Below are positions 1 through 64,000 of a stretch of DNA of 64,000 bases, piece by piece (the first letter of the stretch is position 1; each line of letters begins with the position of its first letter). The translations under genes and the position numbers were made by a program. Under the pieces are notes generated by a model that did not search any database, was not told the DNA's origin, and saw only the letters and a list, made by a program, of their open reading frames with translations. Origin of the DNA: Arbacia lixula (lineage: Eukaryota; Echinodermata; Echinoidea; Arbacioida; Arbaciidae); contig OZ022595.1 in the NCBI GenBank assembly GCA_963669155.1, positions 1,584,115 to 1,648,114 on the forward strand, read 5' to 3'.

Positions 1-935
1 AATTAATATGGAAACCCCCCCGAAGATAAAGTAATGTTCCGGCCAATCATGGTTTATTATGTATTGATTAAGCATTCAGTTAGGCCTTCTCCCCTCCATC
101 ATTTTAGTTCCACCCAATAAATTCTTTGTCGCAGCGTTGAAATCGTTTTATCCCCGTCGTTAATCTGAAATTTATGAATAGTTGGTGATCTGCTCAGGTA
201 ATACACTCTGTCTCGTTCGCGCCACTTGCAAGCATGTCGCGCTATTTTGTTTAAATTAATTCCTGGTTTATACCCCCCCCCCCCCTGTGAGTTACCGTAT
301 TTTGCTGTCGCCCCTTCATACATATAATGCGACTGTGCAAACACAAAAGCTCATATTCATTTTCTTTTTCTTTTCCATACATTCGTACAACATCACACAC
401 ACACGCACACACACACAGACACACACATACACACATGCACACATTATTATATAGATATATGTGTGTGTATATCACATGTAACATGTACACAACATATACA
501 GAGATACTCTCTAACATACACACGTAATTGTGATACCATTTAAATGAATATTACGATTTTACATCACTTGATTCTTAATATATTGATACATTCATCTGCT
601 ATGGATGCCAGTACTACTGTCATTTGAATTGTCGAAGTCACACACAGAACCATTCACAGTTAATCGGCATGAATAGCTTTGTCGTCATTACACCTCGTAA
701 GTCGTTCACTTATTTCTGTTTAGACATTCTTCTTCCCACTCTTTGCTTTTTTAAATCATAAACTAAAGTCAATGACCAGCTCACCTAATTCGAATTGAAG
801 GATGGCTAAATAATACCGCGCCGGATTATTGAGCGATTGTTAACTTACCAATATCGCGCTATTATTGTCTAGCGAAGTGGCTTAATCGTGTTAATGCCTT
901 GCCGATTATGAAGCCGTCTATGTGTCTAGCTGTTG

Positions 936-944
936 AGTGTGTGT

Positions 945-1024
<80 letters not shown>
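936..1024. repeat. (TG)n microsatellite
   Basis: About 85 bp of nearly pure TG with one TATA interruption. The matching tract in duplication unit 2 (about 23608-23650) is only about half as long. Long open frames read across it are artefacts of the dinucleotide repeat. Confidence 0.95.
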
Positions 1025-1027
<3 letters not shown>

Positions 1028-1586
1028 CAGGGGAGGGGAAGGGGGGTAGGAGGGCTAAGGGCATCCCTTCCAACCCACGCAAAAGGATAGAGGATTACAT
1101 CAATATGAAATACAATATGGTTATCACATGCGCACCTCACCCAAATGTCCAAAATCACCACCGACCGCCCCGGAACAAAACTGCTGCAGTTGCAACGAAC
1201 CCATCTGACGTCATTATAGACTCATACGTCATCCCCAAAAAAACTAGAGCAGCGGCGCCCTCTCAGATAGCCCCACTTTCAGACGAGCGCTCATCACGTA
1301 TTGAACCGTGTGGTGTCGAAACAAATCAATCAAAATAAAGTTGATAGCATTTGGTAGTAGAATTCGCGGGACACACAATGTAGGCCTGCGCGACGTTCGA
1401 CATTTGAGAATACGATTTGAGCTGGAGAGGTTGAAACAGACGACCCGGCCGCGATCACCATGATCACCGTTTACCATGGTTGATGCCACACGTAACAACA
1501 TGCCGATTTTATGCAATATCAGGGGAGAGAAGTCGCCGTGAGAAGGACTTTATGGAACAATATCTGCTGATTGTACGAAATTGATC

Positions 1587-1643
1587 ATGGAGGAAATGTT
1601 CATTCTTCTCACGGATTACGTCACTGCTTTTCAACGTTTTAAA
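1587..1643 (+). other. 5' exon of gene A (probably untranslated; 5' end unknown)
   Basis: The segment ending TTTTAAA|gtaagt is conserved in unit 2 (ending at 24850) with the same donor, so it is probably a real exon spliced to the ATG-bearing exon at 3166. In unit 1 an ATG at 1587 opens a 19-codon frame that would join exon 2 in phase 0 and extend the protein N-terminally. In unit 2 the corresponding codon is TTG, so the ancestral start is more likely the ATG of the next exon. The transcription start is not visible. Confidence 0.5.
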
Positions 1644-3165
1644 GTAAGTATCACATTTTCAACATACAAATGTATAACACATGCTATTCGTATTTGTCCT
1701 ATTTCTCCTTGTAGTAGATTTCCGTGTCCTGTGCCAAGAACTTATCGAATTTGTGTAATTTGTGAAATCCAAAAGAAATTATATTTACTCAACGCTCAGT
1801 TTATCCGAACATGTAAGATTATTGGACAGTTTACTAACTTTTGAGAAAGAAATTGATAATATTTTTGTTTAGTTAAGGGAAATCTGTTACATGTTAGACC
1901 ATGCATTTTCACAATGACACTGTGTATCTTCAATCTATAATATGCATATTGTATAGAATGTTACCATTCAATAATTACTCATTATCTTTGGGTAGTTGCA
2001 ATTTTGTCAGATAGTTGTAGAGATAGTTACATTCGTTAAATTATTGATATTACTTTGTATCATGGTCTCTCTGAAAAACAACCTATTTGGCAATGTTTGG
2101 GGAAACTCTAGCATAATATATTCAAGCATCTGTATGGATATTAAAGCATGCTAGGGAATGTCAAATACATTCCAAGATGACAATTCTTTGATATCTCATG
2201 CTCAGCGCCGAGATCTAGCGGATGTCAACTCGGAAAAAATATTTTGTTACCACTAATTCCATTGAGCAGCATGTGATCTAGTGCAGGCATTACGGCATCC
2301 ATTTTACCAATGAGCGGAATTCCCCCCGGGGGGTGGGGGAAGGGGTCGTGTCCCCCACCAATTCGAAGAGGGTGGACACAATATCAAATGTCCCCCACAC
2401 TATTTCAGTCCTTTACCCCCACAATATGAAACAACAATACCCCCACCCCCCGCTCAGTGACTTGAGGAAAAACATGTCTCCGACCTTCGAGGAGCGATTC
2501 ACATCTAGTTGTAAATGTGACTTACCTATTCCCGTGTGCCCTATTATTTCCTTAATAAAAATTCATGCAGTTTTCCGACTGGTTAAACGTTGAAATTGCC
2601 TCATTTTGCATTACATAATTTTTTTTTTCATCATAATTTGTTACAGTTGGTTATCAATCTCTGAAAATGAACACAGTCAAATCTATTCTTATAATCACAA
2701 CAAATTAAAACGATAGTCATGCTCCTTGTTATTGTAGTAGTAAATTACATTTTCCATATTCCTTTGTTCTACCAATATTTTTAAAATATGTATATCAGAA
2801 AGCAAATCTTGCTTGATTCAACATTTTGGCTTTTTATCATTCAAAGTTCAGAAAAGAGTACAATCTGAAAATTGTTCTTTTTGTTTATATAAATGCTCTC
2901 CTGACAGTATTTACGTTATTTAATTTCAATATTATTACGTTGCTTTTATTGCGATTGAAAATAATTAGACTTTGACATCAAATCTTGATATCCATGATAT
3001 CTTACACTTGGTGATTTAATGACAGAAGAGGACAATTTTTATGGAAATCTTGAATCTTGAACTATACCTGTGCGCATAATGTATGATGTAAAACAGTAGT
3101 ATGAAAAAAAAAAATAGTAGTATGAATGTGTATGCTTGATGACATTTCATTTTATATCTTCACAG

Positions 3166-3217
3166 ATGCCATATATGCTCCACGTGCTGGTTTTTCTACA
3201 AACTTTCAGTTATTTGT
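3166..3217 (+). CDS. Gene A signal-peptide exon
   Basis: Acceptor ATCTTCACAG, then ATG and 17 codons of a hydrophobic leader, then donor T|gtaagt (phase 1). The exon at 26088-26139 has the same length, phase and splice sites. The split codon joins T to CC of the CTLD exon, giving Ser before the first CTLD Cys. Confidence 0.85.
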
Positions 3218-6200
3218 GTAAGTATTATTTTCAACAATCATGTTTGTAAACCCCATTTCGTAGCGAACATTGTCATATTCCTATGCCTTATTGTCATCGT
3301 TAGCAATCCACTGCTCGCCTCAACGCATCCCTGCGGTGCGGGGAGCTGTGATGTACGTTTTGCTTCAACGCATCTGTGCGGTGCGGGGGCTGCGATGTAC
3401 GTTTTCTGCAGCCTCAGGAATAGGCTACAAGAACCGCCGAAGTGTGGACAGCCCGTTCAAAACCAAACTCGAAATGTAATTTCAATCTAATTCCGCTTCA
3501 ACTCAGTTTCCAGCTCTAGAATTGTGTGGAAGTTCTTATACAATATTTCGTCCATTTCCCGTTGTATTTACACATTTTGATTCGTCGACCTTACCTATAA
3601 CGTCACGGTGATCTTAATTTTACAAAGACATTTTAGGCATACACCCAGTAGTAAGGATATCGTGCTCCATCCTGTAAATAAATGGAAAACAAGTCGTATA
3701 TTTACACGATGGAACACGCTATCCTTACCATGCTTACTACTGCGTGTAAGCCTCAAATTTATTTGTAAATTGAAATTACCTCAGAAAGCCCTTTCACTCA
3801 AAACTTGATTGTGAGAAGAAATACAACAGGGATACATTGTTTGCCATTTTCTCAACATTTATTCCACTGGGGATAGCATTTCCCCGTTTTCAAACCGTCC
3901 AACAATTAATGTCACAATGACATAACAGAAATACAATGAAATTCAAAAGGGCGATATCTGTACCCGCACTATTTTACAGGGAAGAGGGGAGAGGCTAAAT
4001 ACAAACGAGATACATGTACTAAGTAGGGGAACCCGGGTCACGTGACCAGCCGGGAGGAGGACATCCAACCGAAGTCCCAGTTTCCTGAGATTACGGATTC
4101 CCCTCAACAACCTCTCCTACTGAGAGCCCCTCCTTGCCATTGGGCAAACCGCTCTCCCCTGTTATGAACAATTAACATAAATATCAATAGCAATAAGCAA
4201 CCTTGACAATTTTCAACCCCAAACATACATATAATAATTTCATATCAGGATGAGCTATGATGAGCTTCAATTCATCTATCTTGGCACTTATATCTACTTA
4301 ATTACAGCGTCCAAGAAGGCTCTACGAGCCACAACCCTTTAGCATATTTTCAATTAAAGAATGCCAAAACCGAATTTCCAAATGAATCTTCAGCCCAAAC
4401 CACCCAACCAAGACTTTGTTTCAATTAAGACTATAAGCCCATCCGGACAACTATTAGCTAATTATTACTAGCCCAGCTGCCAACCATTTATGAAATAATA
4501 GTCTACTGGCCTAACTAACCAGCCATTTATTGGAACATCACTAGCCCAACCAACCAACCAAACTTTGTTCCAATTAGGAATACCATCCCATCCAGCCAAC
4601 TTTAAAACGAATCATACTAGCCCAGCCAACCATCCATTCATTAATGCTTACTGGTCCACCCAACCAGCCCTTTCTTGGAACATCACTAGCCCAACCAACC
4701 AACCAAACTTTGTTCCAATTAGGAATACAAGCCCATCCAGCCAACTTCAAAACGAATCATACTAGCCCAGCCAACCATTCATTCATTAATAGCTTACTGG
4801 CCCAACCAGCCAGCCATTCCTTGGAACATCACTAGCCCAACCAACCAGCCAACCAAAACTTTGTTCCAATCAAGAATACAAGCCCATCCAGCCAACCATA
4901 ACCCGAATTATCACAAGCCCAGCCAACCATCCATTCACTAAAATCATACTAGCCCAACCAACCAACCATTTTTTCTTTTTTAAATGCATCAAGCTAAACC
5001 AACCAACCATAATCATCCTCATCACATTTTTGTTTTTGGCCACATGTCTCAAATCTATCCTCCCCGAGCCCTGCTGTGTACATTTCCATCCCCCTTTCTT
5101 TTAGCTCTTTCACTTTCTACCTCTTATTTCTTCCTTCCTTTTTGTCTGAAGGGTAGAAGGGTGGGAAGGCGGGAAAAGAAAAACATCCAACCCCAGTGGA
5201 ACTTGTTGAGCATGTGAGGCGAATTCAGCTGTTGTGCCGCGCATGCTTAACTTGGAATGCGCGCACTTTACCGGAATCGCGCGCGATGCGCTTAACTAAT
5301 AGTTTCTCTTTTGACCTTCTGCACTTTGATAGCGTAAACACTTTGACCCTGAACTATATATTGTTTACGTTGCATTCTCTCACAAATGCGCTGATTCGAT
5401 AACTCGAATAATCGAATTGTGAGAAGAAATACAACAGGGATACATTGTTTGCCATTTTCTCAACATTTATTCCACTGGGGATAGCATTTCCCCGTTTTCA
5501 AACCGTCCAACAATTAATGTCACAATGACATAACAGAAATACAATGAAATTCAAAAGGGCGATATCTGTACCCGCACTATTTTACAGGGAAGAGGGGAGA
5601 GGCTAAATACAAACGAGATACATGTACTAAGTAGGGGAACCCGGGTCACGTGACCAGCCGGGAGGAGGACATCCAACCGAAGTCCCAGTTTCCTGAGATT
5701 ACGGATTCCCCTCAACAACCTCTCCTACTGAGAGCCCCTCCTTGCCATTGGGCAAACCGCTCTCCCCTGTTATGAACAATTAACATAAATATCAATAGCA
5801 ATAAGCAACCTTGACAATTTTCAACCCCAAACAGCCAATACAAACTATTTTTTTTTTTTTTTTTTTTTTTTTGCCTCTTAAATAGTTTTGTCTGTTTTGT
5901 TTCCTAGTTTGTTACTTTCTGCCCTAAATGGACGAACAATGAAATGAAATGATGTTATCTGTTGTCCCTTGGACCCATTCAAACAAAGCACACTATAGTC
6001 ATCTCTTTAAGGGCATTTATCGAAGGTACTAACAATTCATTCATATTTCTCCATCAGGTCCCAAACCTTAATACCCAGCCAGGTGCTTAAATTCTCTGCA
6101 CTATGATCACCTTTTCTGTGACTTTGCTGAGCAAAATTGAAATGAACAATATGATTTACAGTATGAATCCACGTTAAATCAATTAAACACAATCACTATG

Positions 6201-9200
6201 TTGAAGACAATACTAACATGTTTGCCTGTGTACAGTCGAGCTGCACAACCTCAACTAAGAGTCAGTCATTAATCGACTGTCCTATTTTGGTCGAACATCT
6301 ATTTGCATGTACACCTTGTATTCATCTGTATAATCCATTGTTATCTTATTCTCTTTGGCATTATTCCATAAACTAGAAATATACATGTAGGTATACTTCA
6401 CGAGCTGCCATACCAGAACCAACAACAACACAATCATGATAGCAGCGTCAACGAGCCATATCATGGTCCAGATAAGATTCTGCCTTGTTCTATTTACATG
6501 TGCGTGTATATACACTTTGCGATGATCTTTATATTCAGCTTCAATGTTAAAGTGTTGAGTCGTAAGACTCACATGCCTTATTTTGATGGGGTCATTATAT
6601 TTAAATGGCGTTTTCTCAGAGATTTTAAGTTCTAGGTTAACCCAGCCATTCGAGCCGCCGTTGCGAAACTCTGTATCAAGATGTCACATCCACTGTCCGA
6701 CAGGTGTATCCCGTCCCTGTTGAAGTATTGATGTTCTTGCGCGAAGAAGTTGTGCATGATGAACGATGCATTGTGCATGCGCCTGATCTTTCTTCTACCA
6801 TATTTGTTCAGGGATTTCCTCACCTTATTAATCGCTGACTGCGAGTGCACTGTACGGCCATATCCATAGTAGAACAAACGAGGTATTATGCTTGAGAAAG
6901 AGATGTGGCACCCCGGTAATAGTTCCCGGGCTGTAGTGAGGGCATCATCTAATGCCTGTCGACATTGCTTGGCTCCATAGCGGCCGAGGTCATTCGAGCC
7001 CACGTGAATGATCATGATGGTAGGAGCTGGGTTGTACCTTAGTAAGTCCTGGAGAGCTCTCGGAAATTCGTGTAGGGTTAGGCCGCCTCTGCCAAACCAT
7101 TTAGCCTCGCTTGCATTTACTCCCAGGTTGTGGTTGCCTGTCCAGGATGCCCTCTCTCCGGCTCTCCTGATGAAGCTATCCCCCAGTAGCCACAACCGTT
7201 GGGCTCCAGTACCTGTGGGGCAAACAAAAGAGCTCTCCGGGGAAGTATACATGTACATAATTCTTTTCACGATGATATGTTTATTCCTAGTCCACCCTAT
7301 TCGAATTGTTTGTATTTAAGGAACGAGCATCAAATTGTGCCCGTGCTATAATTTGGTAATCACGATAATCGGTTTCTTATCATTATTTATTCATTCATTA
7401 TCATTAGGTTTTGTTTTTGTTTTGTTTTTGTTTCTCACTGTATACATGACTTTTTTGAAAACTTATGATCATCTTACAATTCGCTTCATGCGAGAAATGA
7501 GGAAGAACACTCCCAATTCTATTAATGTAAACTACGACCATCCACGCTATAAACTTTGGAAGGAGGATATCTCTATTCTTATACGACTAGCACTCCCAAT
7601 TCTATCAATGTAAACTACGACCATCCACGCTATAAACTTTGGAAGGAGGATATCTCTATTCTAATACGACTAGGGTCTTACATAAGACCTGTAGGCCCCG
7701 CTGCGCCATCGCCCCATCTCTTTTATTTTTTCTGTGGGTAATCCATTCAAGGCAGCAGTTGTGGCAGCACCAATACGAAATGAATGAGTGCCATAATAGG
7801 CTGATTGCACCCCTGAGAAGCTCAACACCTTAATCAGTACTGCTCTAAATTGGTACCTGGTTAATGGGGCCCCATTGGCATGGCAGAACAAAGGGCCATG
7901 GGTTTTGGGTCTCAGGTTGAGAAAACTATGCATTGCGGCAATTGGGCAACTGTTGTGTATGCCGTTCTCCCTTATGCAAAGAGTTGTTGATTTTCCATAT
8001 TGATCTGTTTTTGAGAATCTTATCTTTACTAGCATAGAACGTGGCGTGCTTTGTTTCATGTGGATGTCGGTTACAGACAATACTCTGTCAGTGCCATTAC
8101 CTTTACCTGCTGCTGTGAATTCACCCACCCGCAGAAATCCGAAAAAGGCTAATAGAAAGGCTGCATGAAATAGGCAAGCCTCGTATTGACAAGAGCAGAC
8201 ATGGCACAGGTTTGGGATAATTTTGACCAGCAACTCCCACGTGATTGGTCGACGGCAATCTGCACCACCCCGACCACGCTTACAACCTTCTATCATTTTT
8301 CTTATAAGGAAGTGATATGTTGGGTCTGGCCATGAATACATATTATGAATAAATGCCAAGGCAGAGACATGCAGTGAAATTGTTGATGGTGCCTTTCCCC
8401 TCAGAGACAGGTTGGCGATAAATGCCATCACATGGTGTGTCGTTGCGGGCCATGACGTATTCAATTTATTGGAGACACGAAAAGTTTGGAATGAATCTAC
8501 TGCCCGCTGATACGAAGACCTTGTTCCTTCGGCCACCGAACGGGACAACAGGCGGTGGATTTCCGCTTTTATATCTGCCAGAAAGAGTTTGGGATTGGAG
8601 TTGGATACCTCTCCGCCCCCGGGGCAAGCCTGTGGAATCTCTCCATCTGCAAACGAGACAAGGAATCAGCGATAGCATTATCTTTTGTACCTATATGTAC
8701 TGCGCGAATCATGATATCCTTGTGCAAGCATTGAAGTACGAACATGCGTATTAAGCGCATTATCCTAGGGCAGGGGGATGTTTGTTTGTTAATGATGCAT
8801 TTTACTGCCATGTTATCTGTGTGGATCATTATTCTCCTGCCTCCCAACTCCTTTCCCCATATAAGTACGGCTAGAGTTATGGGAACCATTTCCTTCCACG
8901 CTATGGAGTAATCTTCCTTCAAGACGTGTTGAGGCCACGCACCACTGAACCACTTGTTCTGAAAGTAACCGCCAAATCCTATGCCTCCGCTTGCATCTGT
9001 GAATAAGTTCAAGTCCGAGTCAGTTGACCACTGCCTAGGCTGAATGATTGTAACCCCGTTAAATTGTTCCAGAAAAGACAACCAGACTTCGAGGTCAGCA
9101 CGGGCTCCATCCGTTAAACGCTGTGAACCCTTTGACCCGTCTTCTGTTTTCAGGAGATCTATTAACCTCCTTAGGAACGCTCTACCTGGCCGTACGGCTC

Positions 9201-12200
9201 GACAAACAAAATTCAAGGAACCTATTAACGACTGAATATTCCTCAGATCCAAAGACTTTTGTTCTAAGGCCCTGCGGATTTTCTGTTTCAAGACTGCTAC
9301 CTTATCGTCAGGTATCCGAACTTGCATGACACTGGTGTCAATCTCCAGGCCTAGATATGTCAATTTTGTACAGGGCCCTTCCGATTTTTCCGTAGCCAGA
9401 GGGACTCCTAGTTCCCTGCATACTGAGCGAAATTCGGTTATTATTCCTACACATTTAATACCTCCTGCATTTGCCGACCCTACCGCTAAAAAATCGTCCA
9501 TGTAATGAACTATCCTATCTGTTCCTAGCCTGTTCCTCACACAGAATTCTAGAAATGAGGAGAATTTTTCGAAATATGCCGGTGCGCATCGGATCCCCAT
9601 TGGTAAACACTTATCTACGTAATACTTTCCTTCAAATTTTATTCCTAATAATTCGAAGTCCTGGGGTGATATGGGTAGTAGTCTGAATGCCGATTTTATG
9701 TCTTCTTTTGCTAACTCGGCCCCTATTCCCGTCCGAGAAACTAGATCTACGGCAGTATCAAAGCTACTGTATTCTACTTTGCATGCGTCATCGGCTATGA
9801 AATCATTAATTGAGTACCCTTTCGGATAGGATAAGTGATTTATTAGCCGAAAATCCCCTGGGTTCTTCTTCGGGACTAGGCCAATTGGGCTTGCTCTCAA
9901 ATTTTGAAGGGGCCTTTTCTCGTATGGCCCTGCGTAGCGTCCTAAAGAAACTTCCTTGTCGATTTTCTTTTTTGTCGCTTCTTTATTCTGATCTGCCGAT
10001 TTCAAATTTGGCAGATCGGCAGGCAACCGAGGGCCGTTGTAATTCAATATGAAGCCCTGGGTGAAACCGGTTACTAAGAATTGAGCTGCCTTTTTATCGG
10101 GGTATCTTTCTAATTCTGCTACTAGTCTTTCTACTTTAATGGGAGATGGCGCTAGTGAGTGTAGTTGATGATCTTGTGTCGACTTTACGTTAACGTTATT
10201 ATTATTGGCCATTGATGTTACTTCGTCAGATTGATCCCCAGTATTTAAGTTTTCTTGTATTACTAGACTATCTACTAGATCTGCTTTATGCGGTTTGGCT
10301 AGTGATCGCCTCCCGGGCCCGCGGGCAGGTAACTTTCCCGTGGCCGGTATTGCCGCATGCCAAGCATTTGTGGAGGAATTTGCACTGCTGACGCTCACAT
10401 TTTCCCTGTCCGAAGTTAAGTGCATAGCATACCCCGGGACCGGGCTGGCGAGCTCCAAGCTGTCGGCCGCCCAGCCGGCGGGCTGGTTGACTCCAAGCCT
10501 GACTTTTGGTGCCCGGTGTTCTGGGAAATTGGGACTGAAATGGTCTGGGCCCGCCTGGCCTCCCCGCGCTTGGAGGCTTAGCCGCGGGGGTTCCTATTGT
10601 TGTTAGTCTAGGCGCCCCACCCCCTACAACGTGCATAAGCCACAACTCTCCATCGATACTAGCCCATGATCTGTTAGATATTGATTTGCGGGAGCGAAAC
10701 TCCACATCATAGTCCCGCCATCCGTACCCTGTGTATTTGCTCGATGCCGACCGTATGAGGTGGCAATATTTTAGGATCTCTTGTGCGCAGTTTGGATGTG
10801 CCTGCAAATAGACACTCGCAAATGTCAAAAAGGCGTTTGTCCATGCCTCAATGTTGTAGATCTTGTTTCTTGCTGTTACTGTTGGTTTAAGCATGAGTTG
10901 TTGTCCCGTTTGAACTACAGTAAAACTCGATTGACACTGTTCCATTGGAACGTGTCCCTGCCCTCGAGCCGTCATCCCCTGATTGCCTAGTAACCCGTTA
11001 AAATCAACGTATTCTCCCTTCCATATTTTTTCTTTCACATTGTGGGGGACCGTGATACCCAGGGTTTCTGTTTGGGGCGACATTGGTCCGATTGGAGACG
11101 GCATCGGGACTTGTTGAGACTGAGGTTGATATGGGGATGGGGATTGAAATTGAGACGGGATCGGTTCGTTTGGTTTGGGATTTAGATCTAGGTCTAGATC
11201 TAAGTCTACATGATCCCCCAGGTCTGGGTTTAGACCTCCATCCCGCCCTTGAACTATGGAAGGGAACGATACGGTAGGGACAAGGGCTGAATTGGTCTCT
11301 ACGCTTTCATTAGATCTAATGCCTGTAATGTCAAGCTGACGGTTGTTTGTCGTAAACTCACCCGGCTGTGTCGCGACCGAGGGTCGTCCCGCCGACTGAC
11401 TGGGTGATGCTGCCTGGGCCGCTGGCGCCTGCTCCACCGTCCCCGGGCCGGTCACTGGCTGATCTTGCGACACCGACTCCCTTGGCATTGACGTTGACGT
11501 ATATCTCCCTCTCCTACTACTAGTAGGCCTCGAGCTAGTAGTACTAGGCCTTGTCACTCTCGTGCTGGGTCCTCTGGTAACACTGGTGTTCCGTGTTGAT
11601 GCTCTGGTCTCGCGACTTTTGCGTTTAGTCAACTGCCCGCCTCTTTTCTTCCCCATTGTCACAGTCAAGTTCGGGCTTGATCGAGCGCGGTAGTCCGGAC
11701 AGTCTGTAGTGTAGAGTAGATCTAGACTTGATCACTTCCAGAGTTATACCAGGCGATAGTGTGGGCTAAACCATCCTCGAGGAACCAGCACGGTAAAAGT
11801 TGTCTTGGTAATAAAAGTGTTCAAGTGTTAACGTGAAAATTCCTGTTCCTAAAATCTGGGAGAGCTAAAAGAAAAACATCCAACCCCAGTGGAACTTGTT
11901 GAGCATGTGAGGCGAATTCAGCTGTTGTGCCGCGCATGCTTAACTTGGAATGCGCGCACTTTACCGGAATCGCGCGCGATGCGCTTAACTAATAGTTTCT
12001 CTTTTGACCTTCTGCACTTTGATAGCGTAAACACTTTGACCCTGAACTATATATTGTTTACGTTGCATTCTCTCACAAATGCGCTGATTCGATAACTCGA
12101 ATAATCGAATTTTAGTTGGGATGTTTTGTGCGTTAAACGAAAAAAAAGGACGAGCGTGAAACACAATGATGCTCATTTCTTTGACCATGTTGACCTTAAT

Positions 12201-13454
12201 TATGAAAATAATTTCCAACCCGATCCAACCCCAATCCTCCCCCATCTGATCGACTCCTGATTTACTAGGACTTTCCCGATCTATCCCTCCCCGATCCGAA
12301 TCACTTCTGTCCAACCGGCATGACCCCAATGTTCATCCAGTGCAACCCATTCCGCCAATCCTTCTAATTCTCAACTTCTCCTCCCCCACAACCACCCTTC
12401 ATACAGCCTGTCAGAGTACCACCGTAGAATTCAACGACTCAACGTATATCATCTCGTCAACCGGGGTCACCCATGCAGATGCCGTAGCAGCTTGCGAAGC
12501 AGATGCCGGTTACCATTTGACCTACATACAGACGGAGGAGGAGGAGTCCTTCCTAGTGGATTCCCTCCCCACGACCTCCACCGATTACTGGATCGGCCTC
12601 CAAACGGACGATGATGGCGACCCGGTGTGGATGGACGGGTCGCCGATGACGTATGATAATCGCGGAGATGACTGGGACAATGAGAACGGGATGTGTATGC
12701 GGATGAGGGTGACGAGTCAAGGCAAATGGCACGATCGGGGCTGCGACTTCCAATTTGGATACATCTGCGAGAGAGAAAGCCCGACAACAGGTAAGGGTCT
12801 TTCAGCTTATTGTTACATCGTAATTGGGAAAGTGTTAAGGCAGTCTAGCACTGCGGAAGCTTTTAACAAATAAGCATGAATAGTATTGGTTAAAGGTTAT
12901 GATCATGTGGGAGTATAAACCTTTAGCATGGCACTTGTGAATTCTTTCACCATTAATACACACAAAACCCATAGAGTCGCGGGCGGTTTGTCACGTAAAG
13001 TATTAAGAAGGGTTGTTGACTCACACACATGATCATGAATTGTAATGAAATCCTCTATAAAGAGAAGGAGGAATACAATTAAGACGGATGAGATAGCGCA
13101 TGACAAGGGGAAGGGGAGGGAGAAAGGGGGTTTAGTGTGTGGCCATTTTGAGAGCAACCAACGGCACCGTTCTTTTGACTCCATTTCTGTACAGACCCAG
13201 CGGACCCGAGGCCAGTCCAACAGAGTACTGCCTACAGAATGCTTGGAGACGATACCGCCCTCACCGCCGCACAGACATATCTACAACGCACGCCCTCAAC
13301 GTTCATCAGGTGTGCAGCTCTTTGCCAGAGAGAGGAACAATGCACGGTGTTCACGTTTACATACACGAGTAAGACGTGCTCGCTTGGTGGTCCAAGTGTA
13401 GATACATCAATTTTTGAGAGACGAATTGGCGCACGAACATATCGTTCTACTTGA
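3166..13454 (+). CDS. Gene A: secreted CTLD-PAN lectin-like protein (3 coding exons)
   Basis: Exons 3166-3217, 12407-12790 and 13195-13454 join in phase 1 to give 231 aa. Residues 1-17 are a hydrophobic signal peptide (MPYMLHVLVFLQTF...). Residues 18-145 are a C-type lectin domain with YWIGL and WHD-x2-C landmarks. Residues 146-231 are a PAN/apple-like module with FIRC and cysteine spacing C-x3-C-x5-C-x11-C, ending in TGA. No transmembrane segment or GPI signal follows, so the product should be secreted. The CTLD lacks EPN or QPD, the usual calcium-site sugar motifs, so its ligand is unknown. The gene is the tandem paralogue of gene B at 26088. The intron between the first two coding exons is about 9.2 kb because a Ngaro-like retrotransposon sits in it antisense; the intron of B is about 2 kb. 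All splice sites are canonical. Expression with so large an insertion is untested. Confidence 0.85.
3625..3770. repeat. Inverted repeat (MITE-like) with dispersed half copies
   Basis: The two arms (TTAGGCATACACCC...GATATCGTGCTCCATCC and its inverted form near 3700-3765) fold as a hairpin. One arm recurs at 48861-48945, just before the last exon of gene C, and a short piece lies near 63785-63810. This indicates a dispersed non-autonomous element. Confidence 0.55.
3808..4225 (-). repeat. Split direct repeat B2 (element 3' end)
   Basis: 418 bp, starting ATTGTGAGAAG and ending CAACCCCAAACA. It appears identical to B1 at 5416-5833. It forms the outer 3' end of the Ngaro-like element, next to host intron sequence. 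Confidence 0.9.
4455..4975. repeat. 146-bp tandem repeat between A2 and B2
   Basis: Units rich in AGCCCAACCAACC recur with a period of about 146 bp: the block TGGAACATCACTAGCCC lies at 4531, 4676 and 4822. About 3.3 copies are present, with internal CCAACCAACC reiteration. The array occupies the 948-bp spacer between split repeats A2 and B2, so it belongs to the retroelement. Confidence 0.85.
5174..5418 (-). repeat. Split direct repeat A2
   Basis: 245 bp, apparently identical to A1 at 11867-12111 and sharing an ATT junction with B1. It is a terminal repeat of the Ngaro-like element. The short frame inside it, which is the same in both copies, is not a gene. Confidence 0.9.
5416..5833 (-). 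repeat. Split direct repeat B1
   Basis: 418 bp, same length and sequence as B2 at 3808-4225. On the element's own strand it abuts A2, giving the B1-A2 junction expected for a recombinase-mobilised circle intermediate. A poly-T tract of about 24 bp follows at 5850. Confidence 0.9.
6282..6574 (-). other. Short ORF with one predicted membrane helix, inside the retroelement
   Basis: This is a minus-strand open frame of about 96 codons lying between the SGNH ORF and repeat B1. It has a strongly hydrophobic core (MIVLLLVLVW) flanked by polar sequence. The frame has no ATG at its 5' end; the first ATG lies just before the hydrophobic segment. I recognise no family. It may be an extra element protein or chance hydrophobicity in an AT-rich 3' region. 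Confidence 0.25.
6632..7258 (-). CDS. SGNH/GDSL-type hydrolase ORF of the Ngaro-like element
   Basis: About 208 aa from the ATG at 7258 (the frame is open slightly further 5' to 7270). The SGNH blocks are present: LLGDSFIRR with the nucleophile Ser, the block III motif HVGSNDLG, and DGIHLSDSG carrying the C-terminal Asp and His of the triad. Enzymes of this family hydrolyse esters or remove acyl groups. Hydrolase domains of this class are known accessory proteins of some Ngaro elements, and their role in transposition is unknown. The ORF lies downstream of the recombinase on the same strand, inside the split repeats, so it is element cargo and not a host gene. It is uninterrupted and all catalytic residues are visible. 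Confidence 0.85.
   Translation of the reverse strand: MYMYTSPESSFVCPTGTGAQRLWLLGDSFIRRAGERASWTGNHNLGVNASEAKWFGRGGLTLHEFPRALQDLLRYNPAPTIMIIHVGSNDLGRYGAKQCRQALDDALTTARELLPGCHISFSSIIPRLFYYGYGRTVHSQSAINKVRKSLNKYGRRKIRRMHNASFIMHNFFAQEHQYFNRDGIHLSDSGCDILIQSFATAARMAGLT
7508..7673. repeat. 83-bp tandem duplication at the end of the recombinase ORF
   Basis: Two copies in direct tandem (7508-7590 and 7591-7673) start CACTCCCAATTCT and end ATACGACTAG, differing at a couple of bases. The copy nearer the recombinase contains its TAG stop. The duplication lies between the recombinase and SGNH ORFs. Confidence 0.9.
7670..8614 (-). CDS. Tyrosine recombinase (YR) of the Ngaro-like element
   Basis: The frame is open from at least 8614 to a TAG at 7670. 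The recognisable YR domain, about 290 residues, starts near 8548 with SVAEGTRSSYQRAVDSF, a SAM-like DNA-binding N-terminus. The catalytic residues are in order: Arg in GFLRVGEF, His and Arg in GTHSFRIGA, Trp in MGRWRS, and the C-terminal nucleophile Tyr in AYRSYVR. In DIRS-order elements this enzyme integrates the circular cDNA. The frame has no ATG before the conserved domain. It overlaps the 3' end of the RT ORF in another frame, so expression probably depends on frameshifting or fusion to RT. The stop falls inside an 83-bp tandem duplication. Confidence 0.9.
   Translation of the reverse strand, partial: GEVSNSNPKLFLADIKAEIHRLLSRSVAEGTRSSYQRAVDSFQTFRVSNKLNTSWPATTHHVMAFIANLSLRGKAPSTISLHVSALAFIHNMYSWPDPTYHFLIRKMIEGCKRGRGGADCRRPITWELLVKIIPNLCHVCSCQYEACLFHAAFLLAFFGFLRVGEFTAAGKGNGTDRVLSVTDIHMKQSTPRSMLVKIRFSKTDQYGKSTTLCIRENGIHNSCPIAAMHSFLNLRPKTHGPLFCHANGAPLTRYQFRAVLIKVLSFSGVQSAYYGTHSFRIGAATTAALNGLPTEKIKEMGRWRSGAYRSYVRP
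8569..10458 (-). CDS. Reverse transcriptase / RNase H of the Ngaro-like element
   Basis: This frame of 629 codons ends with TAA. The first ATG is at 10425; the frame is open to 10458 and overlaps the gag end (10286) in a +1 frame, so it could be made by frameshift or by reinitiation. The RT palm motif is HYMDDFLAVG near the middle, preceded by DIKSAFRLLPI (first catalytic Asp) and KCLPMGIRCAP. RNase H follows, with LFTDASGG, AWKEMVP, HTDNMAV and DNAIADSLSR carrying the acidic residues. It copies element RNA and degrades the template strand. No disabling change is visible. Confidence 0.92.
   Translation of the reverse strand: MELASPVPGYAMHLTSDRENVSVSSANSSTNAWHAAIPATGKLPARGPGRRSLAKPHKADLVDSLVIQENLNTGDQSDEVTSMANNNNVNVKSTQDHQLHSLAPSPIKVERLVAELERYPDKKAAQFLVTGFTQGFILNYNGPRLPADLPNLKSADQNKEATKKKIDKEVSLGRYAGPYEKRPLQNLRASPIGLVPKKNPGDFRLINHLSYPKGYSINDFIADDACKVEYSSFDTAVDLVSRTGIGAELAKEDIKSAFRLLPISPQDFELLGIKFEGKYYVDKCLPMGIRCAPAYFEKFSSFLEFCVRNRLGTDRIVHYMDDFLAVGSANAGGIKCVGIITEFRSVCRELGVPLATEKSEGPCTKLTYLGLEIDTSVMQVRIPDDKVAVLKQKIRRALEQKSLDLRNIQSLIGSLNFVCRAVRPGRAFLRRLIDLLKTEDGSKGSQRLTDGARADLEVWLSFLEQFNGVTIIQPRQWSTDSDLNLFTDASGGIGFGGYFQNKWFSGAWPQHVLKEDYSIAWKEMVPITLAVLIWGKELGGRRIMIHTDNMAVKCIINKQTSPCPRIMRLIRMFVLQCLHKDIMIRAVHIGTKDNAIADSLSRLQMERFHRLAPGAERYPTPIPNSFWQI
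10286..11656 (-). CDS. Gag-like protein of the Ngaro-like element
   Basis: 456 aa from the ATG at 11656 (MGKKRGGQL...). The N-terminal half is basic and Ser/Thr/Pro-rich. It is followed by a low-complexity DLDLDLDLN stretch and a Gln/Pro-rich segment, then a folded region with WRDYDVEFR and WASIDGELWLM typical of DIRS/Ngaro gag. The C-terminus has a C-x9-C-x4-C-x3-H cluster followed by a classic C-x2-C-x4-H-x4-C zinc knuckle, suited to binding element RNA. The RT frame overlaps its last 140-170 bp in the +1 frame. Identification rests on the zinc knuckle, the position upstream of RT and the conserved core. Confidence 0.85.
   Translation of the reverse strand: MGKKRGGQLTKRKSRETRASTRNTSVTRGPSTRVTRPSTTSSRPTSSRRGRYTSTSMPRESVSQDQPVTGPGTVEQAPAAQAASPSQSAGRPSVATQPGEFTTNNRQLDITGIRSNESVETNSALVPTVSFPSIVQGRDGGLNPDLGDHVDLDLDLDLNPKPNEPIPSQFQSPSPYQPQSQQVPMPSPIGPMSPQTETLGITVPHNVKEKIWKGEYVDFNGLLGNQGMTARGQGHVPMEQCQSSFTVVQTGQQLMLKPTVTARNKIYNIEAWTNAFLTFASVYLQAHPNCAQEILKYCHLIRSASSKYTGYGWRDYDVEFRSRKSISNRSWASIDGELWLMHVVGGGAPRLTTIGTPAAKPPSAGRPGGPRPFQSQFPRTPGTKSQAWSQPARRLGGRQLGARQPGPGVCYALNFGQGKCERQQCKFLHKCLACGNTGHGKVTCPRAREAITSQTA
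11867..12111 (-). repeat. Split direct repeat A1 (element 5' end)
   Basis: 245 bp, the same as A2 at 5174-5418. It forms the 5' outer end of the Ngaro-like element and probably holds its promoter. Host sequence that matches unit 2 near 27375 resumes within about 20 bp. Confidence 0.9.
12407..12790 (+). CDS. Gene A CTLD exon
   Basis: Acceptor CTTCATACAG and donor ACAG|gtaagg, 384 bp, phase 1 to phase 1. It encodes the whole CTLD: VTHADAVAAC, YIQTEEEE, DYWIGLQTDDDGDPVWMDG, GKWHDRGC and GYICERE. WHD replaces the common WND, and no EPN/QPD is present. Compared with gene B the first 90 residues are almost the same, but the last 40 differ at about 14 positions plus a 3-residue insertion. Confidence 0.92.
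13195..13454 (+). CDS. Gene A PAN/apple-like exon and stop
   Basis: Acceptor TTTCTGTACAG, phase 1 entry, TGA at 13452-13454. The core is FIRCAALCQREEQC...TSKTC, matching the last exons of genes B and C and an internal exon of gene D in cysteine spacing. PAN/apple modules bind protein or carbohydrate ligands. Assignment to the broad PAN superfamily is by cysteine pattern only. Confidence 0.82.
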
Positions 13455-13635
13455 AGTGAAAGGAATACCCGTCCATGTGCGTAAAAACCATTCAACCGAT
13501 GTGTAACATGTCTTAGCCCGTACAGACAGCATTCCCCCGGAAACTTGTTGAAAATGCCTTTTCTGAACACTAGAACCTTTCCTAGCATATAACAGAACCT
13601 TTTAGCATATCAGTAAGCCAGTTCATAGTTACATC

Positions 13636-13925
13636 ATGGTCGAACACTCCACTGAATCAAGAATGACTAGGGATTTGATCATGAAGCTGTGTAGGTGTGT
13701 TATACAGCATGCCTATATACCAACACTAGAAGCAGGTGCCCATGGTGGAATGTTCTTTCACTACCTTCTCAAAGCTGAATCGCTGTTGTCGTATCTGCAA
13801 TATAATGGGTATAAACTGTCTATGGAATTTCCATATTTCGCTGTGAGTGGTACAATTGACCCGAGGTCATTCGTACCAGTAATAATCTGCTCATGCGCAC
13901 ATTGCAACTATAAACTCGCTTATTG
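13636..13925 (-). repeat. Dispersed repeat S, copy 1 (inverted)
   Basis: The block from CATCATGGTCGAACACTCC through GTGCCCATGGTGGAATG to the CTCATGCGCACATTGC end is the reverse complement of copies at 24140-24470, 29572-29860 and 49268-49500. The 173-codon frame across it (13636-14157) is not preserved in the other copies, so I do not call a gene. Confidence 0.75.
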
Positions 13926-15290
13926 CCAGCGCCCAAATGCAGAAGAGTTGCATTATGGGTATATCATCGCAATGCCGAGGCACGCTTCGATCGACGTACA
14001 CCACACGGACTGTTCGGATTGTGAGGAGTACCGCTGGTCTCTTCCAGGTTTCGACGATGAGGGCGTATGCAACACAGCAGATAATTGGACGAGACGTTCA
14101 TTGGTTAATCGCGATTTGTGGGACCGGGGGAATATAACTGGCTCACATGAGTGGTGAGATAAATACAGAAGGCACTTTCAGAATCTGAACTAGTCTCAAC
14201 GCGCCGAAATATATTATTCGTTACCCCGATGTACATTAACCATTGTTTCTAATCTTGGACAATTCGTGAGAGGAAGAAAAGGAGATTAGAGAGAAAGAGA
14301 AAGAAAAGAGTTAATGGGAAGGAGAATATGAAACGAACAAGATGTAGTGTTTTTATATATACGGTGAAATGGTTTTAAATAGCATCAGAATTCCAAAGAG
14401 AAAAAGGAAAGTTTTAGTCCTCTAGGCTTCAAGAATGTTAGTAATGGAATTTCCAGTGGTGATGCACCATATCAAACAAGCGTAACCCCACATTTAGAAC
14501 AAATACTTGGTCGCCCAGTGATCCAGTTAGGAATTTATATATTTTAATGTTTCTTTCAATGAATTTACCCCCTTTTGGTACAAGTATAAAAGGACTGAAG
14601 CCTTTTTTTGTTCGGAAAGTAATTAGAGTCAATACATGAATGGATTATTTTTGTTTGATAAAGCATGGTTGAGATTATTATCATGGTAAATGAAACTTAT
14701 ATGAAGCGAACATGTGTCCATTGATCTTTACATAAATGAACTTTTTCCATGGATGTAACCCCTTTTTTAACCATTAAAAGTACACAAAATTTACATTAGA
14801 GTTCTTTTCTTTCGTTAAGAGTATTTCTGTAGCATTCATGACGCTTCCAATTGTAATAACATTGTAATGGAACAAACAAATAGATTTGGTGATAATTGAA
14901 TAATACTATGTCGAAACTGCAGAACTCACGTGCAGAACGTACATAATGTCCTTGCCATATTCATTTATCTGGAGTGACGGTGCCTGTTAGACGAGACTGA
15001 ATCATTCATGATTAGATCATTTAATTGAAACCTTGATTCGCCCATGATAGTCATCAACCTGCCCAAGCCAAAATTGGCCCACCGAGAATGATTTTGTAAT
15101 CGCGATAATCTTTATTAGTAAACGAATCGTTCTTGTTTTCATGTATAGCACATGAAACTAAATGGTCCATATGCAAAGTGGCAGAGAACGATGAATCTAG
15201 TCTACGTTTAGACAGTTGATTACACACGTAGTTCTCAAATAAAGAGAGAAAACATAAGTTCGTCGTCGTCACAGCATATTCTAGTCAGAG
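13926..15290. other. Intergenic, no gene seen
   Basis: Sequence downstream of gene A between repeat S and the LINE fossil. It is AT-rich with an AG-rich patch near 14260-14320. I see no splice-bounded coding exon, RNA gene or recognisable repeat. Confidence 0.6.
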
Positions 15291-17106
15291 CGTAGCTTCC
15301 TATACGGCAGCGTGGTACAATCGTCTGTTTTGAGCCATTCTAGTTGCTTTCTCCATAGTACCAAATGCCTTCCTCACTGTTTTGTCGCATTTACATCTTT
15401 TACACATTTACATGAAGCCTTCTTGCGCTTCACCCATTTCTGTCTCCAGTTGATGAGTCATTCTACTTAGAAGTATCCGAAGCATGATCTTGCTCGTATG
15501 ACAGACGAGGAAAATTTTCGCAAAGTTCCTATAGGTATGGGAACAAACAGAGCACGACACCAGTCAATAGACCATTCACCTGTCTGCCATTATCTTCACA
15601 CAGAACGTGGGCACCAAAGTTACTGCTGATTTCCCACCAGCGAGGAGTAGTTCTCCTTGAAGGGCATCACATCCCGTGACTTTCCCCTCTGGAGAGCCTT
15701 CATTGCCTCTTCTACTTTAGATCGTAGTGGGATCAGGCAGCTATCATCTCATGGCCCAGTCCTTCACATTGGCAGACTTTCCTGTACTTCCTCCCCATCC
15801 TCATTTTGTATAGATCACTATAAGTATAGTATTCTTGCCAGCGACGAAGAATGTTGGTTGTCTTTGTTGAGGTACTTCCTTCTCTGTTCTTGATAACATT
15901 CAAACGAGGTTCAAAATTTCTCGTCAGATTTTTTTTTTTTATTTCACTGTACACTGTTTTACTGTTGGCTGCTTTATTGTGTTCTTCTATACTAGAACAC
16001 TTCTGTAGAAGATGTTGCAGCTTTTCTTTTCGGCATCCCTTTTTAATTTCCATGGTTGCATTACGGTAATCCAATCTAGCCAAACTAACACATCGCTCTT
16101 TCACGCTTCTTCTCTTCTCAATAAGATTGAGTGTCTCGCCTGAGATCCTGTCAGATTTGTTCCTGTTTCTCTGGGTTATTTGTTTTTTCTCTGTTGTGAG
16201 AGTTACCTCCTTTGTTTTATCCCAAAGTTCATTGGGTGTCATCTCTTCTGCTACAGCTGCTAGGGCCTGATACTAGTTCTGTATCTATACTGAGTAGGTA
16301 GCTGGTGTGCATGACACATCAAATCTCATGACTGGTTGACACTTCCTCTTGGATTTGACTTTGCATCTCAAATCTTATCACAGTTGCTGATGATCAGTTC
16401 CGCAGTCTACACCCGGAAATGTACGGGTGTTTCTGACACTTGATCTCCTGGTCCTCCGTACAAGAATGTAGTCAATCTGGTTCCGTGTTGTTCCATTGGG
16501 AGCTGTCCAAGTCTCCGTTTGTGGTGTTTAAAAAGAGTGTTGCAGATGCTCATACAATTCATTGGCCACAGCAAATAATACTAGTTGTTTTCCCCTGTCG
16601 TTTTTCTCACGAAGCCCACACTGACCAACTGTAGTTTCCTTGCCTCCTTCAAAAGCTTCACCTATTTTCGCAATAAAATCTCCCATCAGGATGACAACGT
16701 CATTTGCTGGTGTTGAGTCGAGTACTTGTATGCTCTCATAAAACCGACCAGCCTCCTCATCAGGAGATGTGCTTGTCGGAGCATAGGCCTGGATGATTGT
16801 GATGTTTGTTAGTTGACATTATAGTTTAAGTGTTCGTATCCTATCACTAATTGGGTTATATCCCAAGAGAGATTTTGCGACATCATCAGTGAGGTACACT
16901 CCAACACCCCCATTCCTGTTTGTTCTCTTCCAGATTAGATAAGCATCCCCCTTCCACAGGACGGAAATATCCTTGACCTGCATGCCCATCTGTGTTCTGC
17001 AATGCCCAATATGCTGCTGTTATAGCGCTGAGCTTCAATAATTACCATCTTGAGCTTTCCTGTCTTAAGATTTCTAACATTCCATGTTGCCACTCGCATG
17101 CACTTA
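15290..17106 (-). pseudogene. Decayed non-LTR retrotransposon (endonuclease and start of RT)
   Basis: Read on the minus strand from about 17100, fragments of an apurinic-type endonuclease appear in order: RVATWNVRNLKTGKL, GIAEHRW, GVGVYLTDD, IQAYAPTS, ILMGDF followed by AKIG, and NQIDYILVRR. They are separated by frameshifts and stops. An uninterrupted 169-codon linker segment follows (16242-15733). Then come RT-proximal fragments such as ALQRGK and ELCENF that run to about 15290. The Asn of the usual GDFN is Ile here. The order fits RTE/CR1-type LINEs (the domain annotated in host genomes as CFDP2-like). The RT core and 3' end are missing, which is unusual because LINEs normally lose the 5' end. 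Confidence 0.75.
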
Positions 17107-17365
17107 CTTAGCCGTATTCCACGATATCACCTTCAGACTGGACATCCAAAAGGATTTGGTGCACACCCGTAATCTTTAGAAGTAGTACGTACATCAACAA
17201 AGGCTCTTCGCTAGTAGCATTTTCTAGGACTTCAGGCCTGGTAAGCTACTCTCTGTCCTAAATAGGTGATATTATATTCCACATACTAAAAATGTTGCTA
17301 TATGATTGGTCAAGAGTTGATCACGTGATGAAGCGTAGTTTTTCCCATCTGATCACCTGAGAAGA

Positions 17366-17620
17366 AAAGTTCGTTACACTGTAGGTGATAGTACTTTTTT
17401 GAGATGGAAAGTTCGTTACACTCTAGGTGATAATACTTTTTGGTTTCGCTGATCTCTTCACGCCTCACAGTCCTAACGCGTGATCAATATTTTGAGTACG
17501 CGCGAAATAAAAGTGCGTAGCTCGGACTATCGGCGCAGACGACACCGCGGTGCGCGCGCGGAAATTAAAATTTTTGGTTATAGCGCGCTGCGCCGCGCGC
17601 GTACGTACAAAGCAGTGCAA
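17366..17620. other. Short direct repeat and CpG-rich patch
   Basis: GTTCGTTACACT-GTAGGTGATA occurs twice within about 75 bp (17366-17440). It is followed at 17490-17620 by a CG-dense segment with many CGCG dinucleotides, which stands out from the AT-rich surroundings. It could be a promoter-like CpG patch or a repeat. No transcript model depends on it. Confidence 0.35.
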
Positions 17621-18005
17621 GCCTTCCATTTCCCCCACACAGTATTTCACCAAAGCAAGTGTGCAATTCTCTACCACCTCGTACCAAAATTGACCGAGAA
17701 TTTCATTTGCCTGTAATTCATGAGAATTATGAAGAGTATTCTCGGAGGATCTATGTTCTCACCGATACCGCACAGGTAAGAGAATTTCGATTACTTCTTG
17801 CTTTTCCGTCAAAATCTTACAAATTAGCATCACCATGTCATAGTGTTCGTTGGAATTTGTAGAGTCTATATAGAAACGTGCACAAAGTCAATTTGCTTCC
17901 GGGTTTCGGAGCGTCGCGTGAATATGTAGCCGCACCGACACGAATGCTTTTGTACGTTAAATTGTCATTTATTTTATAGATTGTTGGCATCAGATGTGGA
18001 ATATA

Positions 18006-18179
18006 AAGCAAATAATCAACTTTTGGTTTCAGGCAATGAGACGAACTATCACTTCCTCGGCGATCTGAATGTATACGCTATCTTTCCTCAGCTAAAAGCT
18101 TCGGAAAGATAGCTACATCCAGATCGCCTCGGAAGTGATATTTCGTCCCATTACCTTCACCGACGTTGATTATTTGCTT
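18006..18179. mobile_element. Palindromic MITE, 174 bp
   Basis: Almost the whole segment is an inverted repeat, from AAGCAAATAATCAAC to GTTGATTATTTGCTT, with the centre at TCCTCAGCTAAAAGCTTCGGA. A second copy lacking the left end lies at 40005-40127 in gene C. There are no coding sequences, so it is a non-autonomous DNA element. Confidence 0.8.
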
Positions 18180-18349
18180 ACTGTATTCATTTCCTTGTGC
18201 TGCCGATTGGGTGTGTAAGCGATAAGACTTAGATCATGCTGTGGTAGGTCGCCATTTCTTTCCACATTCGCAGTGCCCAACTAACTATGGCAATAGTACC
18301 AGCCGTTGACAAGAACATTTCATCCGCCTGCTACAACTAGCCAGTCACC

Positions 18350-18459
18350 ATGATCGATGGTTGTCTGTCACCACACGCTGTTTTCTGGTTCTTCGTCCTG
18401 GTGCCAGCGAGGGGCCTTCCTAGTTTTGTGGCGCTGGATGCTCGCCAGTTACAGTGTAG
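18350..18459 (+). CDS. Candidate orphan signal-peptide exon
   Basis: An ATG opens MIDGCLSPHAVFWFFVLVPAR, a plausible signal peptide, which runs open to possible donors CAGT|gtaggt (18455, phase 1) or TGTAG|gtaaaa (18459, phase 2). The phase 1 option would be compatible with the CTLD exon of gene B at 28179, making this a possible alternative first exon. No CTLD exon lies nearer. Nothing else supports it, so it may be chance. Confidence 0.2.
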
Positions 18460-18790
18460 GTAAAAACATCTTCGATGCGTATTTTGTAGAACTTAGCCGA
18501 GGCCACAACTAAGCCCACGCATGACCATCCTACTCCTACCATTGCTCATATATTATGTAAATATCGCAAAAATCAAGGACACGCAATTTGTTAAGACGCG
18601 TACGCCGTAATTAAATAAATGACTGAAAATATCCACAGCAAACACTTTTAACCCTGTACGTGTTCCTACCCTCCTTATACCTTCTTTATGGTTCCCCTCT
18701 TCCTGTTTTATTTTAATTATGACTTCCTTCAACTCCCGTTATTTCTCATCCATTTTCCTTCCCAGGTCCTCTTTCTGATCTCCTCCTTAA

Positions 18791-19155
18791 AGGGCATATA
18801 CTGTACAGGGAAGACAAAAAACCCTTTAAATTGTGATCGTGAGCAATCTTCTTGCCAATGGTCTTAAATTCATGTATTGTCCATTTTAGAGCTTTGCTGG
18901 ACGTTATTTGCCCTGAAATGATCCACATGTGAAGAGATTAGTGATTAAATCACAGATCCTCCAAATGTTCGGGCCGAACAATTTGAGGATTTGTGATTCA
19001 ATCACTAATTACTCCAAATGTGGATCAAATGAGGGCAAATAACTTTCAGCAAGGCTCTAAAATGGACAATACATGATTTTAAGGCCATTGGTAAGAAAAT
19101 TGCTCACGATCACCATTTGAAGGCTTTTTTGTCTTCCCAGTACAGTATATGCCCT
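18791..19155. mobile_element. TTAA-target MITE, family K, copy 1
   Basis: 365 bp bounded on both sides by TTAA, with long inverted ends AGGGCATATACTGTAC... Internal inverted segments contain GAGCAATCTTCTTGCCAATGG. TTAA duplication is typical of piggyBac and Kolobok elements. There is no ORF. Confidence 0.85.
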
Positions 19156-19575
19156 TTAACCTTTTCTTACCCCTTGCTTCTTTTGCATTTTCTTCTCCCA
19201 TTTGTCTTACTTTTAAGCATCATTTTCATCTCTTCTCCCCTCTTCCTATTCATTTGCAATATTATGTTCGTTCCCTATTTCTGATTATTGCTTTACTTCT
19301 CCACCACTTTCTTCTATTAATCTTTATCTCCTTTGTCTGACGTATAAGAAGTATACGGAGTACATAAACAAAGGCTAGGCTACGACCCGACGACAGAATT
19401 ATAGACTTGCCACATCCAAGTCTGGTCGCATCCGACAGTGGTAAGGCTGGCTTGAGTCTGTGCTTAATTAACTAAGTGAGTAGATCATTGGTAGATCTAG
19501 ACCTCTATTGCTGTGGGATGAGCTAGACGTTAGACCTATCCAAAGTTCGCAGCGAGGTTGCTTCAAATCATTTAA

Positions 19576-19940
19576 AGGGAGTATACTGTACTGGGAAGAC
19601 AAAAAGGCCTTCAAAAGGTGATTGTGAGCAATCTTCTTGCCAATGGTCTGAAATTCATGTATTGTCCATTTTAGAAACTTGCTGAAAGTTATTTTCCCTC
19701 ATGTGATCCACATTTGGAATAATTTGTGATTAAATCACAAATCCTTGAAATGTTCGGCCCGAACAATTTGAGAATTTGTGATTTAATCACTAATTACTCC
19801 AAATGTGGATAATTTTAGGGCAAATAACTTACAGCAAGTTTCTAAAATGGACAATACATTAATTTAAGACCATTGGCAAGAAGATTGCTCATGATCACCT
19901 TTTGAAGGCCTTTTTGTCTTCCCAGTACAGTATACTCCCT
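19576..19940. mobile_element. TTAA-target MITE, family K, copy 2
   Basis: 365 bp, the same length as copy 1 about 0.4 kb away, flanked by TTAA, with ends AGGGAGTATACTGTAC. A shortened third copy is at 36429-36683. Confidence 0.85.
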
Positions 19941-20446
19941 TTAACTTAACTTGTTAGATCGAACGTTACCGTTTACCGGCTAGCCAGTCGATCAGTGTCT
20001 AAGTCATCAAACGTCGCCTCAACTTTCCCCTCACCACAGCTTGTGAAGCTTTCATCAATATAGTTCAACTCCACTCCAAAACTGTGTTTCCCAAGATAAT
20101 TACGACACTTCTTGCAGCCTTTTTTTGTTGTTTTCCATACGTTGTGGACCTAATTCTTGTGGTACAGCATTCGACGTAGAATTACACGTTCACGGGGGCC
20201 GCCATTAGGGCCATTCTCATTGGGCTTAAAAAATCAAAAAGTTAGAGTGAAAGTTCCCTAGCAACCATAGTAACCATGCTACCAGCCGTCCGAAACATCG
20301 CATGAAAAATAGCAACTCAGTGTGCAACTTTTCTAACATCGCACCGTTGCTTCGCGATTTTTGTAATGAGAACGCTCACAGCAAACGAATCGCGATTTTA
20401 CTTACTGACTTCCGCGTCCGCGCGCTCTTCCAGTAGCGCGCATTAA

Positions 20447-21611
20447 CCCCGGGGGGGGGGGGGGGGGGGTCACTCTCCACATAGCCTGCTACGCACCCGC
20501 GTCCAGAAAAAGCGTCGAAAAGGGTCCCGTTTCAGGCACTCCGGCATCGTCGACGTCTTTGGCAAAAAGGGTTGCATTTCAGCACCATTCGCTGGTAAAT
20601 CGCCGTTTAGGGTAGCCTTTTCTCACTCTTCACGCCGTTTAGGGTTGCTAATTTGGTTATGAAGATTACGCCGTTTAGGGGTGCAAATTTAAGTAGATCT
20701 ACGCCATTTAGGGTTGCAAATTTGGGCGAATTTGGGGGAGACCCGGGAGCAGACCTAAGCCATAAACACCATGAAAGGCGTGATAGGGGATACAAAATAA
20801 TCCTCGCACACGCCGGTGTCACCGCGTCAGGTGGCACCAGCGTCAGATGACCAGATTTTTTATGGTGTCGCTGAAGAGACCCACAGATGGAAAAAGATGC
20901 ATCATGCTAACGCTATTGTTTGTAGATATCCGATGACTAGAAGACACCATAATAATTTTTTTATTGATCGTCACCTGACGCGGTGACACCGGCCAGCGCA
21001 TCATGAGAGTTACCCCCGTACAGTCCTAGCTAGTCTCTTACACCCGGCTCTATACTAGGCAGCACGCGTTACCTATACCACACGCCCACAGGTCGGATAG
21101 GATGCTATGCTATATTATATTGCTAATACAACTGTTCCGGGCCTGTTTGAAGCGACTATATGCTTGGCTGCAAGGCTGCAAATACCCTGCGCGATTTGCG
21201 CGGTATTTTCCGTTTTTGCAGCATTTTGCACTTGCATTCAATAACTTAGGCTAAAAGATGGCTATTGCCTATTCAAAGTGGCTAAGAGAGGTGTCCTTGA
21301 GAGTAATCATGTTGGCCTTACTTTCAATAACTTCAAAAAATGGAATTTATACCTGTTGTATTTAACATCAATTTAACATCAGTCATCAGTATGGTATCAA
21401 ATTAATCGATTTCAATGTTCACGCCATTTAGGGTATCAAATTAGGGGATTTCCCTGTTCACGCCACTTAGGGTGGCTTTTCTCATGGGTTACGCCCCCGT
21501 TACGCCATTTAGGGTTGCAAATTTAGGTAATGTAGTTACGCCATTTAGGGTGCATTTCTGAGGTCGGACACGGGTGGGTAGCAGGCCACGTGGAGAGTGA
21601 CCCCCCCGGGG
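20447..21611. mobile_element. 1.17-kb non-autonomous element with CATTAA duplication, filled with TTTAGGGT repeats
   Basis: The outer ends are inverted: CCCCGGGG...GTCACTCTCCAC...GCCTGCTACGCACCCG on the left and the reverse complement CGGGTGGGTAGCAGGCCACGTGGAGAGTGAC...CCCCGGGG on the right. CATTAA flanks both ends (20441-20446 and 21612-21617). Inside are many degenerate units of ACGCCATTTAGGGTTGCAAATTT in two blocks (20630-20740 and 21420-21555), separated by a second inverted repeat. I see no ORF. Confidence 0.75.
20813..20992. repeat. Nested inverted repeat with GTGTCACCGCGTCAGGTG ends
   Basis: CCGGTGTCACCGCGTCAGGTG at the left pairs with CACCTGACGCGGTGACACCGG at the right. Inner sequence TATGGTGTC/GACACCATA also pairs. 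It looks like a small MITE inserted in the 20447-21611 element. Confidence 0.65.
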
Positions 21612-23130
21612 CATTAACTCTATGGTAGCGCGCGACAATTGAAATGTGCGATCGAGCTAGCTGCTAGATGCTGTGCTACAGGCTAGGCTACTGGCATATT
21701 TTTACATCCCACTTCGCGCAAAACGAATTGCATGCTGGGAATGGTCGATCGAGCGTGCTGGGCATGCGTAGTTTGTTCCGAAAACTCGCGATATTCTAAC
21801 ATTGCGAGTTTTTGGTGTAATGAGGACACGATTGTCAAACTTCGAGATTTTTTGTAATGAGACAATTTATACGCGCAAATGCACGTAAGTGTCCCGGACC
21901 AGCTGAGTCAGCCAGCTGCGTAGCTTAATCTGAATTGACTTTGCATGTAAGTTGAATGACGTTTGCAACTATTACTTTAACGCGCAAATCCCGTACGGTA
22001 ATTGCCGCAGAAGCTTTGGTCCGCTTAGTGGCGATTGCCTTTTGATCAAGCAAGTGACGTCATTTACAAGTTCCCGGATGGTTCAATATGCAGACATACC
22101 GCACTCTGCTTTAGCACGCGATGGTGTGGGAAATTTCTAGCATAGTTCAGACAAAGCCTGATATTGAACGTGTCTTCGGCAGAATGACGCGAATGACGTA
22201 GGCCTAATACGCAAATATAATTGTAGGGCTGAGAAGCCCAATTCGTAAAATAATTGCAACCATCGTGCAAAATCCGGATAACATATCCATGTTATCGTGT
22301 TCATAGTGTTCAATGCAAGCTGCTAACTTGATTGATCGATTTTCACCGTGTTTACCCGGATGGGATACCTGAAATTAAAATTACCACGAAAAAGCCCCGA
22401 AGGGAAGGCAATTACCCGGCCAATTATGGTTTATTATGTATTGATTAAGCGTTCCGCTATAGGTCTTCTCCCCTCCGTCATTTTAGTCCCACCCAATCAA
22501 TTCTGTATCGCAGCGTTGAAATTGTTTTGTTCCCCGTTGTTTATCTGAAATTTATGAATAATTGGTGATCTGCTCAGGTAATACACCCTGTCTCGTTCGC
22601 GCCACTTGCAAGCATGTTGCGCTATTTTGTTTAAATTAACTCCTGGTTTATACCCTCCAAAGGAGTTACCGTATTTTGCTGTCGCCCCTTCATACACCTA
22701 GTGTGGCTGTGCAAACACACAATCACACATACATTTTCTTTTTCTTTTTCATACATTTATAAAACATCACAGACGCACACACACATACACACATAATTCT
22801 ATAGATATATGTGTCTGTATATCACATATAACATGTACAAAACATATACACATGTATTTACAGAGATATACTCAAACATACACACGTGATTGCAATACCA
22901 TCCCAATGAATATTACGATTTCATATTACTTGGTTCTTGATATATTGATATATTCATCTCATAAGGATGCCAGTACTACTGCCATTTGATTTGTCTAACT
23001 CCCACAAAGAACCATTTACAAAAAAAATTGTCGTAATTACACCTCGCACGACGATCACTTATTTCTATTCAGACATTCTTCTTCCCACTCCTTGAGTTTG
23101 TAAATCATAAACTAAAATCAATGAATAGGG

Positions 23131-23443
23131 GGGTGTTTTACCAAGCTGTTCGTAAGCTAGGAACGACTTAAAGAATGACTGGTTGCCCCTTCTAATGCTA
23201 AATCACATTCTCAATGATTCTGATTCCCATCAGCTGAAGTTCAAATCTGATGTTTATAAATAAAAATTCTTGTTGTTAACAAGTGTCTGAATACAAAGCT
23301 TATAATTTGTAAAATTTGATTAGGATTGTTGGAAATAAATTCCCAATATGTTAAAACAGGAACAAAGCGTGGTATCGCATTTAAGGGATCACCAGTCGTT
23401 CGTAAAGTCGTTCGTAGCTTACGAACAGCTTGGTGAAACATCC
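23131..23443. mobile_element. MITE family N, copy 1 (unit 2 only)
   Basis: The inverted ends carry GGGTGTTTTACCAAGCTGTTCG and its complement TTCGT...GAACAGCTTGGTGAAACATCCC. At the matching point in unit 1 (near 770) the flanks are joined directly, so the insertion followed the duplication. Related copies are at 36690-36946 and 54446-54895. Confidence 0.8.
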
Positions 23444-23607
23444 CAGGTCACCTAATTCGAATTGAAGTACATTGTATGGCTAAATGAAACCTCGCCGGAT
23501 TATTGAGCGATTGTTAACGTACCAATGGCGCGCTATTATTGTCTAGCGAAGTGGCTTAATCGTGCTAATACCTTGCCGATTATTAAGCCGTCTACGTGGC
23601 TAGCTGT

Positions 23608-23646
<39 letters not shown>

Positions 23647-23650
23647 GTGT
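23608..23650. repeat. (TG)n microsatellite in unit 2
   Basis: About 40 bp of TG, the shorter counterpart of the 936-1024 tract. Confidence 0.9.
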
Positions 23651-24139
23651 CTCGCAGAACGATGTACAGACGGATAGTTGATCGAGAGGATTTTATTGAG
23701 GTTTTCCAGGTATGAGCAAAAACGCAATACCGCCCCCTCTAGCCCTTTAACGTTGAGTTCTCTGAGAATACGTCATGACAAACGGAAAGAGAAGGAAAGG
23801 TGGATGTCAAGTTAATTGGGAATCAACTGACCAAGGTTCTAATTCAAAAGTTAACGATAAACTCTGCTACTTGGTAACAACAAAACAAAAATGTAATGCT
23901 CCCAGAACTGAAAAAAAACTTACATGGACTTATGAAAAAGATAAATGATATCTGCCAAACATTTTTTTTTAGAATGGAAATGTATAATTACAGAGTAATG
24001 AGCTTTATGAATATCAGAAAAGAAATATTGAAAAATGCCCATTTGTTTATTGTGGGGTCCCACCAACATGTTGTTTTATGGGTTAGCTCACTTAGCTGTA
24101 CAAGGAAAAGCATGTGGTAATTGCACGGAGTCGCCGCAT

Positions 24140-24470
24140 ATAGCCATTTCGTAATTGCAATTGCGCATGGGCAGATTATTGCTTTTAGTAATTAACCTCA
24201 GGTCAATTTCCAAACTTACAGAGTAAAATGGGAATTCATTAGATAGTCAACAACATTTCAATATATTACCATGCAAATATGGCAACAACCATTCAGCTCT
24301 GAGAAGGTAGTGAAAGAACATTCCACCATGTGCATCTGCTTTTATTGTTGTTCTTGGGAACACTGTAAAATGTCTTTACATCCATCATCCAACACAACTT
24401 CATGAAAAACAATCCCAGTGAGCAGTCTAGTAGTATTTATTCAGTGCATTGTCCGACCATAGTATAATTA
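24140..24470 (+). repeat. Dispersed repeat S, copy 2
   Basis: Shares GCATGGGCAGATTATT, AGCTCTGAGAAGGTAGTG and AACATTCCACCATGTGCA with the copies at 29572 and 49268. Unlike the other three it lies upstream of a lectin gene. Confidence 0.7.
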
Positions 24471-24793
24471 CGAAATGGTCTAATGTTCACTCCTAACTAT
24501 CATCGATCGATCGCACTCGCACACATACATGTAATATATCTTTGGTCCACGCCCATGCGTCATACATGAACTAGCTGGCTCAGCTATCCAATCAGGAGAC
24601 AGGGTACTACTGTCATCGGTAAACCTGTTTTGGAAAACAAAAATCGCGACCCGGTCGCGATCACAGCAATCACCGATTACCATGGTTGATCCCACACATG
24701 GTGACATGCCGATTTTTGTGCAATATCCGGGAAGAGACGTCGCCGAAAGAAGAACTTCGTGGAATAATCTCTGCTGATTGTACAGAATTGATC

Positions 24794-24850
24794 TTGGAAA
24801 AGATTATAATTCTTCTAGCGAATTACGTCAGTGTCTTTCTACGTTTTAAA
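24794..24850 (+). other. 5' exon of gene B (probably untranslated)
   Basis: Counterpart of 1587-1643, ending CGTTTTAAA|gtaagt. Its frame is open, but the start codon of unit 1 reads TTG here, so the exon is probably non-coding in B. Splicing to 26088 is inferred. Confidence 0.5.
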
Positions 24851-25350
24851 GTAAGTATAACTTTTTCAATATCAATATGTTCAATTAATGCTATTCGTTC
24901 AAGTCCCATTTCTCTTTGTAGAAGAAGAATTTGTCATACCAGGGAGGTGTTAAAGGGAAAAGAATCTCTAGCATAATATATTCAAATATCTGTATTGATA
25001 CGAAAGCGTGATAGTGAATGTCAACAACATTCATTCATAACAATACTTTGATGTCCCGTAGTAAGTGGATGTCAAATGAAATATCTTTGATTGCCCATTA
25101 TATCTGTGGACGCTTTGTTTCTTATCAAGTTATTTCGCAAAATTCGGGAAGTCAAGGGAAAAACATTAAAGATCCTTTCCTAAGTTTGTATCTGAAAGAT
25201 TGAGGAATGTTGAAAAACATATGAGATATTTTCTTTACCTAAAAATTTATTTATTTTTTCACCTTCCGGATTTTTCTGATATTGTTGAATTTAAGTATTG
25301 TAAAATTATAGCTTAAGCCGTGTATTATCGTTTGCGTGCACTTTCGTGCA

Positions 25351-25497
25351 GGGTCCCATTGCATAAAACTTACCTTTAATGGTAACTCTGACATCAATGG
25401 TAGTACCGCTCGACACTCAATCAAATTCAAGGCTTCCACAGAAGTTACCATTGTTAGTAGTGTTACCATTAATGGTAGTGTTTATTCAACAGGGTCC
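25351..25497. mobile_element. MITE family G, copy 1
   Basis: GGGTCCCATTGCATAAAACTTACC at one end and CATT...TTCAACAGGGTCC at the other, with internal inverted AATGGTAAC blocks. Other copies are at 46102, 48057 and 54493. It sits in the first intron of gene B and is absent from gene A. Confidence 0.75.
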
Positions 25498-25689
25498 TAG
25501 TGGAATAATTTTTCATGAAATACTTGTTTATACTTCATGCTGGCATCTGTTATGCTCACGAAAGTATTGATGACATTAAAAGAACTGGACAAGTAAAACG
25601 AGACTACTTTTGTTCTCGCTGAGGAGCGATCGTAATTTTTAAAACATCTGAAAAACATATGTTGAGAACACCTAACTTTACGGCGGGGT

Positions 25690-25960
25690 CGAGGAGCATG
25701 AGTTCAAAGAAGACAATTTTTGGTTCTCATTCTTCCATAAGAGTCCCTGGTCACAATTTATTAGTTACATGTCTCTATCTGCATTGGTAAAAGTTTGACA
25801 AAAATCCGTCAAAGGATAAGAAAGTTATGATCTTTTAAAATTTCAATTTTGTTACTTCCTTTTTCTAATACAGTGTAGAATTGTTTTCTTGACAGTATGT
25901 ACGTTGTTATATCAATGTTGTTACGCTGCAATTACTACGATTAAAGGTAATTAAACTTTG
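25690..25960. repeat. Partial, decayed TTAA-MITE (family T)
   Basis: The segment AAATCCGTCAAAGGATAAGAAAGTTATGATCTTTT matches the interior of the family T elements at 50415 and 53169. Ends are not recognisable. Confidence 0.5.
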
Positions 25961-26087
25961 TCAACAAAGAGTACGGTTTGGTATCGTTATGAATCTGCAA
26001 CTAATACGTGTGTGTATGTGTAGGTATGCTGATAACGAGTATTATGAACGTGTATGTTTGATGACATATCATGTTATATCTTGGCAG

Positions 26088-26139
26088 ATGACATACATTC
26101 TTCATATGCTGGTTCTTCTACAAACTTTCAATTATTTGT
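26088..26139 (+). CDS. Gene B signal-peptide exon
   Basis: Acceptor CTTGGCAG|ATG and donor T|gtaagt, 52 bp as in gene A. The leader is hydrophobic and ends Tyr-Leu-Cys/Ser before the CTLD. Confidence 0.85.
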
Positions 26140-29100
26140 GTAAGTATTAATTTCAACAGTTATGTTTGTAAACCGCGTTTCGTAGCAAACATTGTCTACT
26201 GTATAGTCCTATTATTGTCCTCGTTAGCTTCGCGGCGCTCGCCTCAACACATCGTTGCGGTGCGGGGAGCTGTGATGTACGTTTTCTGCAGGCTCGGGTC
26301 TGTAGGCTACAGAAACCACCGAGTTTTGGACGACCAGTCAAAAATTCAACTCGAACTGTAATTCCACTATACCTGTACTTTAAAATTGTGTGGGAAGTTC
26401 TTACACAGTATTTCGTTCATATCCCGTGGAATTTGCACATTTTTATTTGTAGACCTTACGTCACGGCGGTCCAAGTCTGTATACACAACATTATTAGCTA
26501 CATTTTTAAAATAATTAGCCTGAGGCAACTGAAAGCGAGTTTACTGTTGTATTCAACAGGTCGATGTAACGTAGCGGCGTAAACTTCCCAAACAATTAGA
26601 ATTCAATTAGCTAAATGTGTGCAATTTCCTGGCCCCTTTGTCTCTTGTAACGTGCCGATGGCGGTAAGCACCGTTGAAATAACTTCATGCTGAGAGCTCT
26701 GTTGGTGAGTTTCATGGTCGTTACAATTGGTGGTGAGTTGCATGATATAAAACACATTGTGCCTGCAACTAATGTATGCATAACGATTTTCCCTAGTGAC
26801 GTGAATGATACAAAAAGTAGCACGTTGCAACTTATTCAAAAAGAGTTACTTATGTCTTTACGTAGTAAGCAGAACTCCTATAGTTCGAGATATCTAACGG
26901 ACCAGTTCTTGCCCAGGACAATACATATTCAGTGAATTTAGGAAACAATAACCATTCAAATTATGAGTAGACAAAATAACGTAATGATGACGATAATGCA
27001 CAGCTGGTGTTAGTGCATGCAATCATGTTTGCTATCACTTCAAATTCCATGCAAATTCCAATTCGGTGAATGTCAAGCCAGACTTGTACTTATCTTGTAA
27101 TAATGATGATAATAACTTTGATTTATATCGCGCTTTACATAAGAGATTTATAAAAAAATGATTTACAATTAAACGAAATAAGACCCCCCAAAAAACACAG
27201 ATTATCAAATATAATATAAAAATTAATGTAACAATTTAAGAAACTCAGTTGAGAATGCCTTTTCCAATAGATTGGTTTTTAATTTTGACCTAAACAAAGG
27301 TTATATTAGTTATGGAAAGGATGGAGGCTGGTACAGATTTCGTTCAAAAGGAGGCTGATATCATTAGTCTCCAATATATAGTGCGTTTAACGAAAAAAAC
27401 GAGCGTGAAACAAAATGATGCTCATTTCTTTGACCTTGTTGACCTTGATGATTAAAATAATGATTGTCCTTGGGCCACTCATGCCCAAACCGAACTATCC
27501 GAACTATCGAGATCCAACCCGTACTCCTCCTGTGCAACCCGAACCATTCCGATCCAATCCGAATCACTCCTGCTCAACCCGACATATTCCGTTTCAAAAT
27601 CCGAATCACTCGTGCCAAACTCGAACCATTCCGATCCAACCCACGCCACTCCTTCCCAACCCGAAATCTTTCATTGAAATCCGAGTAACTCATGCCCAAA
27701 CCGAACCATTCCGATTCAGTCCGTATCACTCCTACCCCACCCGAAATATTCCGATCCAATCCGAATGACTCATGTCCAAACTTACACATTCCGATCAAAC
27801 CCGTACTACTCCTGGTCAACCCGACATATTCCGTTTCCAAACCCGAATCACCCATGCCAAACTAGAACCCTTCCGATCCAACCCACACCACTCCTGCCCA
27901 ACCCGGAATCTTCCAATTAAATCCGAGTCACACATGCCAAACCAGAATCATCCCTATCCAAGCCGAATCACTTCTGTGCAACCCAATGCACCGCAACCCT
28001 GCCCAACCTGATCGACTCTTGATTTGCAAGAACTATTCCGATCTACCCCCCCCCCAATCCGAACCACGTCTGTGCTTCTGTCCAACCAGAACACCCTCAA
28101 CATTCATCCGGTGCAGCCCATTCCGCCAACCCTTCTAATTCTCAACTTCTCCTCCCCCCACAATCACCCTTCATACAGCCTGTCAGAGTACCACCGTAGA
28201 ATTCAACGACTCAACCTATATCATCTCGTCAACCGAAGTCAACCATGCCGAGGCCGTAGCAGCTTGCGAAGCAGATGCCGGTTACCATTTGACCTACATA
28301 CAGACGGAGGAGGAGGAGTCATTTCTAATGGATTCCCTCCCCACCACCTCCATCGATTACTGGATCGGCCTCCAAACGGACGACGATGGCGACCCGGTGT
28401 GGATGGACGGGTCGCCGATGACGTATGATAATCGCGGAGGTGACTGGAACGACCAGGGCGGGATGTGTGTGACAATGAAACGTGGCAAATGGCACGATCG
28501 GGAATGCGACACCGAATATGGATACATCTGCGAGAGAGAAAGTTCGACAACAGGTACGGGTCTCCCAGCTTATTGTTACATCGTAATTGGGGAAATGTTA
28601 AGCCAGTCTAGCACTGCGGAAGCCTTTAACAAATAAGCATGAATAGTATTGGTTAAAGGTTATGTTGATGTGGGAGTATAAACCCTCAGCATGGCATTGG
28701 TGAATTCTTTCACCATTAATACACACAAATCCCATAGAGTCGCAGGCGGTTTGTCACGTAAAAGGTTAAGAAGGGTTGTTGACTCACACACATGATCATG
28801 AATTGTAATGAAATCCTCTATGAAGAGGAGGAGGGAGACAATTAAGATAATGAGATGGCGCATGACAAGGGGAAGGGGAGGGAGAGAAGGGGTTTAGTGT
28901 GTGGCCATTTTGAGAGCAACCAACGGCACCGTTCTCTTGACTCCATTTCTGTACAGACCCAGCGGACCTGCGGCCAGTCCAACAGAGTACTGCCTACAAA
29001 ATGCTTGGAGACGATACCGCCCTCACCGCCGAACAGACATATCTACAACGCACGTCCTCAACTTTCATCCGGTGTGCAGCTCTTTGCCAGAGAGAGGAAC

Positions 29101-29216
29101 AATGCACGGTGTTCACGTTTACATACACGAGTAAGACGTGCTTGCTCGGTGATTCAAGTGTAGATACATCAATCTTTGAGAGACGAATTAGATCTCGAAC
29201 ATATCGTTCTATTTGA
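26088..29216 (+). CDS. Gene B: secreted CTLD-PAN lectin-like protein (3 coding exons)
   Basis: Exons 26088-26139, 28179-28553 and 28957-29216 join in phase 1 to give 228 aa. A signal peptide (MTYILHMLVLLQTF) occupies residues 1-17, a CTLD residues 18-142, and a PAN/apple-like module residues 143-228 ending TGA. The organisation, intron phases and splice-site sequences match gene A. No membrane anchor is seen. The CTLD lacks EPN/QPD and uses WHD, so classical mannose or galactose binding is not predicted. The intron before the CTLD is about 2 kb and lacks the retrotransposon found in A, but has an expanded minisatellite next to the CTLD acceptor. An AATAAA about 230 bp after the stop (near 29443) is a possible polyadenylation signal. 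Likely roles are immune or gamete recognition in extracellular fluid; this is inference. Confidence 0.87.
27480..28015. repeat. 40/80-bp minisatellite upstream of the gene B CTLD exon
   Basis: Units around GAACCATTCCGATCCAACCC repeat every 80-82 bp (27541, 27623, 27703, 27784, 27864), each made of two half-units of about 40 bp. Gene A has only a short remnant at about 12200-12330. Frames read through it are artefacts. Confidence 0.9.
28179..28553 (+). CDS. Gene B CTLD exon
   Basis: Acceptor TTCATACAG, donor ACAG|gtacgg, 375 bp, phase 1 to phase 1. It encodes the CTLD with DYWIGL, GKWHDREC and GYICERE. It is three codons shorter than the gene A exon, in the loop before GKWHD. Confidence 0.92.
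28957..29216 (+). CDS. Gene B PAN/apple-like exon and stop
   Basis: 260 bp, the same length as in gene A, with the same cysteine pattern (FIRCAALCQREEQC...TSKTC) and about ten amino-acid differences. It ends TGA at 29214-29216. Confidence 0.82.
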
Positions 29217-29571
29217 AGTGAAAGGAATACCCGTCTGTGTGCTAAATGATAAATTGCAATGATCTGCAAGGCAATATGATATGTCTCATATTTTAAGCAT
29301 TTTTTTTTTAGCTGTTTATCTGTTTTTCCCTACTGTTGTTGTAATCCTTAATATATCAGGGTTTTATTCCAGTTTGATAATTAGCTGGGGCAGCGGGCAT
29401 GGTGGAAACTGTTCATACCTCACGCAGAGCATAGTATTCGTTAAAATAAATTGAGAATTATTTCTCAATTTGTCCAAATTTTCATAAGCTTCGTTGTCTC
29501 TCTTTCTCCGATATGATGCTTTTACTGACATCACAATATTATTAATAATATTTCTCTCTTCAATAAGCGAG

Positions 29572-29860
29572 TTCATAGTTGCAATGTGCGCATGAGCAGA
29601 TTATTACTGGTACAAATGACCTCGGGCCAATTGTACCACTCAGAGTAAAATGGAAATTCCATAGATAGTGGACCACGTTTAAAGCCATTATAATGCAGAT
29701 ATGACAACAGCGATTCAGCTCTGAGAAGGTAGTGAAAGAACATTCCACCATGTGCACCTATTTCTATTGCTGTAAAATAACACACCTACACAGCTTCATG
29801 ATCAAATCCCTAGTCGTTCCTGATTCAGTGGAGTGTCCGACCATGATGTAAATGAATTGG
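29572..29860 (+). repeat. Dispersed repeat S, copy 3
   Basis: Lies about 350 bp after the stop of gene B and runs in the opposite orientation to the copy after gene A. The right end is GAGTGTCCGACCATGATG. Confidence 0.75.
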
Positions 29861-30769
29861 CTTGTTGTATGAGTTTTCACCAGTCGAGAAATGAATGCAT
29901 AGTTTGAAGTGAACCCTGTTGCTTAATAACCAATTAATGTTGTCATGGTCACAGCAAATAGTGCCCTTTTGTTTTTATAAGCCGCTATCATGTCTCCATT
30001 GGATCGCTAATCCGTGATCCTAATTTCCATCTACGTTCGAAATGAATTGGTGCATCCTATTGTTGTAAATATGACAAACTACAGGCGTGTTAGTATATTA
30101 GCCCACCGGTATAATTAAGAACGACCTGATTTAAGCAGATATGAACGAATTGTTCTTGTGGCTGGAGAAAAAGTGTGTGTGTGTAGGGGAGGGAGTGGGG
30201 GTATGGATGCTAACTAAATTGAGGTTGTGACAAATATTTTAGTATATAATAGAAGATTCCGTTAATTCTGATATTGAGTAAATTTATTGTTAGCGTGTCA
30301 ACATCCCACATTGATTTTCTCTATATACAATACTGTAATAAAGTAAAATACATGATTTCAACAAATACTGAAATGTGTTCAATTTCAAGTTCAATTTCGT
30401 TTTATTCATTGCAAATCATAAAAACAATAATAATATGAAATACATGTCATGTATCAAATTGATCATTTAAATATATAAACATTGAAATAGTGGAATAGGA
30501 GACTATAAAGTAAAATACTTGTAAGCAGTAGCTCCTTCTATATACAAAATTATATTATTTTTTAAGGTTGACTCATGGTATACAGCATACATTATTATGA
30601 ATACATACATACATACATGTGACAGGCGGAAATTAAATTATTTACACGTAATGAAGTATTTTGGATTGATAATTCTATCCTCGTTGGTTTCTTACTCACG
30701 TCCCTCGTGTCGAGCCAAAATCATTCGTGTTTTAAGATGCACAGTTCATGTCTCTCTCTGACTTATGGC
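29861..30769. other. Intergenic, no gene seen
   Basis: AT-rich spacer with a short (CATA)n run near 30600-30618. No exon, RNA gene or named repeat was recognised. Confidence 0.6.
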
Positions 30770-31022
30770 CAGTGTTGCCAAAAATTCTCAGCCCAAGTAG
30801 CGGTAAGTAGCCGTAAAAGTCGCCAAATTTATCAAAACGTAGCCCAAGCAGAAATATCGCAACTTCAGGGCTGTACAGCATGATGATACTAGGTGAAAAT
30901 GTATGATTCGCATTGGAGACATTAGCTAGTCAGAAGTCACTAAAAGTAGCGAAGTACCGGCAAGGCTTTATAAGTCCAAAGTAGAGCAATCTGGCGCCTC
31001 AATCGCGGCTTTGGCAACATTG
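30770..31022. mobile_element. Possible hAT-like MITE
   Basis: The ends CAGTGTTGCCAAA and TTTGGCAACATTG are inverted, about 250 bp apart. CAGTG ends are common in hAT elements. I see no clear 8-bp target duplication, so the call is tentative. Confidence 0.45.
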
Positions 31023-31165
31023 TAGCTCTTATCTAACTTGTTTTCCCACCAGTCCGTCTGTCTATCTGCCGTTGACTTTGTCTCTGAAGATAATGTACGT
31101 GGTATACGTATGCACATGTTCTGTGTATGTATTACGAATGTCTTATGTGAAGTGTTTAAGAAGTG

Positions 31166-31232
31166 TGTGATGTGTGTGTGTGTGTGTGTATGTGTGTGTG
31201 ATGTGTGTGTGTGTGTATGTGTGTGTGTGTGA
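31166..31232. repeat. (TG)n microsatellite
   Basis: TG tract broken by GATG and TATG. It forms the left edge of the tandem region that follows. Confidence 0.9.
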
Positions 31233-31237
31233 TACGA

Positions 31238-31625
31238 GGGTTAACCTCCTTAGTACTAAGTCAAGGAGCGACCATTGATATATATATATATATATATATA
31301 ACGCAGTGAATGAGCTCATGGTAATTAGATGGTTAACACTCTTAGTACCATGTTATGAATATATCATTGATTTATAACACAGTGAATGTGTCAATGATTG
31401 AGATGATTAACTCTCTTGGTACCACGGCATGAATAGAGCATCGAGTTTTAATAATGTGAATTAGCCCGTGGAGGGTTCACCCTCTTGGTACCAAGTCAAG
31501 AAGAGAGTATTGATATATATAAAACGCAGTGAATGGTTCCATGGTAATGGCAATGTTAACACTCAAGGCATGAACGGACCACTGATTTATAACACAGTGA
31601 GTGAGCCCATGGTAGTAATCGTGGT
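31238..31625. repeat. Degenerate 65-90 bp tandem repeat
   Basis: About five units share GGTTAACACTCTTAGTACC, then GTCATGAA, a TTGATATAT/TTGATTTATA core and AACACAGTGAATG. Unit length varies through a (TA)n stretch at 31280-31300. No coding content. Confidence 0.75.
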
Positions 31626-31747
31626 TGAACCGTTTTGACGTCATCATCATCATAACAACTCATTAGTAACCCTACCCGTGCCACGGCTCTATAGAGTATG
31701 TGTGCAGAATTGATTATAGATATGCACACGCGGCATAAAAAAGTTAA

Positions 31748-32202
31748 AGGGATAGTTCACCGTGAAATCAACTTGGTTTTGATGAAAGCAGAAACATAAA
31801 AGAAACATATTAACGCAGGTTTAACGAGAGTTGGTCGAAGCATTAGAAAGTTGTGATCCTTTGAAATGTTGATTTTGTGATGTCAGGTGCGAGGTGCCCT
31901 CCCATATGTTGTGTGCTGTATTATTTCATATATTGCTCTTTTGTGTTTGATAAAAGAATCATTGTGTGTGTAAAAACGTGTTTCTAATGACAGGTAAAAT
32001 GACGCATATCCTTTTGAGAAAATTGAAATTTAAAGAAAATCATGGGAGAGTATCTCACACGTGACGTCACAGAATCAAAACTAAACACAGTCATAACTTT
32101 TAAATCCTTTGACGTAATTTCGCCAATCCTTCACTAATGATTTTCTGCCATGTTTCTTCTACTATTATAATAATCAACTTAAGTTCAGGGTGGACTATCC
32201 CT
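31748..32202. mobile_element. TTAA-target MITE, family T, copy 1
   Basis: 455 bp flanked by TTAA, with ends AGGGATAGTTCACC and GGTGGACTATCCCT. An internal GTGACGTCAC is shared by the family. Confidence 0.85.
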
Positions 32203-32206
32203 TTAA

Positions 32207-33007
32207 GGGCCCCGCAACCTTTACCACCGGTACCCCTATACCTTTAACTAACCCCAATATTCATTAATCTGTTAATTAGAAGGTAACCAATTCAGCACAC
32301 ATCATCTGTTTCCTTCAAGTGGTCAGGGAGTGGAAAATCAAAAGTCAACAGCTCGTCCGACCCTCTCATTTGGTCATGATGGTCACGGACAAGGCATTGA
32401 TTTACCATAGTTTACTCTTCGACTCGAGTGTAGCAAAGTCTATTGGCTCCTTAATTAAACTACCTGTGTATCATGTGTATCGACCAGTACCCAGAGAGGG
32501 AGAGTAACTCACGTTTTATAATGGCAATGGCAGGACTCGGAGCTATTTGGAGCACTCCTGGTTACTCTCCAGTATTTCTCCGAGAAGAAATATATCAATT
32601 AAAGAAGAGCGGGTTTGCCAAAAGGCGCTTAATCCCATTTTCATCAAAACGCATTTTAGTGTGAAAGTTTATCATACACACGGGTTTTAAAATTAAAGAT
32701 ATAACCTAAAAAGACACAGAAAATGTGCATTGGTTTCGGTTAAAAAGCCAAACACATGCACAGATATGCTTCCTGAGATTGATAATAGTGATCCTCAAAA
32801 GCAAACGCTACAATATGGTCAAACAAAATGAAATTGTACTAATAATTCTATCATCAATTTGCATGTCATATTTATATCCTAAGAAACTTACTGCTCACTT
32901 ACTTTCTATTGTTATTGATTCAATGTCAGTATATATATATATATTATAGGTTGCGATGGTTAAATCAAGAAAATAGGTTGCGATGGCGCTGATTTCTAGG
33001 TGAAGAC
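32207..33007. other. Intergenic, no gene seen
   Basis: No splice-bounded exon, RNA gene or recognisable repeat. The open frames here are short and have no family resemblance. Confidence 0.6.
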
Positions 33008-33236
33008 AAACAAATTGAATGAAACGCCGGAGAAGAAAAATTATTCGAATTTTCGGTCATAGACCTTTATCAAGAATGATTGAATGAACAATTTACACAA
33101 AGCATGATTACGTACATATGTAATAAGCGCCCCTAGTTTCAGTTCAAAATACGCTCGTTGTACGCAATCATGTTTTTGTGTAAATGACCGAAAATTCGAA
33201 TAATTTTTCTTTTCCGGTGTTTCATTCAATTTGTTT
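33008..33236. mobile_element. MITE with 50-bp terminal inverted repeats
   Basis: AAACAAATTGAATGAAAC... at the left is repeated inverted at the right, with the arms including TTATTCGAATTTTCGGTCA. It inserts next to a (TA)n tract. Confidence 0.8.
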
Positions 33237-33355
33237 ATATATATATATATATATATACATATATATATAAATGTGTCAAATTAATAATATACAACAGCTC
33301 TGGCAACTCTTTTATTTAAATATTTTGTGAAAGAAATGGGTGAAGATGATATATA

Positions 33356-33356
33356 T

Positions 33357-33400
<44 letters not shown>
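33356..33400. repeat. (TA)n microsatellite
   Basis: About 45 bp of nearly pure TA; a second tract is at 33237-33260. Confidence 0.95.
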
Positions 33401-33403
<3 letters not shown>

Positions 33404-33419
33404 CCTTTTGCTTTTGTAG

Positions 33420-34664
33420 CCGAATTATCAGCTTGTACGAATCTTGCTGTAAATGTGACAGGACTGGCTATAATTCAGGCTACCTTAAGTAAGGAAGGAA
33501 AAGGAAGAAAAGCGCAAACAACAAATAAAGAGTGGGGTGGGAGTGAGTAGGTTGGGTGGAAGGAATATCGGTAGAGGGCGCAGAAACTACTTATGGTGTG
33601 GAGCTTTCCGCTGATTTATAACGGCTGAATAAAGCTACGCCAACTATTTGCCTTAGTACAACGTTACAAATGCGCAGTAGAACATTTAATTGAAATATTT
33701 GTTATTCCATAATCATGTAATCCCACCTCCCCACAATGCTCTGTGCCGCCACACCGTATTAAATTCCATCGCTTGCTGCATATCCCAAAGATGCATTGGC
33801 ACTTTGGTCATCATAGAACTCAATTTCATTACATCATTATCATGATTACCTGGAGGCTATATTTGCACTGTGAGTGGGATTGTACTCTTCATTTTGATCG
33901 GATTGCTGGATATAATTAATAACCGACGCGTTTCTCACCGTTATTGATCGTAATTAGTTGCCTATATACAGTGTGAAAAATTAAAAAAAAAATCAATTTC
34001 CCACGTTTCACGCTGTCTGATGCTCTTACACCATTTACACGGAGGTCGTTCACCTGAGGCATGTGACCGAAATATGTGTCCATAATCTTAATCTGTATGG
34101 GGTGAACATTAATCATAGACGCCGGTATTTTGAATGGACTAATTTATGTTAAGTGTTCACTTGGTAAAGCGCTTTAACTCGGTGGTAGATATTATAGTTT
34201 AATGTTTTGGTATTTCTTAAACTAGATGCTCAATCATGTAATCACATGGATGTCAACTCCAATCGTCCATAGGTCAAAGGTCAGTGGGTCATAGACGGAC
34301 ATCGGGCATGGAGTTTCGCTGCTTCCTCAGTGGTTACATGGACCTGCATGCAGGCAGCCGACCCCCATTCTCCGTGAAAGCCAATAGATGACCCCTTTAC
34401 AATTATATCTTTACCTGTACCTTAAATGCTCTAGATCACTTTCTCGTAGTTATTACAGATTAAATAAAAAAGTCATATTAACCTGTAAATATGCTAAAGA
34501 ATGCTTTTTGATTTAGGATAAAGCGACTACTTGATTTAATTCGACAGTTTTAGTTGTTTGATGGTGTCAACGGCATGGGAAAGATTCATCACGTTGAGTG
34601 TAAGATTTAGACCACGGTTCAAGCAAATTCTGTGGAGTATAAGCAAAAAAGTGATCATGATTTA
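33420..34664. other. Intergenic, no gene seen
   Basis: No exon or RNA gene recognised. A purine-rich patch lies at 33490-33560. Confidence 0.6.
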
Positions 34665-34988
34665 GGGCGTACACTTCAAAGAGCAAGGTCCAATCAAAGA
34701 GGTATTAGGTTAACTCGAGACAAATATTACGCGCGTTCATTATTGGCAGGTTAGGGTCAAACTCCGCCAGCTTTCGACGACGATTATGCAGGGCAGAAAC
34801 CGGCCCTGTATTTGCAGAGCATTCTGTGATTGTCTGTTCGATTCTTGCGTTTCGCGCAGAGTGATAAATTTACCCGAGCTACCAGGGTTGAGGCCACGGT
34901 TTAACCTTAATCTCATTAAATCGTGATTTATACCATAGTAACTAGAGTTAATTTAGCATTATCATGGGACCTTTTTGAAGTGTACGCG
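34665..34988. mobile_element. Possible MITE with GTACACTTCAAA ends
   Basis: GCGTACACTTCAAA...AAGGTCC at the left pairs with GGGACCTTTTTGAAGTGTACGC at the right. Only about 22 bp of each end pair, and no target duplication is clear. Confidence 0.5.
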
Positions 34989-35052
34989 CGACAAAATTTG
35001 ATAAGGCCGTGGACTAAATTCTAAAACCCCTTTCGTGATTTTGGCCCGTTAA

Positions 35053-35513
35053 AGGTATAGTTCACCCTGAAAAAAGAAGCAGACACATGAAAGAAACATA
35101 TTAGTGAAAGTTTGAATCGGTCAAGGAAAGGAAGGTTATTAGATTTTCAAATTTCAATTTTGTGACGTCACGTGTGAGGTGTTTCCCCGTATGTTGTGTA
35201 CGATATAATTACATAAATTGTTCTTTTTCTGTTTTTGACAACGAAATTGTTTTTTTTATACAGGTATGTTTGTAAAAACGTTATTCGGATGATGTATGAA
35301 ATACACAGGAACAAGGATGGAAAGTTTTTTGAGAAAACGCAAACTTTTTAGAACAATTGTACACAACATATTGGAGAGCACTTCACACGTGACGTCACAA
35401 AATCAAATTTTTAAAAAAATCTTTGACCAATTTTCATGAAACCATCACTGATATGTTTCTTTCATGTGTCTGCTTTTAATGAAGCAAAACTCATTTCAGG
35501 GTGAACTATCCCT
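35053..35513. mobile_element. TTAA-target MITE, family T, copy 2
   Basis: 461 bp between TTAA sites, with ends AGGTATAGTTCACCCTGAAA and its complement ending ACTATCCCT. Internal GTGACGTCACGTGTGAGGTG is inverted near the right end. Confidence 0.87.
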
Positions 35514-35649
35514 TTAAGACCAGTGCGACAGACCTTTCATGAAAGTACCGGGCGCGTATGAAAAACGGCACAGCTGATTTATGAAAACCACTTCTGTCCT
35601 AATGGCCTTTTTTTGCATCAGCTTTGTTTGTTTGTTCTTTTATTACATC

Positions 35650-35866
35650 GATCAAATTAAAAATATCACAAGATACGCTGAAATGGGCTATCCGCCGTAT
35701 CTTGTGATATTTTTAATTTGATCACAAGATACGCTGAAATGGGCTATCCGCCGTATCTTGTGATATTTTTAATTTGATCACAAGATACGCTGAAATGGGC
35801 TATCCGCCGTATCTTGTGATCAAATTAAAAATATCACAAGATACGGCGGATAGCCCATTTCAGCGG
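35650..35866. repeat. Nested tandem palindrome, 56-bp units
   Basis: Three head-to-tail units (35665, 35721, 35777; period 56) carry ATCACAAGATACGCTGAAATG...CCGCCGTATCTTGTGAT. Each unit is itself nearly palindromic. A reversed half unit (35815-35866) closes the array, so the whole 217 bp can fold as hairpins of several registers. Confidence 0.85.
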
Positions 35867-36369
35867 TAATAAAAAAGCACCGCTGTTCTTTCATAAGGTA
35901 TAAAGGCAAATCCCAAATGACATTCTGTTTTGTACAATCAATCAAACTAATGTACCCACTATGTACGAGACACACTAATTATAGATGACGTGCATGTATC
36001 ATTGGGGAGAAAATGTCATGGCACATGCGAAGTTCATACAGCTCTTAATTAGCAATGTCTTTCTTTGTGTTTTGGTCATGATACAGACAAAATGAGCGAG
36101 TTGTTATGACGACCGATCGTTTCATATCCCCCAAAGACATTTTGTTTTGAGCAATCAATCAAGCTAATGAACACTTTGTGTACCAGACGGATTGATTATT
36201 ACTGTTAAAAAATGATTTCCTAAACAAAAGCCGATACATATATCTTAGTAATGTGGTTTTAAAACAATGATTTTTACTCAACACATTAGTCGTATCAAAA
36301 TCAATGTCTGACTGGTATCCACCCCAAGGTAACGAGCCACAATGGATATGCATGGGTACCTGGGCGATG

Positions 36370-36425
36370 GGGGTGAGGGGGGGGGGGGGGGGGGTGGAGG
36401 GGGGGGGGATGGAGGGGGGGGGGCA
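36370..36425. repeat. G-rich low-complexity tract
   Basis: Runs of G interrupted by TGGAGG and ATGGAGG, immediately left of a MITE. Proline- or glycine-rich frames here are artefacts. Confidence 0.9.
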
Positions 36426-36428
36426 CCA

Positions 36429-36683
36429 AGGGATATACTGTACATGTACTGGGAAGACAAACAATCCGATCGTGAGCAATCTTCTTGCCAATGATCTTAC
36501 ATTCATGTAATGTCCATTTTAGATTAAGTCACAAATCCTCAATTCTCAAATCCTTGAGGATTTGTAATTTAATCACTAATTACTCCAAATGTGGCAATAC
36601 ATGAATTTAAGACCATCTGGAAGAAGATTGCTCACGATCACCTTTATGAAGGCTTTATGTCTTCCCAGTACAGTATATTCCCT
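36429..36683. mobile_element. MITE family K, copy 3 (internally deleted)
   Basis: AGGGATATACTGTAC at the left and CAGTATATTCCCT at the right match the copies at 18791 and 19576, but it is 255 bp instead of 365 and the TTAA flanks have decayed. Confidence 0.75.
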
Positions 36684-36689
36684 CTAAAC

Positions 36690-36946
36690 ATGACTGGTTA
36701 CCTGTTCTTGTGCTAAATCAGATTCTCAATGATTTTAATTCCCATTAGCTAGAGTTGAAATGTTATCTTTGTAAATCAAAATTGTTGTTGCTAACAAGCG
36801 TCTGAATTTAAAGTTTATAATTTTTCAAATTTGATTTGGATAGTTGGAAATTAACTCCCACTTTGTAAAACAGGAACGAATTGGCGGATCTGATTTAGCG
36901 CAAGAACAGGTCACCGGTCGTGCGTAACGAACAGCTTGGTGAAAAA
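36690..36946. mobile_element. MITE family N, copy 2 (left end missing)
   Basis: Matches 23180-23440, including ATTCTCAATGATTTTAATTCCCATTAGC and GAACAGCTTGGTGAAA. It abuts the family K element. Confidence 0.7.
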
Positions 36947-37043
36947 CCCTCTAGTAGGATATCGTGCAGCAGACCAGGAATACTTACCAGAATGCGAAGA
37001 TGGTACACATAATGTGTGTGAATGATACATGGGCTTTAATAGA

Positions 37044-37658
37044 GGTTTTCGTTATGGATTCACACCTTTCACCCTAAGTGCGTCGTGACGAGTTATTACA
37101 CTTACTCGTGTTTCGTGATTCAGTGTCAATGGGTGGAACGCACTCTGCATCTATCAACTGTTGCTACTCGGACGAACCTCGGACAAGCTGTGGATTTATC
37201 TTTGGTAACGCATTGTTTGAAAAAAGTGGATAAAATGTGCTGACAAAACGGAAACATTTCAGTCTGCGCACTGCAAAATGGGACATACCCTCAATTCCAT
37301 TCAAATAGACATCCATTGAACTTTCACTTGGGTATCGTGGCATTGTCCGAGGTATTGTATTCAAATCATTTATCGGGACGCACAAACCTAATTAATTATT
37401 CAAACAACATTGCCAATATATACATATGTACTCTGTTGTCTGAATAGACCATTTTCGTTATGTATGCAAATTTTATTCACGTCGTTCAAACTACGTTACT
37501 AATGGTAACCACAAAGCTTGTCCGAGGTTTGTCCGAGTGGCAACAACTAATAGATTTAGAGTGCGTTCCATTCATTCAAACTGAATCACGAAATACAGGT
37601 GGATGTAATAACGCGTCACCTGGAAGTTATGGGAAAGTGGTGAATACATTACGAAAAT
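37044..37658. mobile_element. MITE-like element with about 170-bp inverted ends
   Basis: The left arm (TTTTCGTTATGGATTCAC... ...CCTCGGACAAGCT, 37045-37195) recurs inverted at 37500-37655 with about 80 percent match. A further partial inverted copy begins near 37450. No coding potential. Confidence 0.65.
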
Positions 37659-37659
37659 A

Positions 37660-38552
37660 GTTTATTGAATCAAAGGATTTTTTTGTCATCCCTAATCCAA
37701 TGTATTAAAGTAAACCTAATATGGATTATTATCAATAAAGAGCTAAAAATGTATTTTTAAGCCTGCAGTATTATTTGATTTAACGAAGGCGTATGCATGA
37801 CATGATGTCAAGCGGCTGAGCCCAGTATTTTGATGATTGACAGTCTTCTTTCAGAAAGCCGGATATCCCTTTCTTTATTTTAATCATTTCTTATTTTCTC
37901 ATCTGCCTTTTGACAGGGAAATCAAAATGAATATATAATGCGCTGCAAATGAGCTTTCTAGCAGTACCAATTCCAAAAAATGATAATGTATACTTTGGAT
38001 AAATAAAAAGTAGACCGTCATGGTCGCATTTTGTGATATTACGTGATTTTGACAAAAAGACCGAGGACGCACATTGAAACCACAACCCTGAGTTTGAATA
38101 TTTTTTACCATTCAATTCTGCCATGATCAAACAATAAACGTCTACTGCACAGAAAGAAACCTCGAATTTTTTTTCCGGCACGCACAGTGGTTACTAAGGC
38201 AACAGAGGTGGATGGGATACCCCAATCCTATACATCTTTCAAGTGCACCTCGCACAGGGGAATCAACTTTAATTGACTGATTATGTCAGGCGATTGATAT
38301 TTGCTTGAAACTCGAGGCTACTGCTCGGCTATAATCAGTCATGATTGAAAAAGAAGTAATAATGAAGGGTTTACCTCTGAATGTGATGCCCTTTGTGTCT
38401 ATTGCGGCACATCATTCGAGCAGCTAGGCATCGTCAGAGGACACATCGTGGTGAGCACATCTTATACAAGTCCTAAACGGATCTTCGGGAATTAGCGACT
38501 GATGGGCGCATTCAATATTTAACAACTTTCAAAGGAGGAGGATATAAAAGCT
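37660..38552. promoter_or_regulatory. Upstream region of gene C
   Basis: The 0.9 kb before the start of gene C has no gene. An in-frame TAA (near 38519) precedes the chosen ATG at 38553. A TATAAAAG string lies at 38543-38550, too close to the ATG to act as the TATA box for this start, so it is probably in the 5' leader. No clear core promoter was found. Confidence 0.4.
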
Positions 38553-38564
38553 ATGACTTGCCAG
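38553..38564 (+). CDS. Gene C exon 1 (start micro-exon)
   Basis: ATGACTTGCCAG|gtacag gives Met-Thr-Cys-Gln, phase 0. It was chosen because exon 2 lacks an ATG before its hydrophobic stretch, the phase fits, and an upstream in-frame stop closes the frame. Short start exons are easy to mis-assign. Confidence 0.55.
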
Positions 38565-40707
38565 GTACAGATAATTTTTATCTATGTTTTCGTTATTCTG
38601 TTCTCTCTCTCTCTCTTTTCTTTAAACTTCAACCTTTATAGCCAGACCAATGGGACTTATGTCCAATACCAAAGGGCAGAATACATCAATGCCCCATGAA
38701 GAGCTAAGTATTTTGTATTTTTGAATGAGATCAATCAAAATTGGTCTAACTATATACCGACAAGGAAACAAGAGTTATTCAAGATTATACATATATTTTA
38801 AGAGTAGGTTTATGGGAAAAGAGATGATGGCAAATTATTATATTGTCGATAATGCATGTACATTATACATTATATAACATTATACATAATTGTGTTATTT
38901 TCTCGTGAAATGACATGCTTGATGAAAATCTACCAGTAATTTGTTATGATTAAACAATTGTCTTATAACTATTGTAATAATAAAAATAAATACATATGTT
39001 GTATTGGTTGAACTTTTCCCTCCTGATAGTTCCCCATCTTTCTACCTCTAGTAAGAAAGAACTATCAGATCGTACAGGCCATGTTCACTTCCCTCGGCCA
39101 GTCTGATGTTAAAAGGCTCATCCTAACACACCCTTAGTTGTGATAAATAATAAAATACATACATTAATGGTTATCGTTCTTAAAAACTATGCAGTTAAGT
39201 TTCTTGACACAATTTCGTTTCTTACGATGATGTTTGATTATAAAGTATAGCTTATAGCCATTTTTTTTTATCAAGACGAATCAAGGATATTCTCGTTTTT
39301 TCGTTAATACAGATTCAGAAGCTGCTCCTTGTGGTTCTTATATCACGAAATATAAACTTTTCAAGAGGATCATGTGAAGGTAGGTTATCCTGTAGATTAA
39401 ACGACTTTAGCCAGTATCCTCAATGGTGGTTTAACTTAGACGGCGTACTAAACGTCGACTCATCTTATGTGCACAAAACACTCATCTCATTCTGTCACAA
39501 ATAATTCATTTTTATCACAGAACCACAACTGTGGGTGATTTCAAATTTTCTCTGCAATTATTATGTGGACAAACTTACCACAGTGAGCCCGATGACCAAA
39601 AAAAAAAAATCATATTAAATTCCAAAATAATTTTTCATATTGTTTTATTTGGCGTTCCATAAATTCAGTGCAGGTTAAGTATACTGTTTGCATAAAACGT
39701 CTGATCAGAATACGGGCATTTGGTGATTAAAAGGTGTTGTCTTAGACGTGTATAGGCGGAACAGGTGAAAAACGCATAAATAACCCCAGCTTCGCGAAAC
39801 ATTTAAGGAAGAAGCGTCTTAAGACTGTAAAGAGGCAAGCTACAAACAAAAATGCTTTCAATCCTGTATTTTGAATTTTTATTTTATTTGATATATGCAA
39901 TACTCGTGGTTCATGTTATGTTTTTTCCACGATAATTCATTTTGTGTGTTCTTAGTGAGTTTGACATCGTGTCATCCTATTATATTCACCAAAAAATAGT
40001 TCTGAAAGCGATCTGAATGTATACGCTATCTTTCCTCAGCTAAAGCTTCGGAAAGATAGCTACATCCGGATCGCTTCGAAAGTGATAGTTCGTCCCATCG
40101 CCTAAACCAACGTTGATTATTTGCTTAATATCACGTCTGGGCCCGTAACATAAAGGTTTTCAATAAATCAGTCATATGACTGACCAGCAATCAATCATAA
40201 TTTGTCTTTCAAAGGGCAAATAATCATAAACGATTTTGTTACGGGGCCCAGAAGTGATATTGTGATATTACACCCAACACCATCAACAAAGCGTTAGATT
40301 TAGCACATTTTATGTACGACGAAATAAAGTGGTGTTAATTGAAACACTTTTGATATCTGCGTTGCATTTTTCACCTCAGTACCTCTACCAATAAGATAGT
40401 TGATCATCAGAAAGACCCCTGCCCTGTATAGATTTACCCAGGGTATCGCCTTGCTTATGTTCTTTGCTCACGATTGGATTTGTCTATGAAAGCTACATTA
40501 TCACTCTTTAAAAAAAACACGAATAACATTTATATGGTGTATTTGTGATTTGTTTAAGTTGTGCTAATGCGTTCTGATATTTCACTTTTGATTTAACTCA
40601 AATTGTCGGTCCTTAAACCATATACGATAACACCATAAAGACGTATTAATTGGCCAATTCCTTTTCTCTTACCCCCTATAATATTAGAAAATGATGTGTT
40701 CCCCCTC

Positions 40708-40751
<44 letters not shown>

Positions 40752-43700
40752 AGGGGGGGGGGGTTGACATGTCAGTAAACTTGGTTTGATATACTTTTTA
40801 ACAATATGGTGACTTTGTTACTCATGATTCACAAATCGCTAAAATGTGAATAATTCATCAAATGCAACATAGCGATATAACCGAGAGGTTTGGGAGATTG
40901 CAAGCAGCCATGTTTATTTTTAGTTACTTGTTACTGCACAGTGCACCTTGTGCGCTAGGGCAATTCCTATTTGAAATAATACATGTACATGCAAAACAAT
41001 TTTGCACTACTAAAAAGAAGACATAAGGTTCTTTTTTATAGATTTATCTTTTGTTTTGCTTAATTTTTTTCCTTAGAATGTTCCACCGGAGGGGTATACC
41101 TCTTGGGTTCTTGCTACTTCTTTGAGATGAACCCGGTCGAATTCTCTTCGGCTGAATTGTCCTGCAATGTCCTCGGGTACCATCTTGTTTACATCAACTC
41201 ACAGGAAGAACAGACAGCCATTGAGAGTGCAGCGTCCATTGCCGTCCCCGACTCGGACTTCTGGATTGGTCTAACCAAGGATGTAGACGGAGATATCATC
41301 TGGCTCGACCAATCAGCGACGGCGTATCGTAAGGTGTCGGATTCCTCGAGTTTTGATGACGGGACGACCTGTTTTCGGATGAAACACGATAGCAGCTATC
41401 GATGGCACGATGCCTCCTGCGTAGCCTTGTATGGATATATTTGTGAATATAGTAAGTGTTCCTCATTTATATTGAAATATATAAAAGATTGTAATGTAGT
41501 TTACATCGCCTCGAATAAAAAACAAGGAGACATTTATTCTAAAAAATTTCTCAGTCTGCTAGTCGACAGTGGCGCCACCGTATGGTAATTAGTCACAATA
41601 CGTAAAGCAAACACACGACCCAAATACAAACTCAGAAAAATGCATCGAGAGAGAAAGATATTTCAACATGGTAATCTAATTGTCAGTTACGAGCAAATCG
41701 TTCATCTGAAAATTATAGCCAATAGATTGATAGATCGCAGAATAAAAATAGCTCTCCCTCCTCCCTGCTTCAAAGCCTAATTAGCATAATGAGCTAATTT
41801 GCATATGTTTTGTATTGAGTTAAGTGCTCAATTCATCTCAGGAGGGCTAAATTTAAAAAATACCATTTTTCATGGGTATTTGGGGTCAAGAATTCTGTTT
41901 ATGGCATTTATTTATACATACAACCACAGATTCAGTGTAAAATTCAAGATTGTTGGCCTTATTTTCATTTTTAAAGGCTATCATTGTGTATTAATATTAG
42001 CCGGAATCACATGCTTCCATGTCTATCCATTGGTAGGGCTAAAATGAAAAACAATACCATTTCTTGGGTATTTTGAGTCAAGGATTCCATTTATGACATG
42101 TATTTACGCATACGACCATCGCTTCATGATAAAATCCAAGATGGCTGCCCTAACTTGCATATCTAAAGTCTATTATTGTGTACTGTATCAATAAACAGAA
42201 TCACATGCTTCCATGTCTATCTACTGGAAGGGCTAAAATTGAAATTAATACTGCTTTTCTAGTTTTTGTGGTAAGGGATTCCATTTATGACATTTATTTA
42301 TTCATGCGACCATCGTTTCATTGTAAAATCTAAGATGGCTGCCCTAGTTTCCATATTTAAAGGCTATTATTGTGTATTATCCGGAACTACATGATACCAT
42401 GTCTATCCAATGGAATAAAGTTCTCTGAAATTTTTAATGTTGTTTCCATGTCACTATTTATTTACATATCATACAATGACAGTATGCTTCAGTAGAAAAA
42501 AATATCCAATATGGCTGCTGCTAATTTGGAATAATCCAACGAATACAATTTGTATATGATATTACTTTGGGGCAAATATTTTATGCCATGTTTCTTTTGG
42601 AACGTTTATTTGAAGTTTGCGCTGTAATTACCCTTTGATCACACTGTACGCTACAAGTATATCACTGCAGTCAACATTATAAAAAAATCCAAATGGCTGC
42701 AAATGAGTGAATACACTTTAAAATTCGCACAAGAAATGCCAAAATGTACTGTCAAACGGCATTAACAATCACCCTTGTTACTTTTGCAAAGTGATAATTT
42801 TGCCTTTAATGTGTGCTCACTCAAGCATGACTGAATGGATTAGTGTGATTTTCACACGGAAGTTAGCCAATAAGTGAAGGTATAATCAGTAAAAAGTTAT
42901 GATATTTTACTTAGGGGGGGGGGGGCTTACTTTTTTGTTGTGTGTACTTATATGCCGGATTTTCTATTCAAATGTACAAAAATATGACACAAGTCAATAG
43001 GCCTAATGCATCCATGAATATTCATGAGCATCTCAGTTATCACGTGGGTGCAAGGTGGAAAAACCCATATGGCCCCATATGGGTTTTATATGACTCAGTC
43101 GACCCAGAAATAAGACCACATTGCCCATATACATACCTCATGGGGCCGTATGATTTTATTATCAGGGTTCTAGGTGGGACAAACCATATGGGCACCATAT
43201 GGGTTGAACATGATACATATGGGCCCCAGTAGATCCACACGATAGAGAAAGAGAGGGGGTGGGGGGGGGGGGGCGTCAGAGGGGGGATGCGGAGAGCATG
43301 GAGAGAGGGTGAGCTTGTGCATGAATTGTGATGTGTGAGAGATGTGTCATGGGAAGTCATAATGGTGGGAACAACATTGCATTCTCATGTACATCAAAGG
43401 TGCATCCCACATCCGTTATGCACTTACATGTATGATGTAGATTAAACCGAAAAAGAAGATGTTCAAATGACAAAAAAATGTATTACATACTTCTTTCCCT
43501 TTACTGGAGTACTGATAAACTTCAATATGCTTACAGAAAGCAGGCTCTAGCTGTCAGTAATTCTTTAATGTAGAATATGGTGATCTGATCAAGGATGTTT
43601 AAGCAAATGGAGTGCCAGCAGCCGATTCATTCATGCAAATTCATTGTACTCTCCTTCTAGTCACAAAAAATGCTTTACAAAGATTTTCTCTTTGATCTAT

Positions 43701-46700
43701 ATGTTCAATGATTCTCTAGATGATTTTTGCCTGGATTTGACGTATAAACAAAATCGGATGCGCAGAGGAATTTGCTTGCGCAGTTGTGACATGTAATACC
43801 TACGATGCATCTATAAAGATTCAATCGAGGAAAATTGTTACAATATGGCAAAAAGGCTCTAAACGTAATATCAAGTTGCAGTACAAAAGTCTCAAATTTA
43901 CAATGGTCCGCATGATATTCCATTACAAAAATGCATGAAACATTACTTTCAGAAATTTTCCTTTCCGAACAAGAAAAGGCCATATTCATAGTGTAAGCCA
44001 CATATTTCGGTGAAATGTGTCAATCCGTGTTTTTGTCAGTACTTTAGGCTTCCTATAGATTATGCCTTTACAATCACGGGGTGTTGTTACATATAGTTAC
44101 AACTAGGATTGTACTCTCTTTCTTCTCTCACCTTCTTGTTCTTTTATTTTCATCTTTCTACGCCTTTCCATTGTCTTTTCATTTCTCCCTTTCTTCTTCC
44201 TCTACCTTTTCGCTCTCCTCTCCAAACCATCTCTCCTCTCTGTCTCCTCTCTCAACCTTCCTTCACCTTTTGCATTCCCTCCTTCCACCTCGCTATCATC
44301 ACCCCATAAACTCCGCTCTCATTCTTCTCTCCCCCTCTTCCACCTAAACTTCCCTGTACCCCACCCATCGCATCACCCTTAGTCAACCCCTCCTGCAGCA
44401 CGGAATCATTCGATGGACTATGCTACTTCATCTCTTCAGTCCCTACCAACCACGACGACGCCGTTACGTCATGCGCCTCTTTATTCGGGAATCTAGTTTA
44501 CATCGAAACAGAAGAAGAACAAGACTTCCTCGTGTCCAGAATCACGTCATATTCGCCCACGGCAGACTTTTGGATAGGTAAGTGAAAACAAATAACCTTC
44601 TAACATGTCTAATGCATTGAAAGAGCCAATTACAAACAAGTCTAAATCCATTTTCCACCCAAATTGTATGATCATTATCAGAGATCCGCTCAATGGTCGG
44701 CTGTAAGGCTTCCTATTGAATAACAAAATTTTATGGGAAAGTACCTAATAATGCGGGTGCTGATAGATATCGCACTTCATTTTTTATGAGATGGTACCAT
44801 GGCAACGGACGCTAACATCCATGGGTAAACCCGCGACGAAGTTCACTCGTTACTAACAGTTCTGAATTATTGCACAAGATGCATCAGCAGGAACATTTGT
44901 CAAAGGCGACTCTAAGCACAAAGTAAGATGAAGTGAATTGATCAAGATAAAACAATGCATTCACACATTCAGTGACATAGTTCACACGATGCGCGGCGCT
45001 ACGGCGCAGCCCACCATGGTTGAGTTGACCCAGTCAACATGACGCAGGAATGTTTGTTATCTTTGCAAATGTAATCGTTTAGAGACGAACTGAAACAAGT
45101 CAGAGGCGACCCAAACGCGTGTCCGTGAAACCAAGCATTAACACATAGGTTGGCGTTGAGATATCAGCGATAGGAAAGAAAAACTTCGCTTAATGCATAG
45201 TTGACGTGTTACAGAATACACGGATTTGGCTAACAGCGTACTCACCGTTTAACTTCCCTTTTATTTCCCCTCCACCAATCTTTCCCTGTCATCCTCCTTA
45301 CTTTCCCGCTTCATCTGCTTCGCTTTCTTTCCCATTTTCCTCTCGTATTGACACTTCTCTATAATCACAGGTCTTACATTAACCTCCGATGGTTATGACC
45401 AAATATGGGGATCTGGCGCGAGGCTGAACTTTGAATACTTTGACCAGTACTCGTCTTTCAATGAGAACACACCCTGTTTCCGCATGAAAGCAGCGTGGGA
45501 TTACCAGTGGCACGATGCATATTGTAGCAGCCTGTTTTCATTTATATGTGAAGGGAACTCTGGTGAGTGTAGATACTATCTATCGACAAAAACTCATTTT
45601 CTATACTCTGATCATATAATTATATAATATGTAGTTGTCTGTCGAACCCTCCTATCAAGAGGATATGCAATGTTATATACCCAATAACCATTCGATGTAT
45701 TTAGAAAATGGTGACCATGCCCATTGGTTCATTCATACAAAGCTCAGCAAAACCACCCATTGGCCACGCCACGTCACGTGACGAAGATAATACACGTGCA
45801 CCTGGATCGGATTATTACATGAGCGGGCGTATTTTGCCAATGACGACCGACTCGCATTTTCCCACAACCAATAATGCCCGCTGTGTATCACGCATGTCAA
45901 ACCACAATATATTTCCTGTCATGAGCACCATGCACTATCAATAATACTGTGATTGCAGTTCCTGGTGGTTTGACATCCCTTGACTTCATAATGTGTAATT
46001 ATTGATTTCAGTTGTAATTTTGTTGTATTATATTTCAAATATCTTCTTTGTTAACACCTAGTAGGCCTACAAGCATGTTTGAATATTGGAAGCACAGACC
46101 TGGGCCCCGTTGCATAAAACTTACCATTAATGGTAACTATAAAGCAACATCGCTCGACAGCCAATCTAATTCCAGTTTTACATAGAAGTTGCCATTGGTA
46201 GGAGAGTCACCATAACCCTGTAGTACTTATTCCGTGTCTGTTTTAGTTTGTTCATCCAGTGAGGGATCATCCGAGAGCACCTCGAGCACGTCTAGTAGCG
46301 GCGAACAGTCATCATCAGCAGCGGGATCTACAAGCAGACAAGGTAACCCCCCCCCCTCTCCCCGTCCCTCAGATAGGAACTTAAAGGAAGAGTCCAACCT
46401 GAAATAACTGAAAAGCAAAGCAAAATATTGGTGAAGGTTTGACGAAAATCCGTTAAAGGATAAGAAAGTTTTGACGAAAGTTTCAATTTCGAGATGTCAC
46501 CTGCGAGGTGCTCTGCCATAATGTTGTGAGCTGTATAAGTCCATAAATTGATCTTTTTACTGTTTTTGATGAAGTAATAAATCCTTTTCACAGAAACATG
46601 TGTCTAGTGACATATCTAGTGCACAGGTAAAATTATATGCCCGTTAAAGAAAATTGACAATTTCCAAAAGTATATGAAAGAGCAACTCGCATGTAGTTAC

Positions 46701-49214
46701 GTCACAAAATTAAAAGTGTACAAAAGTCATAATTGTATCATCCTTTTGACGGATTTCGTAAAACCTTAACTAGTGCTTGTTTGATTTAAAACACCTTAAA
46801 TCCACGGTGGACTTTCCCTTTAAATGTAGGCCACACCACAATCAAGAGTAGGGTGAAAACCAGGTTGAGTAGACAAAAGCCCTATAGTGAAAAGATTAAT
46901 GACATCAAATTACAAATATTTAAAAAACCTCTCCATCCCTTGGTGACGTGAAGTAAAAAAACTAAAAGAGAGAGAAAAAATGGAAATCAAGTAGGAGAGA
47001 CGGGTCCTCGTGAAAAGAGATCATTAATCACACCAAAGCAAGACTCAGTCCTCTGACGTCACGACAATCCACCGCAAAAAACACATCATACGTCTCTCTT
47101 TCGATCAATAAAGGCTCAAGAGGTTATCAGGTAAAATCAATATGATGAAGGTGCCTATATAAAGTTGACGGATGTCAACGTTTTGAGATGTAATTAATAT
47201 GAATAATGCATTAATGCACTTAATAATCAATAATCATTTGAATTTTTGATTGGATTGCGTATATCAATTTTATTGAGTTGCCCAACCCATTGACCAACAT
47301 GTTATTTAAAGTTCATCCATACACCTCTCCTGCAATGCAGACAAATCATTGCAGTATCAATTAATGTCTACTTTAAAGTTGTTTATAGTAAGATTATTGA
47401 AGTGTCATCGATGACTTATGACGATGAACAGCTTTTCATACATATCATTAGTTACGTGACACCTGTACAAATTGTGGCAACCAAAAAAGTTTTTCTCATC
47501 CAGGTCATCATAAGAATCTATAAACCTTATGAATAAAGGCGTCAAGTTGTATTGATTGGGTAAGAACGAAGAACATATCTCATGATTGAGAGACTGTGAA
47601 GTACTGACTGGTAATTTTCCATGTCTGATATGTACCTCAAAACGTTAGAAATGATACAAATTCTCTTTTATGTGTTCTGCGTAGATGTTGGTGTCATCTA
47701 ACATGCTGTTACGAGTGTATCCATCTGGATCTGTCATAAATGTTGCTGAAAGGAGTTGCTCGATACAAAACTATGTTTTTTGTGCCGCTAACTGGCGTTT
47801 ATCAAATACAAACATTAAAATTTTGATACGGTAAAGCAAAACCCGTTTGCGCCCTCATGCATGTGAAGTTATGACGTCAAAGTGCAATTTCTCTAAATAC
47901 CATCCTATCACAAAACTCGTTCTCTCTAGGCTCGGATCTTGATCCCGTCTCTACCGTCTCTGAGCAGTGGCCGGAAGTGACGTCAACTGGCAGCCCGGTC
48001 TCACTACCTGTGCCTCCCTCTGCCCAGACCACTGCAGGTCATTACAAACCGCTCCTGGCCCCGTTTCATAAAACCTTCTATTTGTGGTAACTCTGTCATA
48101 AATGGTAATTACCATGGTAACATCGCTTACAGCCAATTGAAATCAAGGTTTCCATAAAAGTTGCCATTGGTTGCAAAGTTGTTATCAATGGGAAGTCTTA
48201 TGCAACAGGGCCCTGGACAGTTTGAGCGCAGTGGATATAAGTTTGTACCTTCAAGAATCAATATTTAACATTCATTTTGTTCACTCAAAGAAATATTGCT
48301 AAAAATATACAAAAGACGGAATGAAAAGCCCAGTGACGAAGGGCGTCTGGGATTAGATGAACTGCAAATGTACAGTAGGGAGAAAACAGAATCTAGATAT
48401 AAGGTGGTAGTACTATGGTATGTACAATGGTTATGTACGATTAACGCAGATTGCGCGTAATGAACAAGGGTAAAGACGTGGTTCAAGTGATCATGACAAA
48501 TGGAAGTGTATAGAATCTAGATTAACTCTGTTTGCCAGGCAAGGTGGCTCTCTTGGGCTTTTATGTGCAGAACCATGCAGAGTTTGGCCAACTCGCGTTA
48601 ATCGGCTTAATTCCGTTACATCATAGCGCATATTCTTTTGTTATTCGCTTGCCGAACAAAGCAACACGCGCACTGTTGTTACGCGTTGAAACCGAGTTTG
48701 CCAAACTTTTTTTTTTTTTTTTATGTATGTAACGTTTGTGAATAAATGTGGTACAAAAAGAGTTCAACGGTGTCCGACTCCGAGAAGATGAAGGAGATTG
48801 GTAGAATGTGTTACAGACGAATACCAATAGGAAGTTTATCGAAAATGTTATCTCATTTTTTAAAAGACATTTTAGGCACGCATCATGTAGTAAGGATAGA
48901 GTGCTCCATCCTGTCAATGAATGGCAACATCTTATTCTTGTCTTGTTTATCATGCAGGAGAAACCCCTATCCGTATGCGGACATCCTTAGCCCGAGCCTT
49001 GCCCGGCGACAAGGTGCTACCAGAGGCCTTGGTCTTCGCTAGATCGCAGCGTCCATCTGTCATACGGTGTGCGGAGTTCTGCGACAGCCAAACGTTGTGT
49101 ACACACTTTACGTTCAGCCGTGATTCGTCAACGTGTGCACTAGCCAATGCTGTGGACATCACATCCGGGGATTTTGGGTTCGAGCTCGGCGCGCGCTCGT
49201 TCGTCAGAGTGTAA
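38553..49214 (+). CDS. Gene C: secreted double-CTLD protein with Ser/Thr linker and PAN module (8 exons)
   Basis: Exons 38553-38564, 39313-39379, 41077-41451, 44383-44577, 45371-45562, 46247-46342, 47930-48037 and 48958-49214 join to 1302 nt, 433 aa. Residues 1-26 form a signal peptide split by a phase 0 intron (MTCQ, then IQKLLLVVLIS...). CTLD1 spans 27-151, CTLD2 152-280 (split by a phase 1 intron within DFWIG), a Ser/Thr/Pro-rich and probably O-glycosylated linker 281-348, and the PAN/apple-like module 349-433. All introns after the first are phase 1. Neither CTLD has EPN/QPD. No membrane anchor is seen. It reads towards gene D, tail-to-tail, 3.6 kb away. Last-exon similarity to genes A and B shows shared ancestry of the module. 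Confidence 0.85.
39313..39379 (+). CDS. Gene C exon 2 (signal-peptide core)
   Basis: Acceptor TTAATACAG, donor GAAG|gtaggt, 67 bp. It encodes IQKLLLVVLISRNINFSRG, hydrophobic then polar, followed by SCE leading into the CTLD. Confidence 0.75.
40005..40127. mobile_element. Palindromic MITE, second copy of 18006-18179
   Basis: Contains GCGATCTGAATGTATACGC...GCTACATCCGGATCGC and the right end GTTGATTATTTGCTTA; the left end is missing. It lies in an intron of gene C. A separate inverted pair (GGGCCCGTAACA / TGTTACGGGGCCC) flanks 40140-40254 next to it. Confidence 0.75.
40711..40761. repeat. (TG)n and poly-G tract
   Basis: About 40 bp of TG followed by a G run, in the intron before the first CTLD of gene C. 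Confidence 0.9.
41077..41451 (+). CDS. Gene C exon 3 (CTLD1)
   Basis: Acceptor TTTTTCCTTAG, donor TATA|gtaagt, 375 bp. Landmarks: CSTGG, GSCYFFE, SAELSCNVLG, DFWIGLT, DIIWLDQS, CFRMK, WHDASC, GYICE. The extra N-terminal cysteine pair marks a long-form CTLD. Confidence 0.92.
41800..42450. repeat. 193-bp tandem repeat in an intron of gene C
   Basis: Three to four units with a period of about 193 bp share ATTCCATTTATGACAT, CGACCATCG, AAATCCAAGATGGCTGCCCTA, GGCTATTATTGTGTATTA and CATGCTTCCATGTCTATCC. The AAGATGGCTGCC core resembles a YY1 site. Degenerate ATGGCTGC relics extend to 42710. Confidence 0.85.
43060..43270. repeat. CATATGGG-rich segment
   Basis: CATATGGGxxCCATATGGG palindromic blocks occur around 43065-43085 and 43185-43220, followed by a G-rich tract at 43250-43275. 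No coding evidence. Confidence 0.4.
44383..44577 (+). CDS. Gene C exon 4 (CTLD2, N-terminal half)
   Basis: A long pyrimidine tract precedes acceptor CACCCTTAG; donor ATAG|gtaagt, 195 bp, phase 1 both sides. It encodes NPSCSTESFDGLCYF, AVTSCASLFGNLVYIETEEEQ and ends DFWI. An alternative AG 17 bp downstream would break the phase. Confidence 0.85.
45371..45562 (+). CDS. Gene C exon 5 (CTLD2, C-terminal half)
   Basis: Acceptor ATAATCACAG, donor TCTG|gtgagt, 192 bp. It encodes GLTLTSDGYDQIWGS, CFRMKAAWDYQWHDAYC and SFICEGNS, completing CTLD2. Confidence 0.88.
46102..46222. mobile_element. MITE family G, copy 2 (right end lost)
   Basis: GGGCCCCGTTGCATAAAACTTACC and internal GCTCGACAGCCAATC match the family. 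It ends about 25 bp before the acceptor of exon 6 of gene C. Confidence 0.7.
46247..46342 (+). CDS. Gene C exon 6 (Ser/Thr-rich linker)
   Basis: Acceptor TCTGTTTTAG, donor CAAG|gtaacc, 96 bp, phase 1-1. About two thirds of its residues are Ser, Thr or Gly (SSSEGSSESTSSTSSS), a likely O-glycosylated spacer. Confidence 0.75.
46385..46819. mobile_element. TTAA-target MITE, family T, copy 3 (diverged)
   Basis: 435 bp between TTAA sites. The ends AGGAAGAGTCCAACCTGAAA and GGTGGACTTTCCCT have drifted from the family pattern. It lies about 40 bp after exon 6 of gene C. Confidence 0.8.
47930..48037 (+). CDS. Gene C exon 7 (Ser/Thr/Pro linker)
   Basis: Acceptor TCTCTCTAG, donor GCAG|gtcatt, 108 bp, phase 1-1. 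It encodes a Ser/Thr/Pro-rich segment (GSDLDPVSTVSEQWPEVTS, then PVPPSAQTT). Support is phase and composition; the donor is slightly non-consensus. Confidence 0.65.
48057..48213. mobile_element. MITE family G, copy 3
   Basis: GGCCCCGTTTCATAAAACC at the left and TTATGCAACAGGGCCC at the right. It starts 20 bp after exon 7 of gene C. Confidence 0.8.
48861..48945. repeat. Half copy of the 3625-3770 inverted repeat
   Basis: AAAGACATTTTAGGCACGCATCATGTAGTAAGGATAGAGTGCTCCATCCTG matches one arm at 3628-3680. It ends at the acceptor of the last exon of gene C. Confidence 0.65.
48958..49214 (+). CDS. Gene C exon 8 (PAN/apple-like) and stop
   Basis: Acceptor TTATCATGCAG, phase 1 entry, TAA at 49212-49214. 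The core VIRCAEFCDSQTLC...DSSTCALA has the same cysteine spacing as genes A, B and D; the C-terminal FELGARSFVRV aligns with FERRIGARTYRST of gene A. Confidence 0.83.
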
Positions 49215-49267
49215 TATTGCTTCAATCGCTTCTCAGTAGTCCAGATTATGAACGTTTGCAATGTGTA

Positions 49268-49500
49268 GACCTATGAACGAGTTCGAAGTTGCAATGTGCA
49301 CATGGGCAGATTATTACTGATACGAATGACCTCGGGTCAATGAACCTCTCACAGAGAGGAAATTCATTTCCTTCATGCACCTGCTCCTTCTGCTGTAAAA
49401 TGTATTTCAACCCACCATCTACCACAGCTTCGTGAACAAATCCCAGTGTGCAGTCTAGTGATATTTGATTCAGTGGATTGTCCAACTGTGGTGTAACTAA
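49268..49500 (+). repeat. Dispersed repeat S, copy 4
   Basis: Starts 54 bp after the stop of gene C. It shares GTTGCAATGTGCACATGGGC and GATTCAGTGGATTGTCC with the other copies and has lost an internal block. Confidence 0.7.
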
Positions 49501-50257
49501 GTTTTGGTCTATTCCCGTCACATTTCCTCTACCCCACGATGATTTCACAAATTCTCTCGCCCGGGTTCAAAGTTCCTGCGTGAGCCCTCATTGTTGAAGT
49601 GAATACAAGGGTTCGCATTACCGAAAACGGGCTAGACAGTGAACTAGCTTCTCAGCTGTGCATCAATTCGTCTTCTTTCAATTGATATTTGAGATTATGA
49701 TTCTTGCCTGCCCAGTTCTCTCATCGTGTCTCCTTATATGTCCGCTAAGCACATCTCTTATGATCACCCCACTTTTATCTCTTCCCTTGTTGCAATTTTA
49801 TGCTTTGATTTGTGTTTTTTATTTGTCCTCTTACCTTTCTTTCCATTCTCTCCCGATCATTTTCTGAATTCTTGTTCAATTTCATCATAAGTTCGTTCTA
49901 TGTTTCCCATTCTAATTCTTTTCTCCCTCCTCTCTTCTATTAATTTTCTGTTCTTGTTCTTTAATTCTTGTTTGTCCTATAGATTAAAGATATTTCATTT
50001 TTAACCAAGGTCCTATCTAATTGACGGATACGTCACCTAGACGTCCTTGCAGCAACATCTCCCAGACCTGCTGAAGACTAGAAAATACCTTTAAAAATCG
50101 AGCACGTTTGACTTTCCCGGGACTCACTGGAGACCCAGCTGAGTGTCCAGGAGTCGTCACGGAGACTCAGTCTCCACCAGATCACAAACTAGCCCCCAGA
50201 CCAATGGTAACCACAATGATTTAAGTTCCTGTAGCCCTTCAATATTTTATCCATCGG
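49501..50257. other. Intergenic, no gene seen
   Basis: Pyrimidine-rich (CT-rich from 49700 to 49990) spacer after gene C. No coding exon recognised. Confidence 0.6.
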
Positions 50258-50995
50258 GAAAGACAGTTGCTTGCCTGGTAGAGAGTTCGTCTCTCATTGG
50301 CAAGGCTGTGTGTTCGGGTCCCACATAAGTCATTGCGAAAGATCCGGCGTTGCGTCTTCGCGCCTCCTCCTTCCTGGGAAAACACTCACTCCTTAGGATA
50401 GGATAGGACGTTAAAGGGATAGTTCACCCTGAATTTATTTTTGTTTCAATAAAAACAGAAACATGAAAGAAACATATAGGTGAAGGTTGGACGAAAATCG
50501 GTCAAAGGAAAAAAGTTATTAGATTATGAAATTCCAATTTCGTGACATCAAATGCGAGGTGCTCCCCCATATGTTGTGTACAATATAATTACATTAATTG
50601 ATCTGTTTTATGTTGACAACGGAATTATTTTGTTTCATACTGGTTTGTGTGTAAAACACGGTATTTCTGATGATATATAAAATGCACAAGTCCGAGAACG
50701 CATATATTTTTTTTTTCGAAAATGCACATTTTCGCAAAAATTGTGCACAACATATGGGCGAGCACCTTGCACGTGACGTCACAAATCAAAAACTTTAGAG
50801 ATCACAACTTTCTTATCCTTTGACGGATTTTCATGGAACCTTCACTTATATGTTTCTTTCATATTTCTTTCATGCTTTTATTGAAAGAAAAAATAATTTC
50901 AGGGTGAACTATCCATTTAAATGGGAGTCCTGTGTATAAAAGAAAACACACTTGTGCACGTTAAATATTCCACTTCACTGAGCGATTGAAAGCAG
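50258..50995 (+). mobile_element. tRNA-derived SINE split by a MITE
   Basis: The head has polymerase III boxes: A-box-like TTGCCTGGTAGAG (near 50271) and B-box-like TGTTCGGGTCCC (near 50311). The body runs to GGACG before a TTAA site. After the 502-bp MITE the tail resumes as ATGGGAGTCCTGTGT... ...CACTTGTGCACGTTAAAT. Removing the MITE and one TTAA joins the two parts. The SINE family is not named with certainty. Confidence 0.6.
50415..50916. mobile_element. TTAA-target MITE, family T, copy 4
   Basis: 502 bp between TTAA at 50411-50414 and 50917-50920, with ends AGGGATAGTTCACCCTGAA and TTCAGGGTGAACTATCCAT. It is inserted in a SINE. Confidence 0.87.
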
Positions 50996-52430
50996 AGCAA
51001 AACCCAAATCACTGATATCCTTTGTTTCTTTCCGTGAACCAGTAGAAAAAAGACACAACAAATTGATACTTTAAATGTAAATGCTGTCAAATAGTAGATT
51101 TTATTGTTTTCATGTTAACCTTGACATATTTCAACAATTCTCGTATTGATAGCTTATTTGAAAGTTTGTAGCGAAGAACAGTTATCTGTATTCATGATAC
51201 ATAAAATACTCGGACCCTGTACATTAAACAATTATTGTATTTTTGTTCTATATTGAATAGCAATGAGAGGACAAGTTTGACAAGTCAGCGTTGAGTACAG
51301 CTAGATTTATTTGTGTTCGGTTCAGGACCTCCTGTGATATACATGTTTGTTAGAAATCGCATTTATATAGTTTCGTTTGATATATTCATACGTATACAAT
51401 CTTCATTTCTTACCGTTACCAAAGTACAATGAAAGATATTATATATTTCCAGATGAAGTAATAGGCTTACATATGTATTGAATAAGTATTGTGTATACAG
51501 TATCCTAAACTTTATGAATGCAACGCTCCTGCCTGATCTGGTGAGCTACACAAATTATGTTGGTTAATTAATGGGTCTCTTTGTCGATAAACGAAATGAA
51601 TATATATACAAACATGATAATATAACGGATTGAATCTTACAGCAGTAGTAACAGTACAAAAAGCCTGGATTCAGCAGCCACCTGCCTATAGCAGCCACCT
51701 TCGACTCCTCCGCAGAGAAATTCAGCATTCAGCATTCGCAATCTCAGAAGCACTGTATAGCTAGGCTGTAACTCGAAACTTATCGATATGCCTATGGAAT
51801 ATGTTGCTTACTTCAATCAACTCCCGTCCGGAAATTATTGAGGCAAAATTATTTTAAAAGACAGGATAAAGAATATTTCTCGATTAAATAAAATATGTCA
51901 AGATAGAAGATATATTTTAATGTGCATTTGTAGCCGTATGTATTTTTTTCTTTTATTAATTGAAATTAATATTTATCGTGCTACCATAGACGAAGTAAGA
52001 GTGCACTATGCACGGCATTTGCACTGTCTGTCAATCGATCGGAGAGAGAAACAATAGACACGAAGATGAGGAAATTCTTACGAACAGCGAAAAAGAGAAC
52101 ACTTGATTATCATTAACGTGGGTATTTTAATTCAAGATCCTGTTTTCGGCAAGTTGTCGTTCTTTTGAAATTGTTATGCCGTTTATTCACTATTCAAAGC
52201 AACGCCATAATGCCCAAGCAAGCGGGTTTTTCATCATACGCAGCCCTTGTTGCTATCTTTCCTTATATCCGGTAGGCTGCCGGTGGGGCTCCATTCTCTT
52301 CTTTTCAAAATGTGGACATGAATAAGTTGCAGATTCTTGTAATGAACGAATGTAGTACCAAAGTGGTGTCATCATATCCATTGTTACGCCGGCTTCTGGT
52401 TCTTCAGAACATCACTCAAATAAGACTTGC
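50996..52430. other. Intergenic, no gene seen
   Basis: AT-rich spacer between the convergent genes C and D. CAGCAGCCACC is repeated near 51673-51710. An AATAAA for gene D could lie on the minus strand near 52190. No exon recognised. Confidence 0.55.
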
Positions 52431-52738
52431 ACTGGTCCGACAGTGTATAGCGGGCTACTGTCGGGCACTCCCATTCGAAGTCCCCGCTATGATCACTGCT
52501 GTTTGCTCCACCCGCATAGTTTAGAACCCAGGTGTCTTGACCACACGCCCATATTATGACGTCACACTTAGGTAGTTTATAAAATACCGAAGTATGACGT
52601 CATTTGAGCAGATTGTCGAGATAACTGGTTTTGAACTCTGCGGGTAGAGCAAGCAGCGGTGATCACGGCGGGGAATTCTAATTGGGAGTGCCCGATACTA
52701 GCCCGCTAGACAATATCAGATTTGGGTCAGGACCAGTT
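52431..52738. mobile_element. Palindromic MITE, about 308 bp
   Basis: The arms of roughly 100 bp (ACTGGTCCGACAGTGTATAGCGGG... and its inverted form ending GTCAGGACCAGT) enclose GACGTCA-containing sequence. It lies directly 3' of the last exon of gene D, within its likely 3' untranslated region. Confidence 0.75.
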
Positions 52739-52805
52739 GTCTTAACAACGCGCCCCGTATGACGTCATACTTCGGTACTCTGTGTAACGCTTCTCTACTA
52801 TCCTT

Positions 52806-53059
52806 TTATACGATCGTGATGTATTGGGCGTCATCAAAGACCGAATCCACCCCTTTTGTGATGGGCGATCCCGCCACAGCATCCGAGAACCACATATTCG
52901 AATTATCGTTGTCGTCTGTCCAGTACAGGACGCCCTCATGCGACGCGATTCCGAGAGGCCTATTGCCCTCGCTTAGGAAGGTGTCATCGTAACCGCTTCC
53001 ATCCAGACTGAGGGAAATGATTTTGTCGACCCCGTCGTCTGTCAGGAAAATCTTACCAG
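52806..53059 (-). CDS. Gene D last exon (propeller blades 5-6)
   Basis: Acceptor CTTTTCGCAG on the minus strand, phase 1 entry, TAA at 52808-52806. It encodes GKIFLTDDG, SLSLDGSG, GVLYWTDD and ends YITIV. Confidence 0.85.
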
Positions 53060-55942
53060 CTGCGAAAAGCATATCAATAAATCAGACAAGAAAAAACATT
53101 AAGAGAATCGGTTGCCAGGTTTTTGTGTTAGTTAAAATTTGTTGTATGCTTAATGAGCACTTAATCAAAGGGCTAGTTCACCCTGAAAATAAGTTTGTTT
53201 CAATAAAAGCAGAAACATGAAAGAAACATATTAGTGAAGGTTTTACGAAAATCCGTCAAATGATAAGAAAGTTATGATCTTTTGAAATTTCAATTTTGTG
53301 ACGTGACGTGCAAGGTGCTCTCCCATATTTTGTGTACAATATAACTGTTCTTTTTCTGTTTTTGACAACAAAATGATTTTTTTTTCATACAGGTATGTGT
53401 TTAGAAGCGTATTTCTGATCATGTATCAAATGCACAGGTAAATGGATGCACACTTTTTTTTTTTTTAGAAAATGCATATTTTCGAAAAAAAAAAAACTTT
53501 CGCACAACATATGGGAGAGCACCTCGCACATGACGTCACACAATCAGTACTCTAAAGGATTATAACTTTTTTATCCTTTGACGGATTTTCATCAAACCTT
53601 CATTAATATGTTCCTTTCATGTGGCTTCCTTTACTGAAAACAACATTGTTGGGCGGTAACAAAGGCTGGCTATAGACTAACAACAGGCTGTCAAGTCGTA
53701 TCGAAAAGCGGTCGAGTGTCATGGCGAGGACCGCCTTTCGATACGACTTAACAGCCCGTTGTTAGTCTATAGCCAGCCTTTGTTACCGCCCAACAATGTG
53801 CTGATTTTAGCGACTCTTGGACTTGTTGGTCGCCCGTAATTACCGGCCTGTGGCTTTGTCCCTTTTGTCCTTTGTCGGTAACTTGTTACCGCCGGTCAAT
53901 GGGAGGTGCATCAACGGTCTATTGTTGGTCAAGTACCCGGATACGCCGGCTATTAGTATTGGACCATTTATAGTTAGTGCGCTGCACTGACCATAGGGTA
54001 TTTAAACCCCTGCTTACTACAATTTTGTATCACACCTGACGAAGTGTTGCAGCGGCACACGAAACGTCGTGATCTTTTCGATACCGTTTACCTTACATTG
54101 CGAGACAAACGATTATAAGTAGCTATCTATCCGCAATGAGTAACATATTTAGCAAAGCTATTGTTGCTTCATTTTCCTAAGTGCCGGTGGTTTCATTGGA
54201 CAGCTTGACTATTTCCTTTGGCATTAATGTGTCATCTGTTCATATTATGTAAGTAAGGAATATGCAGTAGTGAAAATGTTGAAAAGTGCACTATTTTCAA
54301 CACCAAAGGCTCAATTTCCTTTGAAGATGCCGTGTGCGTTGAGTAGTGCCGAGGCGACAATGCGTGTCTTGAGTGAAAGCCAACGATGCAATATTTGTTT
54401 CAATATGATAATGATAGATGGGATGTGTTTTAATGTTGTCCACGGCCCTGTTTCATAAAGTAACGCAGGACTTAATGCACGACTGGTGACCTGGGTCCCG
54501 TTGCATAAAACTTACCATTAATAGTAACTCTGTCATCAATGGTAACTGACATGGTAACACTGCTCGACAGCCAATCAAATTGAAGTTTTTCATAGAAGTT
54601 GCCATTGAAGGCAAATTTTAATCATCAATGGTAAGTTTAATGCAACAGGGCCCTGTTTTAGTACTAACTAAGATTTTGTTCCTGTTTTAACATAGTAGGA
54701 ATGAATTTCCTACAATCCTAATCAATTTTTTTTTTCAGACGCTTGTTAAGCATTAAGCATGTTCATCTCCGGAGATCAGATTTCAACTTCAACTTAGGGT
54801 AATCAAAATCATTGAGAATCTGACTTGGCCCCTAGAACAGGTCACCAGACGTGCCTAAAGTCATGCGTAACTTACGAACAGCTTTATGAACCAGGGTCCA
54901 GGGGATCGAATTACGTTTTTGGTTGAGTGTCTATAAATATAAATATATACATGAAAACGTTTTTGGTTGGGTGTATATAGATATAGATATATATACGTGC
55001 AAATGTGTGTGTATGTGTGTGTGTGTGCGCGCGCGCGTGTGTGTATGTGTGTGAGTGTGCGGGCGCGGATCGCCGGCGAATAGTAAAGTGTGCTCATAAC
55101 CCTTCCAGCCACGAGACATAACAGACGATACTGTATGACGACCATAAATCTGATTTCATTATTCACATCCGTCAGCGAATCTTTTCATCACAACCAATAC
55201 CGTTTTGTGATTTTAGGACTAGGATCTCCAATGAAAGAAGCAGGGCAAAAGCTGCAGATGATGTTTTGGGCAGGTAAGGACGGAAAACAGCTTTGTTTAT
55301 ATCAGAGACTTGTGACTGGTGTGTTGTCTGTTGAAGGTGTAGATACCATATTTGGTTGCCGGTTGACCACATTTGGAAGGTGTGTAAGAGGTTGTATGCA
55401 TGTATGCATGCGTGGCCATATTTGGGTTGGTCCATAATAATATATCGCGAGACCGCGTCTCTTGATCTGTTTGCGGTGTAGATATTTTCTCTTCTATACC
55501 CGTCTATGTTGTATCTATTCGAAAAGCATTTACCGACGTGTTTATTTGTTTATTTATTTGTAATGTATTTGTAAAATGCTTCCGCAAAGAAGCAACAAGG
55601 TCGATATTTAAGATTCGTCTATTTTTATGAGAGCAGTTTAGGCTAAGCCAATTAAGAAAGGAAATATCTATTAGTATTGTACAGTCATCATGGTGATGAT
55701 TGATCGCTAGATTTGAATTTCTCTTAGCTTTATCACATTTTATTTGAATTATGTGAATTATGTCATTGTGTGACTTTGTATGCTACACATGTATTTTGCC
55801 TTTCGAATTGATGAAGAAAATCTTTTTTTTTTCCAGATGTTCTCCCGACAAAATTAAATCGTGCTGCTGTTTACGTTAAGATATTTTTGTCATTTGTCAA
55901 ATACTTGTTTCAATCTACGCGTTTAAACATTTTGAGACTTAT

Positions 55943-55982
<40 letters not shown>

Positions 55983-57499
55983 GTGTGTGTGTGAGTGTAT
56001 TGCTGTCACAAACCATTCGGTGTTTCCCAACGTACCTTTTAAGTCTACCGTCAAACTGTTGGTCTTATCCAGCCCGATGTTAGCGATGGTGACAAGGTTT
56101 GTCCCATCAAGGTCGATCCGCCCAACAAATACATCGTAGGTAAAGTACAGAGTCCTAAAAGAAAAAAATATAAAACGAGACATTCTTGTGGACAAGTATA
56201 AAGTGGTCTGTATTGGCAAACTCATGCACATACCTGGGCTGGTAAATGAACGGTGACACCATGCATCGTTCTTGGTGACATCATCTATTCATTAGTAATC
56301 AGCGGCAACGCTCTTGAAAGCAAACTGAAATCGCACCAATAATAACATATTAACATTTTCATAGACTTGCCTGAATGGTCATGTGCTAACAAAATTTAAT
56401 TAATTATCATCTAAGATAAAGGGGCGAGAGTAAAATTTGGGAAAGAAGATCAGAGTGAGGGATAGATCAGGAGAAGATGGCAAAAATCACATTGCAAAAG
56501 GAAGGAAATCTACCCACACCAGGATTTGAACTGGGGTCGCGCGTTCTTCCAACAACGCCTTTTTCCAATTCACCCACAAATATCCCCATTCACTTCACAC
56601 GAAATGCATAAAAGGGGATAGAATGATTTGGAAATCAATATTCAAGCTAGCTTTTCACCATGATCCCGACATCTGATTAAAAAAAAAACGAAAAAAAAAA
56701 CGGAATTCGGAGGTCGCATTTACGTTACGCACGTAAAAATGCGCCAACAGTTTTTTTGAAATGCCTGAAATGGCCTGAAAAATATGCCAAAAGAGTACAG
56801 CATTTTAAAAATTTAAAAAAATTGTTTTGTCATTTACTTTATGCATGTCTAATATTATTAGCTATAGATGATGACTTCTAGAGCTACTTTCGGCAATATA
56901 TTTTCATTAAACTGCTTGTAGACGACGTCACGGTTATGCCATGACCTTGAAAATGTTACAATGACAAGTTCACATATATACCGATACATGATCAAAATTT
57001 GATAACACATGACACATGCATTGTTGAGATATAGATGGCACAAAAAAGGGGGGGGGGCATGGAATGAAAATAAAGAATAAAGAATAGGGAAAATTCGAAC
57101 GAAATTAAGAGGTGATCTGTCATTCATGACAGACTTAAAAATCGGCAATAGTAGCTTTCAAAGGTTTACATGCACTATGTTTTGCCCTAACGATATCGCA
57201 ACAGCGCCAGCTACAGACCAAAAATATAATTTCCGTACATGCAAATTACATTGCAAAGCTGATGATAATTTGAATCGAATATCGGTTTGATTTCTATGCA
57301 TAGTTTAATTGAAGCTCTTGTGTGAGAATAACAGCCACCGTAATGAAGATTAAATATATTGATATGCATCTTTTCTTTCTTTTCTTTAAGAATTACTTCC
57401 TCCAAATGTTTCACGTATTGCTGTTGCCATAGGTGTGATGGTGTGCGCATGTGTCAAAGATAATAGAGGAGAAAGAGAGAGGGAGATAGAGCAAAGTGT

Positions 57500-57544
<45 letters not shown>

Positions 57545-60500
57545 GGTGCGGGAAGGGGGTGGGCGGGGTAGGATGCGTCCAACCCTTCTACCCCGAGTAC
57601 CCCTACGTTATCCCAGCTCGCCTTACCCTGTTTCATTCACGACATGGACAGCACGCGGGTCGGCTAGTCCCGTGGCGAGGTCTGTGGGTGTGGGTGAAGC
57701 ATCGTCCAGGTCGTACCAGGCAATCTGCCCCGAGCTGGAGAAGGAGGCATATAGTCTGCGACCCACCACATCCAGAGTGATGTCAGCCACGCCTGCAAAG
57801 TGGAACGAGCAGAGAAGTTACCGGCAATGCGAACGACCCGTTCCTATGATCATCCTTGTCGTAGCTAATGCGACCGGCTCGTTAACACGGATGCAGTTTC
57901 TGTTCGCCATAACCACTATACTGATTGCACTAATCGCAGGTTTTCGTCACTGCGACGAGGCGATGGATCCCCACGGCATAGCAATGTCGATGTATGCAGT
58001 AATATGATTGCATTGCGGTGACTGGTCAACCGTAGCGTTATATTTTGCTCTGAATCACAAACAATGTGTCTGGTCCTGATAATGTCAAAAGTGAAAATGT
58101 AATTCAATATACAAAGAATTCTTACAAAATTTATGAAATGTCAGAAAGCCTGATCCCAAAATATTACACATCCTTTGACGTTATGATTTTCAAATTTAAA
58201 ATTTCAGCCTGATTCGACTTGTGACTTTTGGTGTATTACATTGCAAAAGTGTCAAAAGAAACACCTAGTATAACGAGTTAGATATAACATATAACAAAAT
58301 TTGAAATCTATACCAGTTCTGCCGTTAGCAGGCAAGATGATTGCAGATGACCCATCAGGTTTGAAACGGCCGATCTGTACGCCTTGTTCTAGAGCGTACA
58401 CGTCGCCCAACACTCCGTCATACGTTGCTTTGGACGGAGACGCCACATTTCCCGTAAGCCTCGTGAAGGTCATAGCGTCAAGGTCACTTATCCAGACTCC
58501 ATCGTCTACATCGCCAACAAGTATCCGTCTTGCCGTATTGTCGAATAAAAAACTGGGTGAATTGCGGTAACCTAACGTAGAATGAGGAAACAGCCATGTT
58601 TAATTTTTGTTTTATATAATCGTTATGTAAAAAGTTATATTTAACTTTTGTCTAAATCTATACAAAGGTTCATCAAGTTACGTTTAATGTACTTATTACA
58701 AACAGAGGATTACAGCTTTATAAAATAAATATTTCCCTTTGGCCTAGGCTTCCTCTACGATTTAAAACATGACATCATAATTGCACCTTCTGCATATTCT
58801 CATGAACATCCATATTTAATGGAATGTCTATATAACGTAATTACAAAAGTAATGTTTTTCTTTGCTTAGGTTAAGTCTATTTTTTATGATTTTAGGACCC
58901 GATTTTAGGGTTGCACAGTGTATGAATATCCATATAATGTAGCATAAATCAAAAGCACTTGATCATTGAAATATGATTTTAGAAAGAGCGCCATGCGTTT
59001 AGTCTTTCAAAAGTTATTCTTTCGAGAGTTCTGTAAAAATACTGCTCAGAGAGGAGAGAAAAATTGAGAATTTATAAAGTTGAGAGAAGGAGAAACAGAG
59101 TGTTCTTTTAAAACGGTCTGCCCAATTATATCCTTATTAAATAAACCATGATAAAAGAAGACCACAATCATTTATCCGTCCGGATCAGGGCAAAAGAGAT
59201 GAATATTTGCTAGTGGTAATCGTTTGTCTCGCAATGTATGGTCAACGGAATCGAAAAGTTTGTATCACACCAGACGAAACGTCGTGATTTTTTCGATTCC
59301 GTTGACCATACATTGCGAGACAAACGACTACCACTAGCCAATTATCCGTAGTGAGTAACATATTTAGCATTAGAGATGAATATTAATCCGTAATGATATC
59401 TTAAAATAATGTGAGGACGTGAGGAAACTGAACATTTGAATGACATGTGTGTATGTGTATGTATATATGTGTATGTGCCTTTGAAGCACTGTGTAGTCTG
59501 TGTTTGACACGTTGTATACATCCCCAAACTCTCATAGCACTATCCTACCTTCAGGTGTCCTCTCATACAGAGTGTACAAGTCATGGCCCTCCATGGTCGC
59601 TGCCGGGAAGGGTGATTGTGCCAGCATACAACTGCGAGTCGAACTATCGAATGCAAATGCGGAGCAGTTTTCGTTCGACATGCAGCGAGAGCCACAACGG
59701 ATGTAGTTCTGCGAGGTCCGGGTCTCTAGCGGCTCCAGCGGGCCCGTGTTCTGCGCCGACAGTTGGAATTCCTTGACCGCACCAACATAGTCAGTTGTCG
59801 CTGTAAATCACGGATAACAAATACATTACAGTCAAATATCCCTACGGTATGATATTAAAGTAGGTAGATTCAAACCATAAAAAGAGAGAGAACAAAATCT
59901 TAAAAAACATTTAAAGTACAACTGGTTCAGAAAGATTATAACTTTTCGTCTGTTAAACTTAATTTTCCTAGCTCTCCGGTATGGATTCACCATCTTGTGG
60001 AAGGAAGTCTTCGATTGTATTCATTGTTCGAGGATCCCTCAACATATCCTCCATGACAACCGCATCCAGGGCTAGCCTCTCCTTCGATCGTGTCAAAAGT
60101 TGTAGAAAGCTAATTGAACAGTTCTAAGTTCTAAGTTATGCCAAAATTATCATCTCCAACATACATGGCAGATATGCATACTTTTTACAGCAACATGTTG
60201 AATTTGACAGCAGTTTGAGAACGAATATCTTGAGCAAGGGTCCGGGGTCCTGGGGAAGAACAGTGGTTTGTTTACTGTCAGGGCTACCCTGGAAAAAGAA
60301 GACGGAATTAATACATGAACAAACAAACAAAAAATATCTAATTGAGATTAATTCTGAATCGAAACGTTTTACCCGTCTCGCAGATAAAGCCCTCCGATCT
60401 ATCACACCCCTCGTCCGTCCATTTGAACGAGTTGTCTCCGTCGAGAACGAAACAGATGGAGCCGAAGTCGAAAGGACTTGCGGCGAAGTCCGAGTAGTTG

Positions 60501-63500
60501 AGGTACCCGCCATTCATCCAGATGAATTCGTGGAAGTTGGGCTGAGTAAGGCCGAGCCAAACATGGGGCAGATCTAGAGATAACAGCGAATGTAAAAAGG
60601 TGTTAATATGTTAGTTTGCAGTCCCAACTTTGAAAGTGCCCCAAATTTACCAAAAATTATGAGAAATTATGTCAACCCTTTATGAAGCGATATTATACAC
60701 TGCATATCATGACCACAATGGTATTTTTTGTAGAAGGGGGCGAGTAAGTTGTTTTTGTTTGTTTGTTTGTTTGTTGTTGTTGTTGTTGTTGTTTTGTTGT
60801 TGTTGTTGTTGTTGTTGTTTTTTTTGGGGGGTGGGGGTGGGGGGTGGATTATAGGTCTTTTAGATGGGCGAGCACTGCCTGGCATTAAAATTGGTAATTT
60901 TGCGTCTTTTTCCCCGAACCCCCCCCCCCCCCCCCCTTTGATAAAAAGCTTGTGACGGCACTGGCATAGGAAATTCATGGATGGGGTAGTATCTGGAAAG
61001 CGCTTTAAAGGAAGGCAGAGAATACGTTGGGAGGAGGGTGTGGAAGACCAGCTCGAGATTCCCCTTGTTGCAGATTACAACTAGATAGATATGTATAAGC
61101 GGACCACATCTGTTTATAGCAAGGACTTGCTTTGGATACGCCATCATCATCGTGTCAGAAAAATAATAGTTCTATGTGATTTGTGTTTTACATGAGCAAA
61201 AACGCACCATTGGCTCATAAACGGTTAAACCAAATGACCATGCACCTGTTACAACCACATACAAAGACTCACTGTTAGCTTCCGCTAGGTCCGTGACGAA
61301 CGTCCACTCGTCCTCCGTGTTGATAGAGATCAGATAGCCAGAGTTGTCACTATTGCACAGCGTTACAGCGGCGCTATGGATGTACGTGGAGGTGTTTACG
61401 TAGGGGCGATAACACGACGAGCTGAATTCTACAGCTGGGGCTACACAACCTAAAAATGGTGACGAGATACAAAGGAATTTACGGTTATACTCTTTCTGGT
61501 ACTATCCATAACAATGGAGGACGCCCCTGCGAAGCAGTTGACAAACTGAGGGGATTCCCTGGGTATTAAGACAGAAACGAATAAAAATACGTTGTAGGAG
61601 AACAGAGGAGTAAGATTTATTCCAACAGGGGAGCGGAGTAAACGAGTTGGGGAGAGTCTGGAATAGGGGTTTCGTTAGCAATTGAAATTTGAATAGCTTT
61701 TAAGTGCAATAGTGTAAGCTCGTTAGCCATTTCCATCGGAATTTCTTTTCATTTTAAATCATGGAAATTGGGGGTGTCCTTAGCATTTGAAATTTTGATA
61801 GCTTTTAAGATAGTGACTTTTACTTCGATGGTGCACAATGTGCAATAGTCATGATCATGGTAATAGTGTAAGGTCGTTGGCCGTTTCCACAGTCGTTTCT
61901 TTTTTTTTTATCTTAATCATAAAATGTACAGAGAAACAAATTGGTCGTGAATTCATACGAAGCTTGAAGACAGGTAGAGCGAACCTGTGGTGTTGGGCTT
62001 CGGATATTCGCAGATGACGTTGTAGTACGTTTGGCAGCTCTTGTCATGCCAATGCCAGTCGTATTCATGAGACATCCTCAAACAATTCGAGCCCTCGTTC
62101 ATGGGATCAAACTCATCACCCCAGTGCAGGAATTCCAGAGGTTGGCCGTCCATCCATTGGAACTGCAAAGCATTGATCTGGGTGATCCCGAGCCAGTAAT
62201 CCCGGGTCATGATCTGAGAAGCGAGGAGGTCGACGATGGCAGCATTCTCGTCAGCGGTGTCGATGGATACCATCCAGGCGCCGACGGCCTCGCAGGTCGA
62301 CCGCGCGTCATTAAGAATTGCCGTGCCTTCGCTGATGTAGTAACAGCTGGAGTTGATCCGTGTGAATCCCGACGGACATCCTGAAGATGTTGGCAAATAT
62401 GACATCATCAGAAACGTTTTTTTGTAACTTTCCGTGAATACAAAGTCCTAATTTTGACGGAAGGACTCAAGTAACTTTAAAGATTTCTATTTAGAATGAT
62501 CAAAATGTTTCGTCACTTGTATTGACATCACTACAACACAGCATGATGTTACATTGGATATCTTAGACAAGAATTGATGTATCTTTGTCCATATATTACA
62601 GGCACCTACGCAATGATTGTCGGGAATAATACCAATCAACATCAATCACTCAAATTGAAGTGAATTGTCACCTGCTTCTTTTTGTCAAATGAGGGCAGTA
62701 GAGCAATGGCACATAATATGACTGCAAAGGCAACTTCTACCGATGAAAAATGTTTCTGCTCCGTGGAAAAAAAAAATAGGAGCAGCAATAATCAAACATG
62801 ACTGTTTTGTAATATTTCACATATTGATATTGTATCCAAATTCTGAACTCTCCTTTCCCATAGGAAAAACTGTGGCTCAGTGATAGATGCCAAGAAGTAC
62901 CCTGCGTTGAGAAATAGAGTTCATCAGGCTCTTTTCCCAACATCTAGGGCATGTAAACACGTGATTCGTATCATTTTCACAAAGATTATACAATACAGAC
63001 GTGTGAGATTTGGAATACCCTTTAAGAAACTTGAGAGGGGCATATTGAAAATGCTCGGAAATGGGTTTCCCTGTTCTTTCTGGTCCACATCGAGAACAAA
63101 AGCAAACCTCATTTATGGTAAAGTGATAACGATATAATGGAATCTTCTCAAGTTTTCCACTTTTCATACTGCAAGGTGGTGTATTTTCTTGAGACAGCAT
63201 CATCTAAATGTTATAGATATAGAGAGGGCTGACAACGGTGCAACAGGAAAATAAGTTATACATACAAAATTTCGATGCAAGATGAAATGAAAAAGTAGAG
63301 ACCTAGATATCATAACCATTAAGAAAGAACTATACGCAGCATGTACGAAACAATGTAAAATAGAAATAACGAGGGAAAGAAATTGAATTAAACCATCCTG
63401 CGTAACACTGTATCAAAACACTAAAGTGGAATAGTCATACAAATGGACACTGGGAAGAGGGGTGGGTGGGGGTGGGGGGGGGGGCGGGGGAAGCAATAGT

Positions 63501-63588
63501 GTTCGCGTGCCAATGTGTTCTTACCTGCCTCTGCACACAGTACTCCAATGTTTACACACGTGCTTGTTGCCAAGAGACAGTAAACACC
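52806..63588 (-). CDS. Gene D: CTLD-CTLD-PAN-YWTD beta-propeller protein (at least 9 exons)
   Basis: In minus-strand order the exons are 63588-63525 (tentative), 62380-61985, 61449-61273, 60573-60373, 59800-59549, 58571-58314, 57792-57627, 56154-56036 and 53059-52806. They join to 1887 nt with no stop until TAA. Counting from the tentative leader exon, CTLD1 is 22-153, CTLD2 154-279, the PAN/apple-like module 280-363, and six YWTD-type repeats 364-628. The propeller is recognised by repeated G-x-[LIV]-[YF]-x-[TS]-D and I/R-x2-LDG strings, for example LYFTYD, RIDLDG, KIFLTDD, SLDG and VLYWTDD. YWTD propellers occur in LDL-receptor-family and nidogen proteins and bind proteins. No membrane helix follows, so a secreted product is likely. 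The initiator ATG is not identified; it lies upstream. CTLDs lack EPN/QPD. Confidence 0.8.
53169..53648. mobile_element. TTAA-target MITE, family T, copy 5 (right end lost)
   Basis: AGGGCTAGTTCACCCTGAAA at the left and an interior with GTGACGTGACGTGCAAGGTG. The right terminus is cut at the boundary with the following hairpin. It lies in the last intron of gene D. Confidence 0.75.
53644..53798. repeat. Long hairpin, arms about 65 bp
   Basis: CATTGTTGGGCGGTAACAAAGG... at the left is repeated inverted at the right (CCTTTGTTACCGCCCAACAATG) with very few mismatches around a loop of about 25 bp. It is followed by a segment to about 54165 whose tail matches 59295-59370. Confidence 0.85.
53799..54165. 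repeat. Repeat tail shared with 59255-59370
   Basis: CGAAACGTCGTGATCTTTTCGATACCGTTTACC and GAGTAACATATTTAGCA recur at 59276-59370. The GACGAAG...CGAAACGT string resembles sequences next to Penelope-like elements, but no coding part is present. Confidence 0.45.
54446..54895. mobile_element. MITE family N, copy 3, interrupted by family G
   Basis: The outer ends CCCTGTTTCATAAAGTAACG and CTTACGAACAGCTTTATGAACCAGG belong to the N family in reverse order. A complete G element (54493-54653) is inserted. Confidence 0.7.
54493..54653. mobile_element. MITE family G, copy 4 (complete)
   Basis: 161 bp, GGGTCCCGTTGCATAAAAC to GTTTAATGCAACAGGGCCC, with internal AATGGTAAC inverted blocks. It is the best-preserved copy of the family here. 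Confidence 0.85.
54896..55945. other. Intron of gene D, no gene seen
   Basis: Two TATAGATATAGATATATA-type runs and a (TG)/(CG) tract lie at 54930-55070. A plus-strand segment 55216-55275 has AG and GT borders but no homology; I do not call it an exon. Confidence 0.5.
55946..55992. repeat. Poly-A and (TG)n tract
   Basis: About 32 A followed by GTGTGTGTGTGTG, 44 bp downstream (minus strand) of the donor of the blade 4 exon of gene D. Confidence 0.95.
56036..56154 (-). CDS. Gene D exon, propeller blade 4
   Basis: Minus-strand acceptor TTTCTTTTAG and donor AAAG|gtacgt, 119 bp. It enters in phase 2, the only non-phase-1 internal boundary in the gene. It encodes LYFTYDVFVGRIDLDGTN. Confidence 0.82.
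56160..57620. other. Intron of gene D
   Basis: About 1.5 kb with poly-A-interrupted stretches near 56680-56700, a G-run near 57050 and a (TG)n tract at 57499-57540 close to the blade 3 exon. No other gene seen. Confidence 0.6.
57627..57792 (-). CDS. Gene D exon, propeller blade 3
   Basis: Minus-strand acceptor CACTTTGCAG and donor CAGG|gtaagg, 166 bp. It encodes VADITLDVVGRRLYASF, QIAWYDLDD and ends VHVVNET. The phase 2 donor matches the next exon. Confidence 0.83.
58314..58571 (-). CDS. Gene D exon, propeller blades 1-2
   Basis: Minus-strand acceptor TACGTTAG, donor ACTG|gtatag, 258 bp. It encodes LFDNTARRILVGDVDDGVW, ISDLDAM, LGDVYALEQ and RFKPDGS, two YWTD-like blades. Confidence 0.83.
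58580..59548. other. Intron of gene D
   Basis: About 1 kb, AT-rich, holding the hairpin at 59210-59338. No gene seen. Confidence 0.6.
59210..59338. repeat. Hairpin with 47-bp arms
   Basis: CTAGTGGTAATCGTTTGTCTCGC... pairs with GCGAGACAAACGACTACCACTAG around a loop of about 35 bp holding CGAAACGTCGTG. The right arm and beyond match 54080-54165. Confidence 0.85.
59549..59800 (-). CDS. Gene D PAN/apple-like exon
   Basis: Minus-strand acceptor GTGATTTACAG, donor GAAG|gtagga, 252 bp, phase 1-1. The core YIRCGSRCMSNENC...STRSCMLA has the cluster's C-x3-C-x5-C-x11-C spacing. Here the module is internal, followed by the propeller; in genes A-C it is C-terminal. Confidence 0.83.
60373..60573 (-). 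CDS. Gene D exon, CTLD2 C-terminal half
   Basis: Minus-strand acceptor TTATCTCTAG, donor ACGG|gtaaaa, 201 bp. It encodes VWLGLTQPN, FIWMNGG, SICFVLDGD, KWTDEGC and GFICET. WTD stands where WND is usual. Confidence 0.88.
60764..60945. repeat. (GTT)n and G/C homopolymer tracts
   Basis: GTT triplets at 60764-60820, a G-rich run to 60845, and a C-run at 60919-60937. Long frames here are artefacts. Confidence 0.9.
61273..61449 (-). CDS. Gene D exon, CTLD2 N-terminal half
   Basis: Minus-strand acceptor CATTTTTAG, donor AACA|gtgagt, 177 bp, phase 1-1. It encodes CVAPAVEFSSSCYRPY, AAVTLCNSDNSGYLISINTEDE. Confidence 0.83.
61985..62380 (-). CDS. Gene D exon, CTLD1
   Basis: Minus-strand acceptor ACATCTTCAG, 396 bp in phase 1. 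It encodes the whole CTLD: CPSGFTRINSSCYYIS, ARSTCEAVGAWMVSI, DYWLGIT, FQWMDGQPLEF, CLRMSH, HWHDKSC and VICEYPK. The donor ACAG|gttcgc is weak; it was chosen because it keeps the phase with the next exon, and the frame otherwise runs to a stop 10 codons later. Confidence 0.88.
62440..63524. other. Intron or upstream region of gene D
   Basis: No CTLD-like or other exon recognised. A G-rich tract (TGGGTGGGGGTGGGGGG) lies at 63463-63490. Confidence 0.5.
63525..63588 (-). CDS. Gene D candidate leader exon
   Basis: Minus-strand segment between acceptor TTTTTGACAG and donor GCAG|gtaaga, 64 bp. Read in the frame that joins the CTLD1 exon in phase 1 it gives GVYCLLATSTC and GVLCAEAG, a plausible end of a signal peptide with an Ala-x-Ala cleavage site. 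The start codon would be in a further upstream exon, as in gene C. No homology supports it. Confidence 0.35.
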
Positions 63589-64000
63589 CTGTCAAAAATA
63601 GCGACATTTTGGAAGAATACACACATAAATGCAGGAAGCGATTTTGACATTGATTAAATGTAAAGATAGGGTACATTAGCTCATGAAACTCGGTATAGAT
63701 CAGCAGTATACCCTTAAGTATAAAATGTAACATTCCCAGTTCCACTAACCTTTCAGAAAAAAGGTGATAATCTAACCTACTTTTTACATCCTCACTGCTG
63801 CGTGTATGCCTAATTTTTATTTCCAAAATTGACCTTGTTTTTTTCTTTCACCTTTAAGGTAATGATATTCGTATTCGGGAAATTATCCATAATTTAGTTG
63901 TGTGTCATAGAATACTTCGAATATTCTTACTGTCTTGCCCATTCACAGACACAGTTCGTGCAAACATGTTCAAAAGCACCAACAACTCTCTGGGAAGGAA

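Follow-up and report, generated by a model that had tools for sequence, protein, structure and literature searches.

The window analysed here, a stretch of 64,000 nucleotides (C20:1584115-1648114), contains on its minus strand a chain of exons in which two CTLDs and a PAN domain are followed by a predicted propeller of the LRP/LDLR kind. The combination is probably real, and would consist of known parts that have been newly combined. The best explanation overall, which we regard as fairly probable, is a single CTLD-CTLD-PAN-propeller gene that arose by addition of a propeller within a cluster of CTLD-PAN genes. None of the papers listed in our literature searches was seen to describe this order of domains, and passages in several papers name C-type lectins apart from YWTD/LDL-receptor proteins (PMC6626399, PMC4336488, PMC2527298, PMC7037938, PMC2614417, PMC3534327, PMC7853314).

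Exon chain of the minus-strand gene

The initial annotation described an exon chain that keeps its frame through eight exons, and this was confirmed: at 52806-62380 on the minus strand, the eight exons are in frame throughout, are separated by GT-AG introns, have no internal stop and end with TAA. Once a probable upstream exon (E0) is counted, the chain consists of nine exons and eight introns and runs for 628 codons without an internal stop. All eight introns are GT-AG, and seven of the eight junctions are in phase 1, the exception being E6/E7 in phase 2. Donor consensus scores from E0 to E7 are 8, 6, 7, 6, 7, 5, 7, and 8, each out of 9; the E5 donor (5/9) is no better than 40% of the GT sites in the region.

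All exons lie on the minus strand. CTLD1 occupies the single exon E1 (61985..62380; Pfam and PDB matches), and CTLD2 is divided between E2 (61273..61449, first half) and E3 (60373..60573, second half), both recognized from PDB matches and a search of the window. PAN is contained in the single exon E4 (59549..59800). The propeller begins with E5 (58314..58571), which was placed by its splice sites and frame and would correspond to blades 1-2, neither recognizable singly. Blade 3 and the start of blade 4 are assigned to E6 (57627..57792) from propeller matches and the alignment with LDLR, whereas E7 (56036..56154), entered in phase 2 and left in phase 1, would carry the remainder of blade 4 and the start of blade 5. 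The last exon, E8 (52806..53059), was identified by motif and PDB matches and extends from the remainder of blade 5 through blade 6, with LYWTD, and the last strand to the stop. An AATAAA 3' of the stop at 52182..52187 (minus strand) is a possible poly(A) signal; a second is present at 51957. Scanning the window for tRNAs and Rfam families gave no matches, NCBIfam gave none either, and there was no relative among viral contigs.

The 5' end and secretion

E0 (63525..63588, minus strand) has AG/GT borders, a donor of 8/9 and leads into E1 in phase 1. Its translation, GVYCLLATSTCVNIGVLCAEA|G, ends AEA|G and may supply the core of a signal peptide together with its cleavage site. Because there is an in-frame stop two codons upstream of E0, the Met would have to sit in a further exon. 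One ATG frame that begins with hydrophobic residues and has a good donor (63607) was considered as first exon and rejected, as it exits in phase 0 or 2 and E1 needs phase 1. At the other end, the found chain finishes directly after the last propeller strand and has no membrane segment, so that a secreted bridging protein is our best guess. Secretion of the encoded protein, as the initial annotation had it, is plausible, although the start of the signal peptide was not found in the 12 kb examined upstream.

The CTLD-CTLD-PAN head

The two CTLDs are certain (Pfam Lectin_C, E = 1.1e-27, two stretches), and both belong to the CTLD fold by profile. When the PDB was searched at E ≤ 0.001, CTLD1 matched 131 sequences and CTLD2 matched 47, with multi-CTLD receptors ranking first. 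The E4 exon alone scored 25.7 bits with PAN_1 (cut-off 21.4) and contains, by eye, the four-cysteine core C-x3-C-x5-C-...-C, which places it among PAN/apple domains; the same profile gave 25.1 bits for this domain in a scan of the genome and 20.5 bits, under the cut-off of 21.4, over the whole chain. Against the PDB, PAN returned nothing at E ≤ 0.001 and 21 matches at E ≤ 1, the best at 0.0044.

C-type lectins that bind sugar in a calcium-dependent manner have EPN or QPD together with WND. By eye, neither EPN nor QPD is present in CTLD1 or CTLD2, and the WND position reads WHD and WTD in the two domains, which sets them outside this group by motif; the glycan-binding head that had been suggested is not supported. 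Since neither CTLD has EPN or QPD, protein is a more likely ligand of the head than sugar bound at the usual site. We propose that the head would recognize a partner, either a protein or part of the matrix, without having the calcium-dependent sugar site that is usual.

The propeller

The propeller comprises residues 364-628 (265 aa). Its PDB matches include LRP4 (nine stretches with a summed E = 3.9e-46 and E = 8.7e-8 for the best of them), LRP2, LRP6, nidogen (E = 2.8e-6), and LDLR. The second half alone matched LRP4 with E = 4.8e-50, whereas residues 1-140 of the propeller alone matched no PDB chain at E ≤ 1. A Smith-Waterman alignment with human LDLR scored 105 as compared with 60 for the largest of 1000 shuffles, and in the LDLR register blades 3-6 line up. 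Because NHL-type designed propellers match as well (Pizza6, E = 1.4e-13; PknD, 5.5e-4), the YWTD assignment is based on the ranking of the matches and on the register shared with LDLR. By homology, then, the domain falls among the known YWTD propellers and its similarity to those of LRP and LDLR is beyond chance.

Its repeats are less regular. Self-similarity peaks at lags of 41 residues (z = 3.9) and 85 residues (z = 3.8). When the scores between blades were summed, the total was 353, compared with at most 338 in 300 shuffles. When each blade was scored with a profile from five human LDLR blades and compared with 500 shuffles, the observed score was reached by 228, 266, 12, 109, 0, and 1 shuffles for blades 1-6; blades 3, 5, and 6 thus singly beat most shuffles and blades 1, 2, and 4 do not. 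Pfam Ldl_recept_b gave 15.9 bits, under the cut-off of 21, and the YWTD-like pattern occurs once in the window (open frames of at least 25 aa), in blade 6, so that repeat profile and motif do not by themselves place the domain among YWTD propellers. The six recognizable YWTD repeats originally reported are therefore upheld as a propeller of LRP/LDLR type but not as six repeats, with the motif in blade 6 only and blades 1, 2, and 4 within the range of shuffles. We infer a blade number of six from the length, the period, and the register with LDLR, and blades 1-2 are presumed to fold as blades.

By its sequence, the first half of the propeller is worn. One could take this to mean that the gene is decaying and that the propeller is a relic whose motif has been lost in the first half, as might be expected with blades 1-2 unrecognizable alone and Ldl_recept_b under its cut-off. 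We consider this very improbable, as the nine exons contain no stop or frame break and every splice border has been kept. The propellers of LRP6 and nidogen bind proteins, and the suggestion that this one does likewise draws support from its kinship with LRP/LDLR but is tempered by the wear in its first half.

CTLD-PAN sister genes in the window

Three further genes, all on the plus strand, carry CTLD and PAN domains. Gene C (41077..49214), recognized by alignment and Pfam, encodes CTLD-CTLD-PAN followed by a stop, without a propeller. Its exons at 41077-41451, 44383-44577, 45371-45562, and 48958-49214 are all entered in phase 1; an upstream exon was not found. It is collinear with the head of the minus-strand gene, with 26.9% identity across 327 aligned residues (E = 8e-35), and through it the minus-strand gene joins a local CTLD-CTLD-PAN family with collinear, phase-1 exons. 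In gene B (28179..29216), a CTLD exon (28179-28553) is followed by a PAN exon that starts at 28957, and in gene A (12407..13454) a CTLD exon (12407-12790) by a PAN exon that starts at 13195, each with its stop in the PAN exon. A search of the window with the propeller recovered only the four exons of the minus-strand gene, and genes A, B, and C have none. As read from these alignments, CTLD-CTLD-PAN is a local family, and among its members in the window the propeller is restricted to the minus-strand gene. The cluster continues farther along the contig: at C20:2158843 a PAN is found next to a CTLD that is split into two pieces.

The junction between PAN and propeller

We think it likely that PAN and propeller belong to one joined gene, judging from splice signals and phase. 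The E4 donor (7/9) has a score reached by 5.2% of 593 GT sites, and the acceptor before E5 has a pyrimidine fraction of 0.80, reached by 4.8% of 479 AG sites. The phases on the two sides agree, in itself a one-in-three event. The E4-E5 intron is 977 bp long, with the other seven spanning 521 to 2976 bp, and the open frame 5' of E5 extends for nine codons to the preceding stop and contains no Met. No homology or relative spanning the junction was found. The sequence supports the order CTLD-CTLD-PAN-propeller without EGF or LDL-A that was first proposed, with the join between PAN and propeller read from these signals.

Two same-strand neighbours, a CTLD-CTLD-PAN gene that ends like its sisters and, downstream of it, a gene for a secreted propeller that starts with a first exon of its own, would produce the same succession of domains. 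This is unlikely in our view, although genes A, B, and C all stop within the PAN exon and the E4 exon, when read through into the intron, meets a stop after five further codons (GRIVL*). The presence of three ATTAAA and three TATAAA in the intron likewise speaks against a single gene. A first exon for the second gene might be sought in an ATG frame at 59370/59361 in the E4-E5 intron, which includes a stretch of strong hydrophobicity (2.97) and offers several GT sites in phase 1, but this frame sits inside a repeated element. Two genes would also leave unexplained the good donor after PAN and the good acceptor before E5 with agreeing phases, and would have to be accommodated around a 977-bp intron that contains no AATAAA (the final stop is followed by two), whereas the gaps between genes in the window are larger, at about 14.7, 11.9, and 3.6 kb.

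Alternatively, one gene could have two products: a long form that includes the propeller, and a short CTLD-CTLD-PAN form in which the intron is retained. In favor of this, the stop in the retained intron falls where the sister genes stop; against it, the intron contains three ATTAAA and no AATAAA, and we rate this possibility as low. We thus favor a single gene in which E4 is spliced to E5.

Searches of the genome

The genome searched contains 606,990,701 bases in 590 contigs. With the propeller as query, nine matches were obtained, namely the four exons of this gene and five weak ones, and a second copy of the propeller gene was not found in the 607 Mb. The best non-self match is an LDLR-like gene, L028 (C5:20127293, E = 7.2e-9, 32%). 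The Ldl_recept_b profile gave at least 80 matches (150 of 170 candidates scored), a count from which the studied propeller is itself absent and which a similarly worn propeller elsewhere could escape, and PAN_1 gave 92 matches at E ≤ 1. Among the matches listed, the closest starts of the two profiles are 88,628 bases apart. A profile search for CTLDs near other Ldl_recept_b matches found none in 13 loci of ~ 3 kb (~ 1.5 kb on each side).

Origin and significance

In the model that we propose, a single minus-strand gene would encode a probably secreted protein in which CTLD-CTLD-PAN is followed by a propeller of the LRP/LDLR kind with six blades. The gene would have originated within the CTLD-PAN gene cluster when a propeller block bordered by phase 1 was added after the PAN exon, at the point where genes A, B, and C just stop. 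The propeller would provide a second protein-binding face, and the molecule could thereby bridge two extracellular partners. Rather doubtful is the idea of a lineage-specific and undescribed bridging molecule in which a lectin-like/PAN head has gained an LRP-type propeller able to close without an EGF neighbour, perhaps with a switch between short and long forms.

If there is one transcript, this would be domain accretion caught in the act, with a sister gene 3.6 kb away that keeps CTLD-CTLD-PAN and stops where the studied gene splices on. One transcript would also mean that the propeller works without an adjacent EGF, and would allow the folding requirements of a YWTD-type propeller to be tested. 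As to mechanism, there is little new because every part is familiar.

Comparison with known systems

With LRP4, LRP2, LRP6, and LDLR, the encoded protein shares the homology of the propeller and, for blades 3-6, the register with LDLR. It differs in that the found chain has no EGF, LDL-A, or membrane anchor, and in having one literal YWTD and a CTLD-PAN head; the found chain thus lacks the EGF beside the propeller, LDL-A, and anchor by which the LDL receptor/LRP family is defined. An LDL-A pattern had 0 matches in the window, and two loose EGF patterns had 3 and 11, mostly in CVCV-type repeats and none in the exon chain; the absence of further domains is judged from these patterns and from the stop codon that closes E8. 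L028, by comparison, has EGF, propeller, EGF-like, a hydrophobic segment, and an FDNPVY tail.

The E6/E7 junction maps in phase 2 to residue 529 of human LDLR, where we place the border of exons 10 and 11. With 119 nt, E7 presumably also has the length of LDLR exon 11. E7/E8 would lie three codons past what we assume to be the LDLR exon 11/12 border, in equal phase. Intron homology of E6-E8 with LDLR is only suggestive: in L028 one exon encodes blades 3-6, which in the studied gene are spread over E6-E8, and a source for the LDLR borders did not turn up in the papers searched.

In the PDB, CTLD1 and CTLD2 match best with the yolk sac IgY receptor, lymphocyte antigen 75, and the mannose receptor, which consist of many CTLDs in series and contain neither PAN nor propeller. 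Nidogen, like the predicted protein, is extracellular and has a YWTD propeller, but it is EGF-rich and has neither CTLD nor PAN. Genes A, B, and C share the CTLD(-CTLD)-PAN order and phase-1 exons with the studied gene and differ from it in ending within the PAN exon, without a propeller.

Features of the introns and related loci

When the PAN exon is translated on into its own intron, the frame stops after GRIVL (59535-59549, minus strand), near the position at which the sister genes A, B and C stop. Judged from sequence, this read-through end may give rise to a short form of the protein. On the same contig, a two-piece CTLD adjoins a PAN at C20:2158843, and by its predicted domains this locus is an additional member of the CTLD-PAN family.

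Intron 7 contains two fold-back repeats (53193-53799), with arms of 142 nt that are 81% complementary and of 71 nt that are 96% complementary, and these likely account for its length of 2976 bp. The same intron shares a 99-nt repeat with the PAN-propeller intron (54056-54154 and 59271-59369, respectively; two copies, 86% alike). The second copy is set in a near-perfect fold-back at 59205-59342.

Elsewhere in the window, minus-strand frames for RT, RNase H, a phage-integrase-like recombinase and a GDSL lipase-like protein (6632-11731) look like a tyrosine-recombinase retrotransposon, which we take to be of the Ngaro/DIRS type.

An LDLR-like gene of the same genome (L028, 1-3483) carries blades 3-6 within a single exon, whereas those of the propeller studied here are split. 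In human LDLR, unlike L028, blades 3-6 are presumably not in one exon.
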